A stretch of DNA of 64,000 nt from Novosphingobium barchaimii LL02. GTDB lineage: Bacteria > Pseudomonadota > Alphaproteobacteria > Sphingomonadales > Sphingomonadaceae. A program made the translations under genes and the position numbers. Where the stretch lies: assembly GCF_001046635.1 (NCBI RefSeq), contig NZ_KQ130452.1, positions 1,228,668 through 1,292,667 on the forward strand, read 5' to 3'. The notes under the pieces were generated by a model. That model was not told the DNA's origin. It ran no database searches and worked only from the letters and a program-made list of their open reading frames with translations. Below, piece by piece: positions 1 through 64,000 of the stretch (position 1 is the first letter of the stretch; every line of letters begins with the position of its first letter).

Positions 1-153
1 CTCGACCTGCATCGTTTCCTTCGAGCCCAGCTTCATCGCCGAGCCCTTTCCGAACGCCTTGTCGATCTGGGCAAGCGCTGCCTCTAGGGCCTTTTGACGG
101 TCCATTGCGTCCTTTTCCTTGCCTTCCTGGATCAGCTTGAGCTGAGCAGCCAT
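1..153 (-). CDS. recA: RecA recombinase, N-terminal part (runs off the window)
   Basis: Only the first 51 codons are present, read leftwards from the ATG at 151-153. They encode the typical alphaproteobacterial RecA start, including the stretch [18 protein letters not shown], which precedes the ATP-binding core. RecA forms filaments on single-stranded DNA, promotes strand exchange and triggers LexA self-cleavage in the SOS response. The ATPase core lies outside the window. The identity is secure because this N-terminal segment is highly conserved. A LexA-type operator lies about 80 bases upstream of the start, which fits SOS control. Confidence 0.95.
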
Positions 154-229
154 GTCTCTTCCCCTTTGCTACCGGGCTGACCGGAAAGGTCAACGTCACG
201 AAGGGCTGTGTATTCTCTTTGTTCTCATA

Positions 230-244
230 GAACAAGAGGGGAAC
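230..244 (-). promoter_or_regulatory. LexA (SOS) box upstream of recA
   Basis: The plus strand reads GAAC-AAGAGGG-GAAC, so on the recA strand it is GTTC-N7-GTTC. This is the direct-repeat LexA operator known for Alphaproteobacteria, unlike the palindromic E. coli CTG-N10-CAG box. It sits 77-91 bases upstream of the recA ATG, between recA and the 3' end of cckA. The match and position are seen directly; repression by LexA is established for this motif in the class. Confidence 0.82.
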
Positions 245-286
245 TTTGGCAGATTTCCGTTTTTTAACGGCTGCCTGCCGTGCGAA

Positions 287-2731
287 TCAGCCCTGGGCCA
301 TATGCGCCAGAACTTCCCCGACTTTTTCTGACAGTTGCTGCACCGAGAACGGCTTGGGCATGAACCAGGCATTGGGGATGCCGATCTGCTTGCGCAGTTG
401 CTCCTCTGCGTAACCCGACATGAACAGCACCGGCAGGTTCGGGGCGAAGCGGCGAATCTCGCGCGCCATGGCCGGGCCGTCCATCGTCGGCATGACGACG
501 TCGGAGACGACGATGTCGAACTTGCCGCCTTCCTGCACCAGTTCCAGCCCCTCTTCGCCGTCGCGCGCGCAAGTGACCTGATAGCCCTGGCGGGTAAGCG
601 CGCGTTCGGCGACGATGCGGACCGGGTCCTCATCCTCAACCAGCAGGATCGAGCCGCCGCCCGCCCACTGGGTCGGTGGGGGTACGGGTTTGGCCTGGGC
701 GATCTCGGGGGTACTGCCGGGGGCAACGTGGTGGACCGGGAGGTAGACAGTGAAGCGCGTCCCCTTGCCCACTTCGCTTTCCGCGAAGATAAAGCCGCCG
801 GACTGCTTGACGATGCCGTAGACGGTGGAGAGGCCCAGGCCCGTGCCCTTGCCCTGCTCCTTGGTGGTGAAGAACGGCTCGAAGATCTTGCCAAGGATTT
901 CAGGCGGAATGCCGCCGCCCGAATCCTCGACGATGAGCGCGGTATATTCGCCTGCCGGGATGATCTCGCTGCGCATCGCGCGCACATCAGTGGTGGTGAC
1001 CTTGCGAGTGGCGAGGACGAGGCGGCCCGAGGCATCGCCGCGCGACTGCATGGCGTCTCGCGCGTTCACCGCAAGGTTGACGATGACTTGCTCGACCTGG
1101 GTCGGGTCAGCGCGCACCGGGCCAAGATCACGGTCGTGAGTGACGACGAGCTGGATTTTCTCGCCGATCAGACGGCGCAGCATCTGCGAGACGTCGGCGA
1201 CGATATCAGGCAGCTGCAGGGTCTCCGGGCGCAGCGTCTGCTGGCGCGAGAAGGCCAGCAGCTGCCGGGTCAGCGAGGCGGCACGGTTGGAATTCGCGCG
1301 AATCTGCTGAATGTCGTCATAGTCCGAATCGCCGGGGGTATGGCGCATCAACATGAGGTCGCAGGTGCCCAGGATCGCGGTGAGCACATTGTTGAAATCA
1401 TGCGCAACGCCGCCCGCGAGCTGGCCGACCGCCTGCATCTTGGTGGCCTGCGCAACCTGACGCTTGAGGCGGATTTCCTCGGAGGTATCGGTCAGGCCAA
1501 GCAGGACCGCAGCCTCTCCCAGCCCGCGCACGCCTGCAAGACTGAGCGAAACCGGGTCCTCGGGCTGCGCGACCAGACGGACGGCAAGGTCGCCCGCAGC
1601 GGCAGGCCCTTGCGCAAAGCGGCGAATGGCTTCCGATAGCGCCCGCTTGTCATCCTTGACGACGAGGTCGGTGGGGTAGGTCGGCGGCTCGTGACCTTCG
1701 TGACCAGCCGCGCGCATGAAGGCGGGGTTGGCGAAAAGCAGGCGACCGTCGCGGTCGGCCATGGCGAGACCGAGCGGCAACTGGCTGAGCAACGCTTCGA
1801 GGTGCGGCGCGGCGCCGGTGCCGCCGGCGCTGGCGCCAATACCCTGCCCCGCCTCGATGACCAGCATCAGCGAGGGCGTGGTATTGGGATCAGGCTCGTT
1901 CGCACTGTCGGGGTCGGCAACGGGGACGTGGTAGAGCACCAGCGCCCCGCCGCGTCCGCTGTCACGGGCCCAGCCAATGCGCTCGCCTTCCTCCTGACTG
2001 AGCAACGAGACGAAATCGGTGCCGGTCACGTCGGCCTTGGCATCGCCGACAGCGCGCAGGGCAAAGCCCGTGCTGGCCGCGCGAATCGTCCCGTCGGGAT
2101 CGACCAGCGCTGCGCCGATGCCGGCCTTGGCGAGGCCGCGCCCAAGTTTGCCGTCAAGCTGGCCAACGAGTTCGGCCACGGGGTCAGCCGTGCTTTGCGT
2201 CGAGATGCGCCATACCAGAAAATCGTCGCCGCGCCCGGCTCGGCGCACATCGGCGCGCCAGTGCCCGCCCTCCTCGTCGGCAATATCTGCGGTGCCATGG
2301 CCGTCGCGCCAGGCGCGGCGGGTGGCATCGGCAAGACGTTCGAGCGAGGCATGGGTGACAGGCAGGCGCGGCGGCGCGCTGCCCGCGCCGAACCACGCCT
2401 CAAAGCAGGGATTGCCGCAGGTCAGACGGCCCGCGCGGTCGGTGACGGCGATCGCCATGTCGGGCCGCTCGATGGCCGCTACGGTGACAGACCAGTCGGG
2501 CTGCGCGAAATCGGCATCGGCAACCGGCGCGCGGCGCCGCGAGATCGCCCAGGCAAGCGTACCCAGCCCGACCATTGCTGCAACGAATACCGCCATCAGC
2601 AACCCATCGCCTGATACGAGCCAGACCAGCAAGGCGCTCAGCAGGAGCGCGGCGGCAACGACGAGCACGTCGGAAAATCCACCGGAGATCGCACCGGCAG
2701 CCGGCCCTGCCCGTTCGGCGCGCTGCTTCAT
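287..2731 (-). CDS. cckA: Hybrid sensor histidine kinase, CckA-like
   Basis: This 814-residue membrane kinase feeds the ChpT-CtrA phosphorelay in Alphaproteobacteria. Two hydrophobic segments lie at about residues 22-60. PAS-like regions follow, with the segment [20 protein letters not shown] near residue 320. The HisKA motif is [12 protein letters not shown], with the phosphorylated His in AHDFNN. The HATPase domain has [10 protein letters not shown] and [14 protein letters not shown]-terminal receiver begins at ILLVEDEDP with its acceptor in IVVSDVVMP. This order (2 TM, PAS, HisKA with HDFNN, HATPase, receiver) is the CckA architecture. The ATG overlaps the stop of the upstream DUF2062 gene by 4 bases (ATGA), so the two are probably translationally coupled. 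Confidence 0.9.
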
Positions 2732-3318
2732 GCAGGGTTTTCCGACTTGGCTACAGCGGTCGCATCAGGCCGCGACGGACGCAGGCGGCGGGCATGGTGC
2801 TTGCGGCCGATCCACCAGCGCCAAAACCACATCGACAGGACATAGCCGAGCGCGGCGCACACGGTGGAGATCACGAAAAGGCCGACCAGCAGCGCCGGGG
2901 CCGCGTCTGATAGCAGCCAGCGGCCCCACTCGCCCACTCCTGCGCCGCTTTGGTAGAGGGCGTGGAAGGTCGAGAGGTCCGCATGATAACCCAGCTGGTT
3001 ACCCAGCCAGATCGAACCGGCCAGGATAAACGGTGTCGTCGCCGGATTGGACAGGAAGGTCATCGCCGCGGCCAGCGGGATATTGCCGCGGCACGGCACG
3101 CACATCAGCGCGGCGCCGACGATCTGGACGCCCGGGATCAGCGCAAAGATGCCCACCAGCAGGCCCACTGCAACACCGCGCGGAACCGAACGGCGGGTGA
3201 ACCTGAAGAGTTCCTGCCGCCTTGCGAGGGGCGCGGTGAAGCGGTTGCCTTCCAACTGCTCGTGCGTCGGCATCTGCCGGTGGAGCCACGCCCCCATGCG
3301 GGAAAGCATCGTGCTCAT
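2728..3318 (-). CDS. DUF2062 membrane protein
   Basis: This is a 196-residue inner-membrane protein of the DUF2062 family, whose biochemical role is not established. The start at 3318 (MSTMLSRMGAWLHRQMPT) is preferred over a more distal in-frame ATG because it begins 1 base after the smpB stop and matches the usual family start. The family core is visible in SVPRGVAVGLLVGIFALIPG and FLSNPATTPFILAGSIWLG. A second hydrophobic pair lies near the C-terminus (LLVGLFVISTVCAALGYVLS). The order smpB, DUF2062, cckA with touching ends suggests one transcript, perhaps driven from upstream of smpB. Confidence 0.82.
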   Translation of the reverse strand: MSTMLSRMGAWLHRQMPTHEQLEGNRFTAPLARRQELFRFTRRSVPRGVAVGLLVGIFALIPGVQIVGAALMCVPCRGNIPLAAAMTFLSNPATTPFILAGSIWLGNQLGYHADLSTFHALYQSGAGVGEWGRWLLSDAAPALLVGLFVISTVCAALGYVLSMWFWRWWIGRKHHARRLRPSRPDATAVAKSENPA

Positions 3319-3319
3319 G

Positions 3320-3802
3320 TCATCCGTGATCGCGCATGATGCGGGCCTGATCGCGCTTCCATTCACGGTCCTTGATGGTCGTGCGCTTGTCCGCCGCGTT
3401 CTTGCCCTTGGCGAGCGCCAGTTCGACCTTGGCGCGGCCCCGGCTGTTGAAGTAGATCGACAGCGGGACGAGAGTCATGCCTTTGCGCTCCACGGCACCC
3501 TGGAGGCGCGAAATCTCCCGCTCATGCAGGAGCAGCTTGCGCGGGCGCTTTGGGACATGGTTGAAGCGGTTGCCGTGGCTGAATTCGGGCACGTTGGCGT
3601 TGACCAGCCAGCATTCGCCCCCGCGAATCTCCGCAAATGATTCGACGATCGACCCTTCGCCAAAACGCAGCGATTTCACTTCAGTGCCGGTAAGCGCGAT
3701 GCCCGCCTCGAACTTGTCCTCGATGAAGTAATCGAAACGAGCCTTGCGGTTTTCCGCGACGGTCTTTGCTTTGTCGAAAAGGGAGTTTTGGGGGCGTGCC
3801 AT
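3320..3802 (-). CDS. smpB: SsrA-binding protein SmpB
   Basis: SmpB binds tmRNA and delivers it to stalled ribosomes for trans-translation. The 160-residue product has the full set of family signatures: [46 protein letters not shown] and a basic C-terminal tail ([16 protein letters not shown]) that enters the mRNA channel. The start at 3802 (MARPQNS) is chosen because family members begin there; an ATG four codons upstream is possible. The gene overlaps nothing upstream and is followed 1 base later by the DUF2062 gene. Confidence 0.95.
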
Positions 3803-3945
3803 GATCGCCTGCATGTAGGGATGTGCGCGGCAAAAGAAAACGCCTCATCGCGCCGCTTTCGGACGGGAAATCGTACAAAGCCGGCAGACGGATCAATCGC
3901 GTCGCGGATAACTGTCGTTGTCCGCGCGGCGCAGACCCGCCGAAC

Positions 3946-4827
3946 TTACAGCAGGCCGGCGTGAACCAGCGCTTCGTCCACCGCCTGACGAGCCTTGTCG
4001 CCGCAGGGGACGAGCGGCAGGCGCAGTTCGTTCTCGATCCAGTCATGGACCTGCGCCAGCGCATACTTGCACGGGCCGGGCGAGCTGTCCTCGAACATGG
4101 CGTAATGCAGCGGATAGAGCAGGTCGTTGAGGCGGCGCGCTTCCTCGAAGTCGTTGGCGGCGCAGGCGGCCTGGAACTCGGCGCAGAGCTGGGGCGCGAC
4201 GTTGGCGGTCACCGAAATGCAGCCCACACCGCCGGCCGCGTTGAACGGCAGCGCCAGTTCATCGTCGCCGCAAAGCTGGACGAAGTCCTTGCCGATGCCC
4301 ATGCGGTGGTCGGTCACGCGGGAAAGATCGCCGCTGGCGTCCTTGATGCCGATGAAACGGCCTGGATGGCGGCGGGCCAGTTCGCACACGGTCTCGGGCA
4401 GCAGGTCGGTAACGGTGCGGCCGGGCACGTTATAGAGCACGATCGGCAGGTCGATGTTCTCGGCCAGATAGCCGAAGTGGGCGAGCAGGCCCTCCTGGCT
4501 CGGGCGGTTGTAATAAGGCGCCACCAGCAGCGCTGCGGCGGCGCCGCACTTCTTCGAGAAGGTCATGTGCAGCAGCGCGTTGGTTGTATCGTTGCTGCCG
4601 CAGCCGGCGATCACCGGCACCCGGCCCGCCGCCTGTTCGATGCACACTTCGATCACGCGGTGGTGTTCGGCGTTGGAAAGCGTCGAATTTTCTCCGGTGG
4701 TCCCGCAGGGGACAAGAGCGGACGAACCCGATTCGATCTGCCAGTCGACGAGGCGACGAAAAGCCTGTTCATCGAACGCTCCGTCGCGAAACGGTGTGAC
4801 AAGCGCGGGAATGGAGCCGGAGAACAT
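3946..4827 (-). CDS. dapA: 4-hydroxy-tetrahydrodipicolinate synthase
   Basis: DapA condenses pyruvate with aspartate semialdehyde, the first committed step to diaminopimelate and lysine. The 293-residue length is normal. Visible active-site features are the threonine pair in CGTTGENSTL, the tyrosine in YYNRPSQEG, and the Schiff-base lysine in IGIKDASGD. It is read opposite to the lytic transglycosylase that starts 100 bases away, so 4828-4927 must hold promoters for both. This pairing of a cell-wall precursor gene with a murein hydrolase gene may be functional or coincidental. Confidence 0.96.
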   Translation of the reverse strand: MFSGSIPALVTPFRDGAFDEQAFRRLVDWQIESGSSALVPCGTTGENSTLSNAEHHRVIEVCIEQAAGRVPVIAGCGSNDTTNALLHMTFSKKCGAAAALLVAPYYNRPSQEGLLAHFGYLAENIDLPIVLYNVPGRTVTDLLPETVCELARRHPGRFIGIKDASGDLSRVTDHRMGIGKDFVQLCGDDELALPFNAAGGVGCISVTANVAPQLCAEFQAACAANDFEEARRLNDLLYPLHYAMFEDSSPGPCKYALAQVHDWIENELRLPLVPCGDKARQAVDEALVHAGLL

Positions 4828-4927
4828 GGACTTTACCTCTGGTGGTGTTCAATGATCGGCCCTGACGGGGAACCACCCCGCTTCCCGGACTTCACGTTCA
4901 GCGCCTGATAAGGAGCCTCTTTCCAAA

Positions 4928-6922
4928 ATGTCCAGCATGTTGCGCACCCCTCACCTGCTGCTGAGCATTTCCCCAGCCATTTTTGCGGCATTTGCTTTCG
5001 CCGCGCCCTCCCTCGCTCAGGCCCAGTCTTCCGACGGGCGTGAATGGGATATGGCGCGCGCGCAGTCGATGCAATCGCATGACATGGCGGTGCATCAGTC
5101 GATCGACCGCTGGAAATTGCTTTCCGCCAACGACCGGATGGGGTTTGCTGCCTATACCAGCTTCCTCCTGCGCTATCCCGGCTATCCCCAGCAGGACAAG
5201 CTGCGCGGATTCGCCGAAAAAGCCCTTCTGACCGAATCGCCCGATGCGGGCTCGGTCATCGCCTTCTTCGATCGCTTCGAGCCGCTCGGCAGCCGGGCTG
5301 CCGGACGCTACGCCGTTGCGCTTTCGACGATGCGCCGCGCCGATGCGGCCACTAATGCGGTTGCCGCCTGGCGCAAGGGCGCGCTGACCCCGCAGGATGA
5401 AACGGCGCTATACTCGCTCTACCAGAGCCGTCTGACCAGCGCCGACCACGATGCCCGCATGGACGCATTGCTATGGCAGGGCGAAACGGCGCAGGCCGAA
5501 CGGCAGGTCTCGTTCGTATCCCCCGCCCGCCGCCCGGAATTCATGGAGCGGCTCTCGCTGCTGCAGGGCATGACGCCGGGGACCATGGGCGTGACCCTGC
5601 CTGCGCAGATTTCGTCCGATCCGGGTTATGTCTATAACCGCGCAGTGCAGGCACGCCGGGCCGGCAACCTGCAGGGCGCTATAACCCTGCTCGCCAATCG
5701 CCCGCCATTGGCCCGCCCGGTGCCCGAACAGGAACTGTGGGTAAAGGAACTGCTCACCGCGGCGCGCGGGGCGGATGCCAGCAGCGCGGTGAGGATCGCT
5801 TCCTCCATCGATGACGGCTTTGCCCCCGGCACCGATATCAGCCGCCTCTCCTTTCGCGTGAGGGACGATTATACGACGCTGATGTGGCTGGGCGGCACCA
5901 AGGCGCTCTGGTCGCTGGGTGACACCCGCCGCGCCGCGCCGCTATTTTACCGCTACGGCGCTGCCGCGCAAACCCCAGGCACCCGCTCCAAGGGGTTCTA
6001 CTGGGCAGGCCGCGCGCTGGCACAAGGCGGCGACATGGCGGGCGCCAACCGCTACTTCGAGATGGCGGCGCAGTATCCGCAGTATTTCTACGGCCAGCTT
6101 TCGCTTGAACGCCTGCGCCGGCCCATCCCGAACCTCGACACCCGCTCCACCGCTGTGCCGAGCAAAGCCCAGCGTAACTCGTTCCAGTCACTGCCAATCA
6201 CTTTGGCGGTGCGCGATGTCGCCCGCGATGGCGACTGGCGCACCGGGGTGCAGTTCTACCGCGAAATCTCCGATCAGGCGCAGAACGCGGAGGACCACGT
6301 CCTAGTCGCCGAACTGGCGCAACAGATCGGCCGCCGCGACCTTGCGGTGATCATGGGGCAGAGCGCCCATGCCGACGGTTATGAGGAATTCGGGCAGATC
6401 GCCTTCCCTCTCCTTCCCACGCCCGCAGGCACCAACTGGACGATGGTCCATGCGCTGGCCCGACAGGAAAGCCAGTTCGCGCAGAACGCCCTCAGCCATG
6501 CGGGCGCCAGCGGACTGATGCAGCTGATGCCGGGCACCGCGCGCGAACAGGCCGGCAAGCTGGGCCTGCCCTACGATCAGTCCGCGCTGGTCAGCGATCC
6601 GGTCTACAACATCCGTCTGGGCGACGGCTATTTCGCGCGGATGATGGACTACTACGGCGGCGCTACCCCGCTTGCCGTCGCGGCCTACAATGCAGGACCG
6701 GGCAACGTGAACAAGTGGCTGCGCGCCAATGGCGATCCGCGTACCGGGACCATCGAATGGATCGACTGGATGGAGCAGATCCCCATCTATGAGACCAAGA
6801 ACTACGTCCAGCGCGTGCTGGAAAACGCCGTGGTTTACGAATCGATGTATCCCGGCAAGTCGGACTACACCGGCGCCAACAAGCTGAGCCGCCTTATGCC
6901 CGGCAAGCGCGCGCCGGGCTGA
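4928..6922 (+). CDS. Soluble-type lytic murein transglycosylase
   Basis: This 664-residue periplasmic enzyme cleaves peptidoglycan to 1,6-anhydromuropeptides. A Sec signal peptide (LLSISPAIFAAFAFAAPSLA then QAQ) occupies residues 1-37. A long alpha-helical, TPR-like region forms most of the protein, as in Slt70. The C-terminal goose-type lysozyme fold is marked by HALARQESQF, which holds the catalytic Glu, then SGLMQLMPGTA and AVAAYNAGPGNV. The C-terminus (ENAVVYESMY) is the usual Slt ending. It is monocistronic and convergent with the alpha-galactosidase gene, leaving only 7 bases between their stops. Confidence 0.92.
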   Translation: MSSMLRTPHLLLSISPAIFAAFAFAAPSLAQAQSSDGREWDMARAQSMQSHDMAVHQSIDRWKLLSANDRMGFAAYTSFLLRYPGYPQQDKLRGFAEKALLTESPDAGSVIAFFDRFEPLGSRAAGRYAVALSTMRRADAATNAVAAWRKGALTPQDETALYSLYQSRLTSADHDARMDALLWQGETAQAERQVSFVSPARRPEFMERLSLLQGMTPGTMGVTLPAQISSDPGYVYNRAVQARRAGNLQGAITLLANRPPLARPVPEQELWVKELLTAARGADASSAVRIASSIDDGFAPGTDISRLSFRVRDDYTTLMWLGGTKALWSLGDTRRAAPLFYRYGAAAQTPGTRSKGFYWAGRALAQGGDMAGANRYFEMAAQYPQYFYGQLSLERLRRPIPNLDTRSTAVPSKAQRNSFQSLPITLAVRDVARDGDWRTGVQFYREISDQAQNAEDHVLVAELAQQIGRRDLAVIMGQSAHADGYEEFGQIAFPLLPTPAGTNWTMVHALARQESQFAQNALSHAGASGLMQLMPGTAREQAGKLGLPYDQSALVSDPVYNIRLGDGYFARMMDYYGGATPLAVAAYNAGPGNVNKWLRANGDPRTGTIEWIDWMEQIPIYETKNYVQRVLENAVVYESMYPGKSDYTGANKLSRLMPGKRAPG

Positions 6923-6929
6923 TCGGCTT

Positions 6930-8324
6930 TCAGCCCATGCCGTCCAGCCGGAACAGAACTCCGGCATGGGCGGCAAGGTGCGTGATCACCGAATCGCGCA
7001 CCGGAGCCAGATCGCGCCGCTGCCACAAGTCGCGCAGCTTTGCCGGTCCCGCCATTCCTACGGTGCGCAAGGGCACGGTGACGTCGCGGGGCTTGTCGCC
7101 AGTGTTGAACAGGGCAAGGTAGCGGCCCTTGCCGTCCTCGCCCCATGCCGACCAGGCGCGGATGCCGTCTTCGAGGAAATGCGGGGCATTGCCGGTGCTG
7201 CGCTGGTTGACCGCAAGCACTTCCGGGTTGGTCAGCAGCGCCAGCGTCGCATCATCGAGATGGCGCAGGTCCCCGCCCATGATCAGCGGGGAGCGGGCGA
7301 TCGACCACAGCGTCATCAGCGTGCGCTGTTCGTCCGGCGTGAAACGGGTGTTGCGCTCGCCCAGTGCCAGCCTGCCCATCGGCAGCATGTCGGCATCGGG
7401 CCAGGAACCTGGGCCGCGATACGGCGTCCAGTTTTCCAGCCGGGTGAACTGGGCTTCGAGCTGGGCCCATTCGTCCCAGAAATCGTCGGAAATGCGCCAC
7501 ATCTGGGCATGGCGGCGAACATGCTCTCCCCGCAGCACCGGCGTTTCGCCCGGTGACAGGCTGAGCATCATCGGCCGTCCGCAGCGGGCGATGGCCCTCG
7601 CTGCCGCCTCGATCTCGGGCGCGTGGGCATCGTAGGGGCGGCTCATGTCATCCATCTTGACGAAATCGACGCCCCACGAGGCGTAGAGCCGGAACAGACC
7701 GTCGTAATATTCCTGCGCGCCCGGCTTCGTCATGTCGACGCCGTACATGTCCGGGTTCCACGAACAGATGCTGGACGTGTCGGCAATGTCCCGCGCGCGG
7801 TAAGCGGTGCCCAGCACCGGCAGGTTCTGCTTCACCGCATGTCGAGCGATGCCTCGCATGACATGGATACCGAACTTCAACCCCATCGCGTGGACCTTCG
7901 CCGCCAGCGGCGCAAAGCCCTGGCCCTTTGCCGCCGAGGGAAACCGGTTGGGCGCAGGCACCAGCCGCCCGTGGGCGTCCAGCGCCGGAATCGGGTTGGC
8001 GTTGTAGGTGTAGCTGCTCGCCTCAGGCTCATACCACTGGATGTCGACGGTGAAGATGTCGTAGCCGGAGGGCAGCAGCTTATCGCGCATAATCGCGGCG
8101 GTTTCGAGCGCCTGGGCTTCGGTGATCGTACCTGCGAAACTGTTCCAGCTGTTCCAGCCCATCGGCGGGCGCGGCGCCAGCGTGGTCATGGGTTTCAGGG
8201 CTGACGGTTTCAGGTCGGAGCCGGTCGGCGCCGAAACGGAAGTGGGCGCTGCGCCTGCCTCGAAACCAAGCCCTCCCAGCGAAACCGTAGCCGCGAGAAT
8301 GGCCGTCCGGCGCGACATATCCAT
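6930..8324 (-). CDS. Alpha-galactosidase, glycoside hydrolase family 27
   Basis: The 464-residue product is a secreted GH27 enzyme that removes terminal alpha-galactose. The start at 8324 has a good ribosome site (GAGAGGAAG) and yields MDMSRRTAILAATVSLGGLG, a twin-arginine-like or Sec signal; a further in-frame start 20 codons upstream is less likely. Family marks are PPMGWNSWNSF at the start of the barrel, YDIFTVDIQWYEP, the nucleophile region VDFVKMDDMSRP, and the acid/base region near WRISDDFWDEW. The C-terminal beta domain is present (YLALFNTGDKPRDVTVPL). Family membership is clear, but the natural substrate (galactoside or arabinopyranoside) is not resolved. Confidence 0.88.
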   Translation of the reverse strand: MDMSRRTAILAATVSLGGLGFEAGAAPTSVSAPTGSDLKPSALKPMTTLAPRPPMGWNSWNSFAGTITEAQALETAAIMRDKLLPSGYDIFTVDIQWYEPEASSYTYNANPIPALDAHGRLVPAPNRFPSAAKGQGFAPLAAKVHAMGLKFGIHVMRGIARHAVKQNLPVLGTAYRARDIADTSSICSWNPDMYGVDMTKPGAQEYYDGLFRLYASWGVDFVKMDDMSRPYDAHAPEIEAAARAIARCGRPMMLSLSPGETPVLRGEHVRRHAQMWRISDDFWDEWAQLEAQFTRLENWTPYRGPGSWPDADMLPMGRLALGERNTRFTPDEQRTLMTLWSIARSPLIMGGDLRHLDDATLALLTNPEVLAVNQRSTGNAPHFLEDGIRAWSAWGEDGKGRYLALFNTGDKPRDVTVPLRTVGMAGPAKLRDLWQRRDLAPVRDSVITHLAAHAGVLFRLDGMG

Positions 8325-8449
8325 GGCAGTGCTTCCTCTCTCCGCCTTGATGGCCGACTTTATTTGTCGGACTAATGGATGCAATGCAACCGGGGAGAGT
8401 GAAGAGCGCAGGTCTTGGCCGGCACCGCGCGGCTATCTAAGCATTGGAT

Positions 8450-8929
8450 ATGAACCTCACCGGCCCCCCGATCAGCCCCGCAGGCATGGCCTCATTACGC
8501 GCCCGCTATGACCATCTCCTCGGCACCGAGCGCCCTGCAATCGTCGAGATCGTCTCGTGGGCAGCGGGCAATGGCGACCGCTCGGAAAACGGAGACTACC
8601 TCTATGGCCGCAAGCGCATGCGCGAGATCGACCGCGAACTGTCCTACCTTGCTCGCCGCATGAAGGCGCTGCGCGTGGTCGATGCTTCTGCGCAAGGCGA
8701 GCGCGACAAGGTGTTCTTCGGTGCGACCGTGGAACTGGCCGACGAGGAAGACGAGCGCCTCACCCTCACTATCGTCGGCGATGACGAACAGGACGCCTCG
8801 GCTGGCCGCATCGGCTGGAGCGCCCCCATCGCCCGCGCCCTGCGCGGCGCGGCCGTGGGCGACCTGCGCATCGTGCGCCTGCCCTCCGGCGAAAAGGAAT
8901 GGGAGATCATGGCGATCACTTACCCTTGA
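8450..8929 (+). CDS. greB: Transcript cleavage factor GreB
   Basis: Gre factors enter the RNA polymerase secondary channel and stimulate cleavage of backtracked RNA. The 159-residue product has an N-terminal coiled-coil hairpin (about residues 10-75) with the tip acidic motif GDRSENGDYLYGR, followed by the FKBP-like C-terminal domain (KVFFGATVELADEEDE). GENGDYLYG-type tips and the RKRMREID sequence point to GreB rather than GreA. The ATG at 8450 is used; a TTG two codons earlier is also in frame. It stands alone between the divergent alpha-galactosidase gene and the TSUP permease. Confidence 0.9.
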   Translation: MNLTGPPISPAGMASLRARYDHLLGTERPAIVEIVSWAAGNGDRSENGDYLYGRKRMREIDRELSYLARRMKALRVVDASAQGERDKVFFGATVELADEEDERLTLTIVGDDEQDASAGRIGWSAPIARALRGAAVGDLRIVRLPSGEKEWEIMAITYP

Positions 8930-9074
8930 AGCAGTTTCCGATCCGACTGCGTCGGTCCGGCCGCTCCAGGCTTTTGGTTTATCGCATTTTCCAAGCCATC
9001 AGGCGATTCCACCTGATTGGAACATGCTTCAAGTTCGCTTTGCCTTTCGCGCTGACCTCGGCTTAACGAGCGGC

Positions 9075-9848
9075 ATGGAACTGACCGTCGAAGCCATCTC
9101 CTTCCTGATCGCCATCGCTTTCCTTGCAGGCGGCGTGGACGCGCTTGCGGGCGGCGGCGGACTGCTGACGATCCCGGCGCTCATGGCGGCCGGGATACCG
9201 CCCGTCTCGGCGCTGGCGACGAACAAGCTGCAAAGCACCATCGGCACCGCATCGGCGTTTCTGACCTTCCACCGCGCAGGCCATGTCGACCTGAAGGCTT
9301 TCGCCGTCCCCGCGCTGGGCGCCTTCCTCGGGTCGCTGGCGGGTGGAACCGCCGTCCAGTTCATCGAGCCCGCCTTCCTCGCCGCTTTCGTACCGGTGCT
9401 GCTGATCGCGATGGGCCTGTACTTCCTGTTCGCCCCGCCGATGAGCGAATTGGACCGCCATGCCCGCATCGGCCGCCGGGGACTGACCCTCATCACCACC
9501 GGCATCGGTTTCTACGACGGCTTCTTCGGCCCCGGCACCGGATCGTTCATGACCACCGCGCTGGTGGCGCTGGGCGGGCTGGGCCTGGTTCGGGCCATCG
9601 CCAATACCAAGTTCCTGAACCTTTCCACCAATATCGCCGGCCTTGCCGCGATGATCGCAGGCGGCAAGGTGCTGTGGCTTTTGGGCGCAGGCATGGCCGC
9701 CGCCAATGTCGCCGGAAACCAGGTCGGCGCGCGGCTGGCCATGCGTTTCGGCGGGAAAGGCGTGCGGCCTTTGCTGGTCGTCATGTCGTTCGCGCTGACG
9801 ATCAAGCTACTGTCAGACCCGGCCAACCCGCTGTGGAGCCTGTTCTAG
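9075..9848 (+). CDS. TSUP-family (TauE/SafE, YfcA-like) membrane permease
   Basis: This 257-residue integral membrane protein has about eight hydrophobic helices. The duplicated family signature appears as GGVDALAGGGGLLTIPALM in the first half and as GFYDGFFGPGTGSFMTTALV in the second. TSUP proteins export or import sulfur-containing organic anions such as sulfoacetate or sulfite, but the substrate here cannot be deduced. The start MELTVEAISFL places the first helix right at the N-terminus, as in relatives. It converges with sthA, with 4 bases between the stops, so a shared terminator is likely but none is obvious. Confidence 0.85.
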   Translation: MELTVEAISFLIAIAFLAGGVDALAGGGGLLTIPALMAAGIPPVSALATNKLQSTIGTASAFLTFHRAGHVDLKAFAVPALGAFLGSLAGGTAVQFIEPAFLAAFVPVLLIAMGLYFLFAPPMSELDRHARIGRRGLTLITTGIGFYDGFFGPGTGSFMTTALVALGGLGLVRAIANTKFLNLSTNIAGLAAMIAGGKVLWLLGAGMAAANVAGNQVGARLAMRFGGKGVRPLLVVMSFALTIKLLSDPANPLWSLF

Positions 9849-9852
9849 CGCT

Positions 9853-11241
9853 TTACCGCGCCATGCGGTTCCAGGCATCGAGCGCGGCGATCTTGTAAGC
9901 CTCCGCCAGCGTCGGATAGTTGAAGGTGTTCTCGATGAAGTAGTCGATCGTCCCCTTCAGGTTCAGCACCGCCTGGCCGATGTGGATCAGCTCGGTCGCG
10001 CCCTCGCCGATGATATGGACGCCCAGCAGGCGGCGGGTCTTGTTCGAGAATATCATCTTCATCAGGCCCTGTTGCAGGCCCATGATGTGGCCCCGGCTGG
10101 TCTCGCGGAAACGGGCGATGCCGGTCTCGTAGTTGATGCCTCGTTGCCGCACTTCCTGTTCGGTCATGCCCACTGTGGAAATCTCCGGCACCGCGTAGAT
10201 GCCGTAAGGGAAGAATGCGGGCGCTGGTGGCAGAGGGAGGCCGAAAGCATGGCAGGCCGCGATGCGGCCCTGCTCCATCGAGGTCGAGGCAAGGCTGGGA
10301 AAGCCGATCACGTCGCCAGCTGCATAGATGTGGGGTACGGCGGTCTGATACGTCTCGGGATTGACGGAGAGCCGACCGCGCATGTCGGTTTCCAGCCCGC
10401 AGGTCTCCAGCTCCAGTCCGGTCGTCGCCCCCATCCGCCCGGCGCAGTAGAGCAGCATCTCGCTGCGCACCGTCCGCCCGTCGCCCAGCGTGGTGACGAC
10501 GCGCCCGTCCGCGCCCTTCTCCACTTTCTCAGCGGGAGAACCGAGCCGGAAGGTGACGCCCCGGTCGCGCAGCTGGTTCACGAACTCCTCGATGATCTCC
10601 CGGTCGACGAAATCGAGAAATGTCTCGCGCGGCTCGATCACGGTGACGGCCACGTCGAGCGCGGAGAAGATCGTCGCATACTCGATCCCGATCACCCCGG
10701 CGCCGACGACCGCCAGCGAGCGAGGCAGGCGCGGGATGTTCACGACCTCGTCCGAATCAAGGATGTCGGGGTCGGCGAAGTCCACATTGTCAGGCTGGTA
10801 GGGCACCGTTCCCACGGCGATCAGAAAACGCGCCCCCTCTACGATCAACTCGCTGCAATCGGGCGATGTCACCACCAGCCGATTGGCATCGATGAAGCGC
10901 GCGAAGCCTGCCATTGTCGCTACGCCATTGCGCAGGAACTGGTGCTCCAGCACGTCGACCTCATGGTCCAGCGTCTTGCCAAGACGGATGGAAAGATCCT
11001 CGCTGCCGATCTCTTTCTTCACCCGGTAGGAGCGCCCGTAGAACCCCCGCTCACGCCAGCCAGAAAGATTCAGCGCGGTTTCCCGCAGGGTCTTGCTGGG
11101 GATCGTGCCGGTATGCACCGACACCCCGCCAACCCGCTGGCGCCCCTCGATCACAAGGACGGACTTGCCCAGCTTCGCCGCCTGGATCGCCGCGCGCCGC
11201 CCCGAAGGACCGCTGCCAATCACGATGAACTCGTAAGCCAT
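9853..11241 (-). CDS. sthA: Soluble pyridine nucleotide transhydrogenase (Si-specific)
   Basis: SthA moves hydride between NAD(H) and NADP(H) and helps drain excess NADPH. The 462-residue flavoprotein starts at 11241 with MAYEFIVIGSGPSGRRAAIQ, an FAD-binding dinucleotide fold. At the place where related disulfide reductases carry CxxxxC, it reads HTGTIPSKTLRE without the cysteine pair; this absence is diagnostic of SthA. The NAD(P) fold is VVGAGVIGIEYATIFSAL, and IYAAGDVIGFPSLAS is the second FAD motif. The dimerisation domain ends the protein (NTFNYPTLAEAYKIAALDA). Confidence 0.94.
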   Translation of the reverse strand: MAYEFIVIGSGPSGRRAAIQAAKLGKSVLVIEGRQRVGGVSVHTGTIPSKTLRETALNLSGWRERGFYGRSYRVKKEIGSEDLSIRLGKTLDHEVDVLEHQFLRNGVATMAGFARFIDANRLVVTSPDCSELIVEGARFLIAVGTVPYQPDNVDFADPDILDSDEVVNIPRLPRSLAVVGAGVIGIEYATIFSALDVAVTVIEPRETFLDFVDREIIEEFVNQLRDRGVTFRLGSPAEKVEKGADGRVVTTLGDGRTVRSEMLLYCAGRMGATTGLELETCGLETDMRGRLSVNPETYQTAVPHIYAAGDVIGFPSLASTSMEQGRIAACHAFGLPLPPAPAFFPYGIYAVPEISTVGMTEQEVRQRGINYETGIARFRETSRGHIMGLQQGLMKMIFSNKTRRLLGVHIIGEGATELIHIGQAVLNLKGTIDYFIENTFNYPTLAEAYKIAALDAWNRMAR

Positions 11242-11387
11242 GGTCAACTCCACCAACGCCCGGCTGCAAAGCCCCTGCGCAAACTGTGCGGCCGGCCATG
11301 CTGCAACGCAACAGCCAATCCGCCGCATCCGGTTCGATGCGGCGAACGCTTTCCAATGCGGTGGCATCGCCCCTATAGGCATGGGCC

Positions 11388-11891
11388 ATGCGCCGATCCG
11401 CCCTACGCCTGCTCGCATTGCCCATGCTGATGGCACTCGCCGCCGCCCCCGCCCTCGCCCGCGAAAGCCTCGGGCTTTACGGCAATTGGGGCGCTTTTCG
11501 CGACCCGCTCGTCCCGCGCTGCTATGCCATCGCCATGGCAGAGCCCAGCGCCATGAGCCGCGACTATCAACCCTATGCCGCAATCGGCACCTGGCCGCGG
11601 CGCGGCGCGCGCAGCCAGGTGCATCTTCGTCTCTCCCGCAAGCTTGCACAAGGCAAGCCGGTAACCTTGCGTATCGGCAGGGAGCGGATCGTGTTGACCG
11701 CCGGCGGCGGCGACGCCTGGCCCCGCAGCGATACCGACAATGCCGCCATCATTGCCGCCATGCGCTCGGCTCCGACGATGACGGTGAGTGCGCGCGATGC
11801 GAAGGGGCGGCCTTTCGCCAATACCTGGGCGCTGCCGGGCGCGGCTTCGGCGATGGATGCGGCGCTGATCGGCTGCGCGCGACTGCGCTAG
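11388..11891 (+). CDS. Secreted protein, possibly IalB-like
   Basis: The 167-residue product begins with a clear Sec signal (LRLLALPMLMALAAAPALA, cleavage before RESLG). The mature part has the order LGLYGNWGAFRD, then RCYAIAMAE, then a beta-rich stretch ending in a cysteine (GCARLR). This order loosely resembles the invasion-associated locus B family, which has a Trp-containing start, a Cys-Tyr core and a C-terminal Cys that could pair with the first. I do not recognise it firmly. It has no operon partner and ends at a strong hairpin shared with the convergent OMP gene. Confidence 0.6.
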   Translation: MRRSALRLLALPMLMALAAAPALARESLGLYGNWGAFRDPLVPRCYAIAMAEPSAMSRDYQPYAAIGTWPRRGARSQVHLRLSRKLAQGKPVTLRIGRERIVLTAGGGDAWPRSDTDNAAIIAAMRSAPTMTVSARDAKGRPFANTWALPGAASAMDAALIGCARLR

Positions 11892-11913
11892 GCACCCCTT
11901 GCTCAAACGAAGA

Positions 11914-11939
11914 AGGGCGGAACCTCCCAGTTCCGCCCT
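11914..11939. terminator. Bidirectional hairpin between convergent genes
   Basis: A perfect 10-bp stem (AGGGCGGAAC with GTTCCGCCCT) encloses a 6-base loop, placed 23 bases after the secreted-protein stop and 25 bases before the OMP stop. Its position between two convergent genes fits a transcription terminator for both directions. There is only a short CCCTC run rather than a clear T tract. Confidence 0.75.
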
Positions 11940-11963
11940 CCCCTCGCCGCGAGCTGTGTCAGC

Positions 11964-12632
11964 TCAGAAGCGTACGCCCACGCCCGCCATCACCTGGTGG
12001 CGGTCGAGGTCCAGGTCGAAGCGCTGGCCGTCCGCGAAATCGCCCCGGTAATCCAGTTCGCCCTTCTCGTAGTTCGAGTAGCGGTATTCGAGCTTGGCGA
12101 AGACGTTGCTGGTCACCGCCTGCTCAACGCCTGCACCGATGCGCCAGCCGTCCGCATCGATGTCGCGGTTGGTGGTGACGGTGCCGCTGGCGTTACGCAC
12201 GTCGAACTTGGCGTTGGTATAACCGCCCTTGGCGTAGATCATCGTCCTGGGGCTCACCACATAGCCGAGGCGCGCGCCGACGTAGAGGTCGCGGTTGGTC
12301 TTGACGTTGCCGATGCCGAAGCCCTCGAAGTCGCCGTCACTGAACTTGGTCTTGGCGGTTGACCAGGTAACTTCCGCTTCTGGACCAACGACCACGTTGC
12401 CGAAGCGCATGTCATAACCCGCACCCACGCCATAGGCGAAGCCGTCGATCGACTGGTCGTTGTCTTCATTGACGTCGTCGTCGATGCTGCTGCCCGCCTT
12501 TGACACATCGTATCCCATCAGGGCTTCGACGTGGGGGCCCGAGAACGATTCCGCCGGGCCGGTGTCCTGTGCCATCGCGGGCATCGAAGCCATCGCGGAA
12601 CCGGCAGCGAGACAGACAAGGATCTTCTTCAT
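11964..12632 (-). CDS. Outer-membrane beta-barrel protein (OmpW/opacity-like)
   Basis: The 222-residue product starts with a signal peptide (MKKILVCLAAGSAMASMPAMA) and continues as alternating-hydrophobicity strands of an 8-stranded barrel. Examples are FAYGVGAGYDMRFGNVVVGP, GARLGYVVSPRTMIYAKGGY and FAKLEYRYSNYEKGEL. It ends in VMAGVGVRF, a typical C-terminal Phe sorting signal for the BAM complex. Small barrels of this type serve structural or minor porin roles; no specific function can be assigned. The 284 bases to rlmN are gene-free and contain promoters for both divergent genes. Confidence 0.82.
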   Translation of the reverse strand: MKKILVCLAAGSAMASMPAMAQDTGPAESFSGPHVEALMGYDVSKAGSSIDDDVNEDNDQSIDGFAYGVGAGYDMRFGNVVVGPEAEVTWSTAKTKFSDGDFEGFGIGNVKTNRDLYVGARLGYVVSPRTMIYAKGGYTNAKFDVRNASGTVTTNRDIDADGWRIGAGVEQAVTSNVFAKLEYRYSNYEKGELDYRGDFADGQRFDLDLDRHQVMAGVGVRF

Positions 12633-12916
12633 AAACGTACTCCGATTATTCCATGCGGCGGCTTTACCGCCTTTCCATCCGGCGGATTTCTCTGCCGTGG
12701 ACTGGTGAAATGCCGTTCGAAGCGCCGGAGTTTCCTGAACCTAACACAACGAAATCATTGATGTTTTTTGGCAACACTGGATCGATGTGCCGAAGGTTTC
12801 GCGGGCCGGATGGAGGGAACTGGATCGCAGGCCGTGCCGTTTGCGCAGGCCCGCTGTGCCCGCGCGAGGGGGCCGTCTTCCGTTTTGCCTGCGAATGCCC
12901 TATATGCCTGTCCATC

Positions 12917-14269
12917 ATGTCAGACACGAACGACCTCCCAGCCGGCGCAGCCGCCGCTGCCGGCCTCATGGCGATCCCGGGCCATATCGATCCCATGCCG
13001 GTGCCGCGCCCCGGCATCGTCGACGGTGTCACCCCGCGCCAGGACGGCCGCATCGACCTCCTCGGCTTGCCCAAGAAGCGCATTACCGAACTGTTCGAAG
13101 GCGCCGGGCTGGACGCCAAGGCGGCAAAGCTGCGCGCCAAGCAGGTCTACCACTGGCTCTACCACCGCGGTGTCACCGAATTCGATGCGATGACCGACAT
13201 CGCCAAGACCATGCGCCCCTGGCTGGCGCAGCGTTTCGTCGTTGGCCGCCCCGAAATCGTCGAGGCCCAGCATTCCAGCGACGGCACCCGCAAATGGCTG
13301 CTGCGCACCGATGACGCGCACGATTACGAGATGGTCTTCATCCCTGATGCGGACCGGGGAACGCTGTGCGTCTCCTCCCAGGTCGGCTGTACCCTCAATT
13401 GCCGGTTCTGCCACACCGGCACCATGCGCTTGGTGCGCAACCTGACGGTGGGTGAAATCGTCGGCCAGGTCATGCTGGCGCGCGATGCGCTGGGCGAATG
13501 GCCCAATGGCGTCAGCGACACCCGCCCTGCCGCGCGCACTGACTTTGGGGTCGATCCGGATGAGGACGAGGATGAGGACGAAGGTTCCTATACCTCCAGC
13601 GGCCGCCTGCTTACCAACATCGTGATGATGGGCATGGGCGAACCACTGTATAATTTCGACAACGTGCGCGATGCGCTCAAGCTGGTGATGGACGGCGAAG
13701 GCCTCGCCTTGTCCAAGCGCCGCATCACGCTCTCCACCTCGGGCGTGATCCCGCAGATGGCGCGCTGCGGCGAGGAGATCGGCGTCAACCTGGCAGTCTC
13801 GCTCCACGCGGTGACCAAGGAAGTGCGCGACGAGATCGTGCCCATCAACAAGAAGTACGGTCTTGAGGAGCTGCTCCAGGCCTGCGCCGATTATCCCCGC
13901 GCCTCGAACGCGCGGCGAATCACGTTCGAATACGTGATGCTCAAGGACAAGAACGATTCGGACGCCGACGCGCGGGAACTGGTCCGCCTGCTCAAGAAGT
14001 ACAACCTGCCCGCTAAAGTGAACCTGATCCCGTTCAACCCCTGGCCCGGCGCACAGTACGAATGCTCGACGCCCGAGCGCATCCGGTCGTTCTCGGACAT
14101 TGTCTTCCAGGGCGGTATCTCCGCCCCGGTCCGCACCCCGCGCGGCCGCGATATCGATGCGGCCTGCGGCCAGCTCAAGACGGCCGCGGAAAAGAAGAGC
14201 CGCGCTGAACTGGACCGTATCCACGCGGAAAAAGAAGCGGCGATGGAAGCTGAGGGCGTCGCAGGCTGA
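12917..14269 (+). CDS. rlmN: Dual-specificity 23S rRNA/tRNA m2A methyltransferase RlmN
   Basis: RlmN is a radical SAM enzyme that methylates C2 of A2503 in 23S rRNA and A37 in some tRNAs. The 450-residue product has the 4Fe-4S motif CTLNCRFC (Cys158, 162, 165), the preceding CVSSQVG, and [14 protein letters not shown] and LAVSLHAV, which are family marks. Two oddities: about 40 extra N-terminal residues before the usual start, and an acidic insertion ([10 protein letters not shown], near residue 218) between the Fe-S region and the SAM-binding GEPL motif. The start is the first ATG after a plausible upstream region; internal starts are possible. Confidence 0.94.
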
Positions 14270-14283
14270 GCTTAGGATGTCCG

Positions 14284-14382
14284 GGCTTCGACCGGCTCAG
14301 CCTGAGCGGGGGTCGGGCAAGACGATCTACCCGAAAAAGCGACTTACACTGACGCCCGTTCGTCCTGAGCTTGTCGAAGGAC
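14284..14382. repeat. Pair of inverted REP-like elements
   Basis: Two related GC-rich sequences lie in opposite orientation: 14284-14310 (containing TTCGACCGGCTCAGCCTGAG) and 14355-14382 (containing CGTCCTGAGCTTGTCGAAGG). The second, reversed, resembles the first, so together they can fold into a large hairpin. They lie just after the rlmN stop and before the convergent LysR gene. I associate this TTCGACAAGCTCAGG family with dispersed intergenic repeats of sphingomonads; that attribution is from memory. Confidence 0.65.
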
Positions 14383-14388
14383 TATGAC

Positions 14389-15162
14389 TCAGCCCTGCGT
14401 CAGCGCTGCAACGAGGTCCCGCACCTTCTTCTGCCGCCATTGCGGCAGCGGCGCGACCAGCCAGTAGCCGCGCTGGCAGGGCACCGCAGGCGCGCCCGTT
14501 CCCGCCGCCAAGAGCGCCGGCACGTGCGCGCGGCCCAGGCCGGCAAGCGCCGCAGCGATTGCCTGACCGGCATCACCCACCATGATCGGCGGCTTGGTTT
14601 CCTCCGTCTCGGCCTCGAAATCCGGCGTGGGATCGCCGGGCCAGCCGATCCAGTCCCCACTGCCCACTTCCACCCATTCTGCGCTGCCCAGCATCATCCC
14701 TTCGAGTTCGCCCGGACCGTCCGTCCAGCGCACCGCAAGATCGAGGTTAGCCTCGGTGAAATCGGTCATCTCGCCGTCGACGAGGATGTAGCGCACCTGC
14801 GGGTTAGCTGCGCGAAAGGCGGCCAGGCGCGGCGCGAGCCACGCGGCGAAGAATTCGCGCGGAGCGGCGATCGTGTAGACGTGACTGGACTGGCCCGCCT
14901 GCATCGCCTGCACCGCATCCTCGAAATGCAGGAACCCGTTGCGCAGCGCGGCAAGACCGGCGCCGGCTTCGTCGGTAAGTTCCAGGCCCTTGCTGGTGCG
15001 GCGAAACAGCACCACGCCCATCAGGTCTTCCAGCGCTCGAATCTGCTGCCCGACGGCGGCGGGGGTCACTGCAAGTTCATCCGCCGCGCGGGTGAACGAC
15101 AAGTGCCGGGCGGCAGCGTCGAAGACGCGCAGGGCGTTGAGGGGCAGATGCGTGCGCTTCAT
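14389..15162 (-). CDS. LysR-family regulator, GcvA-like
   Basis: The 257-residue product has the LysR winged helix at residues 5-65 (LNALRVFDAAARHLSFTRAA, then VTPAAVGQQIRALEDLMGVV). The pattern LNALRVFDAAARHLSFT is that of the GcvA/AmpR subgroup. The substrate-binding domain is shorter than the usual ~230 residues, so the protein is smaller than the common 290-310. No target gene is divergently arranged: apaG upstream is read in the same direction 55 bases away. Its regulon is therefore unknown. Confidence 0.82.
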   Translation of the reverse strand: MKRTHLPLNALRVFDAAARHLSFTRAADELAVTPAAVGQQIRALEDLMGVVLFRRTSKGLELTDEAGAGLAALRNGFLHFEDAVQAMQAGQSSHVYTIAAPREFFAAWLAPRLAAFRAANPQVRYILVDGEMTDFTEANLDLAVRWTDGPGELEGMMLGSAEWVEVGSGDWIGWPGDPTPDFEAETEETKPPIMVGDAGQAIAAALAGLGRAHVPALLAAGTGAPAVPCQRGYWLVAPLPQWRQKKVRDLVAALTQG

Positions 15163-15217
15163 GGCGCTTCCCTATGCGCAGGCGCGCTGCGGGGCAATGG
15201 CCCTGACGGCAGCGCGG

Positions 15218-15616
15218 TTAGCCGGCGGTGGCAGGTGCGGCGAGTGGGAAGTAGGGGATCAGCGCGTTGAACTCGCCCCCGTCCTCTCGGCGGAAGGTAT
15301 AGTACCCCTCCATCGAGCCCTGAGGCGTGGAAAGCGGGCATCCAGACACGTAATCGTGGCTCCGCCCCGTCGCGAGGACCGGCTGTTCGCCGACGACGCC
15401 CTCGCCCTCAACTACGTCGACTTTGCCGGTGGCATCAGTGATGCGCCAGTGGCGGGTCAAGAGTTGGAGGGTCTCACCCGTCTCGTTTTCGATTCGGATA
15501 TGGTAGACCCAGAACCATTTGCCCGCCTCGATGCGCGATTGCTCAGGCAGGAAATTGACGGCAACCCGTACCGTGAGGCCATCGGTGATGGCGGCGTGCT
15601 GGAACAGTTCCTTCAT
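15218..15616 (-). CDS. apaG: ApaG (Co2+/Mg2+ efflux-associated) protein
   Basis: The 132-residue product is a single fibronectin-III-like ApaG domain, with the signatures WVYHIRIENETGETLQLL, RHWRITDATGKV and the conserved GCPLSTPQGSMEGYY. ApaG is linked to metal-ion homeostasis and diadenosine tetraphosphate metabolism in enterobacteria, but its molecular action is not settled. It lies downstream of metZ with about 86 bases between, the same strand, an association I recall in sphingomonads. Confidence 0.93.
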   Translation of the reverse strand: MKELFQHAAITDGLTVRVAVNFLPEQSRIEAGKWFWVYHIRIENETGETLQLLTRHWRITDATGKVDVVEGEGVVGEQPVLATGRSHDYVSGCPLSTPQGSMEGYYTFRREDGGEFNALIPYFPLAAPATAG

Positions 15617-15702
15617 GACAATAGCCAGCCTAACGACGATTTAGCGAGGCCACAACCGCCATTCCTGCCCCTTCCCGAGCAAGTTTGGGGCAGGGGCTTG
15701 GC

Positions 15703-16911
15703 TTAGAGGCCCACTTTAGTCAGCGCCTGATCGAAGTCCTCGATCAGGTCGTCGATATCTTCCAGGCCCACGTTGATGCGCAGCATGCCTTCGCCGATGC
15801 CCATCGCCTCGCGCCCTTCGGCGCCCATGTTGTGGTGCGTGGTCGAAGCCGGGTGGCACATCAGCGAACGCGAATCGCCGATGTTGTTCGAGATGTCGAT
15901 CAGCTTCAGCCCATCGAGAAGCCCCCAGGCCTGCTCGCGCCCGCCGTCCAGCACGAAGCTGAAGATCGGCCCGCAGGCATCCATCTGCTTCATCGCCAGC
16001 GCCTGCTGCGGGTGGCTGTCGAGCCAGGGATGCAGGATCTTGGGCACGCGGGCCTCGACGAACTTGCCGAGCGCCAGCGCGTTCTCGCTCTGCTTCTTGG
16101 CGCGCAGATCGAGCGTCTCGAGGCCCTTCAGCACCACCCAGGCGTTGAACGGCGAAAGGTTCGGTCCGGTGTTGCGCTGGAACGGCAGCAGCTTGTCGTT
16201 GATGAATTCTTCCGAACCGCAGACAGCACCGGCAAGGACTCGGCCCTGCCCGTCCATCAGCTTGGTTGCGGAATAGGCGACGACGTCGATCCCGAACTCC
16301 ATCGGCCGCTGCAGCGCGGGCGAGCAGAAGGCGTTGTCGACCACGGTGGTGATGCCGTGTGCCTTGGCGATCGCGGCGATGCCGGCAAGGTCAGCGACGT
16401 CCATCGTCGGATTCGCCGGGGTTTCGAAGAAGAACACCTTGGTATTGGGGCGGATCGCCGCTTCCCAGGCGGTGAGGTCGCCTGCGTCGATCACCGTCAC
16501 TTCCACGCCGAAGCGCGGCAGCAGGTGATCGCCCAGCCAGCGGCACGAACCGAAGGCGGCGCGCGCGGTGACCATGTGGTCGCCCGCCGAAAGCTGGCAC
16601 AGCAGAGCAGCGGTCATTGCCGCCATGCCGGTGGCCTGGGTCCGGCACGCCTCTGCGCCTTCGAGCAGCGCGATGCGCTCCTCCAGCATAGCGACGGTCG
16701 GGTTCTGCAGGCGAGAGTAGGTCATGCCTTCCTCTTCGCCCATGAAACGCGCAGCGACGGTGGCCGCATCGTCATAGGCATAGCCCGAGGTAAGGAAGAG
16801 CGCCTCGCTCGTCTCGCCCATCTCGGAACGCCAGGTGCCTCCGCGAATCGCGCGGGTGGCGGGGCGCCAGTTGCGGGTCTGGGTGCGGTCCTGTCCGGTG
16901 GTGCGTTTCAT
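15703..16911 (-). CDS. metZ: O-succinylhomoserine sulfhydrylase
   Basis: MetZ makes homocysteine from O-succinylhomoserine and sulfide in methionine synthesis. The 402-residue product belongs to the Cys/Met PLP enzymes. The start at 16911 (MKRTTGQDRTQTRNWRPAT) fits the MetZ N-terminus. The PLP lysine lies in VVAYSATKLMDGQGR, with YSRLQNPT and TRAAFGSCRW upstream as substrate- and phosphate-binding elements. LYFGSET-type variations found in MetB are absent. No riboswitch could be recognised in the ~120 bases upstream. Confidence 0.88.
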   Translation of the reverse strand: MKRTTGQDRTQTRNWRPATRAIRGGTWRSEMGETSEALFLTSGYAYDDAATVAARFMGEEEGMTYSRLQNPTVAMLEERIALLEGAEACRTQATGMAAMTAALLCQLSAGDHMVTARAAFGSCRWLGDHLLPRFGVEVTVIDAGDLTAWEAAIRPNTKVFFFETPANPTMDVADLAGIAAIAKAHGITTVVDNAFCSPALQRPMEFGIDVVAYSATKLMDGQGRVLAGAVCGSEEFINDKLLPFQRNTGPNLSPFNAWVVLKGLETLDLRAKKQSENALALGKFVEARVPKILHPWLDSHPQQALAMKQMDACGPIFSFVLDGGREQAWGLLDGLKLIDISNNIGDSRSLMCHPASTTHHNMGAEGREAMGIGEGMLRINVGLEDIDDLIEDFDQALTKVGL

Positions 16912-17034
16912 GGCCCAAGCCTCTATAAGCGCGGGGCTGCGAGTGCAAGCGGATGCGCAGGGAGAACGGCCCTCGTGGCGCGCCTGCCGGGCGCCCTTGC
17001 CCAAACCCCCGAACCCCCTTATCCCGCCGCTCCG

Positions 17035-18333
17035 ATGCCGTTTACCGCCCCACAAACTCTCAGCTCAAGAGAACGCGACCCGCTAGGCTGGTGCGTTCTC
17101 ATCGTTGCCCTGTTCGAGGCGATGGCGCTGTGGCGCATAGGCACCCCCACCCGCTATTACTTCGACGAGATTCACTATGTGCCTGCGGCCCTCAAGCTGC
17201 TGGATCTGATCCCGGCCAACCGCGAACACCCGCTATTCGGCAAGGAAGTGATCGCCGGCCTCATCCATCTGCTCGGCGACCGGCCGCTGGCATGGCGCCT
17301 GGGCCCTGCCCTGTTCGGCGGGCTTGGCCTGTTCGCATTTGCCCGGCTGAACTGGCATATCACCCAGCGCCGCCGCGCCACGATCGCCGCAACCGCGTTG
17401 CTGGCGACCAATTTCATGTGGTTCGTCCAGAGCCGCATCGCCATGCTGGACATGATATCGGCGGGGATGTGCATGGTCGGCCTGTGGCAGTTCGCCGCCG
17501 CCCTGCGCGCCCGCAAGACCGGACCTGCCCGCCTGCATCTGATCGCGAGCGGACTGGCCATGGGCCTGTGTCTCGGCGCGAAGTGGAGCGCGGCTCCAGC
17601 ACTGATGATGCCGGGTCTCGCCTTCCTGATCCTGCGCTTGCGGGAAACCGGGCCTTTACGAATCGGCCGCCGCGGCGCCGGGCCGATCAAGGGTATCACC
17701 TTTACCGAAGCCGCGCTCTGGCTGGGCGTGTTCCCGCTTGCGGTATACTGGGCGACCTATCTTCCGGCGATGTTCTACCCCCATCACGCGGTATCTCCAT
17801 GGGGCGTTATCGAGCAGCACGAACTGATGATCCGCCTCCAGGACAGCGTGAAGAAGCCCCATCCCTATCGCACCTACTGGTATCAGTGGGTCGCGGACTG
17901 GCGGGGCATCTGGTATCTGTTCGAGAACGTCGACGGCGCCCAGCGCGGCATCGTCATGATCGGCAACCCGCTGTCGATGATCGCCGGCCTGTTCGCGCTG
18001 GTCTGGGGAGTGTGGGCAACGGCATTCCGGCGCCGGTGGGACGTGCTGGCCTTCGTCGTGCTCTACACTGCGTGCCTCGGCATGTGGATCGTCAACGGCA
18101 AGCCGGTCCAGTTCTACTACCATTACCTGCTGCCCGGCGCCTTCCTGATGGCGGTACTGGCGCTGGCGCTGGATGCGCTATGGGACCGGCGGGGACGCTG
18201 GCCCAAGGTCGCGACCGGAATGATGGTACTGGCGCTGCTACTGTTCGCGCTGTTCTACCCGATCCTGTCGGGCTGGCCGCTGCCGTTCAGGAGTGCCTAC
18301 AATTTCTGGATGTGGCTGCCGAGCTGGCGCTGA
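17035..18333 (+). CDS. PMT-family phospholipid carrier-dependent glycosyltransferase
   Basis: This 432-residue polytopic membrane protein resembles protein O-mannosyltransferases. The first extracytoplasmic loop carries the Asp-Glu pair in RYYFDEIHYVPAAL, the catalytic region of the PMT fold, followed by HPLFGKEVIAGLIHLLGDRP. At least ten hydrophobic helices follow, and a family-typical segment (HPYRTYWYQWVADWRGIWY) occurs near residue 285. Such enzymes transfer mannose or related sugars from polyprenyl phosphate to secreted proteins. The convergent GT2-GtrA protein could supply polyprenyl-phosphate sugar, so these genes may form one glycosylation pathway. Confidence 0.85.
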   Translation: MPFTAPQTLSSRERDPLGWCVLIVALFEAMALWRIGTPTRYYFDEIHYVPAALKLLDLIPANREHPLFGKEVIAGLIHLLGDRPLAWRLGPALFGGLGLFAFARLNWHITQRRRATIAATALLATNFMWFVQSRIAMLDMISAGMCMVGLWQFAAALRARKTGPARLHLIASGLAMGLCLGAKWSAAPALMMPGLAFLILRLRETGPLRIGRRGAGPIKGITFTEAALWLGVFPLAVYWATYLPAMFYPHHAVSPWGVIEQHELMIRLQDSVKKPHPYRTYWYQWVADWRGIWYLFENVDGAQRGIVMIGNPLSMIAGLFALVWGVWATAFRRRWDVLAFVVLYTACLGMWIVNGKPVQFYYHYLLPGAFLMAVLALALDALWDRRGRWPKVATGMMVLALLLFALFYPILSGWPLPFRSAYNFWMWLPSWR

Positions 18334-18397
18334 GCGCGGTCGATTGCCGCCGTCCTTCCGACCTGCGGTCTATCGCCCGACATAGGCTCTCGGATCG

Positions 18398-19078
18398 TTA
18401 GCGGGACGTGGCTCGCCATCCGCGCAGGCGCAGCGCCAATGCGGCAAGAACCGCGCCCAATCCCGCCATCGCCATGTCCTTCTGCGCGTCCCAAGGGTCG
18501 CCCTGCTGTCCGTTGTAAGCCGCCGCATTCGGCCCAGCCATGAAGATGGTCAGCAGCCACTCGAATATCTCGTAGAGCGCGCTGCCGGCCAGCACGAACT
18601 CCACGGCGATATAGGTGGCGAGCCGGGCCGACAGCCGCTTGTGCCGCGTCAGCCACGCAGAGATCGGATGCACCCAGCACAGTCCGAAGCTGAGATGGAC
18701 CAGCCGGTCCCACGAATTACGGGAAAGCCCCAGCACCCTAGCGGGCGATGGCAGGCCAAGCGAACGCGCCCAGTCCTCGTAAGGGACGAAGGAATAGATG
18801 TAGCGCCCGCCCAGCGTGTGCAGCCACAGGAAAAGGCAGGCGCACACGACGGCGCTGGTCGGCATGGGCCAGCGCCGCAGCGAAAGGCCAATGCCCGCCA
18901 CGATGGCGAGTGTCGGCAGGTTCTGAAGCGGTGCAAGGTCCGGGTACGGCGTATCGACCAGGCTAAGCAGCGCCCCCGCAGCCGTCAGCGCCAGCAGGAC
19001 GACCTGCACGCGCGGGACGGCAGCGGGCAGGTTCAGTATTTGCCCCAGACGAATTTGGACGACAGCGCGAAATTCCAC
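18398..19078 (-). CDS. DUF2238 (YjdF-like) inner-membrane protein
   Basis: The 226-residue product has about five or six hydrophobic helices. The family marks are LHTLGGRYIYSFVPYEDW, RNSWDRLVHLSFG and the C-terminal GDPWDAQKDM, all typical of DUF2238. Function is unknown. Its 5' end overlaps the 3' end of the GT2-GtrA gene by 46 bases if the ATG at 19078 is used; a GTG about 65 bases further in would avoid the overlap. Either way it is probably co-transcribed with the glycosyltransferase. Confidence 0.78.
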   Translation of the reverse strand: MEFRAVVQIRLGQILNLPAAVPRVQVVLLALTAAGALLSLVDTPYPDLAPLQNLPTLAIVAGIGLSLRRWPMPTSAVVCACLFLWLHTLGGRYIYSFVPYEDWARSLGLPSPARVLGLSRNSWDRLVHLSFGLCWVHPISAWLTRHKRLSARLATYIAVEFVLAGSALYEIFEWLLTIFMAGPNAAAYNGQQGDPWDAQKDMAMAGLGAVLAALALRLRGWRATSR

Positions 19079-20217
19079 ACCGAACCCAGCACGATGCCGG
19101 TGATCACCGCCAGCACGTCATGCACGCCGATGGTCTTGAGCACCGCGGCCGCGCCGATGTTCGTCAGCAGACCCAGCGAGCAGGTCACCGCGAACTGCGC
19201 CCAGCCGCGCATCACCGGACCGAAACCGCGCAGGCGCTTGTCGGAATAGGTCAGCTCGTTGTTGAGCACGAAGTTGAAGCTCATCGCCACGACCGCCGCC
19301 AAGGTATTGGCGATATTGAACGTCGTGCTTTCCGACCAGTTGCCGTAAACGAAGCGCTCGGCGAACACGAGGTGGAGCATGATCCACAGTGCGCCCAGCT
19401 GCACCAGCACGCCCAGGGCGCCCACCGTGCCGAACAGCGCGAAGCGGGTCGGGATGATGCGGCCCAGCCACTTGTCGTAAAGACCTACGAGGAATTCGAA
19501 CACTACGGTCTGGTCCAGCTTGCTCTCGCCTTCCGCGCGGGCGGCGAAGTTCAGGGGGAATTCCTTGACCCGAAGCGGGGTGTCGACCGTCGCCAGGATA
19601 TCGAGAAGGATCTTGAAGCCCACGCCGGAAAGGCGGTGGGCGTCGGCGCGAAGGGTCTGCGTGCGCAGCATGAAGAAGCCGCTCATCGGATCGGTCAGTT
19701 CCACCCCGGTCACCTTGTTGGCGATCCGGTTGGCCAGGCCCGAAGCCTTGACGCGGTCGGGACGGCCCCAGGCCTCGGTGCTGGCGCCTTCGGCGAAGCG
19801 CGAGGCATAGGCGATGTCGAATTCGCCCGAGGCGACCGCGCGCAACATGCCCGGCAGCAGCTCCGGATCGTGCTGGTGGTCGGCGTCCATCACCGCAACG
19901 ATCGGCGCGGAAGTGGAGCACATCCCCTCGATCGCGGCGCTGGCAAGGCCGCGCCGGCCTATGCGCTGGATGCAGCGCACGCGCGGATTGATCAGCGACA
20001 GACGGCGGGCCTCGTCGGAGGTGCCATCGGGGCTGTTGTCGTCAACGAAGATCACTTCCCACGCGATGCCCGCAAGCGCCTTTTCAAGGCGTGCGATCAT
20101 CGTCGCAACGTTCTTGCGCTCGTTATAGGTCGGCAGGACCACGGCCAGTTCGAGCGGCTTGACATAGCGCTCGCCGGCATCCGCGGCCTGGGTAAATTCG
20201 GAACTCGTAATGTTCAT
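19033..20217 (-). CDS. Polyprenol-phosphate glycosyltransferase fused to GtrA domain
   Basis: Residues 20-250 form a GT2 domain like dolichol-phosphate mannosyltransferase: LAVVLPTYNERKNVATMI, the nucleotide-binding FVDDNSPDGT, the metal-binding MDADHQHDPE, and GFFMLRTQTL. Residues 262-394 form a GtrA domain with four hydrophobic helices (ALFGTVGALGVLVQLGALWI onward, NFVLNNELTYSDKR, ending NFALSSKFVWGKY). The fusion suggests synthesis of a polyprenyl-phosphate sugar and its movement across the inner membrane. It is followed by the DUF2238 gene and faces a PMT transferase that could use the product. Confidence 0.9.
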   Translation of the reverse strand: MNITSSEFTQAADAGERYVKPLELAVVLPTYNERKNVATMIARLEKALAGIAWEVIFVDDNSPDGTSDEARRLSLINPRVRCIQRIGRRGLASAAIEGMCSTSAPIVAVMDADHQHDPELLPGMLRAVASGEFDIAYASRFAEGASTEAWGRPDRVKASGLANRIANKVTGVELTDPMSGFFMLRTQTLRADAHRLSGVGFKILLDILATVDTPLRVKEFPLNFAARAEGESKLDQTVVFEFLVGLYDKWLGRIIPTRFALFGTVGALGVLVQLGALWIMLHLVFAERFVYGNWSESTTFNIANTLAAVVAMSFNFVLNNELTYSDKRLRGFGPVMRGWAQFAVTCSLGLLTNIGAAAVLKTIGVHDVLAVITGIVLGSVWNFALSSKFVWGKY

Positions 20218-20330
20218 GCGCCCCGGTTGTAGGTAATCAAGGTCAAGAAACCCTTATCGCTTTTAGAACCCGTTCCAGAGTGGGCGGACTGCGCATTCTA
20301 CCGCACCGACCCACTCCGAAGACGGCCTCT

Positions 20331-21374
<1,044 letters not shown>

Positions 21375-21395
21375 GGGTGTTTTTCCGCTCTGCTT

Positions 21396-22001
21396 CTAGG
21401 TGTCGATCCGCCCTAGCCGCTCACGCAGCTGGACGCGCGCCGCCATAACGTCTCTGCGGCGATCAGCAAGCGGATAGCGGGCCAATTCGCGCGCCATTCG
21501 GTCGAATGTGTCCAGAAGTGCCGGCCAATCGTCATCCGGCGGACGCGATATGGGGGTGCCGTAGCCGAGCTCGCGCAGCAGAAGCACCTCGTATCGCACC
21601 AGCGCCAGCGCCCAGCCGCGCGCCGACGGCGCGACGCAGATCGCCTCGAGCAGCCCCTCCAGCGCACCGTAGAGGACAGGAAAAGGCTGATGGTCGGGCA
21701 GTGCCGTGGCGCTCAGCGCAGTGACCCAGCCGATCGCGGCGGCAGGCAGCGGCTCGCTCAGCCAGGGCGCGCGGCTCTGTTCCAGTTCGATGCGGGCGAA
21801 GGGCAGCTGGCTTTCCGACTTCGAGCGCACTTCGGCGTCCACCGTGTTCCCGGGGATCAGCACCGGGCGCAGCTGCCGCCCCCTGCCCCCTGCGACATAG
21901 GCCGCGACAAGGCCGTGCCGCTCGGTCAGCAGCCGCGCGATGACGCCGTTCTCGCCGTGCGGCAGGGCGGCGCAGACGATAGCGGGCGCGCGAAAATGCA
22001 T
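21396..22001 (-). CDS. recO: DNA repair protein RecO
   Basis: RecO works with RecR to load RecA on SSB-coated DNA. The 201-residue product shows the N-terminal OB fold (ALPHGENGVIARLLTERHGL, VAAYVAGGRGRQLRPVLIPG) and the helical C-terminal part (RYEVLLLRELGYG). The protein lacks the zinc-cysteine cluster of some RecO proteins, as is usual in sphingomonads, and is at the short end of the family. It lies between ubiK upstream and leuB downstream, all minus strand. Confidence 0.88.
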   Translation of the reverse strand: MHFRAPAIVCAALPHGENGVIARLLTERHGLVAAYVAGGRGRQLRPVLIPGNTVDAEVRSKSESQLPFARIELEQSRAPWLSEPLPAAAIGWVTALSATALPDHQPFPVLYGALEGLLEAICVAPSARGWALALVRYEVLLLRELGYGTPISRPPDDDWPALLDTFDRMARELARYPLADRRRDVMAARVQLRERLGRIDT

Positions 22002-22070
22002 CGCCCATGCTGTGGCCGCTCAGCCCTCGATGAGCAAGCGGCCAGTCTGCTTGAAACAGTTCAGTTCAGG

Positions 22071-22322
22071 TCAGGAATTGCCGAGCTTGGCTTCAAGCGC
22101 GTCGATGCGGGCCTTCAAGTTTTCCGTTTCGGCGCGGGCGGTGGCCGCCAGTTCCTTGACCGCGTCGAATTCCTCACGGCTGACAAAGTCCATGTCGCCC
22201 ATGAGTTCCTTGAACCGCTCACGCGCACCGTCGCGCGCTTCGCGGCCGACGCCCGCGAGCGTGCCGGCAGCGCTGTTCATCATCTTCACGAAATCGGCGA
22301 CGAAGGGGTTTTCGCTTTGCAT
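22071..22322 (-). CDS. ubiK: Ubiquinone biosynthesis accessory factor UbiK (BMFP)
   Basis: The 83-residue product is mostly helical with a C-terminal coiled coil (FDAVKELAATARAETENLKA, IDALEAKLGN), the mark of the BMFP/YqiC family. In E. coli UbiK helps the aerobic ubiquinone complex and binds membranes. The N-terminus MQSENPFVADFVKMMNSAAG is standard. The start at 22322 excludes a 44-residue arginine-rich in-frame extension that looks non-coding. Confidence 0.85.
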   Translation of the reverse strand: MQSENPFVADFVKMMNSAAGTLAGVGREARDGARERFKELMGDMDFVSREEFDAVKELAATARAETENLKARIDALEAKLGNS

Positions 22323-22362
22323 GGCGCCTAAATGGTACGGGCGCGCGCACCGCGCAAGAGGG

Positions 22363-22917
22363 TTAAATGTCGAAACGCGCAGCCGCGCCCGAACGCTGTA
22401 CGCCGTCAAGGCCCGGGTTCTCTTGTAGGAACGCGAAATTGAGGTAGGTCGCAAAGACCAGCCACAGCAGGTAAGGCACCAGCAGCGCCCCCGCGAGTGG
22501 CCGAACCCGCGCGAACAGGACTGTGGTCACGGCCGCCGCGCCCAGCATCAGCAGGATCACCACCAGCGCCGCCGTCATCCGGTGGGCACCGAAGAATATC
22601 GGCGACCACGCGAGGTTAAGCGCGAACTGCACCGCAAACGCCGCCCCGGCGGCTGCGCGTCCACGTGCGCCGCGCGCCGCCAGAACCAGCGCGAGCGCGG
22701 TGCCCATCATAAGGTAGAGCAGCGTCCAGACGACCGCAAATGTGATCGGCGGCGGATAACCGGCCGGCTTCACCAGTTCGGCGAACCACGGATTGTCCGG
22801 GCCGCTTTGCGACAGCGTGCCGGACAAAAAGCCCAGCAATACGATGACAGGAACGCATACGAGCAGCCAACGCATGAAACTGGCACGCAACTGGCCTGAC
22901 GAGGCGAGCAGGTTCAT
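22363..22917 (-). CDS. TspO/MBR family membrane protein
   Basis: The 184-residue product has five transmembrane helices and is rich in aromatic residues, as in the translocator protein family. Key segments are WFAELVKPAGYPPPITFAVV (the conserved Trp-Phe...Lys-Pro...Pro), WTLLYLMMGTALAL, and FALNLAWSPIFFGAH, which is the ligand pocket region. YLNFAFLQENPG near the end matches the family. Bacterial TspO binds tetrapyrroles such as protoporphyrin IX and affects their degradation. The start at 22917 is the ATG that gives a normal-length protein. Confidence 0.87.
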   Translation of the reverse strand: MNLLASSGQLRASFMRWLLVCVPVIVLLGFLSGTLSQSGPDNPWFAELVKPAGYPPPITFAVVWTLLYLMMGTALALVLAARGARGRAAAGAAFAVQFALNLAWSPIFFGAHRMTAALVVILLMLGAAAVTTVLFARVRPLAGALLVPYLLWLVFATYLNFAFLQENPGLDGVQRSGAAARFDI

Positions 22918-23006
22918 TGGCGTGCAATTCTCCGAATCGAAGGTTTCAGCTGTGATCTGCGCGGTTTGTGGAACGGCGCAGGCCTGGGCGCAATCGTTAG
23001 CGTGGC

Positions 23007-23804
23007 CTACTGTCCCCGCTGTGCCGAAACGAGAAACTCGATATTTCCTTCCGGCCCCTTGATCGGGCTTTCGACGATCCCCTGAATCGTCCAGCCTGCG
23101 CCTTCCAGCCAGTCTCGTATTTCGCCGCAGACGCGTTCGTGCAAGGCGGGGTCGCGCACGACGCCGCCCTTTCCCACTTCGCCGCGCCCGACCTCGAACT
23201 GCGGCTTGATAAGCGCTACGAGCCGGCAATGCGGCGCCGCCAGGCGCAGTGGCACGTCCAACACTTTGGCAAGGCCGATGAAACTGGCATCGCACACCAC
23301 CCAATCGCATGGCGCGTCGATCTCGGCGGGCGTGAGGATACGCGCACTTGTCTGTTCCAGCACGGTGACGCGCGAATCGTTCCGCAATTTCCAGGCTAGC
23401 TGGTTCGTGCCCGAATCCACCGCGAAGACCCGCACCGCGCCATGGCTCAGCAGCACGTCGGTGAATCCGCCTGTCGAACTGCCGATGTCCATCGCCACCG
23501 CGCCGCCCGGATCGAGTTCGAAATGGTCGATCGCATGGGCCAGCTTGATCCCCCCCCGCGAGACCCAGGGATGATCGCGACCGCGCACCTCCAGCGGCGC
23601 ATCGTCCTTCAGGTTCTGCCCCGACTTCGCGATCTTGGTCTCACCCGAAAACACCAGGCCAGCGAGTACCAGCGCTTGGGCGCGAGTGCGGCTTTCGGCG
23701 AGTCCACGATCGACCAGTAACTGGTCGACGCGCACTTTTGCCGCTTTGGCAGGTCCCGGGGCTCGGGACTTTTCGACAGAACGGGGCTTTGATGGGTCGG
23801 TCAT
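23007..23804 (-). CDS. tlyA: TlyA-family rRNA 2'-O-methyltransferase / S4-FtsJ protein
   Basis: The 265-residue product has an S4 RNA-binding domain at about residues 23-85 (KVRVDQLLVDRGLAESRTRA) and then an FtsJ-type Rossmann methyltransferase domain with AMDIGSSTGGFTDVLLSHGA as the SAM-binding loop, the catalytic-type lysine in LVALIKPQFEVGRGEVGKGG, and WVVCDASFIGLAKVL. In Mycobacterium TlyA methylates cytidines in 16S and 23S rRNA, which sensitises ribosomes to capreomycin. The ATG at 23804 follows a proline- and arginine-rich leader that is probably untranslated. Confidence 0.88.
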   Translation of the reverse strand: MTDPSKPRSVEKSRAPGPAKAAKVRVDQLLVDRGLAESRTRAQALVLAGLVFSGETKIAKSGQNLKDDAPLEVRGRDHPWVSRGGIKLAHAIDHFELDPGGAVAMDIGSSTGGFTDVLLSHGAVRVFAVDSGTNQLAWKLRNDSRVTVLEQTSARILTPAEIDAPCDWVVCDASFIGLAKVLDVPLRLAAPHCRLVALIKPQFEVGRGEVGKGGVVRDPALHERVCGEIRDWLEGAGWTIQGIVESPIKGPEGNIEFLVSAQRGQ

Positions 23805-23853
23805 GGGACAGTGCGCACTTGAGAAGGAGCCCGCCCCATTCCATACCAAGGGG

Positions 23854-24417
23854 ATGAAGGCAAATCCGCGCAGCCGCGCCATCGTTTCCCGCTCCCTACC
23901 GCTGGCAGCACTCACCTCGTCCATCGCGGCGATGCTGCTCTCCGGGTGCGTACCCCCGCCGCCGGTTTCGCCCACCGCGCCGCGAAGCCCGGCACCTGCC
24001 CCGGCGCCCCGCCCCCGCCCGTCCGCGCCCGCCGCCCCGCCCGCGTCGGACTGGCGCGACGCCCCGATGACACCCGGAGACTGGAGCTACGGAGCCACTG
24101 CCGGCGGATCGGTGGCCAGCTTCGGCGGAGTGTTCACGCTGCGATGCGCACCCCAGGCAGGCACGATCACGCTCACCCGCGCGGCCACGCCGCGCAGCAC
24201 CCCGGTTTCGATGACGGTCACAACGTCGGATGGCAGCCGCGCCTTCACCGGACGCATCACCTCTGCCGGAATCGAGATCGCGCTACCGGCCCGTGACAAG
24301 GTGCTTGATTCGATGGCATTCAGCCGAGGCCGCTTCGCCATCGCGGCTCCGGGGGAAACCACGCTCTATATACCGAGCTGGACCGAAGTGACGCGGGTGA
24401 TCGAGGATTGCCGCTGA
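23854..24417 (+). CDS. Proline-rich lipoprotein
   Basis: The 187-residue product has a lipoprotein signal ending in the lipobox LLSGC, with the acylated cysteine near residue 32. A proline- and alanine-rich linker follows (about residues 33-62). The globular C-terminal part holds FGGVFTLRCAPQAGTITL and ends EVTRVIEDCR, with two cysteines that could form a disulfide. A good AAGGGG site precedes the ATG. It is divergent from tlyA, whose start is 50 bases away. I do not recognise the domain. Confidence 0.72.
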   Translation: MKANPRSRAIVSRSLPLAALTSSIAAMLLSGCVPPPPVSPTAPRSPAPAPAPRPRPSAPAAPPASDWRDAPMTPGDWSYGATAGGSVASFGGVFTLRCAPQAGTITLTRAATPRSTPVSMTVTTSDGSRAFTGRITSAGIEIALPARDKVLDSMAFSRGRFAIAAPGETTLYIPSWTEVTRVIEDCR

Positions 24418-24821
24418 CATCCGCCCCGGGACTCCCGTAACTGGTTCGGGACTGCGAGCGACCTTAGCGCCCGCTCCTCTGGCACCATTTTTGAAATAGG
24501 GCCGGGCGTGCTTGCTACTGTTGAGGGGAAAATCTCCCTCTGCGCCCGTTTCAGTACGCTGGTTCGCCAGTTTCCGGGGGTTTTCGGCCGCATCCATGAG
24601 ACCCCAGAAGCGCTCTTGAAAGTCGCCGCAATGCTGGGGAAAACCGGCCCGAAGCGTCGATAATGACCGCAAAAAAAATCATTGCAAGACTTGTTGTGCG
24701 ATGCGGAATGGGCCACAAATTCCTCAGGACGACGGGCCCCGGGAAACGCGCCCGAGAGCAACCGAAGTCCTCGCCGCTTAAGTGCGGCAAATGGCTCAAC
24801 AGCGCGAAAGGAGGTGATCCG
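24418..24821. other. Gene-free stretch before the leader ORF
   Basis: No convincing gene was found in these ~400 bases between the lipoprotein and the 18-codon leader ORF. Open frames on either strand lack start signals and family features. An A-rich segment (AAAAAAAATCATTGCAAG, about 24665-24685) is AT-rich relative to its surroundings and may hold the promoter for the leader transcript. That is inference. Confidence 0.5.
24806..24820 (+). promoter_or_regulatory. Perfect 15-base Shine-Dalgarno sequence
   Basis: GAAAGGAGGTGATCC is the full complement of the conserved 3' end of 16S rRNA (GGATCACCTCCTTTC). The GGAGG core ends 7 bases before the ATG at 24822. Ordinary genes in this window use 4-7 matching bases, so a 15-base match is exceptional and suggests very tight ribosome binding. 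Confidence 0.75.
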
Positions 24822-24878
24822 ATGTCTCATGGTTCAGCAGAGAGGTCGGCAATTCCCGTCGCGAGGCATTATCGCTAA
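24822..24878 (+). CDS. 18-codon leader ORF
   Basis: The ORF encodes MSHGSAERSAIPVARHYR, directly behind a perfect 15-base Shine-Dalgarno. The stop codon overlaps the left arm of an 8-bp inverted repeat (24869-24876 with 24888-24895), so a ribosome at the stop would prevent that hairpin. A terminator-like hairpin follows at 24935-24967, and ilvE starts at 25144. The codons include only one Ile and one Val and no Leu, so a classical branched-chain attenuator is not supported. It may be a leader peptide, a free small RNA with a decoy ORF, or both. Confidence 0.55.
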   Translation: MSHGSAERSAIPVARHYR

Positions 24879-24895
24879 TTCCTGTATAGCGATAA
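24869..24895 (+). repeat. 8-bp perfect inverted repeat at leader ORF stop
   Basis: TTATCGCT (24869-24876) and AGCGATAA (24888-24895) pair perfectly around an 11-base loop. The left arm holds the last codons and the start of the stop of the 18-codon ORF. This placement allows translation to control folding. Confidence 0.6.
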
Positions 24896-24934
24896 AGGCT
24901 TCGCTGGCGGCACTTCCCGGCCGCTGACCATGCG

Positions 24935-24967
24935 AAGGGCCGTACCGGATTTTCTGGTGCGGCCCTT
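24935..24967 (+). terminator. Hairpin terminator after leader ORF
   Basis: AAGGGCCGTACC (24935-24946) pairs with GGTGCGGCCCTT (24956-24967) around a 9-base loop, with one U-G wobble. The following CTCATTTGGGTCTTCG is T-rich but not a pure T tract. It would end a transcript of roughly 150-300 bases carrying the leader ORF, before ilvE. Confidence 0.7.
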
Positions 24968-25143
24968 CTCATTTGGGTCTTCGTTTCTCCGGGGGTAGAA
25001 AAGCGTTGCATCCCCTCAATTTGCCTCCCCGAAGCTTCGTGCTAAGACTATAGGCACGAGAAGCAATGTTGCTTTTTGGTTGCGATCTGCGAAATTTTCG
25101 TTCAACGGCGCGGCCTGAGTTTCAGCTAGAGGAAGTTCGTTCG

Positions 25144-26244
25144 ATGGCGAGTCTCGCCGATACCGGCCTGTCGTTCACCACCCTTGCCCACCCTGCCCCG
25201 ACCAGCGCCGAAGCGCGCGGTGCCGTGTTGGCGAACCCGGGCTTCGGTACCAATTTCACCGACCACATGGTGACGATCGACTGGACCGAGGGCCAAGGCT
25301 GGCATGACGCGGTAATCGGCCCACGCCAGCCCATCGCGCTCGATCCTGCGGCCGCCGTTCTGCATTATGCGCAGGAAATCTTCGAAGGCCTCAAGGCATA
25401 CAAGCAGGCGGACGGCTCTATCTCGCTGTTCCGCCCCGAGGCTAACGCGGCGCGTTTCAACCGCTCTGCAGAGCGTCTCGCCATGCCCGAACTGCCCGAG
25501 GCACTGTTCGTCGAAGCCATCGAAAAGCTCGTCGCTCTGGACCGCGCCTGGATCCCGGAGGGCGAAGGCAGTTCGCTGTACCTGCGCCCGTTCATGATCG
25601 CCACCGAGGCTTTCCTCGGTGTGCGCCCGGCCAAGCAGTACAAGTTTATTGTCATCGCCAGCCCCGCCGGCAACTATTTCAAGTCGGGCGCGCCGGCGGT
25701 GTCGATCTGGGTTTCGGATTACACCCGCGCTGCTCCGGGCGGCACGGGCGCGGCCAAGTGCGGCGGCAATTACGCCGCCAGCCTGGTGCCCCAGGCCGAG
25801 GCCATCGCACGCGGCCACGATCAGGTCGTCTTCCTCGATGCCGCCGAGCACAAGTGGATCGAGGAACTTGGCGGCATGAACCTCTACTTCGTGTTCGAAG
25901 ACGGTACCCTGCTCACCCCCGAACTGACCGGCACGATCCTGCCCGGCATCACCCGCGACAGCCTGCTGACGCTGGCGCGCGAAGAAGGTCTGACCGTCAA
26001 GGAAGGCCGCTACAGCCTCGACCAGTGGCGCGCAGACGCCACTTCGGGCAAGCTTGTCGAAACTTTCGCCTGCGGCACTGCGGCTGTCGTCACAGCGGTC
26101 GGCAAGGTTTCGGGCACGGACGGCGAATTTACCATTGGCAGCGGCGGTCCCGGGCAGCTGACCGGCAAGCTCAAGAACCGCCTCGTCGCCATCCAGCGCG
26201 GCGAAGCACCCGATACCCACGGCTGGATCCGCAAAGTAGGCTGA
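25144..26244 (+). CDS. ilvE: Branched-chain amino acid aminotransferase
   Basis: This 366-residue class IV PLP enzyme transfers amino groups between branched-chain amino acids and 2-oxoglutarate. It is of the longer type II form: TNFTDHMVTIDWTEGQGWHD, LDPAAAVLHYAQEIFEGLKA, the Arg-Pro cluster in SLYLRPFMIATEAFLGV, and the PLP-lysine region EHKWIEELGGMNLYFV. GTAAVVTAVGKV is the phosphate-binding segment. The start at 25144 follows GAGGAAGTTC, a good ribosome site; an in-frame ATG 26 codons upstream has none. The upstream leader region may regulate it. Confidence 0.93.
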   Translation: MASLADTGLSFTTLAHPAPTSAEARGAVLANPGFGTNFTDHMVTIDWTEGQGWHDAVIGPRQPIALDPAAAVLHYAQEIFEGLKAYKQADGSISLFRPEANAARFNRSAERLAMPELPEALFVEAIEKLVALDRAWIPEGEGSSLYLRPFMIATEAFLGVRPAKQYKFIVIASPAGNYFKSGAPAVSIWVSDYTRAAPGGTGAAKCGGNYAASLVPQAEAIARGHDQVVFLDAAEHKWIEELGGMNLYFVFEDGTLLTPELTGTILPGITRDSLLTLAREEGLTVKEGRYSLDQWRADATSGKLVETFACGTAAVVTAVGKVSGTDGEFTIGSGGPGQLTGKLKNRLVAIQRGEAPDTHGWIRKVG

Positions 26245-26385
26245 CGTCAATTGGCGGCGTCGCACCGGACCATGTCCGGGCGGCGCCGCGAGTGACAGCG
26301 AAGTTCTCGGAACCGGCCTTGTCGGCGGCAATCGGTGAACCTACCTGAGGGCGGCAAATTCCCCTCCCTTCAGGAGCCTCCCCAC

Positions 26386-27234
26386 ATGGCCGATCTCACG
26401 TATACTCCGCCTAAAGTCTGGACCTGGGACAAGGCCAACGGCGGCCAGTTCGCCAACATCAACCGCCCTGTCTCCGGTGCCACCCACGACAAGGACCTGC
26501 CACGCGGGGATCACCCGATGCAGCTCTATTCGCTGGGCACGCCCAATGGCCAGAAGGTGACGATCATGCTTGAGGAGCTCATCGCGGCAGGCCACACCGG
26601 CGCAGAGTACGACGCCTGGCTCATCAACATCGGCGAAGGCGACCAGTTCTCGTCCGGCTTCATCTCGGTCAACCCGAACTCCAAGATCCCAGCCCTGCTC
26701 GACTGTTCTGGCGAAAAGCCGATACGCGTGTTCGAATCGGGCGCCATCCTGTTTCATCTGGCCGAAAAGTTCGGCGCCTTCCTCCCCGCCAGCGGCCCCG
26801 AGCGCAGCGAATGCATGTCGTGGCTGATGTGGCAGATGGGCTCCGCGCCCATGCTCGGCGGCGGGTTCGGCCATTTCTACGCTTACGCGCCGGAAAAGTA
26901 CGAATATCCGATCAACCGCTTTGCCATGGAGGCCAAGCGCATCATGGACGTCGCCGACAAACGGTTGGCTGAAACGCGCTATCTCGCCGGCAATGAATAC
27001 ACGATCGCCGATATTGCCGCCTACGGCTGGTTCGGCGGCTTCATCCGCGGCGATGCCTATGGCGATGCTGCGACCTTCCTCGACGTGGCAAGTTTCGGCA
27101 ACCTGATGCGCTGGGGCGAGGAACTCGGCGCTCGCGAGGCGGTACGGCGCGGCCGCATCGTCAACCGCAAGGGCGACGGCCTCGTCCCTGAGCGCCACAG
27201 CGCCGCTGATATCGACGCAGTATTGAACACCTGA
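26386..27234 (+). CDS. yghU: Glutathione-dependent disulfide-bond oxidoreductase (YghU-like GST)
   Basis: The 282-residue product is a Nu-class glutathione transferase. The N-terminal extension YTPPKVWTWDKANGGQFANI and GATHDKDLPRGDHPMQLYSL are characteristic of YghU/YfcG. The thioredoxin fold has TPNGQKVTIMLEEL with Thr-Pro-Asn as the glutathione-thiolate region, then NPNSKIPALLD and FESGAILFHLAEK. The C-terminal helical domain is complete (AGNEYTIADIAAYGWFGGF). A CAGGAG site precedes the ATG. E. coli YghU reduces disulfides and peroxides with glutathione. Confidence 0.92.
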   Translation: MADLTYTPPKVWTWDKANGGQFANINRPVSGATHDKDLPRGDHPMQLYSLGTPNGQKVTIMLEELIAAGHTGAEYDAWLINIGEGDQFSSGFISVNPNSKIPALLDCSGEKPIRVFESGAILFHLAEKFGAFLPASGPERSECMSWLMWQMGSAPMLGGGFGHFYAYAPEKYEYPINRFAMEAKRIMDVADKRLAETRYLAGNEYTIADIAAYGWFGGFIRGDAYGDAATFLDVASFGNLMRWGEELGAREAVRRGRIVNRKGDGLVPERHSAADIDAVLNT

Positions 27235-27244
27235 GGAAAATCCG

Positions 27245-27291
27245 TCCCGGCGCTGAAAAAGTACGGTCGAAAGACCTTTTCACCGCCGGGA
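27245..27291 (+). terminator. Compound hairpin after yghU
   Basis: The outer stem TCCCGGCG (27245-27252) pairs with CGCCGGGA (27284-27291), and the inside carries a second stem (GGTC-GAAA-GACC, a GNRA-type tetraloop) flanked by TGAAAA and TTTTCA. The structure lies between yghU and tRNA-Gln and could terminate yghU or shape the tRNA upstream region. No T tract follows. Confidence 0.55.
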
Positions 27292-27346
27292 TAAGTCGCT
27301 AAGCGCGCCTCTTCCCGAGAGGCCGCGCCGCGCGCTGCCTATCCGT

Positions 27347-27421
27347 TGGGGCGTCGCCAAGTGGTAAGGCACCGGTTTTTGGTACCGGCATTCGCAGGTT
27401 CGAATCCTGCCGCCCCAGCCA
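27347..27421 (+). tRNA. tRNA-Gln (anticodon TTG)
   Basis: A 75-base cloverleaf with encoded CCA. The acceptor TGGGGCG pairs with CGCCCCA, the discriminator is G, and the T arm contains GGTTCGAATCC. The anticodon stem CCGGT/ACCGG encloses TTTTGGT with anticodon TTG at 27379-27381, reading CAA. Its 3' end is the attachment site of the following genomic island, and integration leaves the tRNA intact. Confidence 0.97.
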
Positions 27422-27422
27422 G
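27405..27422 (+). repeat. attL: island attachment repeat in tRNA-Gln
   Basis: TCCTGCCGCCCCAGCCAG, covering the last 17 bases of the tRNA gene plus one, is repeated exactly at 53229-53246. Flanking bases differ on both sides, so the repeat is exactly 18 bp. With the integrase 96 bases downstream, this defines the left end of an integrated element. Confidence 0.9.
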
Positions 27423-27517
27423 TTTTCCCTTAAATGCCTGAATTTGCTGGCCTAACTCAAATGGCCAGCCAAAATTGTGCACCTGAGTGTGCCAACAAGC
27501 TGGCCGGAAGGCTGAGC

Positions 27518-29428
27518 ATGGCATCTCTCCAGCACGTATATCGACGCGGTCACATTTTCTGGTGGCGCCGGGTCCACCGCATTTCCGGTGGCAGACCTCT
27601 CGATATCAGGATATCCTTGAGAACGTCGGATCGGTCGAAGGCGCGGAACAGGGGAGCCGCGCTGGCCGGGGCGACCGGGGGTGTGCTTACCATGTTGAAC
27701 GAGAAGATCCGCACGGTGGGGGCCGTGCCAGCAGAGACCGAACTGCAGGCTATGGCCCGCAGTCTCTACGATGAATTGCTCACCGACCTCTGCTCGCAGC
27801 AACGCGCGGCGCCTGGTGACGCTGAATTGCATAGCGCAGCGAACCTCGCTTTCATCGATTATTACCAACGTCTGACCAGCCTCGGCGGGCACATGTCGCT
27901 GCTTCCTGGCGAGGAACTCCGGCTTGCGAACGAACTGAAATGGGATGAGCAGCGGCTCGCCGACCTTCGCGCAATCATCCGGTTGCGCGAAGAGAAAGGC
28001 ATCACGCAGCTGCAACCTCAGGCTCTTGACCGGGAATTGCGGCTACGCGGCTACGAGCCGACCGACCGGCTCCGCTGGATGCTGGAACTCGCGGTCTACC
28101 CTCATTATCGCGATGCGCACATCGAAGCCGAGATCGTGCTTCAGGAAGCAGTCGCGCCAATTGAGGATGTCCAGCATCCCGCTGAAACCTGTGCGCCACC
28201 GGTAACGTTGAATACGGCAGCCACTGAGGTGACGTCAGGCCCGGCGCTGTCCGACTTTGTCGAGCAAGCCATCACCGACCTTGTCGTCGAGGAAATTTGG
28301 GACATGAAGTCCGCCCGGCAGGCGCGCAGCAGCGCCGCCCTGTTCGAACTGTTAGTCGGCCAGAAACCGTTCGAAGCCTACACGCAAGCTGACTTTGCGT
28401 CTTTCAAGCGCAAAGTCGCGTATCTGCCCTCGCGCTATGACATGGGATCGGACAAGAGCAGGGCCGCACTCCTACAGAGAATTGCGGATTTCGAGGCTGA
28501 CGACAGCCTCCAAAAGGATAAGTCGCAGCACCTTTCGGCGCGCACCCGGAACCGTCACATCTCCAGCCTCAAGGGTCTTCATCGCTGGGCCAGCAAGACT
28601 GGCATGACGATACCGGCGATCAAGTTTGATGACTTGTTCATTCCGGTTTCAAAGGCCAAGCGAGCCCGTAGCCTGCGCCCAGCAACGCCAGCGGACGACG
28701 TCGGGAAGTTGTTCGCGCTGCCTGTTTTCACCGGTTGCCAGCCCCACCCAGGTGGGACCGGCCAGAAGGTCTTGAGCGCCCGCTTCACGGCCGGCGACAC
28801 AATCGTGCATGACGCATTCTATTGGTGCCCGCTTCTCCTCCATTACACTGGCGCTCGGCGGGAGGAATTGTGCAAGCTTCGCCCCTCCGACATCAAGATT
28901 GAAAATGGCATCGCCTTTATCTGGATCGACTTCACGGACACCGGACGACTCAAGAATGACCACTCTGTGCGCCCCGTCCCGCTCCACGGCGAGTTGATCC
29001 GGCTAGGCTTTCTGGACTTCGTTCATGAATGTGGCGAACGCGGTTACAACGTTCTGTTTCCGGAGCTACGACCAACGAACGCGGTGCAGGGCTTCGGAGA
29101 TGTCTATTTCAAGAATGTCTGGGCGCACTTGAAAGGCCGTGCCGACCTGACAGGGGACGCCACCGTACATGGCATGCGGCATCGCTTCTCTACGGACCTC
29201 AAGACGCAGAAAGTCTTCAGCGAATTCAGGCGAGATGTGATGGGGCACGCAGGGACCAACATCAACGAGGAGCGGTACAGCGACGCCGGGCCGCTCGCGG
29301 AGCTTAAGGCTGTTGTCGAGCAGTTGCCGTCAGTGACTGCACATCTCTTGCCGGCTCCCATGCAACTGCCTCCGCCAGCGGTTCGCATCGCTCAACCGGC
29401 CAAGAGCCGCCAAGGGCGTGCAGAATAA
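27518..29428 (+). CDS. Tyrosine recombinase (island integrase)
   Basis: The 636-residue product integrates and excises the island at tRNA-Gln. A short N-terminal domain (HVYRRGHIFWWRRVHRISGG) of the DUF6538 kind precedes a long linker. The SAM-like DNA-binding part is near residue 370 (KSQHLSARTRNRHISSLKGL). The catalytic part has HYTGARREELCKLRPSDI (first Arg), VHGMRHRFSTDL (His-x-x-Arg), then MGHAGTNINEERYSD with the His and the Tyr nucleophile. All catalytic residues appear intact. The ATG at 27518 is preceded by GGAAGG; an earlier ATG at 27434 lacks a site. It is longer than phage integrases but typical for island integrases. Confidence 0.93.
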   Translation: MASLQHVYRRGHIFWWRRVHRISGGRPLDIRISLRTSDRSKARNRGAALAGATGGVLTMLNEKIRTVGAVPAETELQAMARSLYDELLTDLCSQQRAAPGDAELHSAANLAFIDYYQRLTSLGGHMSLLPGEELRLANELKWDEQRLADLRAIIRLREEKGITQLQPQALDRELRLRGYEPTDRLRWMLELAVYPHYRDAHIEAEIVLQEAVAPIEDVQHPAETCAPPVTLNTAATEVTSGPALSDFVEQAITDLVVEEIWDMKSARQARSSAALFELLVGQKPFEAYTQADFASFKRKVAYLPSRYDMGSDKSRAALLQRIADFEADDSLQKDKSQHLSARTRNRHISSLKGLHRWASKTGMTIPAIKFDDLFIPVSKAKRARSLRPATPADDVGKLFALPVFTGCQPHPGGTGQKVLSARFTAGDTIVHDAFYWCPLLLHYTGARREELCKLRPSDIKIENGIAFIWIDFTDTGRLKNDHSVRPVPLHGELIRLGFLDFVHECGERGYNVLFPELRPTNAVQGFGDVYFKNVWAHLKGRADLTGDATVHGMRHRFSTDLKTQKVFSEFRRDVMGHAGTNINEERYSDAGPLAELKAVVEQLPSVTAHLLPAPMQLPPPAVRIAQPAKSRQGRAE

Positions 29429-29450
29429 TAGCCCGCCCACCATATTTTCA

Positions 29451-29473
29451 CGGGGAAGCTGAAAGCTCCCCCG
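29451..29473 (+). terminator. Hairpin after integrase
   Basis: CGGGGAAGCT (29451-29460) and AGCTCCCCCG (29464-29473) pair around GAA with one mismatch, 22 bases after the integrase stop. It lies between convergent genes and may stop both transcripts. Confidence 0.55.
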
Positions 29474-29531
29474 CCTAATCCGGCGGCAATATATATGCCA
29501 TTGGCCGCAGCTGATGGCTGCCTGAGCGCCA

Positions 29532-30029
29532 CTATTCTGCCGCCACCAGGTGGACGGAGACCTGATCGGTTACATCCACCCCACTGCGAACCAACTCACG
29601 CAAGCGGGATGCCGCACGATCGATGCCATTGAGCAAACCCGCCGGCTTGCTGTCGCGCTGCACGATCTCGTTCGGCAGGATCTGGAAGTGGCCACGCCCA
29701 CCTTCCCGGGGCAGCAAACGTGCTAGGCGACTGCCAGGCGCCATAGACAGACGACAGCCGCTGTGAATGTACACTCCCTCATCACGGGCCGCGACCAGTG
29801 TGATGCAGAGCAATTCTGGCTCAGTGACAGTAAAATCGAACTCCAGGCAGATGATGTCCGCGTCGGCCTCCTTCGCCATCAAGGCGATGTTGGTGGCAGT
29901 GGTCGCCGTCAGCGGGTCGGCGGCGACGATAGAGAGACGGCTGTCGATCTTCTTGTTTCCAAGCAGCAGCTTGCTGACGGCCTCGACGTGACGGCGAGCG
30001 ATATCGATGGCGGTAGCGGCGGTGTTCAT
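29532..30029 (-). CDS. Hypothetical protein, 165 aa
   Basis: I do not recognise this protein. It is a mixed alpha/beta sequence of 165 residues without signal peptide or membrane segment. Visible segments are NTAATAIDIARRHVEAVSKL at the start, IVAADPLTATTATNIALMAK, and DIICLEFDFTVTEPELLCIT in the middle. GGAAGG before the ATG supports the start. It is the last gene of a minus-strand group after a terminator-like hairpin, facing the integrase. Position next to the integrase and mobilisation genes suggests an island maintenance role, but nothing in the sequence shows this. Confidence 0.55.
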   Translation of the reverse strand: MNTAATAIDIARRHVEAVSKLLLGNKKIDSRLSIVAADPLTATTATNIALMAKEADADIICLEFDFTVTEPELLCITLVAARDEGVYIHSGCRLSMAPGSRLARLLPREGGRGHFQILPNEIVQRDSKPAGLLNGIDRAASRLRELVRSGVDVTDQVSVHLVAAE

Positions 30030-30133
30030 TCTGGTCTTCCTTCAGTTTCATCCCCACCATGGGGATCGACTTTTCACCTCCCTTCCATTCCAACCGGCAG
30101 CGGCCCCGCCGCAGCCGCGTGATTCACAAAAAA

Positions 30134-30161
30134 CCCGGACATGGTCGAAGCCATGCCCGGG
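30134..30161 (-). terminator. Rho-independent terminator of the mobilisation-like operon
   Basis: On the minus strand, an 11-base stem with one mismatch (arms 30134-30144 and 30151-30161, hexaloop) is followed by TTTTTT. It lies 33 bases beyond the stop of the gene ending at 30194. Confidence 0.78.
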
Positions 30162-30193
30162 GTTGATGGTGTCCACTGTAGGGCACATGATGC

Positions 30194-30865
30194 TTACGCG
30201 GGATCGCTCGCGATGTGTCGTCGCCACATGGCCTCAATGACCGCCTGCCCCTGATCGCAGGTCAATTCGTCATCATAGACACCGAACCGGAGACCGAGGC
30301 GGGTCGTCCTCGGAACCACCAGCAGGTGGCAATGCGGCGGGTGTGGCGCGCCCACGGCACCCGGCGAATGGAGAATCAGAACCGTGGCAAGGCCACGCTC
30401 CCGCGCAATCTGACGGGCAAAATCGCGGCATCGCTCCCACCCTTCGTGCAGCCGGTCGTCATCTTGGAAAGGCAGAGTAAGATAGACCAGCAACGCCTTC
30501 TCATGCGCGAGAGCATGTTCATCCATGCCAGTCAGGATCGACTCCGCATCGGCAAGGCCATCATCGGTACCCGACGGAAGGACAACATCAATGCGCTCTG
30601 CGGTGGTGCGCCAAGGCGAGGACAGCGGATCACCATCGGGCACGATCGGCTGCATCTTGCGGCGACCAAACTCGGCGGCGCTATTCAGCCGATCGCCATA
30701 GTTTCGCCTGAGAACCCCGAAGACCAGGCCAGTCTGGCTGCTGCCCTGAGGATTGGTGTAAAGCCAGGTCAGGGGATCGCCGGGATCGGTCACGATTGCT
30801 TTCGCGGTGACCGGAACCAATGCCTGCTTTGCCACGATGCGTCCGGGCTTTGCGCGAGCAGCCAT
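30194..30865 (-). CDS. Putative MobA/MobL-like relaxase-domain protein
   Basis: The 223-residue product has a region resembling the core of MobA/MobL relaxases: a helix ERCRDFARQIARERGLATVL, then ILHSPGAV and a histidine motif in APHPPHCHLLVVPRT, comparable to the HxH metal-binding motif of HUH nucleases. No separate helicase or primase domain is present, so it is either a minimal relaxase-like protein or a different phosphodiesterase. The start at 30865 has GGAGG and overlaps the upstream stop as TGATG, so it is translationally coupled to the 172-residue gene. Assignment rests on the motif only. Confidence 0.45.
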   Translation of the reverse strand: MAARAKPGRIVAKQALVPVTAKAIVTDPGDPLTWLYTNPQGSSQTGLVFGVLRRNYGDRLNSAAEFGRRKMQPIVPDGDPLSSPWRTTAERIDVVLPSGTDDGLADAESILTGMDEHALAHEKALLVYLTLPFQDDDRLHEGWERCRDFARQIARERGLATVLILHSPGAVGAPHPPHCHLLVVPRTTRLGLRFGVYDDELTCDQGQAVIEAMWRRHIASDPA

Positions 30866-31383
30866 CAGCAAGACCTCCCGCGGGCGACGATCCGTACAAT
30901 TTCCGACGCGGCGCGGCTGGTACCATCGCATCGCTGGTCCCAGTCTGAAAACGGCGCAGTAGTTGTGAGCCTCAGTCCGTCTGTTCGAATTTCGATGAAT
31001 GGCCCATGGAGCGGCGGCACGAGCCACAGGCTTTGATCGACGTGACGCATGAACGCCAAGTTAGGGATTATCATCGGGCTCGCGGCCTGGGCGAATGCCA
31101 CGTCGACAGAGACGGCAGATAAGGTTTCGGGAAAGAGTCCCGTACGGACCAACATGATGTCCCGGCCAGTCCTTCGACTTGCCTGGCCGATGGCGGGCAA
31201 AAAAAGCGGCCCATCGCATGGAGTAGCAGCCATGATGAGGTTTGCAGACGGGACGTCAAACGCGCCAGCGGGCAGACCGTCGCCGGCATGGACTTCGCCA
31301 ATATCGCCAATCGCGTGGGCCGGAAGCGCGAGCACGCGCACAGATGGATCGAACGTCGAACCGCTGGGGTAGTAGGTGAGCAT
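30865..31383 (-). CDS. Hypothetical protein, 172 aa, coupled to mobilisation-like gene
   Basis: I do not recognise this 172-residue protein. It has no signal peptide or membrane helix, a proline- and glycine-rich composition, and segments such as LALPAHAIGDIGEVHAGDG and RTGRDIMLVRTGLF. The ATG has an AGAAGG site. Its stop overlaps the start of the next gene (TGATG), so it is the first gene of a two-gene operon whose second member is relaxase-like; an accessory role is plausible but unproven. Confidence 0.55.
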   Translation of the reverse strand: MLTYYPSGSTFDPSVRVLALPAHAIGDIGEVHAGDGLPAGAFDVPSANLIMAATPCDGPLFLPAIGQASRRTGRDIMLVRTGLFPETLSAVSVDVAFAQAASPMIIPNLAFMRHVDQSLWLVPPLHGPFIEIRTDGLRLTTTAPFSDWDQRCDGTSRAASEIVRIVARGRSC

Positions 31384-31716
31384 CGAGGTAAAGCCTTCTT
31401 GGCAGGAGGATCACCGGACGAGCAGGGTCCGGATCAGGCTGCCGACCTTCCATTTCTTCACGGCCGACAGCTTCAAAGGCTCGTGCGATTTCTTACGGTG
31501 AGCGCCCTTGCGTTCACCATCTTCGCGAGGAGGGGCGATCGAGGCCGTCAGGCCAACGATCATCAGTCCCTGCGAGCTCGCGCCGGAGGCGCGATTTATC
31601 CGGGCTTGCCCGGCCCGCCTTTTTTTTCGTCACCTTGGGGGTGTGAAAAAAAGAATAGCGGGTTATCTTTTTCTCCGTACCTTCGAAAAAGAGTTTTACC
31701 CGTGTCTCTCTACTCC
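31384..31716. other. Divergent intergenic region with hairpins, oriT candidate
   Basis: This 333-base gap separates the divergent mobilisation-like genes. It holds a perfect 6-bp hairpin CCGGGC-TT-GCCCGG (31600-31613) followed by CCCGCC and eight Ts (31620-31627), then CACC-TTGGG-GGTG (31631-31643) and a run of seven As. Hairpins next to AT-rich tracts beside a relaxase-like gene are the general layout of an origin of transfer. No known nic site was recognised, and the first hairpin with its T run could instead be a terminator. Confidence 0.35.
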
Positions 31717-33423
31717 ATGGCCCGCATTAGCCGCCAAACGCTTCTTGAGCTTGAAATAGCGGAAAGGCACGCTCGGCGCGGCGATGAACGGTCGCAAGCA
31801 CGACGCGTACGTGAGGCACCTCCCTTGACGTGGTTACCGACTGGGGTGAGCGAGGATCCGCTGGCGTACCGTGTGTTGTATGCCTCCCATGTCGATGGCG
31901 CGTTCATTCCAGCCGGCAAAGGCAAGGCGCTACACCTTTTGGTCAAATTCCCTGAAAGTGTGCCAGTGGAAACCACAGCCGACGCCGAAGCCGCTCTGAA
32001 GCTTGCGGTCGACTTCGCTCAGCGTCTTTTCGGCGGGGACGCCGTGTTTGCCGCGCGCATGGACCGCGATGAGAAATCACTGACCAACGCCGATCTGTTT
32101 TTGGCGCCGCGCTATATCAAGAAGACCAAGCACACGGAGAAAATGGCGATCAGCCTGTCCAGACATTTGAAGCTGATGGCAAAAGAGCAACTCGGTCCGA
32201 TTAAGGAAGACAAGGATATCCTCCGACAGCAAGGGCGCGCCTTGCAGGATGCGTTCGCGCAATTCTTGCGCGAGCGGGGGTTTCAGGCAATCCGTGGCCA
32301 GGCAAAGGCTGCCCCGGAACCGGATTGGAGTTCACCAGAAGCTTATGCTGCTGCCACAGATCGCAAGATCGCGGCAGCGGATCGGGAAATTGCCGCGCAG
32401 GATCGAGCGGAAATCGAGGGCCGCCTTGCCGACCAAGAGCATGGTCTGGCCGATAAAGCCGCTGGCCTTGTTAAAGGGCTCGAAAATGCCCGTCAGATCG
32501 GTGGCGACATGATCGCCGATAGTATCGCCGAAGCTGCTCGGATCGGTGATGCGGCCCGAGAAGAGGCTGATATGATCCGAAAACAGGCGGAGGCAGAAAA
32601 AGAGCAGCTGGTGGATGCTGCCAGAAAACAGAGTGAGCAATTAGCCCAAGCGATGCGCGACCAGGCCCAAGCTGACGCCGATGCAATGGCACTGAAAGCG
32701 GATCGCGCGCGCGAGGAAGCAAAGGCAGCATCGCTCGCGGTCAGACTGGCGAATGATGAGATAGAAGAAGCACAACGCAAACGCGATAAAGCCATTGCCG
32801 AAGAACGCGCGGCACAAGCTGCTACCGCAGCAGCGCGGTCTGATGCGGAAATCGCGTCGCGCCAGCTTGCTCTCGTTGACCGGGCACTGGACGACAACAC
32901 CTTGGAACTGCGGCCAGACGATGGTGAGCGCGGCATCTGGATGAATGAAGCGGCCATGAACAGGGGCGAACGTGAAGCTTATCGAGCGCGATGGGCTTCT
33001 TGGGTGCGCGCCGCCGCTCGATCGGCCGCCATGGCTTTGGCGAAGACCCGCGAGATGGTCGCGGCGGCAAAAACCAAAGCGGAGCGTATGGTCGCTGCCA
33101 TGAAAGCGAAGCTGGCAGAAGATAGCACAAAACTGGCAGCAGAGCGGACAGCACTAAGCGCCAAGCAGGTCCAGATGGCGCTCGATCAGAAGGCGATGAA
33201 AAAGCAGCAGGCGCTGGTGACGTCATACCTTCAGGTTTGGGAAGCCATTCCGCCAGATCGGCGATCGCCGGAAGTCAACGCCGCGGTAAAACGTACCAGC
33301 GGCCTGAAGCAGCAGGCAATGAGTCTGTCGCCTGAAACCGCCGCCCAGTCCAAGGGGCGCTCTTCGGACCTCGACGCTCCGATGCAGCCCACAAGGTATC
33401 GTGATCACGATGGGCGACCCTAA
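31717..33423 (+). CDS. Putative plasmid-mobilisation (Mob/Pre-like) coiled-coil protein
   Basis: The 568-residue product has an N-terminal globular domain (about 1-215) and a very long Ala/Glu/Lys/Arg-rich coiled coil (about 215-540). The N-terminal part contains AVDFAQRLFGGDAVFAARMD, RDEKSLTNADLFLAPRYIKK and QGRALQDAFAQFLRERGFQA, reminiscent of plasmid recombination/mobilisation proteins, where this region carries metal-binding residues. The histidines of canonical Mob_Pre motifs are not obvious, so catalytic activity is uncertain. An in-frame GTG at 31702 is an alternative start. The coiled coil may scaffold DNA or protein contacts. Confidence 0.5.
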   Translation: MARISRQTLLELEIAERHARRGDERSQARRVREAPPLTWLPTGVSEDPLAYRVLYASHVDGAFIPAGKGKALHLLVKFPESVPVETTADAEAALKLAVDFAQRLFGGDAVFAARMDRDEKSLTNADLFLAPRYIKKTKHTEKMAISLSRHLKLMAKEQLGPIKEDKDILRQQGRALQDAFAQFLRERGFQAIRGQAKAAPEPDWSSPEAYAAATDRKIAAADREIAAQDRAEIEGRLADQEHGLADKAAGLVKGLENARQIGGDMIADSIAEAARIGDAAREEADMIRKQAEAEKEQLVDAARKQSEQLAQAMRDQAQADADAMALKADRAREEAKAASLAVRLANDEIEEAQRKRDKAIAEERAAQAATAAARSDAEIASRQLALVDRALDDNTLELRPDDGERGIWMNEAAMNRGEREAYRARWASWVRAAARSAAMALAKTREMVAAAKTKAERMVAAMKAKLAEDSTKLAAERTALSAKQVQMALDQKAMKKQQALVTSYLQVWEAIPPDRRSPEVNAAVKRTSGLKQQAMSLSPETAAQSKGRSSDLDAPMQPTRYRDHDGRP

Positions 33424-33438
33424 GAACCGATCACGACC

Positions 33439-33711
33439 GAGGCTGTGTAAAAACGTCATCCTGTGGTAGAGTTTGTCTGTAATTCGGGAGGCTTCTCAAT
33501 GGGCCGTTTCGTAGAAGAACAGAACCGCAGGCAAGACTTTTTGCTGCCGGCATCATTGGATGATTATGTAGCTGGCGATAACCCGGTGCGAGTTGTCGAG
33601 GCGTTTATTGACGAACTGGATCTGGTGGCAGTTGGGTTTGCCAGCGCGACCCCGGCACATACAGGGCGCCCAGCGTACCACCCTTCTACTATGCTCAAGA
33701 TCTACCTTTGA
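33439..33711 (+). pseudogene. IS1182-family left end with truncated transposase
   Basis: The IS end GAGGCTGTGTAAAAACGTCA (from 33439) matches the terminal repeat style of IS1182 elements. A 70-codon transposase start follows at 33499 behind GGGAGG: MGRFVEEQNRRQDFLLPASL and PAHTGRPAYHPSTMLKIYL, the family N-terminus. It stops right there, about 400 residues short. The other IS end is not present, so a deletion has joined the IS start to the following nuclease fragment. Confidence 0.75.
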
Positions 33712-33974
33712 AGCATCCGATTCACGATCCTGAGACCAATAAGAAAGTTCTCGCAGATCACGTCTATCTCATTGCTGGAGGCACGATAACGCAACCATCA
33801 CGACACTTTATAATCGAAGAACTAGATCGGGAAAGCCGTCGGCACATCATTTTTATGGACCGCGCTGAAGTACTCGACCAGTTCGCCACCACCACGATAC
33901 CGATGCCGGAAGAGGCACTTCCCAAGCCCACTGGTTTCGGCGACTGGGCTGATGGAATAGACGTGCCATTTTGA
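33708..33974 (+). pseudogene. C-terminal fragment of a restriction-endonuclease-like protein
   Basis: The 88 codons encode KVLADHVYLIAGGTITQPSR and RRHIIFMDRAEVLDQF, a pattern I associate with the C-terminal part of large Mrr-like/PD-(D/E)XK restriction-type proteins. The frame opens inside the IS1182 remnant through a TTG that overlaps its stop, so there is no true start. It is best read as the leftover 3' end of a gene cut by the IS1182-associated deletion. Confidence 0.5.
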
Positions 33975-34144
33975 ATTGCTACCCTGTTTGGCATCTATGG
34001 AAGGGGTAGTCGCGAAGGCCGCTTTGCCACTTGGACCTTCGAAAGTGGACAGGCAGCAAGCGACCCTTCCCGGCCGTTCAGCTGCCAATTTCTACTCCCT
34101 AGGAGCGGAACTGCCGCTTTCCCTTTCCGTGCCGTCAGGAAACC

Positions 34145-34762
34145 GTGATTGACGAAGGGCAACAATCCCATGGCTTTGGCAAACAGCCCTCAGGTGACAT
34201 CATTCGTTGCCGGAGATATGTCGGGTTGATAAGATCGGCGGGGGCTGCGTTGGACATATCTTACGAGAGGATCAGCGGGGCGTTGGGATCGCTATTGCTG
34301 GTTTGGGCCTCGGTCGAGAAGGCTGTGCGCCACGAAGTCGTTCGCGGCCATGGGCACCTTCCGCCAAGGGCGCATGGCATTGCTGCGGCATTCCGAACCT
34401 GGGAAAGCTCGGTCATCCAATCTCAACCGGCAAATTCATTGGGGCCGCTACTCGCCACGGCGTTACGCAGCCAACTGCAAATGCCGCTCAATGTTCGGAA
34501 TGGCCTGTGCCACGGTCTGGTTGGCATTTCGGCGGCAAATGAAAATATGCAAGCCACGTTGCGGTGGGAAATGAATGACGAGAGGCATGCGATTTCTTGG
34601 GATGATCTGCAGGAGCAGTTGAGGTGGCTTTCAAGACTACCCCAGGCTGTCTCGGTTATCTCGAATCCGTCGCTGGAGAGGCCAGGAAACAGAGCCACAA
34701 ACACTGCGGAAAACCGGGCGTGGTGGCGTTCGGAGTTCTCACTCGATATTTCCGAACCATGA
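34145..34762 (+). CDS. Hypothetical protein, 205 aa
   Basis: I do not recognise this protein. It has a hydrophobic-looking helix ISGALGSLLLVWASVEKAVR at about residues 42-62, a helical body (LLATALRSQLQMPLNVRNGL), and the motif RNGLCHGLVG, in which Arg-Asn and a His four residues on fit the R(N)xxxH-like motif of HEPN RNases. The start is a GTG with a weak site. Codon use is less GC-rich than in backbone genes. A HEPN-type effector is therefore possible, but this is a weak motif-level inference. Confidence 0.5.
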   Translation: MIDEGQQSHGFGKQPSGDIIRCRRYVGLIRSAGAALDISYERISGALGSLLLVWASVEKAVRHEVVRGHGHLPPRAHGIAAAFRTWESSVIQSQPANSLGPLLATALRSQLQMPLNVRNGLCHGLVGISAANENMQATLRWEMNDERHAISWDDLQEQLRWLSRLPQAVSVISNPSLERPGNRATNTAENRAWWRSEFSLDISEP

Positions 34763-35139
34763 GGGTGCTGCCATAAATACATGGTGGGAAGAGGCGACCC
34801 TTTGCGGACTCTCAGCAGCCAATTTTTGATCCCCAGCTGCTGACGGTCTGCTATTCCGGCAGGTGTCGATCGAATTGCGTCGTTCGCCGGACGGGCTTTG
34901 AATGGCGACTTCCAATCAACCCAGCTGTTGTCCCAGCGTAAAGCCGTTTGGCAGCGATGCGCCCCACCCCAAACCTTCATAACTAGCCAGCCTGATCTTG
35001 AAACCTGCCACTGGCCATAAACGATGCATCAGGGCGAAGCACATTCTTCACTGTTGCAATAGGAAATGCAAACCCACAATAGCGCAATGCGCCTGATGGT
35101 ACTGTTCGAAGCTGAAAGGCCAACGCGATGGGGGGATGC
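34763..35139. other. Gene-free stretch
   Basis: No gene, RNA or clear repeat is seen in these 377 bases. Base composition is lower in GC than the backbone. The open frames on the minus strand lack start signals and family features. It presumably holds the promoter of the disrupted nuclease-like gene that starts at 35140. Confidence 0.5.
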
Positions 35140-35671
35140 ATGAAGAAGTCGGTAAGAGTAGCGCTAAACAAGTTTCCGGCCGTACCCACCTCACTCGAAG
35201 ATCCAAAGAAACCGGGAAGTCCTGTGGAGGCAATCACGGTCGATCTAGCCGATTTGTACCACCATTATTATCTGCAAAGTTATGACAAAGCGCCGCCGAA
35301 CCCAGACCCCGCTCAGTTTGAGCACGTTCGATATCTGGAGTCATGTACCGCTTTTCGGTTTCAGCCCAACGGCCTCGGCGCTAACAAGACGAAGAAGCAA
35401 AACAACTCAAACGAGTTGGGGGAGGCCTTTTGTCGCTGGTTCCTAGCTGAGCACCTTGACATCAGGTACGTCGCCCGGATCGATGATGTGCGTAATCACG
35501 GCGCGCTTACTTGGGCGCAAGGGGTATCAGTCGAATGCAATCCCTGCACCGAAGGAGATGCGCCCGACTACTTTTGCGTGGAGCCAACAGGCCAAGTGAC
35601 GCTTGCGGAGGCGAAAGGCACGATCGAGGCGGTCGGTTTCGGGACGAAGAAATTCGCAACTTGGCGCAAGC

Positions 35672-35679
35672 AGTTCAAC
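35672..35679 (+). repeat. Target duplication, left copy (AGTTCAAC)
   Basis: AGTTCAAC directly precedes the IS66 left terminus and is repeated at 38747-38754 after the right terminus. Eight bases is the normal duplication length for IS66. Confidence 0.9.
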
Positions 35680-35725
35680 GTAACCGCTGATCCTGTCCCA
35701 CGCATTGGTGGTGGCGGGATTTATA

Positions 35726-36307
35726 TCAGGCTGCTGGCGTCATGCGCGCGAAGGCGCACTGGTCATTGATCAGCGAGATGATTTGCGGGACCATGCGCCA
35801 CGTATCGACTAGTGCCAGATTGGCGCTCGGATCACCCAGTTGTTCGATCCATGACGGGCCACCTGTAATGGTGCTGTGGCCAAGCAGTGCCGCGAGCGGG
35901 TAGCCGAACTGCGGGTCGGCGATGAAGGGCTTCCACGCCTCCATGTCGAGATGCATGGCTGTGAAGAACCCGTTGGCGAAGTCCTCGAGCAGTACCTCGC
36001 CTTCCTCGGTGCGCATGTAGATCGGCGCGTACGCCTCGGGCTTCTCGGCAAGCTCGATGCAGATGCGGTTATACCGCTTGAGGATCGTTCGGCGCGCAGG
36101 CGCCGAGCGCGCGTTGAGAGCGTGCTCGCGCAGGATGCTCTTAATCCATACGTCGGGGTCAATGACGCTGGGGCCTGCGGCGACTGCGGCCAGGAAGCCG
36201 TCGATCGATGAGACGCCAGCTACGGGGGGATCAAGCTCGTCGAGCCATATCTCGAGCTGTTCGAGCGAGAGGGTCCGGCCCTGCGATGTGCGAGGTTTGA
36301 AGTTCAT
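35726..36307 (-). CDS. UPF0149 (YecA-like) passenger protein of IS66
   Basis: The 193-residue product has the UPF0149 signatures LSLEQLEIWLDELDPPVAGV, SSIDGFLAAVAAGPSVIDPD and EDFANGFFTAMHLDMEAW. Its ATG overlaps the tnpC stop (ATGA), so it is coupled to the transposase. Genes of this family are frequent passengers in alphaproteobacterial IS66 elements; their role in transposition is not known. It lacks the SEC-C metal-binding tail of full YecA. Confidence 0.85.
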   Translation of the reverse strand: MNFKPRTSQGRTLSLEQLEIWLDELDPPVAGVSSIDGFLAAVAAGPSVIDPDVWIKSILREHALNARSAPARRTILKRYNRICIELAEKPEAYAPIYMRTEEGEVLLEDFANGFFTAMHLDMEAWKPFIADPQFGYPLAALLGHSTITGGPSWIEQLGDPSANLALVDTWRMVPQIISLINDQCAFARMTPAA

Positions 36308-37863
36308 GCCGCCAGCGCTTTTACCGGTTCTGCCGCCGGCCGCCAGTTCCATGGGAGCAAGATGTCCAGTTCGTTGATCTTCACAGCGCCCGTGACGATA
36401 CGCTCCAGCACGTCATTCAGCCAGGTGTAGGGATCCAGGCCCCCCAGGCGAGCCGTCTGGAGAAGCGATGCCATGACGGCCCAGGTCTGAGCTCCTTCCT
36501 CGCTACCAGCGAAGAGGCTGGACTTGCGGCCCTGGGCCACATTTCTCATGCCGCGCTCGACGGTGTTGGTATCGACCTCGATCCGGCCGTCTTCCAGGAA
36601 CAGGGTTAGCCCCTTCCAGTGGTTGAGCGTGTAGCGCATCGCCTTGGCCAGGTCGGACTTGGGCGACAGACCTGGAAGCATGATGTCGATCTGCGCCTTG
36701 ATCTTCGCCATGACGTCGGCGGTTTCGGCGAGACGAGCCTGGAGGCGCTGTGCGGCGGTGCCTTTGCGCACACGCGCCTCGATCGCGTAGACCTCACCGA
36801 TCAGGGTAAGGATCGCCGCTGCCACCGGCGATGGCGATTTGCGGAAGGCATCGACGAACTTGCGCCGGGCGTGGGCAAGACAGAAGGCGAGTGTGATCTT
36901 GCCTCGGCCCGGACCACCGCGCACAAGCGCCTTGTAGGCACCATAGCCGTCGACCTGGATAACGCCCTGGTAGCGGGCGAGTTGTTCGAACGCCTCGGCA
37001 TGCCGCCGTCCGCGAGCATGGATATACACCACTGCCGGATGGGCCGGGCCTGACCACGGTCCGTCATCACAAGCGTGCGCCCAGAACTGTGTCGTGCGGG
37101 TTCGTCTTCGCCCTTTCTCGAGGACCGGCATGCGGGTCTCATCGCAGAAGATCCGGGACTGGCTGTGGATGTAGGCAAGCAGGCGATCATAGAGCGCCTT
37201 CACCCACCATGCGATCTTACGCATCCAGCGGCTCGGTAACGCCCGATCGAGGATGACGCCCTGGCCTGCGAGCATCTGCAACTGCCGATTGAGCGGGATC
37301 GACCAGGCGTAGCGCGCCGTCGCCATCCAGGCCAGCGTCGAGGTAGTGACCATCGAGCCTGGGATCGCGCGGCGCGGCGCCGGCGCTTGAACGACGCCCT
37401 CCCGGCATTCCCGGCAGGCGTAACGAGGGCGCACTGTGCGGATGACGCGAACGATGGCCGGCACCCAGTCGAGTGCCTCACTGGCATCTTCGCCGATCCT
37501 GTGGAGCTTGCCGGCGCAGCAGGGGCAATCCAGCGTGTCGGGATCAATCACGCGCTCCACGCGCTCGATATGGGCCGGCAGTGCCATCAGGCCGCGCTTG
37601 CGGCGTGGGCGACCGACGGCAGGCTTGTCTTCGGCGTCGCCATCGTCGTTGGCTGCGGTAGCCGGCGTGGTTACGAGGTCGCCGAGATCAAGGAGACCTT
37701 GATCACCCAGGATGACGCTGGCGCGTTCTGAACGGCTGCCGAAGGCCTGGTGGGCCATGCCTTTGAGCAGTGCGCGCAGTTGGGCGTTTTCTGCCTGCAG
37801 TTCACGCACCAGAGCCGCCATTTGCTCCATATCTTCAGGGAGATCGTCGGCTTGGGCGGGCAT
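36304..37863 (-). CDS. tnpC: IS66 transposase TnpC
   Basis: The 519-residue DDE transposase begins with a coiled-coil-like segment (EDMEQMAALVRELQAENAQL), then a zinc-finger-like region (LDCPCCAGKLHRIGEDA) and ACRECREGVVQAPAP. The catalytic core has VYIHARGRRHAEAFEQLARY, IQVDGYGAYKAL and the region LEDGRIEVDTNTVERGMRNV, which holds the conserved acidic residues before the Glu helix. The C-terminal IS66 segment (DPYTWLNDVLERI) is present. It appears complete. Confidence 0.92.
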   Translation of the reverse strand: MPAQADDLPEDMEQMAALVRELQAENAQLRALLKGMAHQAFGSRSERASVILGDQGLLDLGDLVTTPATAANDDGDAEDKPAVGRPRRKRGLMALPAHIERVERVIDPDTLDCPCCAGKLHRIGEDASEALDWVPAIVRVIRTVRPRYACRECREGVVQAPAPRRAIPGSMVTTSTLAWMATARYAWSIPLNRQLQMLAGQGVILDRALPSRWMRKIAWWVKALYDRLLAYIHSQSRIFCDETRMPVLEKGRRRTRTTQFWAHACDDGPWSGPAHPAVVYIHARGRRHAEAFEQLARYQGVIQVDGYGAYKALVRGGPGRGKITLAFCLAHARRKFVDAFRKSPSPVAAAILTLIGEVYAIEARVRKGTAAQRLQARLAETADVMAKIKAQIDIMLPGLSPKSDLAKAMRYTLNHWKGLTLFLEDGRIEVDTNTVERGMRNVAQGRKSSLFAGSEEGAQTWAVMASLLQTARLGGLDPYTWLNDVLERIVTGAVKINELDILLPWNWRPAAEPVKALAA

Positions 37864-37912
37864 GCCTGACTATACCACACCGACTCCTCGTCGCCACAGA
37901 AAACCGCAGATA

Positions 37913-38266
37913 TCAGCCAAAAATCAGGGGTCTGCGCACCTCGGGTGCGGGCAGTTTCTTCCAATCCAGACCCGACAGCAATGCCGTGCATTGCGGTCCG
38001 CTCAGGACCATCGTGCCGCCTTGCACGGCAGGCCAGTAAAACCTTCCTCGGTCGAGCCATTTCGTCGCCATAACCGCGCCTGACCCGTCATGACGGAGCA
38101 ACTTCACCTTATCCGCGCCCTTGTTGCGGAACACGAAGACATCGCCCGCGCAGGCATCATGCCCCAGCACGTGCGTCACCAGCCCCATCAATCGGTTAAT
38201 CCCGGCTCTGAAGTCGACCGGCTGTGTCGCCACGAAGATCCGTACGCTTCCGTCGATCGGGATCAT
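37913..38266 (-). CDS. tnpB: IS66 accessory protein TnpB
   Basis: The 117-residue product begins MIPIDGSVRIFVATQPVDFR and contains GINRLMGLVTHVLGHDACAG, VFVFRNKGADKVKLLRHDG, and FYWPAVQGG, the Orf2 signatures of IS66 elements. The ATG overlaps the tnpA stop by 4 bases. It is required for IS66 transposition but not catalytic. It is not related to the TnpB nuclease of IS200/IS605. Confidence 0.93.
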   Translation of the reverse strand: MIPIDGSVRIFVATQPVDFRAGINRLMGLVTHVLGHDACAGDVFVFRNKGADKVKLLRHDGSGAVMATKWLDRGRFYWPAVQGGTMVLSGPQCTALLSGLDWKKLPAPEVRRPLIFG

Positions 38267-38667
38267 TCCCGGATCGCCGCCAGTACCGCGCGCAGGTGGT
38301 CCATCTCGACCGCGCCCATGATCCGAACCGTCACGTCTCGTACCACCAACTCCAAGCCGCCAGGTTCGAGTTGCTTCTCCTGAGCCAGCGTGACGGGTAC
38401 GAACCGCAATTCCTCGACGGCTCCTGCTGCTCGCGCTTGCCGACGCCAATAGTGCAAAAGGCCAAGGCCGACGCCGTTATCGCGGGCGACCTGCGCCACA
38501 GTCATTCCTGGCACAAAGCTCTCAGCCAGAATGCGGTCGCGTACGTCATCCGGCCAACGCTCGTAGCGCCGACGTCCGGGCGGCAAACTGACGGTCAAAC
38601 GCGCAGTTGTACTGTGCGACGCACACGTCAAACCGCCGTTTGACCCTGCATCAATTTCATCCGACAT
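38263..38667 (-). CDS. tnpA: IS66 accessory protein TnpA
   Basis: The 134-residue product has a helix-turn-helix: RRYERWPDDVRDRILAESFV and GMTVAQVARDNGVGLGLLHY followed by WRRQARAAG, typical of IS66 Orf1. A C-terminal segment (FVPVTLAQEKQLEPGGLELV) is normal. It is the first gene of the tnpA-tnpB-tnpC-yecA operon; the promoter must lie in the ~80 bases to the right IS end. Confidence 0.92.
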   Translation of the reverse strand: MSDEIDAGSNGGLTCASHSTTARLTVSLPPGRRRYERWPDDVRDRILAESFVPGMTVAQVARDNGVGLGLLHYWRRQARAAGAVEELRFVPVTLAQEKQLEPGGLELVVRDVTVRIMGAVEMDHLRAVLAAIRE

Positions 38668-38746
38668 TGCCCGATCTCCTCCTCGTCTCGGGCGAGCCTA
38701 ACCATCAGCAAGCTCTCGGAATACGTGGGGCGGGTGCAGCGGTTAC

Positions 38747-38754
38747 AGTTCAAC
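38747..38754 (+). repeat. Target duplication, right copy (AGTTCAAC)
   Basis: Exact second copy of the 8-bp IS66 target duplication. The host reading frame continues from it into the right half of the split gene. Confidence 0.9.
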
Positions 38755-39530
38755 CGGGTACGTGTCCTTGATCGGTCCGGAAATGCGATGAGCGTTAAAG
38801 GCTATATCATCGCGATGCGATGGGCAGTCCACACACATAGCCCCACCATCTTCACGACCCTTTCGGCAGAGGATCCGCAGACCCCCGGCGAGCGTCCATT
38901 TTTTGATGAAAGCGGCGGGTTCGCGGCTGCTGTCCGCTCCCTACATTACGCACCTAGCCTTGCGAAAATCCGCCAGCCTATTCTCTCCGCCGCGCTCGCG
39001 ACAGGTACGACGGTCGCTGAAGACTTGAGCTTCCAGATCATTATATGGGAATGTCTGCTGCCAACGCTGCAGGGATTGCGGTTTGTCGGAGGCTATTTTC
39101 CGACTGATCCCGAGGGCGTTCTGCCCTTCAAGTTCGAATACGGCAAGGTGGTTGCCGTGCCGAACGATCCTTTCAGGCTCGATCAAGGTTCAGGCACTTT
39201 CATCGGCATCGAGGAGAAGACCTTTCGAAGCCTTGTCGGTGCCGCGCGAAATGGGCCTATGACGATCAACGATCTCCCGCGCATCGAACGCCGGAGCACT
39301 GGATTTAGTGGTGCAAGCTACCTCCCGGACGGCCATGTTCTGGGCCCGATAGAATTGTTCCGCCCGCTCGCCGCCGATCTAATCTAATCGCGGCCGAGCC
39401 TTGAAATTCCGGTCAGGACATCACTGAACCGGCGTCAGCCAGTCTTTTCGCCTTGCCGCTTCCCAAGGATATGTGCTCCCGCCATTCGTATTTTAGGAGT
39501 GCGTTTCAGGCTTTACTTAGGCGTTGACCC

Positions 39531-40493
39531 ATGGTGACGTCATTCCCGATGGGACTGAGCAAAATGAGTGTGACAGAAGAAGCAAAATGGCCGCAGTTCG
39601 GCCTTGAACGGCACATCAAATACGGTACGAGCTTTATCCATCTGAACATCAATCTTGGCAGTGCCGATGCATGCACGCAATATTTCAGCACTTGGATTGG
39701 CAGATATAGAAAGCTGATATGCGGCTGGGACCAACACGAGACAACAGCTTGGTCGGTGCGGCTACGGCAATCCCTCAAGTCGGCATTTGTCTCAACTCAT
39801 TTTGCGCTCGCCGCCGAGGAAGCGAGCAAGGCCGGATCGCGCGTTACGTTTTATTACCTTTCCTATTACGCCGTACTACATGCGGTTTGGGGTGTGCTCT
39901 ACCTACACCCCGATGAGAAAACGTCAGCCATCGCGAAACCGACGCACAGCAAGCTACCCAACGTTTTCCACTCTGCGTTCTGTGGACCGAAAGGCATAAT
40001 CCGGTATCAGATCAAAGATACGATGGAAGACCTCCGTCTCCGGCGGGAGTACTATTCCTACCGCATGCCGCTCAATTCGCCGTTTGACGACGACCGCGAC
40101 GCCAAGGGATACACGTCGAGCGTCGGCGGCATCGTCAAGCAGTGCATCCAACTTTCCAACCTCCACTCGCACCTAATCGTGGAAGCAGCCGATCGAGAGG
40201 GCGTCGGTCCCTTAGAAATACAGTCCGAGGGGCGCCAAGCTTTCACGGATGTCTTCAGGGCTATAAACAGCCAGCGCCATCCCACGCGGGACGGTTGGTT
40301 TCTGGAACCCGCCGACGAGCGGGCGCTAAGCGAGTTCCTGACGCAGGGGGTGGATCTGCAAGGGCACTCCGTCATGTTAGACCACATGTTCGACGAGTAC
40401 ATGACCTACATGCGTGGCGCAGAGGCAGAGGCAAAGGCAGATGTAGCGAAGACGGAGCAGGTGAGATCGCTTATTTTCCACGCAATGTACTGA
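39531..40493 (+). CDS. Hypothetical protein, 320 aa
   Basis: I do not recognise this protein. It is predicted soluble and helical, with aromatic-rich segments FYYLSYYAVLHAVWGVLYLH (residues about 107-126) and LRLRREYYSYRMPLNSPFDD. The first resembles the helix pairs of HEPN-type or Abi-type proteins, but no clear R-x4-6-H catalytic motif stands out. In-frame ATGs at 39549 and 39564 are alternative starts. Codon use is lower in GC than the backbone. Surrounding genes are nuclease remnants and Abi-like genes, suggesting a defence-island resident. Confidence 0.55.
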   Translation: MVTSFPMGLSKMSVTEEAKWPQFGLERHIKYGTSFIHLNINLGSADACTQYFSTWIGRYRKLICGWDQHETTAWSVRLRQSLKSAFVSTHFALAAEEASKAGSRVTFYYLSYYAVLHAVWGVLYLHPDEKTSAIAKPTHSKLPNVFHSAFCGPKGIIRYQIKDTMEDLRLRREYYSYRMPLNSPFDDDRDAKGYTSSVGGIVKQCIQLSNLHSHLIVEAADREGVGPLEIQSEGRQAFTDVFRAINSQRHPTRDGWFLEPADERALSEFLTQGVDLQGHSVMLDHMFDEYMTYMRGAEAEAKADVAKTEQVRSLIFHAMY

Positions 40494-40794
40494 CTCACCG
40501 GTCGCATCTTTGCACGCCCCGCGGCACAGGTGACCGGATGATGGTCGCCAGTAATTGCTCGGCTCGCAACCGGCATCTCGGCAAGCGGCTAGGGCTCCTC
40601 GTTCTGCGGGCGATTACGCGGAAGCTCGAACGTCGGCTGCTAACGGTGTGTTTGTCCCAAGCCTCGCCCATCGCAGTCAACCCATGCACAAACCCGCTTG
40701 CGCGGGAGGGGCGCGCGTGGCGTCGTCGCGCGTGTTATAAATAGGCCTTTAGCGAGGTGAGGCTGCCAGTTCCTTCAACGGAGAGGAACTTGCC
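40494..40794. other. Gene-free stretch
   Basis: No supported gene in these ~300 bases. A GC-rich segment near 40700-40735 (GGCGTCGTCGCGCG) precedes AT-rich DNA (TTATAAATAGG, 40735-40745), which together with GGAGAGGAAC at 40780-40789 forms a promoter-plus-ribosome-site region for the integrase remnant. Confidence 0.45.
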
Positions 40795-40935
40795 ATGAAT
40801 GTCTCGATAAATACTGCCTCGATCAACCCGCTGCGTCAGCGCATGCAGCACGACATGATGATGAGGGTGTTCGGAACGCTGGCCCCTGCCGGTCCGCCCG
40901 ACTATGATACGACCCTGGCTATCGCCTTTCGTTGA
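40795..40935 (+). pseudogene. N-terminal remnant of a tyrosine-recombinase gene
   Basis: The 46-codon frame starts behind a strong site (GGAGAGGAAC) and encodes NPLRQRMQHDMMMRVFG, which resembles the N-terminal start (NPLRQRM-x-xDM) of XerC/D-type site-specific integrases. It then diverges and stops. It is likely an integrase start whose remainder was lost when the following nuclease-like sequence was joined to it. Confidence 0.4.
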
Positions 40936-41665
40936 ACGGCGTGTCTTGTACGCCGAACTACAGCAGGTTTGGATATCGCAGATGCAACTATACGAGGATT
41001 TAATTGATCGGAATTTGTACCATCGATCGGTAGAAACCCTGTGCCCTATAATCGTTAAGGGTGAAAAGTCTTATCAGAATTGGACTGAGATCGATGCCGT
41101 CATCAATGTCATCGTTCCGATTCTAACATTACTTGACTTTGGTCAATATGTACTGGTTGGAAAGAAGGCGAAATTCTCCCAGCCATCGCCGACATCCCAT
41201 CGTCCTGATTTTGAAGTCCGGAGCTTTTTCGAGACACTCGCGATCCTGGAGACCAAGCCTTATGGGACGGTGCTGGCGGGACGAAACTCATCGACCGGCT
41301 ATGTTACCCCGCTTGATCAGATACTGACCTACCTCGATCATTACTTGCCGGTGTTCGGGATACTGACAAATGGCCGGCACTGGTGCCTGCTAAAAAAGCT
41401 CGGCCGTGGTTTTGGAGAAAACTCTGCTGCAGGCGCGGACTACATCGGCGTGAGTTTCGATCTTGTGGGGTTTTTCGGCTCTATAATAGATCATAATAAC
41501 GTCGAAGCCTTTCTCGGAATGTGCCACGCCCAACGGCTATTCCGCCGGGACTGGCCGGATGATCGATCGACCGACTATCGTTTGCAATCTGTCGTACGGA
41601 AGGGCGGCCACTCGACCCTTCTTCTGAAGGATTTCTCGGCCGGTAGAGTCTGGACGACTTCGTAA
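40904..41665 (+). CDS. PD-(D/E)XK nuclease-domain protein, probable truncated restriction enzyme
   Basis: Residues 100-125 read RPDFEVRSFFETLAILETKP, where Asp102, Glu116 and Lys118 fit a PD-(D/E)XK nuclease motif. PLDQILTYLDHYLPVFGILT and NGRHWCLLKKL match the layout of the N-terminal nuclease region of type I or type IIG restriction-modification enzymes. No helicase, methyltransferase or specificity region follows, so the protein is probably a fragment. The 5' end overlaps the integrase remnant and the start is uncertain: ATG 40904 and ATG 40982 are both possible. Confidence 0.5.
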   Translation: MIRPWLSPFVERRVLYAELQQVWISQMQLYEDLIDRNLYHRSVETLCPIIVKGEKSYQNWTEIDAVINVIVPILTLLDFGQYVLVGKKAKFSQPSPTSHRPDFEVRSFFETLAILETKPYGTVLAGRNSSTGYVTPLDQILTYLDHYLPVFGILTNGRHWCLLKKLGRGFGENSAAGADYIGVSFDLVGFFGSIIDHNNVEAFLGMCHAQRLFRRDWPDDRSTDYRLQSVVRKGGHSTLLLKDFSAGRVWTTS

Positions 41666-41795
41666 CTCTCACTGCAACGCCGGCGAAGCGATATCCCCAT
41701 CAACGGCACGCTTGTACGACAATTGAGTAGGCCTTCATCCAACGGATGGTTACAGCCACTGTTCAAAAACTTCGTGGCTTCAGAGAGGAACAGGG

Positions 41796-42707
41796 GTGAG
41801 CACGGGTTACTTCACGGACCGCGAATATGGCGTGCGGCCAGCAGTATCGGAAGCGGTTGACGAGCGCGTCTGGGGTGCCCTCCACGCGCTGATCGACATG
41901 CGCATTGGAAGCGGCGCTTTTGGTTTTCGATTCACCGACCAATGTCCTGACGGAAACGGGCCCTGCGGTTGCGATCGGCAGGCCTTCGCGCAATTCCTGC
42001 AAGCCGAAGTCCCTTGGATCGACTGGCCACTGCGACGGAGCGAACTACCCGAAACGCCGGTCGTGCTCGACCTGCTGGAGTTTTGTGCCAAGGCGGTCGG
42101 CGAACCTATCCTCGGCAGTTACCATTCCTATCATGGCCACTATCACATGACATGGGACCGAGCCGCCGGCCTCGCCTCGTTCATCGCGGACGTGAATCTC
42201 CTATTCCAGCGCAACGGCATCGCTTTCAAGCTCGATCCCGACGGACGCGCGCAGCGGATACTTCCGCAGCCTGTCGCACAGGCGCTTGGCTGGCAAATGT
42301 TCGATACCGGCGAAGCGGAGCTCGATCGCCTGCTGGAATATGCTCGCTCCCGCTTCCTATCGCCGAAGCTCGATGATCGCCGAGACGCGACCGAAAAGCT
42401 GTGGGATGCCTTCGAGCGTATGAAGACCGTCGAGCCCGGGGCAGATAAGCGCGCCCAGGCCGATGCTCTGCTGGATCGCGCCGCCGCTCCCGGCACGAGA
42501 ATGCGTGACGCGCTCGCGGAGGAGGCGAAGACGCTCACTTCTATCGGCAACACCCTGCGCATTCGCCATTCGGAGGTGACGCAGGAAATGATCGACTGCT
42601 CGGAGCAGTTGGATTGGCTCTTCGTGCGCATGTTCGGCTTCGTACGGCTGCTTTTGCTGGCGTCAGGGAGGAGTGCCCATCCGCCCGCCGGGGCAGGGAG
42701 CAATTAG
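41796..42707 (+). CDS. AbiJ N-terminal domain 4 (AbiJ-NTD4) family protein
   Basis: The 303-residue product starts with MSTGYFTDREYGVRPAVSEA and holds VWGALHALIDMRIGSGAFGF, SYHSYHGHYHMTWDRAAGLA, FIADVNLLFQRNGIAFKLDP and EKLWDAFERMKTVEPGADK. This order matches the AbiJ-NTD4 domain found in phage-defence (abortive infection) proteins. The C-terminal half is helical, with LRIRHSEVTQEMID. The start is a GTG behind GAGAGGAAC. It is followed 3 bases later by a membrane protein gene, suggesting a two-gene module. Activity against phage is inferred from the family name only. Confidence 0.68.
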   Translation: MSTGYFTDREYGVRPAVSEAVDERVWGALHALIDMRIGSGAFGFRFTDQCPDGNGPCGCDRQAFAQFLQAEVPWIDWPLRRSELPETPVVLDLLEFCAKAVGEPILGSYHSYHGHYHMTWDRAAGLASFIADVNLLFQRNGIAFKLDPDGRAQRILPQPVAQALGWQMFDTGEAELDRLLEYARSRFLSPKLDDRRDATEKLWDAFERMKTVEPGADKRAQADALLDRAAAPGTRMRDALAEEAKTLTSIGNTLRIRHSEVTQEMIDCSEQLDWLFVRMFGFVRLLLLASGRSAHPPAGAGSN

Positions 42708-42710
42708 CGC

Positions 42711-43361
42711 ATGAGCATCGATGTCTCGAAGGCCGATATTGGCATGGCGGTCGGAACCGTCACCGCCATCGCCGGTGTCCTTGCGCACCTGAAGTTCGAC
42801 AGTTCGGTCACGACGGTGCTAACCGCGAGCGGTGTCATCGCAACCGCATTAGCGAGCTACTTCAAGTCGCGCAGTGCGGCCAGGAGCGCGCAGGAGTCCG
42901 AAACGAGCGCGAGGAACAGCGCGCGCGACGTGGCCAACATCGCGGCTGCAACCGCGGCCGACAACACTGCCAAAACCGTGCTGGTGCAAACGGTCACCGC
43001 GGAGCGAGCGAAATGGCGGGCCGAGATGCGCGATCAGGTCGAGCGGCTCGCGGCACAGCTGCGGGCCGATCAGCGGGGCGGACCCAGCGCCGACTGGGAG
43101 CAGGTCGACCGGCTGCGGACCGGGATCCGGCTGCGCCTCAATCCGGCCGGTCGCACACCGCCGCCTGCCGGTGGTGACGCGCATGATCCGGATCGCGCGG
43201 TCCACCACGTGCTCGACGCCCTCGCGACTGCGGGCGAGTCAGGAACGACGCCTCATGCCGCGCTGGCGGATCAGCTCGAGGAGCATATGGCAGTCCTCCT
43301 CAAGGGCGAGTGGGACAAATCGAAGCTTGAAGCTGTATCAGGCAAGCTTGGCGTCCCGTGA
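42711..43361 (+). CDS. Membrane-anchored coiled-coil protein, partner of the AbiJ-like gene
   Basis: The 216-residue product has hydrophobic stretches at about residues 10-27 (GMAVGTVTAIAGVLAHLK) and 34-50 (TVLTASGVIATALASYF), then an Ala/Arg/Glu-rich helical region (about 52-125) likely to form a coiled coil, and a C-terminal soluble part. Only 3 bases separate its ATG from the AbiJ-like stop, so co-expression is very likely. Small membrane proteins beside Abi-type sensors often act as effectors, but no known effector family was recognised. Confidence 0.6.
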   Translation: MSIDVSKADIGMAVGTVTAIAGVLAHLKFDSSVTTVLTASGVIATALASYFKSRSAARSAQESETSARNSARDVANIAAATAADNTAKTVLVQTVTAERAKWRAEMRDQVERLAAQLRADQRGGPSADWEQVDRLRTGIRLRLNPAGRTPPPAGGDAHDPDRAVHHVLDALATAGESGTTPHAALADQLEEHMAVLLKGEWDKSKLEAVSGKLGVP

Positions 43362-43451
43362 TGTGATGCCGTCAAGCTTGCCATGTTTGGATTTACTGTG
43401 GTGCTCAACGCGCGGGCACATGCGATCCGGCAAAAGGAAGGCCATCGAGAC

Positions 43452-44600
43452 GTGGAAAAGACAGAAGACACCTCCTATCGCGCATGCTCCGCGCCGATGG
43501 CCTACTACATTGATGAAAGTGGCAATACGGGCGACCTGACCCGGGCCAAGACCGAGAGCTATGGCCAGGAGCAGCGCATGTTCACGCTTGCCGCAGTGGG
43601 CTGCGACCTCGAACAACCGTTCAAGACCAAGTTCGAGGCTCTGAAGGCGGCCCATCGTTTCCAGTCCGTCGAGGTGAAGTCCAAACAGGCCTATGAACGG
43701 CCACAATTCGTTTCCGACCTTCTCGACCTGCTCGAGGAGGCCGGTTGCCCGATCTTCATCGAGGCGGTGGACAAGCACTATTTCGTCGTCACGAACATCA
43801 TCGAGCGGATCGTCGTGCCCTATGTCGGACCATGCGACGTTCAACCGGACACGCTTTGGATGAAGGGGGTGATGACGGATCATATGGCGCTTTACGGGCC
43901 GCCCGAGATAGCCAAGGCCTTCATCGCCTGCTGCCAGAGCCGAGATTACGTCGAAGTCCGCGATTTCTATAAGCAGGTCATCCGCTGGGCCCAGACAACC
44001 CGGCTTCCCACCGAAGGAGTAGCCGAGGCCTTCGTCCTCTTCACCCGCGACAGCCTCAAGGATTTTCGCAAACTCCCGAAGGCAAAGGCGGTAGAACGCG
44101 CGCTGCCTGTTCCGGACATCTCACCCAAGGGTAAGACCCTCTGGGTCCTGCCGAACCTGTCATCCTTCACCCACATCTATGCCCGGATCAACCGCTTCCT
44201 CGATAAGCAGGTGTCGGGTGTGACGCTGTTTCATGACGAGCAGCTTCAATTCGGGGACATCCTGCTTCAAAACAAGATGGTGATGGAGGCGTTTACCAAC
44301 GAGGACGTGATACCGTCGCTTAAAACCGCAGATTTCAGGTTCTCGGAATCCGCGAAATTGGAGTTCCTGCGTTCACACGAGTCCATCGGCATCCAGATCG
44401 CTGATGTTCTTGCGGGTTTCGTTGCGCGATACATCCAGGATGCAGTCTGGGGCGAGATGACCATGGATCGTGAGAGGATGACGATTTTTAGCCGCCTTGT
44501 AGCCTCTGGCGAACGCGAGCGAGGAACCGGACTGAACATCGTGGCTCCAGACGGTCTAGTCCACCTTCTTGGCATAATACCGCGAGCAAATTATTTATAA
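43452..44600 (+). CDS. DUF3800 domain protein
   Basis: The 382-residue product carries YYIDESGNTGDLTRA at the N-terminus and HESIGIQIADVLAGFVARYI near the C-terminus, both hallmarks of DUF3800, which is predicted to have an RNase H-like fold with acidic active-site residues (Asp-Glu in the first motif, Asp in the last). FHDEQLQFGDILLQNK in between fits the family. Function is not established, but DUF3800 genes recur in mobile and defence regions. The GTG at 43452 is chosen for its AAGGAAGG site; an internal ATG at 43497 sits just before the conserved motif and an upstream ATG at 43383 is possible. Confidence 0.78.
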   Translation: MEKTEDTSYRACSAPMAYYIDESGNTGDLTRAKTESYGQEQRMFTLAAVGCDLEQPFKTKFEALKAAHRFQSVEVKSKQAYERPQFVSDLLDLLEEAGCPIFIEAVDKHYFVVTNIIERIVVPYVGPCDVQPDTLWMKGVMTDHMALYGPPEIAKAFIACCQSRDYVEVRDFYKQVIRWAQTTRLPTEGVAEAFVLFTRDSLKDFRKLPKAKAVERALPVPDISPKGKTLWVLPNLSSFTHIYARINRFLDKQVSGVTLFHDEQLQFGDILLQNKMVMEAFTNEDVIPSLKTADFRFSESAKLEFLRSHESIGIQIADVLAGFVARYIQDAVWGEMTMDRERMTIFSRLVASGERERGTGLNIVAPDGLVHLLGIIPRANYL

Positions 44601-44667
44601 CCATCTAACTCAAATAGAATATCTGTCTTGCCAGCGAAGAGAGCATTGGCCCCAGAAGGAAGCGGAA

Positions 44668-45804
44668 ATGGTAGAGATTGGCGATCTGGAACGGGAAAAG
44701 CAACTCCGAAAGGCACCCGCAGATCTACCAGCCAGCCTCAGCAATGTCGTGGAATACCGGAAATCTGGGCTCAGCCTGAACCACGTCGTCGGGTGCCCAC
44801 TCGATTGCGGCTACTGCGTGCGCCACCTGTTCGACAACTTCGAGATGAAGCGCCCCCACCTTGTAATGAGCGATGAACAGGCCGTGGCCGCGTTGATTGC
44901 GAATTGGGCATTTGTCCCCCACGTCACCCCCGTCCAGATCTTCAATCGGGCAACCGATCCGTTTCTGCCTCTCGTGAAGCAGCATATGCTACACTCCCTT
45001 GAACTGCTTGATGGACATGGGCTCCGAAACCACGTTCTGGTCATTACCCGCTGGAAGGTCGCGCCAGAGGATGTCGAGCGCCTCGAGCGCCTGCGGCATC
45101 TCAAGGTCACGGTCTTGGTGACATGGTCTGGCATCACGGACCCCCGTCTCGAACCGGTTGACAGCGTGATCGCGGAAAGGTCGCTCGAAGTGCTGGCGCA
45201 GCACGCCCGCCGGACAAAGAGGATTCTCTACTGGCGTCCAATCATAGCTGGCGTGAACGACACCGACGAGTGCATCGACAGCGCCAGTGCACTCTCGCAC
45301 TTCGCGGACGCCACCGTCTTCACCGGCCTGTTCCATCGCGACCAGATCCGCGAACACTTCCGCTCGGCAGGCGTCGAGGATCTCTATCAGGACGTGCCGA
45401 GGCGCAAGATTCTCCCGCGCGAGGTCGAGCAGCGCATCCTGAACCGCTATTGCGGCACGCCGATTTTCCGCAAGACCTCTTGTGGTATCGCCTACGCCTA
45501 CGGCGAAGCCGATTACAACGGTCATTACGGCATTCGGGAGATATGCGACATCTGCCCGTCGAACCAGATCGAGCTCTGCGCAGCGGGGCATAGTACGCCG
45601 TCGCCGAACCGGCTGTCATCGCTCGCCCAGAGAGTCGGTTTGGATCCTGCGGGTATTGAAATCGCTGCAGAAAAGGTGATTGTTGAGGACAGCTGCGAAC
45701 AGCAGCGCTACTTCATTCAGCATTCACTGGGCTTCCAGGTGCATGATCGTGCTGAGCCGCATCTGCCGGAACGCCACGGCCGCGCCGAGGAGGGCTGGAA
45801 TTGA
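44668..45804 (+). CDS. Radical SAM protein, SPL-like
   Basis: The 378-residue product has a radical SAM motif CPLDCGYC (Cys43, 47, 50) followed by RHLFDNFEMKRP, and a barrel with ITRWKVAPEDVERLERLR and LYWRPIIAGVNDTD. A second cysteine cluster (REICDICPSNQIELC, about residues 290-304) suggests another metal site. The overall form resembles the spore photoproduct lyase/elongator-like branch, which act on nucleic acids, but the substrate is unknown. AGGAAGCGG precedes the ATG. It leads a four-gene operon with stop/start overlaps, whose next member is an exonuclease. Confidence 0.82.
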   Translation: MVEIGDLEREKQLRKAPADLPASLSNVVEYRKSGLSLNHVVGCPLDCGYCVRHLFDNFEMKRPHLVMSDEQAVAALIANWAFVPHVTPVQIFNRATDPFLPLVKQHMLHSLELLDGHGLRNHVLVITRWKVAPEDVERLERLRHLKVTVLVTWSGITDPRLEPVDSVIAERSLEVLAQHARRTKRILYWRPIIAGVNDTDECIDSASALSHFADATVFTGLFHRDQIREHFRSAGVEDLYQDVPRRKILPREVEQRILNRYCGTPIFRKTSCGIAYAYGEADYNGHYGIREICDICPSNQIELCAAGHSTPSPNRLSSLAQRVGLDPAGIEIAAEKVIVEDSCEQQRYFIQHSLGFQVHDRAEPHLPERHGRAEEGWN

Positions 45805-46382
45805 GCGAGATAATGTGGGCCATCGACGTCGAGGGCAGCGGAAAGTCGCCCCCCGAGATCGTGGAACTGGCAATCGCCGAGATGGACGGGCTGTCTCTGA
45901 CCGGGCGCAGTAAGCATTGGCGGTTCAGGCCGAAGAACGGAATCTCCCCGATAGCGGCTCGCATTCACGGGATTTGGGATGAGGACGTGGTCGACGCGCC
46001 CGATCTCGAGGATGTGGTCGATGACGTGCTGCTATGGCTCGAGGACAAGGCCATCGTTGGCCATAACGTCAAGGTAGAGTTGGACATCCTCAGCCCGGCG
46101 CTTGAAGGGTGGGAGCCCGCAGCGGCCTATGACACGTTGAAGATCGCGCGGCGCCTCCTTTCCGCCGAGGACAAGCATGGGCTGGGGTACCTCGGATCCA
46201 AGCTGGACCTGAGCCCTCGGGCTGAGAAGATTACCGGCGGGAAGGCGCACTCGGCTCCCTTCGATGCGGTGTTGTCAGCTCTCCTTCTGGACCACATGCT
46301 GCGTGATCGCACAGAGGAAGACCAACGCGCGATCCTGGCAGATGCGGACATTCTCGGCGGCGCACAAGGCTTGCTCCTGTGA
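45801..46382 (+). CDS. DEDDh-family 3'-5' exonuclease
   Basis: The 193-residue product has the five DnaQ-like active-site residues: Asp9 and Glu11 in AIDVEGSG, Asp95 in GHNVKVELDI, and His150 with Asp155 in HSAPFDAVLSALL. It is a single-domain exonuclease that would trim single-stranded DNA or RNA 3' ends. The start is a TTG overlapping the radical SAM stop (TTGA) behind a strong GAGGAGGG site. Its coupling to a radical SAM enzyme suggests that the two act on the same nucleic acid. Confidence 0.85.
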   Translation: MSEIMWAIDVEGSGKSPPEIVELAIAEMDGLSLTGRSKHWRFRPKNGISPIAARIHGIWDEDVVDAPDLEDVVDDVLLWLEDKAIVGHNVKVELDILSPALEGWEPAAAYDTLKIARRLLSAEDKHGLGYLGSKLDLSPRAEKITGGKAHSAPFDAVLSALLLDHMLRDRTEEDQRAILADADILGGAQGLLL

Positions 46383-46966
46383 GGCGATCACCATTCCGGA
46401 TTGCGGTCGCAGGAACCCACTCCACCGGCAAGACCACCTTCCTCACAAGGCTGAAGGCGGTGTTCGAACAGCGCGGGCTTGCGGTGGCCTACGTCCACGA
46501 TAGCGCGGTCAACGCCCAGGATCGAGGCTTCCCAATCCTTGCGCACCATACCTTCGAAAGCACGGCCTGGCTGATGGCGAGGGCCATCGAGCTGGAAACC
46601 GAGGCAACCCTCTCGGCAGACGTCGTCCTCGTGGACCGTCCCGTCGCTGATGCTCTGGGATACCTTCAGGCGGCGCTCCTGCACACCTCCAGGTCGATCC
46701 CGCCCGCCCGCATACAGGCGTTGGAGCGGATATGCGAGGCCTGGGCGCCCGAATATGACCTCGCCTTTGTGACGGTCCTTGATCCATCCGTCGAGCTCGG
46801 TGAAGGCCGGGACGGGGACGCGCTTTTCCGGGCGAGGGCCGCCGAGGCGGTCACCCGCGTAGTCGACAGGGTCATGCCCGACCGCCACCTTCTTCGCCAT
46901 GGCGGCGCGGATGCAGCTCTGACGTTCGCCATTGCCGCTTTCGACGACCAAGACCGCGGCGCCTGA
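46379..46966 (+). CDS. P-loop NTPase, kinase-like (AAA_28 type)
   Basis: The 195-residue product starts with FRIAVAGTHSTGKTTFL, a Walker A motif at residues 12-20, and has Walker B VVLVDRPVAD at about 82-91. The layout (Walker A, HTFESTAWLMARAIELE, Walker B with Asp-Arg-Pro) resembles nucleoside or NadR-type kinases of the AAA_28 group. It might phosphorylate a nucleoside or modified base. GTG start overlaps the exonuclease stop (GTGA), so translation is coupled. No substrate is evident from the sequence. Confidence 0.8.
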   Translation: MRRSPFRIAVAGTHSTGKTTFLTRLKAVFEQRGLAVAYVHDSAVNAQDRGFPILAHHTFESTAWLMARAIELETEATLSADVVLVDRPVADALGYLQAALLHTSRSIPPARIQALERICEAWAPEYDLAFVTVLDPSVELGEGRDGDALFRARAAEAVTRVVDRVMPDRHLLRHGGADAALTFAIAAFDDQDRGA

Positions 46967-46968
46967 AG

Positions 46969-47913
46969 TTGGCCCTCGATCAGAATGATCCCGTAAGGAT
47001 CGCCGAAGACCGGGCGATTACCCTGGCAGGAGAGCGCCGCATCGGGCTGGGCTGCATGGCACTGACCGGGATTTATGGCGCCGTTAGCCGTGAGCAAGCC
47101 GTCGCGACGCTCGCCGCAGCCCTAGATAATGGCGTGACGCTTTTCGACACGGCCCCGCTGTATGGCAATGGCGCAAACGAAACGTTGCTGGGCGATGTGC
47201 TGTGCGACCTCCCCAATGCAGCCATTGTCACCAAGTTTGGTCTCTATGCCGATGCTGGGGGCAAGCTATACCGCGACAGTCGGCCCGAAACGATCAAAAA
47301 GTCCGTCGAGGCCTCGCTCACGCGCTTGAGGCGTGATCGCATCGACTTGCTGCTCCAGCACCGCGCCGATCCCGAAACGTCGGACGACGACGTTCAGGCC
47401 TGCATCGAGGATCTGATCTCCGCGGGCAAAGTGGGCGAGTTCGGGATCGCCGGCGTTTCTGCCGATCAAATTACACGGCGTCCGACGACACGCGCCTTCG
47501 GCGCTGTTCAGAACGAGCTTTCCCTGGTGACCGGCCAGAAGATTGAGGAAGTCGCTGCCGCTATGGCGCGGGGAGCTTGTTTCATGGCCTTCTCCCCACT
47601 GGGGCGGGGCGTTTTGACAGGCTCAAAGTCGGGACAGCCAGATGATCTCAGGACATCAATGGCTGCTTTCGCTCAGTGCTCCACGAGCGAACGCCCCCAT
47701 GATGGTGGTTCTGGTGCCGATATGGGAGCAGAGGTGGAGGCTTCCGTGCGCCGGTCGCTGGCTTGGGTTCTTGCTCAGGGGGCCAATGTCGTTGCGATTC
47801 CTGGCTGTCGATCCCCGGGCCACGTCTCCGTGATTTTTGATGATGGCGATCGCTTTGCCAGCTCTTGCGGCCCTATGATCCGAGGCAAGATCGCCCGGAA
47901 CGCTTCGGACTGA
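46969..47913 (+). CDS. Aldo-keto reductase
   Basis: The 314-residue product has the AKR catalytic tetrad: Asp60 and Tyr65 in TLFDTAPLYGNG, Lys89 in IVTKFG, and His131 in LLLQHRAD. IRIGLGCMALTGIYG-type N-terminal and FMAFSPLGRGVLTG segments match the YakC/YajO branch, which reduces carbonyls with NADPH. The C-terminal 60 residues are less regular than in relatives, and the expected NADPH-binding part is recognisable only in WVLAQGANVVAIPGCR. The TTG start lies 2 bases after the NTPase stop. Its presence in a nucleic-acid operon is unusual. Confidence 0.85.
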   Translation: MALDQNDPVRIAEDRAITLAGERRIGLGCMALTGIYGAVSREQAVATLAAALDNGVTLFDTAPLYGNGANETLLGDVLCDLPNAAIVTKFGLYADAGGKLYRDSRPETIKKSVEASLTRLRRDRIDLLLQHRADPETSDDDVQACIEDLISAGKVGEFGIAGVSADQITRRPTTRAFGAVQNELSLVTGQKIEEVAAAMARGACFMAFSPLGRGVLTGSKSGQPDDLRTSMAAFAQCSTSERPHDGGSGADMGAEVEASVRRSLAWVLAQGANVVAIPGCRSPGHVSVIFDDGDRFASSCGPMIRGKIARNASD

Positions 47914-48080
47914 AGGTACTGGCATGCTTTGGACGGTAGTGGCTTCGATCGTGGTCTGGCTCTGCAGAACTAGCGATGCTGCTACATCGTCGGGGACCTT
48001 TGCCTTAGGAAGCGTCAGGCGTCGACCTCTTCTGAAAGTAGGCTTTCGGCTCGGGTGGAGGTCTCAATCGGCTCGCAATG

Positions 48081-49361
48081 TCAGGCCGCGCGTCGGCCAA
48101 GGAGAGAGAACAACGTCGGGCTTTCCACCAATTCGATTCGATCGTCCCAACCCATCTGCATCGCGGAACGGCGAACGGCGCCGTCCGGGGTGATGATCCG
48201 AATATCCTTGGCTTCCCGCAACGTGGCGAGGGATGCGTCGACGATGCTGCTGATGACGGGCGTGTCGTTGCAATTGGCGAGGAACAGCTGCTTCTTGGTC
48301 AGCGGGGCCTCCCCGGCAGCCACGCGCGCATGCAGCATCTTCGCAAGCTGATCGACGACCGCCGCCTCGGACCGCGTGCGGGCATTGTCGTTAAACCCGA
48401 ACTCCAGCATGTCCTCTCGCACGTCCACGCCCGGCATGAACCCGAGCGAATTGAAGCCGGCACGCCCGAAATGCTCGAACGTGTTCTCATGCTGCCAGTG
48501 AATCTTGCCCATCTCCTCTCGGGCCTGGTGGTGACGTGAAAGGTGAAGCAGCCAATAATCGCGGTTCGATCCGCCCTCGGGATGGATGAAGAACGGGGTG
48601 TAGTAGGTTGCGCCCGTATTCTGCTGAATGTGCTCGTACAGCGTGTTCTGGATCAGCCGCTTCCAGCCGCGCTGCTCCTTCATCTGCAGCATGTCTTGTA
48701 CGTCTTCGCGGCGCAGGTCGATTGCGCTCAGCCCCGGCGTATCGATCATCTTGTCGGTTAGCAGGTTGACCAGATGGTCCACCATGAACGTCAGGACGAC
48801 TTCTGGATTTTGGAGCGACGCCATTATCTGGCGTATGGTGGCGAAGGTGACCGCGCTCCAGCCGTACTGGTCCAAGAAAAACAGGGACCGATGGGCGCGC
48901 CCCTTGGCCTGGATCCTTCGGATGATCTCGTCGCTGACGTCCTCGAACTTGGACGTGTAGATATGGATGTCCTTGCCGATCCGAGATTCATATCCGCGCT
49001 GGCGCAGGACCTCCCGCAGGAAGTCCACGTGCTTGGGGTTGGCATCGACGAAGACGAATTCGGCGTCGATCTCGAGGCCGCGGGCCCGGGCGGCGTCCAG
49101 TTCGGCCTGGGCTCTTTCCACGGAAGCGAGCATGCGCAGCGGCGATCCATCGACCTCGTTGGCGCCCATGGCGTACATCCCGCCCCCGCAGAATCCATCG
49201 ACGAGGGTCAGCTTGAGCTTGCGGGTCAGATGACTCTTCGTCAGCGTCCGAATGTACGCGGTGATATACGCGTCGAAAATCTGATGTTTCGCGAAGCTAT
49301 GCAGCCCCAATTCTGGCAATGGTTCGCCGATGTTCCAGTCGTAATGCCGCTTCTTCGCCAT
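48081..49361 (-). CDS. Three-Cys-motif partner protein TcmP (first copy)
   Basis: The 426-residue product begins MAKKRHYDWNIGEPLPELGL and HSFAKHQIFDAYITAYIRTL, the usual TcmP start, then has the Rossmann loop LTLVDGFCGGGMY (residues about 52-63), the acidic FVFVDANPKHVDFL and LFFLDQYGWSAV. These match the SAM-binding and catalytic strands of methyltransferase-like folds, so it may be a SAM-dependent enzyme. TcmP genes are known to be near Gp37/Gp68 proteins. It is divergent from the Gp37/Gp68 gene and convergent with the aldo-keto reductase. The start is supported by AGGGGTGG. Confidence 0.83.
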   Translation of the reverse strand: MAKKRHYDWNIGEPLPELGLHSFAKHQIFDAYITAYIRTLTKSHLTRKLKLTLVDGFCGGGMYAMGANEVDGSPLRMLASVERAQAELDAARARGLEIDAEFVFVDANPKHVDFLREVLRQRGYESRIGKDIHIYTSKFEDVSDEIIRRIQAKGRAHRSLFFLDQYGWSAVTFATIRQIMASLQNPEVVLTFMVDHLVNLLTDKMIDTPGLSAIDLRREDVQDMLQMKEQRGWKRLIQNTLYEHIQQNTGATYYTPFFIHPEGGSNRDYWLLHLSRHHQAREEMGKIHWQHENTFEHFGRAGFNSLGFMPGVDVREDMLEFGFNDNARTRSEAAVVDQLAKMLHARVAAGEAPLTKKQLFLANCNDTPVISSIVDASLATLREAKDIRIITPDGAVRRSAMQMGWDDRIELVESPTLFSLLGRRAA

Positions 49362-49536
49362 GCGCCACCCCTGTCGGCACTTGTGCCCGACGAGCAATAT
49401 GTCTGGCATTGCAGGCGCTTGTCTAGCATTCTGTCGTTGACATCGACTGTAGCAATGGTCGAACGGCCACGCTTCTTTCGTTGCAACGCGACTCCGCCTG
49501 TGGCAGATTCACGTTTCGTTCCTGGGGGCGCATGAA
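49362..49536. promoter_or_regulatory. Divergent promoter region between TcmP1 and Gp37/68 genes
   Basis: These 175 bases separate two divergently read genes and must contain both promoters. Short inverted segments are present but no known operator was recognised. The gene pair on each side belongs to the same three-Cys-motif system, so shared regulation is likely. Confidence 0.45.
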
Positions 49537-50280
49537 ATGGCTGACGGCAGTGCAATCGAATGGACGGATGCGACGTGGAACCCGGTGACGGGCTGCACGA
49601 AGATCACGGCCGGTTGCGACAACTGCTATGCAGAACGCTTTTCGGAACGCTGGCGCGGCATCCCTGGCCACCCTTTCGAGCATGGTTTCGATCTGACTCT
49701 GCGACCTGAGCGCCTCGCTCAGCCACTAGCATGGAAGCGACCACGGATGATCTTCGTGAACTCCATGTCGGACCTGTTCCACAAGAAGGTTCCCGGCACG
49801 TTCATCGATCAGGTCTTCGACACGATGGAGCAGGCCGACTGGCATGTCTTCCAGGTGCTGACCAAGCGCAGTTCGCTCATGCGCGACTATCTCAACCGCC
49901 GCTATCGCGACCGGACGCCGCCCGCCCACATCTGGCTGGGCGTGTCTGTCGAGGACGCGAACTCCAGCGCGCGCATCGAGCACCTGCGCCAGGCACCCGC
50001 CGGCGTACGGTTCCTATCGGTCGAGCCGCTTATCGGCGCCGTAGGACAAGTCGATCTGACCGGCATCCACTGGGTGATCGCGGGCGGCGAAAGCGGACCT
50101 GGCGCCCGTCCCATGGCGATCGAATGGGCACGGGAGATTCGTGATCAGTGCGCCGCGCAGAACGTCGCCTTCTTCTTCAAGCAGTGGGGTGGCATCAGAC
50201 CGAAGTCCGGTGGCCGCGAGCTGGATGGACGGGAATGGAACGAGCTTCCGGCCTCCCTGCCATCAAGAGCAGCGGCCTGA
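49537..50280 (+). CDS. Phage Gp37/Gp68-family (DUF5131) three-Cys-motif protein
   Basis: The 247-residue product has the three cysteines Cys20, Cys27 and Cys30 in TGCTKITAGCDNCYAERF, followed by FEHGFDLTLRPERLAQPLAW, IFVNSMSDLFHKKVP and WHVFQVLTKRSSLM, the family signature seen in phage and bacterial Gp37/Gp68 proteins. SVEPLIGAVG and FFFKQWGG end the domain. The cysteine spacing (C-x6-C-x2-C) resembles an iron-sulfur site of radical SAM/SPL-like proteins, but activity is unproven. The TcmP2 gene overlaps its last 46 bases. Confidence 0.88.
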   Translation: MADGSAIEWTDATWNPVTGCTKITAGCDNCYAERFSERWRGIPGHPFEHGFDLTLRPERLAQPLAWKRPRMIFVNSMSDLFHKKVPGTFIDQVFDTMEQADWHVFQVLTKRSSLMRDYLNRRYRDRTPPAHIWLGVSVEDANSSARIEHLRQAPAGVRFLSVEPLIGAVGQVDLTGIHWVIAGGESGPGARPMAIEWAREIRDQCAAQNVAFFFKQWGGIRPKSGGRELDGREWNELPASLPSRAAA

Positions 50281-51494
50281 GCGTGGCGCTGGCGCCAGAG
50301 CATTACACCGGGCGGGAGCAGGCGCTGGTCAAACACCATTTCCTGAAGCACTACCTTGAACGCCTGATCCACAAGATCGCCAGCAAGTATGGCGAGGTAG
50401 TCTACGTCGATGGATTTTCCGGCCCATGGAAGAACCAGTCGGAGCAGTTCGAGGATACATCGTTCGGCATTGCCCTGCAGGCTTTGACTGACGCCAAGCG
50501 CTCATGGGCAGGAATAGCCCACAACCCGCGCCAGGTTAAGATGACCGCCCACCTGGTGGAGAAAAGCCCCCACGCCTATGCCCGGCTCGCTGAATTGCAG
50601 GCGATGTTCCCAGAAGTGGAAATCCACACCCACAAGGGTGACTTCACCGAGATTGCGCCGGCTATTGCCCGATGCATCCCGAGCCAGGCATTTTCCTTCA
50701 TTTTGATCGACCCCAAGGGCTTTTCGCTCGATTTGCAGGCGCTGAAGCCCCTAATCGGAAGGCCACGATGCGAAGTCGTCTTTAATTTCATGTTCGACTT
50801 CGTGAACCGGTTCGCGCTTTTCGAAGACGACAAGGTGGCGCCAGTCCTCGACAAGCTGATCCCTACCGAGGATTGGCGCAATCAATTGCGCGCCTTGGAA
50901 CAGAATCCTGCCGCTACCCCGGAAATGCGCAAACGTGCGATCGTGGAGGCATTCGAATGCGCAGTATCCAAGGTCGCAGGATACAAATATGTTGCCGACG
51001 TCGATGTGAAACGGCCGGATCGCGATCGCACCCTCTACTTTCTTGTCTATGGAACGCGGCAGCCGCCGGGCATCGAGGTATTCCGGGACTGCCAGATCAA
51101 GTCGCTGGGAGTACAGGCCGACATCATCGGCCGAAAGAAAGTCGAGAAGCTGGCTGAAAAGTCGAGCCAGCTCGAACTGCTCGGATCCATGCAGGAAATG
51201 GCACCGGACCCTAACGCAGTGTTTCTCATCGACGAGATGGAGAAGGCGCGACACCTACTGTTGGACATTGTCCCCACATCCGGCACCGGTAGGGCATGGG
51301 GTGACATATGGACCCATGTGCTGGCGAACCACGTCATCCGCCTGACCGAGCTGAATAGGATCGCCAACGATTTGCGAAAGAGCGGTCACCTTCTCTTTCC
51401 TTCATGGCCACCAAGCCCAAAAAGGGTGCCGAAAGACGAATTTCCTGTGCTTCTCGGGACGGTAACTCCATCGGTAAGCGAGCCGGTGCCTTGA
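50235..51494 (+). CDS. Three-Cys-motif partner protein TcmP (second copy)
   Basis: The 419-residue product has the TcmP core: HFLKHYLERLIHKIASKYGE, VVYVDGFSGPWKNQ (SAM-type loop, residues about 56-68), and FSFILIDPKGFSLDLQ, equivalent to a methyltransferase motif IV. FNFMFDFVNRF and RTLYFLVYGTRQPPGIEVF follow. The two TcmP copies are distant in sequence, so they are probably not a recent duplication. The ATG at 50235 lies within the Gp37/68 gene; a GTG at 50282 would begin just after that stop. Tight overlap supports joint expression. Confidence 0.82.
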   Translation: MERASGLPAIKSSGLSVALAPEHYTGREQALVKHHFLKHYLERLIHKIASKYGEVVYVDGFSGPWKNQSEQFEDTSFGIALQALTDAKRSWAGIAHNPRQVKMTAHLVEKSPHAYARLAELQAMFPEVEIHTHKGDFTEIAPAIARCIPSQAFSFILIDPKGFSLDLQALKPLIGRPRCEVVFNFMFDFVNRFALFEDDKVAPVLDKLIPTEDWRNQLRALEQNPAATPEMRKRAIVEAFECAVSKVAGYKYVADVDVKRPDRDRTLYFLVYGTRQPPGIEVFRDCQIKSLGVQADIIGRKKVEKLAEKSSQLELLGSMQEMAPDPNAVFLIDEMEKARHLLLDIVPTSGTGRAWGDIWTHVLANHVIRLTELNRIANDLRKSGHLLFPSWPPSPKRVPKDEFPVLLGTVTPSVSEPVP

Positions 51495-52840
51495 AACGGA
51501 AGAAGCGTCCTCCAGAGCAAAAGCCCCTGAGCCAGGCGGAAATCGAGCGACGGCGCAAGATCAATGCCGCGTTCCGTCATGCAGAGCAGACAGTTTCGCA
51601 GACGGGCGTCTACGAACCGGTCGTCTATCGTCCTTCGCCTCCTCCAGCTGCGGTTAAGTCGCGGTCCCCACGCAACGGCGGCAACGCGACGACCGCCCCA
51701 TCGCTAAACAACTCCGCGCTGGAAGACGCCCTTCGCGAGGTATTCCGTCTGCCAACCGCCACGCCTAGTTCCGCGATCGCGCGGCAACCAGCGAAGGCGC
51801 CGAAGACCCCGCCGAAGCAGAAAGGCAAGATGCCCGCCATAGCCAAGGAAGCGGGGACGACACCCCCATCCGCACGACGGACCGATCTGCCAGCTGGTTC
51901 GAAGGTCGATACAACCGACAAGCCCCAGATCGTCATCTCACGCCACAAAAAGCGCAGGACTCTAGGCCCGGAGGATTTCTACACTTCTGCGAAATTAAAG
52001 AAGGCTAAGCGCAGCGCGGAGGCAAATCGACAACAAGCCACCGATCAAGCCCCCGCAAAACCGAAGAAGAAATTGAAGGCCGAAAAAGCCGTAGCGAGAG
52101 ATGCTGCCCGAAAACAGTCCGCACTGCAGGCTTTGCTGGCCAAAGCCGAACGGCAGAAAGCCGCAAAGGACTCTGCCAGGAAAGGCAAGCAGTCGAACGA
52201 CGCCAGCCGAATTGCGTTCAATGCCCGCCTTCGTGAACAGCGGGACGCAGAGGCAAAAGTTGCCGCAGCGCCGTCGCCATTCGAAAAACTGCAGCGCGAC
52301 TGGAACGCCGCATTCACGATCCTGCTCCGATATGAAGATGAGAATCCCAACGCTCGGAATGTGGTCGAAGCCAAACAACGTCTGAACCTGATCGAAGCCG
52401 AATGGGATCGGCGCCGCAGCCTGAAACCTGGTGAGCCAGACTACTTCCCGTGGCCATCGACCGAAATCGGCGCGGCAGCAGCGGTGACCAAGTCGAGTGT
52501 GATCAACCTTTACGAAAGGGGCATGCTGGGGTGCCTCGGGTATCAGGTAGGCGCCAGCAGCCCCCTAACGGCAGTGCAGCGCGCGCGCCTGCTCGGACAA
52601 GTATTCGTGATGCGGCTGCCACCCTTGAACGATCTGGAATACATGGCATCTTGGGGCCAGCCGGTCACCGGACCACGCCTTCATAAAATCGCTGAATGCC
52701 TTGCGGCCTTCGTGAAAAATGCAAAACGCCGGAGCGGTGTTTCTTTCCATACAGCGATCGCCCATTGGGAGGCTGACCTAGTCCACATGCGCCGCCACTA
52801 CTACGATGGCCGCTTCGATTTCACCTGGCCACGAGCTTAA
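51404..52840 (+). CDS. Lysine-rich hypothetical protein, 478 aa
   Basis: The protein has a long N-terminal basic, low-complexity region (residues 1-270) very rich in Lys, Arg, Ala and Pro, including a likely helical stretch (AAFRHAEQTVSQ) and a coiled coil near 205-270, and a C-terminal folded domain from about 290 (PFEKLQRDWNAAFTILLRYE) to the end (HWEADLVHMRRHYYDGRF). The basic arm could bind nucleic acid. The ATG at 51404 overlaps TcmP2 by 91 bases; a TTG at 51491 overlaps the TcmP2 stop by only 4 bases and may be the true start. I do not recognise the C-terminal domain. Confidence 0.6.
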   Translation: MATKPKKGAERRISCASRDGNSIGKRAGALKRKKRPPEQKPLSQAEIERRRKINAAFRHAEQTVSQTGVYEPVVYRPSPPPAAVKSRSPRNGGNATTAPSLNNSALEDALREVFRLPTATPSSAIARQPAKAPKTPPKQKGKMPAIAKEAGTTPPSARRTDLPAGSKVDTTDKPQIVISRHKKRRTLGPEDFYTSAKLKKAKRSAEANRQQATDQAPAKPKKKLKAEKAVARDAARKQSALQALLAKAERQKAAKDSARKGKQSNDASRIAFNARLREQRDAEAKVAAAPSPFEKLQRDWNAAFTILLRYEDENPNARNVVEAKQRLNLIEAEWDRRRSLKPGEPDYFPWPSTEIGAAAAVTKSSVINLYERGMLGCLGYQVGASSPLTAVQRARLLGQVFVMRLPPLNDLEYMASWGQPVTGPRLHKIAECLAAFVKNAKRRSGVSFHTAIAHWEADLVHMRRHYYDGRFDFTWPRA

Positions 52841-53221
52841 AGAATAGTTCGAGAATGGCTAGAGATCTGCAGCTAAAAGTGTCGGTACAGTTGGCCATGC
52901 GGACGGCTCGTTTGGTCATTACGTCCGGAATCAGCGCTCCGGCGCTCAGGACCCGACAGTCAGGTTAGTCCCAACGTCGGACCGTCCTGCTGGCTCATGC
53001 CGAAATGAACGAAAGGCAATTTAGGCGGAGACGCCGCCCAAAAGGAGCCTGTCCGGATCGTCCCAGTAGTAGAAATAGTGTTGTCATGTTCCGCGCGGCT
53101 CGGATGGCTGGAAAGCGATAAAACCGGGTTGTCGATTGTGCCAACACGCTGTACCAAGTGGCTGTGCAGCCGCGGGCTGTATGCCAGTATTTTCAAAGCC
53201 TTGTAGGGCGTGAAAATTTGA

Positions 53222-53242
53222 CTGGGGCTCCTGCCGCCCCAG
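53222..53242 (+). repeat. Inverted repeat at attR
   Basis: CTGGGGC (53222-53228) pairs with GCCCCAG (53236-53242) around TCCTGCC. The right arm lies inside the attachment repeat. In the tRNA the right arm instead pairs in the acceptor stem. Confidence 0.55.
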
Positions 53243-53246
53243 CCAG
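53229..53246 (+). repeat. attR: right island boundary
   Basis: TCCTGCCGCCCCAGCCAG is an exact copy of 27405-27422, the tRNA-Gln 3' end. The bases before and after differ between the two copies (A/C upstream, T/G downstream). It marks the right end of the island; chromosomal genes resume with a cytochrome c gene 62 bases on. Confidence 0.9.
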
Positions 53247-53307
53247 GGATCTGGCTCTGTTGCCACAGAAAACCCACAAGTTATGCACAGGGTTATCCGA
53301 CCAAGCA

Positions 53308-53745
53308 TTAATCTGACTGGCTGCGCAGATATGCGATCAGATCGGCCCGGTCGAGCGGATCGGGAACGCCTGCGAACTGCATGTTCGTGCCCGGAACCAC
53401 TTTTCGGGGATCGGCAAGCCAGGCGTCCAACCTGCGCGCATCCCATATACCGCCCGCGCCGCGTAGGGCCGCCGTGTAGCCATAGCGTCGGCTATTTTGA
53501 CCAGGGATTTGGCCGAACACACCGTAAAGGTTCGGGCCGCCCCGATCCGATGCGCCGGGGGTGATCGTGTGACAGGCTGCGCAAGTGCGAAACTTGCGGG
53601 CGCCGGCATTGGCGTCAGCCACCTTCAGCAGCGCCTCCACGCTTCGATCCGGTCCGGCGGCGAGCAGGCGTTCGTCATGCCTGTCGTCCGAGCAGGCCCA
53701 CAAGGCGAGCGGCAGCCACAGGCAAGCATAAACCGAAATCCGCAA
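53308..53745 (-). CDS. Class I c-type cytochrome
   Basis: The 145-residue product is an exported monohaem cytochrome c. The haem-binding site is RTCAACHT (Cys-x-x-Cys-His), with the sixth ligand Met in PGTNMQFAGVPD. The N-terminus LRISVYACLWLPLALWACSD is a signal that could end in a lipobox-like LWAC. The start is likely a TTG at 53745, which lies just behind GGAGGAGG; an ATG at 53775 has no site and would place that sequence inside the coding region. It is the first backbone gene beyond attR and stands alone. Confidence 0.85.
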   Translation of the reverse strand: MRISVYACLWLPLALWACSDDRHDERLLAAGPDRSVEALLKVADANAGARKFRTCAACHTITPGASDRGGPNLYGVFGQIPGQNSRRYGYTAALRGAGGIWDARRLDAWLADPRKVVPGTNMQFAGVPDPLDRADLIAYLRSQSD

Positions 53746-53857
53746 GACAGGCCTCCTCCAGGAAGGTGTTCTCATAATAAGGCTGGAAGCGGCTGCCTAT
53801 CGGGCGGTATGTCCTATCCGGCCGAAGCCCTTTCAGGGGCTCGGGCCAGATCGGTCG

Positions 53858-54511
53858 TCAGAACAGCACGAGCAGTCCGCGCGAGGGGTCCACAAGGCCC
53901 TCCCAGATCATCTTGCCCGCGACATAGAGAATCACCAGCAGGCCGACGTAGGCAAGCCAGCGGTAACGCTCGATCACGCGCGCCAGGACGTTGGCGGCGA
54001 GACCCATCAGGGCGACGGACAGGACCAGACCGATGGCAAGGATGCCGGGATGATCGCGCGCGGCGCCGGCCACCGCCAGCACGTTGTCAAGGCTCATGCT
54101 GACATCGGCCACGGCCACGGCCCAGGCGGCAGCGGCAAAGCTGCGCGGGGCCGACTTGGTGATGGCGTCGGTATCGCCTTCACCATCATTTGCATCCTGA
54201 AGTTCGCGCCACATCTTCCATGCGACCCAGATAAGCAGCAAGCCGCCCGCGAAGACGAGGCCGACGAGCTGAAGCAACTGGCTTACCACCAACGCGAAGA
54301 TCACGCGCAATACCAGCGCGGCCAGCACGCCGATCAGGATGACCTTGCGGCGCATTTGCGCGGGCAGGCCCGCTGCGAGAGCGCCCACGACGATAGCGTT
54401 ATCCGCTGCCAGCATGATGTCGATCAGCACCACCTGCCCGAACGCAGCCAATGCGGCGGGGGAGCCAATGTTAGAGAAATCGGCAACGATGTGCTGCCAC
54501 AGGTCGTTCAT
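53858..54511 (-). CDS. TerC-family integral membrane protein
   Basis: The 217-residue product has six or seven hydrophobic helices and both TerC motifs: LIDIMLAADNAIVVGALA and VAVADVSMSLDNVLAVAG, each with an Asp-Asn pair that binds metal ions. RVIERYRWLAYVGLLVILYV is the final helix region. The Alx/YjbE branch of this family handles manganese. It is the last gene of a six-gene operon, with its ATG overlapping the upstream stop by 4 bases. Confidence 0.88.
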   Translation of the reverse strand: MNDLWQHIVADFSNIGSPAALAAFGQVVLIDIMLAADNAIVVGALAAGLPAQMRRKVILIGVLAALVLRVIFALVVSQLLQLVGLVFAGGLLLIWVAWKMWRELQDANDGEGDTDAITKSAPRSFAAAAWAVAVADVSMSLDNVLAVAGAARDHPGILAIGLVLSVALMGLAANVLARVIERYRWLAYVGLLVILYVAGKMIWEGLVDPSRGLLVLF

Positions 54512-55584
54512 GCGGGGTCTTCCTTGTTGGTCCATGCGGCGCGGAGCGCGGCGACGAGAAAGTCGGAGTAGCGCCAGCCTGAGGCGGCAGCGGCGAGGGT
54601 GGACAGGCTGTCCTCGTCGGCGCGGCCCGGCCGGCCGGCGCCGGTCAGGTTGGGCTTGGCGTTGACGTCGAACAGAACGAACTGGCCGTCCGCATCGGCG
54701 CGGCAGTCGATGCGCATAGTGGCGCGGATTTCGAGCAGCGCGGCGGCGGCCTCGCAGGCTGCCGTTACGGCGGCGATGGCGGGCGCGGCCCACTCGGCGG
54801 CTGTCATCGCCGCGCTGTTGTGGCTGACGGGAACGTCGCCATTGTAGGGCGCAACGTCGTCCACCTGATCGAAGCGGTGCACCGGCGGCAGCGCGAAGGG
54901 CGCGGTTTCGCCGGGCCGCGCGGCGGCGGGCATGACGGTGATGGTAATTTCCGCACCGGGCAGGAACTGCTCCAGCATGATTGCGGGGCCGAAGCGGCGG
55001 CTGGCGGCCAGCGCGGCGACCTGGCTCGCCAGCTGGTCGAAATCGCGGGCCACGCCCACGCCCTGACTGCCGCGTCCGCGCAGGGGCTTGACCACCAGCG
55101 GCAGGCTGGACGCAAACGCTGCGATTTCGGCATCAAGGTCTACCGCATCCCCATCGATCAGCCACGAACGCGCCACCGGCAGGCCCGCTGCAAGAAGTTT
55201 GGCATTGGTCGCCGCCTTGTTGTCGATGGCCTGCATCGCCTGCGGGTCGGGGCCGACGATCCATGCCTGACGGCTGGCGGCCTCAATGGGGTGGCCGGCG
55301 AAGACAACGGTATTGGCCCAGAGCACCGTGGCCCCGGCCGCCAGCGCGGCGGCGATGCCCTCTGCCGTGTCGGGCCATACCCAATCAAAGACCTGCGTGG
55401 GATCGGGATTAGCCACCGGTGTCGCTAGCGTGCAGCCGGCGGAGCGTAGCGCGACGCCGATGTCGGCGCCGCTGTCGGAATAGCCGCCGGGCTTGGCTTC
55501 CTTGCGGGCGCCGTCGATCACCGGGGGCTCTATCGCCTGATAGAGGATGGCGATGGTCTGGAGCAAAGGATCAGGCAGGGTCAT
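54508..55584 (-). CDS. ATP-grasp protein (D-Ala-D-Ala ligase-like)
   Basis: The 358-residue product has an ATP-grasp fold: a central VVKPLRGRGSQGVGVARD ATP-binding loop, EQFLPGAEITITVM and FVLFDVNAKPNLTGAGRPG, which holds the metal-binding Asn of the family. It is closest in layout to D-alanine-D-alanine ligase and related carboxylate-amine ligases, but the substrate is unknown. Its start (MTLPDPLLQTIAIL at 55584) overlaps the AbrB-family gene by 14 bases. An ATP-grasp enzyme between two transporter-like genes is unusual and suggests that the operon modifies the acid it imports. Confidence 0.8.
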   Translation of the reverse strand: MTLPDPLLQTIAILYQAIEPPVIDGARKEAKPGGYSDSGADIGVALRSAGCTLATPVANPDPTQVFDWVWPDTAEGIAAALAAGATVLWANTVVFAGHPIEAASRQAWIVGPDPQAMQAIDNKAATNAKLLAAGLPVARSWLIDGDAVDLDAEIAAFASSLPLVVKPLRGRGSQGVGVARDFDQLASQVAALAASRRFGPAIMLEQFLPGAEITITVMPAAARPGETAPFALPPVHRFDQVDDVAPYNGDVPVSHNSAAMTAAEWAAPAIAAVTAACEAAAALLEIRATMRIDCRADADGQFVLFDVNAKPNLTGAGRPGRADEDSLSTLAAAASGWRYSDFLVAALRAAWTNKEDPA

Positions 55585-56641
55585 CGGCTGGGGCTCCCAT
55601 GATGCGAAAGGCGAGCGGCGCGGCAACGATGACCAGCATCACGCGAACGAGGTGGTGAACGATCACAAAGCCCGCCTCGAGCGAGAGGCTGAGCGCGACC
55701 ATGCTCATTTCCGCCACCCCGCCCGGCGAATAGGCCAGCGCGACGAGCGCGGGGTTTAGCCCCGTAGCCCAGCCAATGGCGAAGGCCCAGCAGAACGTCA
55801 CCGCCAGCAGGATCGCGGTGGAGCCTGCCGCCAGCACCAGCGTGCGCATCAACGTGGCGAGGTCGAGGCCGACGAAGCGGCAACCGATCGTGGCGCCCAG
55901 CCCCACCTGCGCGGCGGCGATGGCCCAGGGCGGAATGTGAAAATCGCTCAGGCCCGAAAGGTGGACCACGGCGCTGACGAACAGCGGGCCCATCAGGTGC
56001 CATGCGGGGAAACGCAGCGCTCGGCCCACCAGTGCGCCCGCCACGGCGCAGCCCAGCGCCCACGGGAGCAGCGACCAGCCGGCCGCGCCCGCAACCTGCG
56101 GTGCGGCCAGGACCGGGGCGTGGACCTCTGCCTCGAAGGCGCGGATCAGGAACGGCAGGATGAATACGACGAGGAAGATGCGCGCGCCGTGGATCAGGCC
56201 CACCATGCGCTCGTCCGCGCCGCGTTCGGAGCCGAGAACCACCATTTCGGCGATGCCTCCCGGCACGCCCGAGAAATAGGCGGTCGGCGCATCGAACCCG
56301 GCGACGCGGCGAAAATAGAGGATACAGGCGAACGCCGCGATGCCCAGGAACACCGGCAGCAGCGCGATCGGCACGATCCACTCGGCCGCCTGGGTGAACA
56401 GGCCGGGATGGAACGCGCTGCCCAGCACGACGCCGATCACCGCCGCCATCGGCCTGCGGGTGGCGGCAGACGCCTCGATCGGCAGGCGCGCGATGCTGCC
56501 CGCCGCGCAGGCGAACATCGAGCCGAGTACCCACGGCAGCGGCGCCCCGATGAACCAGAACAGCGCCCCGCCAGCCGCGCCCAGAGCGAGCGCGGCGAGG
56601 AAGCGGGCAATCATACCGGTCGGGAACGCCGCCATTTTCAT
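55571..56641 (-). CDS. AbrB-family membrane transporter-like protein
   Basis: The 356-residue product has about ten hydrophobic helices and the duplicated AbrB domain (ammonia monooxygenase family; unrelated to Bacillus AbrB). It starts FLAALALGAAGGALFWFIGA, with FSGVPGGIAEMVVLGSERGA in the middle and LALAYSPGGVAEMSMVALS in the second half; Pro-Gly-Gly-x-x-Glu-Met is the family signature. The ATG at 56641 overlaps the CitMHS stop (ATGA). The transported compound is unknown. Confidence 0.85.
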   Translation of the reverse strand: MKMAAFPTGMIARFLAALALGAAGGALFWFIGAPLPWVLGSMFACAAGSIARLPIEASAATRRPMAAVIGVVLGSAFHPGLFTQAAEWIVPIALLPVFLGIAAFACILYFRRVAGFDAPTAYFSGVPGGIAEMVVLGSERGADERMVGLIHGARIFLVVFILPFLIRAFEAEVHAPVLAAPQVAGAAGWSLLPWALGCAVAGALVGRALRFPAWHLMGPLFVSAVVHLSGLSDFHIPPWAIAAAQVGLGATIGCRFVGLDLATLMRTLVLAAGSTAILLAVTFCWAFAIGWATGLNPALVALAYSPGGVAEMSMVALSLSLEAGFVIVHHLVRVMLVIVAAPLAFRIMGAPADDPA

Positions 56642-57939
56642 CCCACGAACGGGAATGCCAGTACCAGCATGCCCACCACGGTCATGACCAGGCAGCACAG
56701 CGCCGCCGGAACCAGCGCGAAGCGCTGGTGGTCGGCAAGGTCAACGCCCGCGAGGCTGACGAGCAGGTAGGTCGACGGCACCAGCGGGCTGAGCAAGTGG
56801 ACAGGCTGGCCCATCAGCGAAGCGCGGGCGATCGCCATCGGCTCGACGCCGTAGTGGGCGCCCGCCTCGGCCAGGATCGGCAGCATGCCGAAGTAGAACG
56901 CATCGTTGGAGATGAAGAACGTACCCGGCAGGCTAAGCAGTGCGGTGATCGGGGCCATGTAGGGGCCGAGGAACGGCGGGATCACGCCGACCACTTCCTT
57001 GCTCATCGCTTCCACCATGCCCGTGCCCGACAGGATGCCGGTGAAGATACCCGCTGCGAAGATCAGGCCGACCACCGCCAGCACGTTGCCGGCGTGGGCG
57101 GCGATGCGCTCCTTCTGCGACTTGGTATCAGGATAGTTGGCGATCATGGCGATGGCGAAAGCCAGCATCATCAGGATCGGCAGCGGCAGCACGCCCCACA
57201 CCAGCAGCACCAGCAGCGCGATGACCAGCACGGCGTTGAACCAGATCAGCTTCGGGCGGCGCGCCTCGGGCCACTGCGACACCGCGAGGTCGGCAGCGTC
57301 GAGAACGGCGGGAAGTTCCACCTTGCCGATGCGGCGGCGTTCCTTGCGACCGAAGTGGATCGCCAGCAGGATCAAAAACGCAAGGCCCGCGATCATGCCG
57401 GGGATCAGCGGCACGAACAGCGTGGCCGGATCGAGCTTGAGGGCGCTGGCAGCGCGGGCGGTGGGGCCGCCCCACGGCGTCAGATTCATCACGCCGCTGG
57501 TCACCATCAGCAGGCAGACCAGATGCAGCCGGTTCATGTCGAACCGCTTGTAGAGCGGCAGCATCGCCGCCATCGTGATGATGTAGGTTGTCGAACCGTC
57601 ACCATCGAGGCTGACCAGCGCGCACAGCACGACCGAGCCGATGAGGATACGCATCGGATCGCCGTGGACCAGCCGGATCAGCTTGCCAACTAGCGGGTCG
57701 AACAGGCCGGTGTCGGTCATCGTGCTGAAGAACAGGATGGCGAACAGCAGCATGACGCCCGTAGGGGCCAGCTTCTTCAGGCCGTCGATCATCATGTCGC
57801 CAAGGCCCGCGTGAAAGCCGGCGAGCAGCGCGAAAAGCGTGGGCACGACGATCAGCGCAACCAGCGGTGTCATCCGCTTGGTCATGATAAGCGTCATGAA
57901 TGTGGCCACCATCAGGAAGCCGATCAGAGCAAGGCTCAT
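56638..57939 (-). CDS. CitMHS-family citrate/divalent-metal symporter
   Basis: The 433-residue product has about twelve hydrophobic helices and family marks VPTLFALLAGF, DGDGSTTYIITMAAMLPLYK (the conserved DGDGST), MVTSGVMNLTPWGGPTARAA and FFISNDAFYFGMLPILAE. CitMHS proteins take up citrate complexed with Mg2+, Ca2+ or other metals. The porin gene begins 29 bases upstream on the same strand. Genes for tricarboxylate sensing lie beyond the solute-binding protein, which strengthens the citrate assignment. Confidence 0.92.
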   Translation of the reverse strand: MSLALIGFLMVATFMTLIMTKRMTPLVALIVVPTLFALLAGFHAGLGDMMIDGLKKLAPTGVMLLFAILFFSTMTDTGLFDPLVGKLIRLVHGDPMRILIGSVVLCALVSLDGDGSTTYIITMAAMLPLYKRFDMNRLHLVCLLMVTSGVMNLTPWGGPTARAASALKLDPATLFVPLIPGMIAGLAFLILLAIHFGRKERRRIGKVELPAVLDAADLAVSQWPEARRPKLIWFNAVLVIALLVLLVWGVLPLPILMMLAFAIAMIANYPDTKSQKERIAAHAGNVLAVVGLIFAAGIFTGILSGTGMVEAMSKEVVGVIPPFLGPYMAPITALLSLPGTFFISNDAFYFGMLPILAEAGAHYGVEPMAIARASLMGQPVHLLSPLVPSTYLLVSLAGVDLADHQRFALVPAALCCLVMTVVGMLVLAFPFVG

Positions 57940-57968
57940 GATTGTCCTTTACGTATCTGTAAGAGGGA

Positions 57969-59453
57969 TCAGAACGTCACGCCGACACGCGCGGAAAGCG
58001 TCTCGCCGTCGTCCTTGCCGGTGTAGACACCGGCGGTATTGTTGGTGTTCCAGTGGATCGCGTTGACCTGGAAGCGCGTGAAGCTGTTGAGATACCAGTT
58101 CACGCCCAGCGTCGCCGCCCAGCCATCCGCCGGGGTGACGATGTCGTCGAAGGCAAGGTTTTCGTAGCGCGCCGTGATCTCGATGGCGCCTGGGCCACCC
58201 TCGAAGATCGACTGCTTGACCTTGGGCTGGCCGAAGCTGCCAAGGCGCGGGTTGTAGGGCGGAAGGTCGCCGGTGATGAACCAGCCGCCGCTCACGCTCC
58301 AGGCCTTGGTCACGAAGTCGGGGCGGCCATTGTCGAGCCGCGCATGGCGCTCACCCGCCTCGCCCATGACCCAGACCGGTCCGGAATAGCCGCCCAGTTC
58401 GACGCCGTAGCCGGTGGTGCCGGTGCCGCCGATAAGGTTGCCGGTCGACAGGCGCAGTGCGCCGTTGAAGCGGCCGCCGATCACGGTGTTGCGCGTCAGG
58501 GTGTTCTTGCCGGGGTGCAGCATTTCGTCGAAGCCCCAGATGCCGACATGCAGCACCTGACGGTCAGACTTGATCGGATTCCAGTGTGCGCGGCCGAGCA
58601 CGGTACGGTTGTCGGACGATGACTGGTCGCCATCAATGCGGTCGCCGGTCAGGGTGAGCGAGGCGTGGCCGGTCTTCCAGAACAGGCGCGGCATGATGCC
58701 GAGGCCATAGAAGGCGCGCTGCGGGATGATCGCGGTGGCGACCACGGTGCGTTCGAGGAACGGCGTCGAATCCGAGCCGGTCGAGCCTTCGAAGCTGCGG
58801 TCGTTGAACAGGTGGCCGATGCGCACATCGTAATCGAGGCCCGGCGAGATACGATTGCGCCAGCCCATGAAGGCGGTGACGACGTCCACTTCGTTCTCCG
58901 AGAAATCGCTCTCGAACTGGTAGAAGAAGTGCGTGCCCACGGTGCCTTCGAGGCCCATCCGCAGGGCGCGCATGCCGGTGGTGGTGATGTTGCGGCCATC
59001 CGACTTCGAACCGAACGAGGTGCTGACGTCGGTAATGATGCGCCCGCGCGGCTTGAAGGTGAACATGCCGTCGGCAGAGTGGAATACGGGCAGGCCCTGC
59101 CCCCATTCTGTGCTGCCGCCCGCCGCCGCAACCGCTGCGGCGCGGATACGCTCGACGTTGCGCTCAGCTGGACCGGGGGGGAGGAGCTGTGCGGCGTAAG
59201 GCTGCGTCACGATCGGCTCGGGCAGCGTGGCAGGCTCGGCGGCTGCCAGTACCGGCGCAGGCAGCTGCGGGGTTGCCGCGGCCACCGTGCGCTCGGCCTC
59301 AAGGCGGTCCACACGTTGGCGCAGCGAGGCGATCTCAGCAGCCTGCGCGCGCACGAGATCGGCAAGATCGTCACGGCTGGGGGCCTGTGCAAGAGCCGGG
59401 GTGGCGGCGATCAGTGCGGCAAATGCAGCGCCGGCCTTCAGGTATCCTGTCAT
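57969..59453 (-). CDS. OprO/OprP-family porin
   Basis: The 494-residue outer-membrane porin starts with a signal peptide (AGAAFAALIAATPALAQA) followed by a short coiled coil (LADLVRAQAAEIASLRQRVD). The barrel part has FTFKPRGRIITDVSTSF, DVVTAFMGWRNRISPGLDYD, RIGHLFNDRSFEGSTGS and ends LSARVGVTF, a Phe-terminal BAM signal. This is the phosphate-selective porin O/P family, many of which carry organic anions instead. Its ATG overlaps the SBP stop by 4 bases. Position beside CitMHS and TctDE suggests a tricarboxylate porin. Confidence 0.88.
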   Translation of the reverse strand: MTGYLKAGAAFAALIAATPALAQAPSRDDLADLVRAQAAEIASLRQRVDRLEAERTVAAATPQLPAPVLAAAEPATLPEPIVTQPYAAQLLPPGPAERNVERIRAAAVAAAGGSTEWGQGLPVFHSADGMFTFKPRGRIITDVSTSFGSKSDGRNITTTGMRALRMGLEGTVGTHFFYQFESDFSENEVDVVTAFMGWRNRISPGLDYDVRIGHLFNDRSFEGSTGSDSTPFLERTVVATAIIPQRAFYGLGIMPRLFWKTGHASLTLTGDRIDGDQSSSDNRTVLGRAHWNPIKSDRQVLHVGIWGFDEMLHPGKNTLTRNTVIGGRFNGALRLSTGNLIGGTGTTGYGVELGGYSGPVWVMGEAGERHARLDNGRPDFVTKAWSVSGGWFITGDLPPYNPRLGSFGQPKVKQSIFEGGPGAIEITARYENLAFDDIVTPADGWAATLGVNWYLNSFTRFQVNAIHWNTNNTAGVYTGKDDGETLSARVGVTF

Positions 59454-60574
59454 GGCTTATTTTTTCCGGAGGCAAGGATCGTATTCCATTCGCGCAGGAA
59501 GCGCTCGCGGGTCAGGCGATCAAGGTTGACGAGAAGCTGGGGGCCGACGCGAACCGTGCGCGCCTGTCCAGCAGGGAGGCGGCGCGCCTGAATATCGCTG
59601 CGCACCGGCCAGAGACTATGCCGGGCGAGTTGCCCCTGCCCGGCGCGGGAAAGCAGAAAGTCGAGGAACAGGCGTGCGGCCGCCGGATGGCGCGCCTCGC
59701 GCGAGATGAAGGCGATGCGCGATGTCACCAGCGTGTAATCGCGCGGAAAAACGACGCCGAGATCGGGGTGCCAGCGCGCCTGCTCCAGCGCGTAAGACCC
59801 GATCACGTTGTAGGCGATCGCGAGCTTGCCCGAAGCGACGCCGGCCAGCATCGGCCCGGTATTGGTCGCCAGGACCGGCCCGGTATCGGCGATCGCCTTC
59901 ATCAGGCTGCGGGTGTCGCGCGTAGTCTGGAAGTCCTGCGAAAGATAAAGATAGCCGGTGTTCGAGCGGGCCGGATCGAATGTCGCCACTTTGCCGGTAA
60001 AGTCGGCGCGGCGCGTGCGCAGCAGGTTTTCGAGATCCTGATGGCTGCGCGGCACTTGTGCGGGCGGCACCAGCTTGCGGTTGTAGACGATGCCGATCGG
60101 CTCGGCAGTGACGCCGTAACCCATGTTCTTCCACACCGCCGTCTCGGGCAACGCGGGCTTTTCGGGACTGGCGTATTGCTGCGCGTAGCCGTCGTTGATG
60201 AGCTTGATCTGCTGGTCCATCGCCGAGGACCAGACGATGTCCGCCGAATACTGACGGCGGCGCGTCTCGCTCACGAAGCGGCGGTACATTTCGGTGGAGC
60301 CAAGGTCAGCATAAAACACCTTGATGCCCGGGTAGGCGCGCTTGAACGCCTCGACCACCGGCACCAGCTCGGCGCGGTCGGCATTGGCGTAGATACGCAC
60401 GCGCCCTTCGGTGCGGGCATCGGCGATGGTGGTGTCATAGGAGCGCGGATAGCCTGCCGGACGCTGGACGGCGGTGCTGGGCTTGGGCGCGGAGTTCGCG
60501 CCAGCCGGCTTCTGCGCAGCCGCAGGCACCGCTAGAAGCGCCGCTATTGCCAGAAGGGGTGTAAGAATGCGCAA
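59450..60574 (-). CDS. Periplasmic solute-binding protein (ABC-type, orphan)
   Basis: The 374-residue product has a signal peptide (LTPLLAIAALLAVPAAAQ), a short Pro-rich linker and an extracellular solute-binding domain of the iron/organic-anion type: RVRIYANADRAELVPVVEAF, SADIVWSSAMDQQIKL and YGVTAEPIGIVYNRKLVP. No ABC permease or ATPase lies nearby, so it is an orphan binding protein and may serve as a sensor accessory for the divergent TctE-like kinase. It is the first gene of the six-gene minus-strand operon. Confidence 0.83.
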   Translation of the reverse strand: MRILTPLLAIAALLAVPAAAQKPAGANSAPKPSTAVQRPAGYPRSYDTTIADARTEGRVRIYANADRAELVPVVEAFKRAYPGIKVFYADLGSTEMYRRFVSETRRRQYSADIVWSSAMDQQIKLINDGYAQQYASPEKPALPETAVWKNMGYGVTAEPIGIVYNRKLVPPAQVPRSHQDLENLLRTRRADFTGKVATFDPARSNTGYLYLSQDFQTTRDTRSLMKAIADTGPVLATNTGPMLAGVASGKLAIAYNVIGSYALEQARWHPDLGVVFPRDYTLVTSRIAFISREARHPAAARLFLDFLLSRAGQGQLARHSLWPVRSDIQARRLPAGQARTVRVGPQLLVNLDRLTRERFLREWNTILASGKNKP

Positions 60575-60684
60575 TGCCAGTTCCTCTCGCTTTCCGCCTC
60601 GAATGTCGGATAAGCACTGCCGATGTCTTACGCCCGCAAGCTGTCATTCACCTTTCACGGTGTACCCAGGTACGAATCCCGCTC
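60575..60684. promoter_or_regulatory. Divergent promoter region, TctD/E versus transport operon
   Basis: These 110 bases separate two divergent operons, the two-component regulators on the right and the SBP-porin-transporter operon on the left. A TctD-like binding site is expected here, but no exact repeat was recognised. Confidence 0.45.
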
Positions 60685-61350
60685 ATGCGCATTCTGATCG
60701 TCGAGGATGATGCCGCGCTTGCGCGGGCCATCATTGCGCTGCTGCGCGTGGCGGGCCATGCCGTCGATCACGTGTGCTGCGGGGAGGATGCCCTGTCGGT
60801 CCTCGGCAGCGAGCCTTATTCGCTGGTCATCCTTGACGTCGGCCTGCCTGATATCGACGGCTTCGAGGTTCTCGCCCGCATACGTGCCCGGGGCGATCAG
60901 GCGCAGGTCCTGATGCTGACCGCCCGCGACGGCCTGGACGACCGCGTGCGCGGGCTTGACCTTGGAGCCGACGATTACTTGCGCAAACCTTTCGAGGTGG
61001 AGGAACTGGAAGCCCGCGTGCGTGCGCTGGGCCGCAGGCGCGGCGGCGATGCCGCGCCCGAAGTGCGGATCGGCACGATGACCATCAACCGCTCCACCGG
61101 GCGGGTGGAAGTGGACGGGCGCCTTGTCGAACTGCGCCGCCGCGAATGGTCGGTGCTGGAAGCGCTGTCGGCGCGCGCCGGCCAGATCGTCTCCCGCGAG
61201 ACGTTGCAAGCCGAAGTGTTCGGCTTCGACGATCCGGTCGGCTCCAACGCGCTGGAAGTGAACGTGACGCGCCTGCGCAGCAAGCTGGCCCCGGACGGCC
61301 CGGCGATCCGCACGGTGCGCGGGGTCGGGTACATGCTCGACCGCACCTAG
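60685..61350 (+). CDS. Response regulator, OmpR family (TctD-like)
   Basis: The 221-residue product has a receiver domain (MRILIVEDDAALARAIIALL, acceptor Asp51 in LVILDVGLPDIDG, Lys in DDYLRKPF) and a winged-helix DNA-binding domain (REWSVLEALSARAGQIVSRE, EVNVTRLRSKL, VRGVGYML). The layout matches TctD/QseB. In Pseudomonas and Salmonella TctD controls tricarboxylate uptake genes and porins. The histidine kinase gene follows 3 bases after its stop. The divergent SBP-porin-CitMHS operon is the obvious target. Confidence 0.9.
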   Translation: MRILIVEDDAALARAIIALLRVAGHAVDHVCCGEDALSVLGSEPYSLVILDVGLPDIDGFEVLARIRARGDQAQVLMLTARDGLDDRVRGLDLGADDYLRKPFEVEELEARVRALGRRRGGDAAPEVRIGTMTINRSTGRVEVDGRLVELRRREWSVLEALSARAGQIVSRETLQAEVFGFDDPVGSNALEVNVTRLRSKLAPDGPAIRTVRGVGYMLDRT

Positions 61351-61353
61351 GCG

Positions 61354-62745
61354 ATGAGTGAAACCGCGAAACTACGGCGCGCGGTCTCTCTGCGCCACCG
61401 GCTCCTGGCGGCAATGATGGGTCCGCTGGTGATCCCGGCGCTGGCGCTGGGCCTGATCGGCTGGGTGCTGATCGCCGACGTCGTTCGCCGCACCAACGAC
61501 CGTGTGCTGGGCGGCGCGCTCGGCGCGATCGCGGAGACGGTGCAAGTGGAAAACGGCGAAGTCACGCTGGACCTGCCGCCCGCCGCCTTCGGGATGCTGG
61601 AAAACAGCGAGCGCGATAACGTCTACTATCGCATCGCTGTCGCCGGGCGCGTGGTGACCGGGTATGCCGACCTGCCCGCACCCACTATCCGGGGCCTGCC
61701 CTCGGACCAGCCCCGCTTCCGCTTTGCGACATATCGCGGCCAGTCGATCCGCATCGCCGAAATCCGGCGCGACCTGCCGCGAATCGCCGGCCCGGTAGTC
61801 GTGCAGGTGGCTGAAACCCTCGAAAACCGCCGCGCGCTTGAACGGGGGCTGATGACTGCACTGCTGATCGGTGAATTCGTACTGATGGGCATCGTCCTGC
61901 TGCTGATTCGCCCGGCGCTGCAATGGAGCCTGCGCCCGCTGGCCGAACTGCGCACCGTGATCGAGGCGCGCGACACCCGCGCCGCGCCCGACCTGTCGCC
62001 GCTCCAGACCGGGCCCCTGCCCGCCGAACTGCAGCCGCTGTCGCGCTCGTTCGACCGCCTGCTGGCACGGCTCGACTATGCCACGACGGGGATGCGGCGC
62101 TTCACCGCCGATGCCTCGCACCAGATGCGCACGCCGCTTTCGGTGCTCAAGGTACAGGTTGCGCTGGCCCGGCGCGGCTCGCACGAAGCGCTGCGCGAGA
62201 TCGAGGAAGCAACTGACCGCCTGGAACGCCTGCTGACCCAGCTCCTCGCCCTTGCCCGCGCCGATGAGGCGGGCAAGCAGCCTCCCTTCGAACGTATCGA
62301 CCTGCGTGAAGTAAGCCAGGCGGTCATCTCCCGTCGCATCCGGCAGGCCATCGATGCCGACGTGGAACTGCGCCTGGATTGCGAAGGCGACGGACCGTTC
62401 TGCATCGACGGGCACCGCACACTGGTGTTCGAAATGCTCTCCAACCTCGTCGACAACGCCATCCGCTACAACCGGCGCGGCGGCGAGGCGACGATTGGCC
62501 TTGAGATGCGGGAAGACCATGCCTGGCTGTCCGTCAGCGACACCGGCCCCGGTATCCCGGCCGCCTCGCGCGATCATGCACTGGACCGTTTCGCCCGCCT
62601 GCAGGGCGAACAGGGACCGGCGGGCAGCGGGCTGGGCCTGGCAATCGTCAAGGCGGTAGTCGAACGGCTGGGCGCCCGGCTGGAACTGCACGATGCTGCG
62701 CCGGGCCTGCGTGTAACGGTCACGTTTATGGCATCCGAGGGCTGA
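61354..62745 (+). CDS. Sensor histidine kinase (TctE-like)
   Basis: The 463-residue product has two membrane helices (LLAAMMGPLVIPALALGLIG and GLMTALLIGEFVLMGIVLLL) enclosing a ~120-residue periplasmic domain of the 2CSK_N type. HAMP-like linker, then HisKA with FTADASHQMRTPLSVLKVQ (His in ASHQMR), and HATPase NLVDNAIRYNRRGG, VSDTGPGIP and GSGLGLAIVKAVV. Domain order and periplasmic type are those of TctE, which detects tricarboxylates. It is coupled to the response regulator gene. Confidence 0.9.
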   Translation: MSETAKLRRAVSLRHRLLAAMMGPLVIPALALGLIGWVLIADVVRRTNDRVLGGALGAIAETVQVENGEVTLDLPPAAFGMLENSERDNVYYRIAVAGRVVTGYADLPAPTIRGLPSDQPRFRFATYRGQSIRIAEIRRDLPRIAGPVVVQVAETLENRRALERGLMTALLIGEFVLMGIVLLLIRPALQWSLRPLAELRTVIEARDTRAAPDLSPLQTGPLPAELQPLSRSFDRLLARLDYATTGMRRFTADASHQMRTPLSVLKVQVALARRGSHEALREIEEATDRLERLLTQLLALARADEAGKQPPFERIDLREVSQAVISRRIRQAIDADVELRLDCEGDGPFCIDGHRTLVFEMLSNLVDNAIRYNRRGGEATIGLEMREDHAWLSVSDTGPGIPAASRDHALDRFARLQGEQGPAGSGLGLAIVKAVVERLGARLELHDAAPGLRVTVTFMASEG

Positions 62746-62861
62746 TCCCCCCCGCCCGAGCGATGCTTGCAGCAGGCTGGCATCCCGTTTTCGACATACG
62801 CCGGGGGACTGCGCTAGCCACACTTGCATATGATTCGAATGGCTCAGGGAAAGCAGCAGCA

Positions 62862-63656
62862 ATGAAGATCGACGACAGCCTGGCCGCGATCGTCACCGGC
62901 GGCGCTTCGGGGCTTGGCCGCGCCAGCGCGCAGGCGCTGGCCGATGCCGGGATCAAGGTTGCAATCTTCGATATCAGCGAGGATGCGGGCGAGGCCTTCG
63001 CCGCGCAAATCGGCGGCGTGTTCTGCAACGTCAACATCATGGACGAGGACAGCGTCGAAGCGGGCTTCGCCAAAGCCCGCGCCGCCCACGGACAGGAACG
63101 CATCATCGTCCATTGTGCGCTCGTCGCGGGCGGCGGCAAGACCGTCTCGTTCGACAAGAAGTCCGGCGCCTACAAACGCACCGCCACCGAACAGATTGCC
63201 AAATCGGCGGAAGGCATCTTCACCGCCTCGTACCGCGTCGCTTCGATCGCGGCGCTGGGCATGGCGAACGCCGACCCGCTGAACGAGGACGGGGAGCGCG
63301 GAACGATCATCCTGACGTCCTCCGCCGCCGCGCAGGACGGGCAGGTCGGGCAGGTCGCCTATGGCGGCGGCAAGGGCGCGGTGAACGCCATGGTCCTGCC
63401 CATGGCGCGCGACCTGATGGACCTGGGCATCCGGGTCAACGCGATCATGCCGGGCACCTTTGCCACCCCGCCGATGCTGCGCGTGAAGGAACATGCGCCC
63501 GAGGTTTACGAGAACCTCGGCAAGGCCGTGCCCTTCCCCCGCCGCCTCGGCCACCCTGAGGAATTCGGCTCCTTGGTGCTGGAACTGGTGCGTAACATCT
63601 ATTTCAACGGCCAGTGCATTCGCCTCGACGGCGCGATCAGGATGCCGCCGAAGTAA
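62862..63656 (+). CDS. Short-chain dehydrogenase/reductase
   Basis: The 264-residue product has the classical SDR features: VTGGASGLGRASAQALADAG (NAD-binding Gly motif), ILTSSAAAQ (Ser), and VAYGGGKGAVN (Tyr-x3-Lys). Sequence order resembles HSD10-like 3-hydroxyacyl-CoA dehydrogenases, with FDIS in the nucleotide-selectivity strand suggesting NAD. RLDGAIRMPPK ends the protein. The N-terminus MKIDDSLAAIVTGG is short and normal. It is monocistronic and ends before a strong hairpin. Confidence 0.9.
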   Translation: MKIDDSLAAIVTGGASGLGRASAQALADAGIKVAIFDISEDAGEAFAAQIGGVFCNVNIMDEDSVEAGFAKARAAHGQERIIVHCALVAGGGKTVSFDKKSGAYKRTATEQIAKSAEGIFTASYRVASIAALGMANADPLNEDGERGTIILTSSAAAQDGQVGQVAYGGGKGAVNAMVLPMARDLMDLGIRVNAIMPGTFATPPMLRVKEHAPEVYENLGKAVPFPRRLGHPEEFGSLVLELVRNIYFNGQCIRLDGAIRMPPK

Positions 63657-63670
63657 AGCCTTCTGCTTCG

Positions 63671-63708
63671 CCCAGCCGCGAGGTGCTTGACAGCACCTTG
63701 CGGCTGGG
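63671..63708. terminator. Long hairpin between SDR and ClC genes
   Basis: A 17-bp stem with one G-U wobble (63671-63687 with 63692-63708) encloses TGAC. It starts 15 bases after the SDR stop and lies just before the ClC start. No T tract follows, so termination may be weak or Rho-assisted. Confidence 0.7.
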
Positions 63709-63721
63709 CCCAATCGGCCCG

Positions 63722-64000
63722 ATGCGACGCGCGGGCACAAATGCATTAAAAGCCTTGTTCGTCCGCCAGCGGCGGCGCCTGCGTGAAAGTGAAATGGCTT
63801 TCATCGTGCTCGCCTTGCTTGCAGGACTGGCGGCAGGGTGGATGACCAACCTGCAGGCGTGGCTGGCTCACAGCATGCAGGAAGTGTTCTACGGCGTGAC
63901 CGTGAACCGCCTCAGCGCGCTGGGCGAGATCAAGCATCCTTGGCGCCTGCTGGCCTTGCCGTCGGGCGGCCTTGCCCTGGTGGCGATGAGCTACATGCTG
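63722..64000 (+). CDS. ClC-family chloride channel/antiporter, N-terminal part (runs off the window)
   Basis: The open frame of 93 codons continues past the window end. It starts MRRAGTNALKALFVRQRRRL, then a hydrophobic helix (AFIVLALLAGLAAGWMTNLQ), then WLAHSMQEVFYGVT and the helix LLALPSGGLALVAMSYML. The basic start, first helix and LPSGGL resemble bacterial ClC proteins, but the selectivity filter lies outside the window. Assignment is therefore probable, not certain. Confidence 0.7.
   Translation, partial: MRRAGTNALKALFVRQRRRLRESEMAFIVLALLAGLAAGWMTNLQAWLAHSMQEVFYGVTVNRLSALGEIKHPWRLLALPSGGLALVAMSYML

Follow-up and report, generated by a model that had tools for sequence, protein, structure and literature searches.

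An uncommon two-TcmP form of a widespread candidate anti-phage pair in a tRNA-Gln island of Novosphingobium barchaimii LL02

The window analysed is a 64,000-nucleotide stretch of contig NZ_KQ130452.1 from Novosphingobium barchaimii LL02, and it contains a 25.8-kb island at a tRNA-Gln gene (27347-27421). One end of the island is marked by an attL-like 18-bp repeat at 27405..27422 (+), located at the 3' end of the tRNA gene and followed by an integrase-like frame (27434-29428), and the other by an attR-like second copy of the repeat at 53229..53246 (+). Close to this second end lie three genes, which were found where a sequence-only reading had placed them: two TcmP proteins flanking one three-cysteine protein of the Gp37/Gp68 type (DUF5131). 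The first, TcmP1 (48081..49409, minus strand, probable start ATG 49361), is read divergently from the DUF5131 gene (49537..50280, plus strand), which begins 128 bp from the TcmP1 frame, and the two genes are separated by a spacer at 49362..49536. TcmP2 occupies the plus-strand frame 50148..51494, and its start is ambiguous among GTG 50148, GTG 50184, ATG 50235 and GTG 50283. Thus, the divergence of one copy that had been proposed is borne out, and the frame of the other does overlap the DUF5131 gene, but overlap of the genes themselves depends on the start of TcmP2, being 46 nt with ATG 50235 and none, the genes only touching, with GTG 50283. The two copies are as unlike as had been claimed (14% identity), both carry the SAM-type motif I loops described (VDGFCGGG in TcmP1 and VDGFSGPW in TcmP2), and the C-x6-C-x2-C of their partner is present as C20, C27 and C30. 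No Rfam RNA was detected in 43000-53500, and the counts of promoters and terminators were no higher than the shuffled level. A 478-aa open frame (ORF478, 51404..52840, plus strand) overlaps the 3' end of TcmP2; its family search was null and it had no relatives in 80 DUF5131 loci or in the further loci compared, and it is probably not a component.

On the lower-coordinate side of TcmP1 there is a separate cassette (44668..46966, plus strand), which consists of a CxxxCxxC radical SAM protein (44668-45804, named after the annotation of its relatives), a DEDD 3'-5' exonuclease (45801-46382) and an AAA_28 NTPase (46379-46966), and is followed by an aldo/keto reductase (46969-47913). The radical SAM gene, 2.3 kb from TcmP1, had been pointed out correctly, and it had been suggested that each TcmP of the locus may be paired with its own iron-sulfur protein, with this radical SAM protein serving one TcmP and DUF5131 the other. 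The two gene groups are indeed neighbours both in strain LL02 and on psymA of S. meliloti M162 (about 2.7 kb apart). However, the radical SAM gene keeps its own company: it occurs together with the exonuclease and the AAA ATPase in all four plasmids viewed (40 plasmid records matched), and TcmP-DUF5131 adjoins the cassette in only one of these, no annotated TcmP or DUF5131 lying within 9 kb in the other three. Moreover, the five-gene run DUF3800-radical SAM-exonuclease-AAA-aldo/keto reductase stands on its own in Gluconobacter, a query with the radical SAM protein was null in 397 sphingomonad genomes in a search that had no positive control, and DUF5131 shows no profile similarity to this protein. 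In genome G092 (locus L154), a DUF5131 82% identical to the present copy is again divergent from a relative of TcmP1, which is the only TcmP in 13.5 kb, so TcmP1 needs no radical SAM gene as a partner. The cassette is thus placed outside the TcmP-DUF5131 system, and the arrangement in two pairs appears most improbable.

The co-occurrence of Gp37/Gp68 with TcmP, which the sequence-only reading had taken as known, proved to be very tight. Among 298 sphingomonad genomes TcmP was found in 25, all of which have DUF5131, adjacent in 24, and among 398 Pseudomonadota genomes it was found in 24, with DUF5131 adjacent in every one (the two samples have two genomes in common). This adjacency is far beyond chance and the link is near-obligate; in addition, natural TcmP-DUF5131 fusions exist (L023 and L029, with TcmP parts scoring 192 and 211 bits). 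The pair has already been catalogued as candidate systems PDC-M30 and PDC-M41 in PADLOC-DB 2.0. In the passages of PMC10855318 that concern them these are computational candidates, that is, predicted systems, and PDC-M30 is predicted in 32 of 100 strains of P. aeruginosa. Judged by E-values and not by the thresholds that PADLOC itself applies to models and systems, both component types have matches in strain LL02: the B models PDC-M41B (1e-103) and PDC-M30B (3e-102) match DUF5131, and the A model PDC-M30A matches TcmP1 (7e-26) and TcmP2 (1e-13). The difference from these systems is that one DUF5131 is common to two TcmPs of different clades, as also in loci L006 and L083, where an M30A-type and an M41A-type TcmP are combined. 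Two TcmPs beside one DUF5131 occurred in none of the 25 sphingomonad and in three of the 24 Pseudomonadota genomes, and the layout is therefore infrequent in a pair that is itself widespread as an anti-phage candidate. In the open-licence PMC literature we found no experimental function for DUF5131-TcmP and no paper naming DUF5131, PF07505 or GMT-wHTH.

The DUF5131 protein scores 331 bits against PF07505 (gathering cut-off 28.9), and C20, C27 and C30 are invariant in 52 aligned DUF5131 sequences. It also matches TIGR04471, the model of radical SAM mobile pair protein A, with an E-value of 4e-20 and 72.2 bits against a cut-off of 355, and all 52 sequences match this model at E up to 0.01, below the cut-off in every case shown. 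The homology covers most of the length: the three cysteines fall on the canonical CX3CX2C motif in the mobile pair protein, and YA after the third cysteine as well as LTKR, EPL and G-x-E-x-G positions are in common. These profile matches indicate kinship of DUF5131 with a canonical radical SAM protein, which strengthens the earlier iron-sulfur-type reading of the three-cysteine protein. The differences are that DUF5131 has CX6CX2C in place of the CX3CX2C that is canonical for the radical SAM superfamily, and that its partner is TcmP instead of mobile pair protein B. None of the 52 sequences matches Pfam Radical_SAM (PF04055) at E up to 10, and a search of solved structures gave no match for DUF5131. 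Relatives of DUF5131 are present in 407 plasmid and 160 phage records. Many phages carry one (Gp37/Gp68, phrog_2045) and most of the copies seen lack TcmP; for example, 43 of 80 viral-contig loci showed none. This suggests that DUF5131 is able to function by itself or to the benefit of the phage. These solo proteins belong to the same family, but unlike the paired form they are without TcmP and longer (median 305 aa, against 252 aa in viral-contig loci with TcmP). The long frames in L018 and L207 contain no further Pfam domain.

Both TcmP copies score above the curated cut-off (53 bits) of the family model TIGR04474, TcmP1 with 211.5 and TcmP2 with 138 bits. Five below-cut-off matches to this model, out of 34, were tested, and all were RlmJ, the 23S rRNA m6A2030 methyltransferase (PF04378, RsmJ). 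Alignment of the TcmP and RlmJ profiles with hhalign gave a probability of 96.8 and an E-value of 2.5e-10. Features common to the two families are the catalytic Lys, the Asp and Gly of motif I, a GSP-type Ser and the Asp of motif IV; the catalytic Lys (K18) and motif IV Asp (D164), both of which are needed in RlmJ, are kept in 112 of 112 TcmPs, including both copies from strain LL02. This set was obtained from 154 model hits, of which 134 had the full core and 112 were left after removal of identical sequences, and split or cut-off frames were excluded. TcmP thus appears to be a distant relative of RlmJ, and the case for TcmP as a methyltransferase becomes stronger. The distance is evident in motif IV, which is DPP(Y/F) in RlmJ but DPxG or DQxG in TcmP (FFLDQYGW in TcmP1 and ILIDPKGF in TcmP2, both without the second Pro), so DPPY is not kept. 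Likewise, none of 39 TcmPs matched Pfam RsmJ at E up to 1, and a profile search of solved structures returned RlmJ only at E 0.65-0.75, behind chance-level PP2A subunits. Unlike RlmJ, TcmP is found on mobile DNA with DUF5131, and many copies (18 of 39) have an extra C-terminal wHTH-like domain; in TcmP1 a GMT-wHTH-like domain scores 24.7 bits, below the Pfam cut-off of 27.

Motif IV reads DP in 77 and DQ in 35 of the 112 TcmPs. TcmP1 falls in an alpha clade of 30 rows (SH-aLRT 99) with DQ, and TcmP2 in a beta clade of 34 rows (SH-aLRT 100) with DP. DUF5131 proteins at least 77% identical to the present copy are accompanied by an alpha, a beta or a gamma TcmP, or by alpha plus gamma or alpha plus beta, in counts of clade pairs that keep repeated loci from one genome. 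TcmPs are thus swapped around a near-constant DUF5131. The swapping, the near-obligate linkage in any orientation, the fast change of TcmP and the presence of two methyltransferases at one locus would all be explained by attack and protection as in restriction-modification, where DUF5131 would cause radical damage to unmodified nucleic acid and the TcmPs would protect the host by methylation, each covering one half of an asymmetric site. We consider this unlikely, since there are genomes and phages that have DUF5131 but no TcmP, which is awkward for a toxic attacker that needs TcmP for self-protection, and since site recognition would have to sit in the variable TcmP and not in the highly conserved DUF5131.

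All ten two-TcmP loci that were inspected, in five gene orders, combine one DQ-clade copy with one DP copy, which suggests that the clades are not redundant. METTL3-METTL14 is a precedent for a catalyst joined to a target-binding or regulatory subunit, and the two TcmPs could similarly form one heteromeric enzyme on the shared DUF5131, in which the DP copy would be the active methyltransferase and the DQ copy would bind the target or regulate. An Arg that is present in 34 of 34 beta and 40 of 43 gamma or other rows is missing from the alpha clade, as such a division would have it. On the other hand, the catalytic Lys and Asp are retained in 30 of 30 alpha TcmPs, and alpha TcmPs, like DP TcmPs, are often the sole TcmP beside DUF5131 (for example, in L034, L037, L052 and L084). 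Furthermore, one DQ plus one DP across five layouts has a chance of about 0.015 at the 77:35 ratio, and some of the layouts had come from searches with alpha or gamma sequences. A division into catalyst and scaffold is thus rather unlikely.

As to the surroundings, TcmP-DUF5131 loci have CBASS-like genes, a probable Hna helicase and a DUF1837-helicase pair as neighbours, and occur also in the integrase-repressor region of a temperate Gordonia phage. The gene beside TcmP in S. meliloti had suggested that gamma TcmP is part of Hna; Hna is not required, since genome G654 (L152) has the same layout without a Hna relative and the helicase pair in A. tumefaciens is a different one. The many plasmid and phage relatives of DUF5131, and the fact that RlmJ is a housekeeping rRNA enzyme, would also fit a fitness or maintenance role for mobile elements, such as altering host rRNA or tRNA to the advantage of the element. 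The PADLOC candidate status, the repeated defence neighbours and the patchy presence of TcmP (25 of 298 and 24 of 398 genomes) speak against it, and we regard such a role outside defence as quite improbable.

The explanation that we prefer, and to which we give about an even chance, is a mobile, probably anti-phage module for the modification of nucleic acid, probably RNA, with exchangeable methyltransferases. DUF5131 would be its constant part, a core enzyme of the radical SAM superfamily whose Fe-S-type cysteine loop would have widened from CX3CX2C to CX6CX2C. TcmP, as an RlmJ-type aminomethyltransferase, would work with DUF5131, most likely in a complex, and would be the interchangeable component that determines the target. 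It would select a base and N-methylate it, and the substrate is probably RNA, as rRNA is what RlmJ methylates. At this target DUF5131 would then make a further alteration by radical chemistry, which would stop the invader or the infected cell. In strain LL02, one DUF5131 would be served by two complementary TcmPs, DQ (alpha) and DP (beta). A further step, which we put forward tentatively, is that the locus is a three-component immune system with two AdoMet chemistries, where a radical-SAM-superfamily enzyme and a matched DQ/DP pair of RlmJ-like methyltransferases would have come together repeatedly and independently, as the TcmPs would have distinct tasks (two bases, strands or RNAs) on one core. 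The kinships to RlmJ and to radical SAM proteins make the function of DUF5131-TcmP testable, as the pair would be expected to leave in RNA or DNA a base that is both N-methylated and altered by radical chemistry, and they name four known residues to mutate.

The three genes proposed by the sequence-only reading between 48.1 and 51.5 kb of the window are confirmed at these coordinates: TcmP1 (48081–49409, minus strand; 211.5 bits with the TIGR04474 model, NCBIfam cut-off 53), the DUF5131 (Gp37/Gp68) protein (49537–50280, plus strand; 331 bits, Pfam cut-off 28.9) and TcmP2 (frame 50148–51494, plus strand; 138 bits with TIGR04474, NCBIfam cut-off 53). TcmP1 and the DUF5131 gene are divergent, the TcmP2 frame, whose start codon is uncertain, overlaps the 3' end of the DUF5131 gene, and TcmP1 and TcmP2 share 14% identity. 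The locus sits within a 25.8-kb integrated island bounded by 18-bp direct repeats of the tRNA-Gln 3' end (27405–27422 and 53229–53246), with an integrase-like frame adjoining tRNA-Gln and a G+C of 0.56–0.64 between the repeats against about 0.63–0.69 outside. The frames at 36304–38449 are presumably IS66-family transposase genes. A protein at 41796–42707 weakly matches AbiJ N-terminal domain 4 (26.2 bits, cut-off 34), and seven of the eight island proteins scanned in 34145–43361 matched no Pfam family at E ≤ 0.01. A second iron-sulfur protein/TcmP pair, involving the nearby radical SAM gene, had also been suggested. That gene is the first in a cassette (44668–47913) encoding an SPL-like radical SAM protein, a DEDD 3'-5' exonuclease, an AAA_28 NTPase and an aldo/keto reductase; after the exonuclease and ATPase the companion varies, being an aldo/keto reductase in the window and Gluconobacter, while two Sinorhizobium plasmids have an HD protein instead. 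Only one of the four cassettes viewed adjoins TcmP-DUF5131, so the suggestion was not borne out, and the cassette more likely represents a defence-island module of its own. In loci L114–L117 it is a conserved mobile cassette on plasmids near CBASS-like, Shedu-like and dGTPase genes; it is a candidate defence system in its own right, for which our literature search found no published description.

The pairing of DUF5131 with TcmP is close to obligate. Among 298 evenly drawn sphingomonad genomes, TcmP was above cut-off in 25, all with DUF5131, and in 24 of these the TcmP match lay on the contig of DUF5131 within about 1.3 kb (median gap 65 bp between matched parts), the sole exception (G080) having the two on different contigs. 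The orientation was DUF5131 to TcmP in 14, TcmP to DUF5131 in six, convergent in three and divergent in one. In the Pseudomonadota sample, DUF5131 adjoined TcmP in all 24 of the 398 genomes with TcmP above cut-off; both samples contain genomes G001 and G150, the former itself reached via a DUF5131 query. DUF5131 is also present without TcmP, being above cut-off in 42/298 and 40/398 genomes, and in the Thermotoga maritima control genome it was above cut-off while the TcmP model gave no match. Moreover, 72 of the best 80 DUF5131 loci listed for GTDB genomes had a TcmP match (within 400 bp in 70), at least two of the other eight stop at a contig edge, and in L023 and L029 both are encoded as a single protein.

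Five of the 34 below-cut-off TcmP-model matches in the Pseudomonadota search were tested, and all were RlmJ. A profile of these five RlmJ sequences matched a profile built from 39 TcmPs with a probability of 96.8 (E 2.5e-10), and the RlmJ motif X Lys (K18) and motif IV Asp (D164, E. coli numbering) are kept in 112/112 TcmPs, with the motif I Asp in 111, the motif I Gly in 109 and a GSP-type Ser, which we align with RlmJ S100, in 102. According to PMC3814359, K18A and D164A abolish RlmJ activity, and S100 and D164 touch the amino acid part of AdoMet. However, Pfam RsmJ was matched by none of the 39 TcmPs, and the RlmJ feature DPP(Y/F) at motif IV is replaced; thus TcmP is, judged by profile and residues, related to RlmJ yet not an RlmJ, and may act in its manner. 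A TcmP search of solved structures returned RlmJ only at E 0.65, below chance matches. The nearest named relative of DUF5131 is 'radical SAM mobile pair protein A', whose model was matched below its cut-off by 52/52 DUF5131 proteins scanned, none of which matched Pfam Radical_SAM. In a Bacteroides plasmid protein A, the three Cys of the canonical CX3CX2C align with the DUF5131 triad, in which the first and second Cys are three residues further apart. Profile comparison found no similarity between DUF5131 and the window's own radical SAM gene. We take DUF5131 to be a likely divergent member of the radical SAM superfamily. On the Bacteroides plasmid (L279, 2192–4505) mobile pair proteins A and B lie downstream of an MBL-fold hydrolase gene.

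Of the 112 distinct TcmPs, 77 carry DP at motif IV and the other 35 carry DQ. A quick tree search, with SH-aLRT support only, gave an alpha clade of 30 DQ rows including TcmP1 (support 99) and a beta clade of 34 DP rows including TcmP2 (support 100); gamma is a set of short DP proteins containing both fusions, and five DQ rows fall outside alpha. An Arg found in 34/34 beta and 40/43 gamma or other rows is absent from alpha. Among DUF5131 proteins with 77% or higher identity to the window's, which itself pairs with alpha and beta, some are accompanied by alpha alone (L084), others by beta alone (L001, L004, L008), gamma alone (L003) or gamma plus alpha (L005, L006), so the two TcmP classes are swapped around one DUF5131 core. 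Furthermore, where DUF5131 is 80–90% identical, beta TcmPs have a median identity of 53% (13 pairs, some repeated loci), and TcmP evolves faster than DUF5131 even inside one clade. All ten two-TcmP loci inspected combine an alpha TcmP with a DP one, as judged by motif alone for L280 and L281: the window; L005 and L006, in the order DUF5131, gamma, alpha; L081, with a broken DUF5131 frame, and L151 (beta, DUF5131, alpha); L083, L152, L280 and L281 (DUF5131, alpha, then convergent gamma); and L153, where gamma and alpha diverge and alpha converges with DUF5131. The gamma copy of L280 is short and adjoins an IS3 element; judged by match coordinates alone, two more S. meliloti replicons are laid out like L083. 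In samples drawn independently of TcmP clade, such loci occurred in 3/24 TcmP-bearing Pseudomonadota genomes, 0/25 TcmP-bearing sphingomonads, 1/14 of a further sample (the centre genome) and two of the best 80 DUF5131 loci listed for GTDB genomes, with none among the 80 viral-contig loci listed or among 22 of a second viral-contig set. The chance of 5/5 mixed layouts is about 0.015 if classes are drawn 77:35, which is only suggestive because several loci were reached through alpha or gamma queries.

The DUF5131-TcmP pair itself is already known, PADLOC-DB 2.0 listing it as PDC-M30 and PDC-M41; the window's DUF5131 matches both B models, its TcmPs match A models, and PDC-M41A is matched by gamma TcmPs. 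CBASS-like genes lie near another DUF5131-TcmP locus, and near another lies a DUF1837-helicase pair that we take to be Hachiman-like. The temperate Gordonia phage Fairfaxidum carries DUF5131 and TcmP between integrase and immunity repressor. DUF5131 occurs in 160 of 50,697 phage records, which, for these two TcmP queries only, hold a TcmP1-like protein in one and a Fairfaxidum-like TcmP in four. Among the best 80 viral-contig DUF5131 loci listed, 37 have TcmP, and the median DUF5131 length is 305 aa without it versus 252 aa with it. A solo DUF5131, annotated as RNA methyltransferase, lies among Mycobacterium prophage early genes (L158, 3001–4002). According to PMC10855318, PDC systems derive from 'guilt-by-embedding', and of 100 P. 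aeruginosa strains 32 were predicted to carry PDC-M30. On S. meliloti pSymA a gamma TcmP abuts an 845-aa helicase, which we take to be probably Hna because PMC12445080 lists Hna (SMa2245) with a TcmP (SMa2243); the helicase adjoining the R. rhizogenes locus is 94% identical to it. The gamma TcmP lies directly 3' of a probable hna gene in both species (L083, 6260–9802; L280, 3372–6798), which may bear on published hna constructs.

In the part of the literature covered by our searches, no earlier report was found of the one-DQ-plus-one-DP form or of the kinships of TcmP with RlmJ and of DUF5131 with the mobile pair. From these kinships, the linkage, the clade swapping and the two-TcmP loci, we infer that TcmP, as an RlmJ-type enzyme, would pick and N-methylate a base, probably in RNA, and that DUF5131, as a conserved radical-SAM-like enzyme, would modify that target a second time. 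Exchange of TcmP would then redirect the system to other targets, and two TcmPs of different clades may allow a single core to act on two targets, or may form a fuller enzyme.
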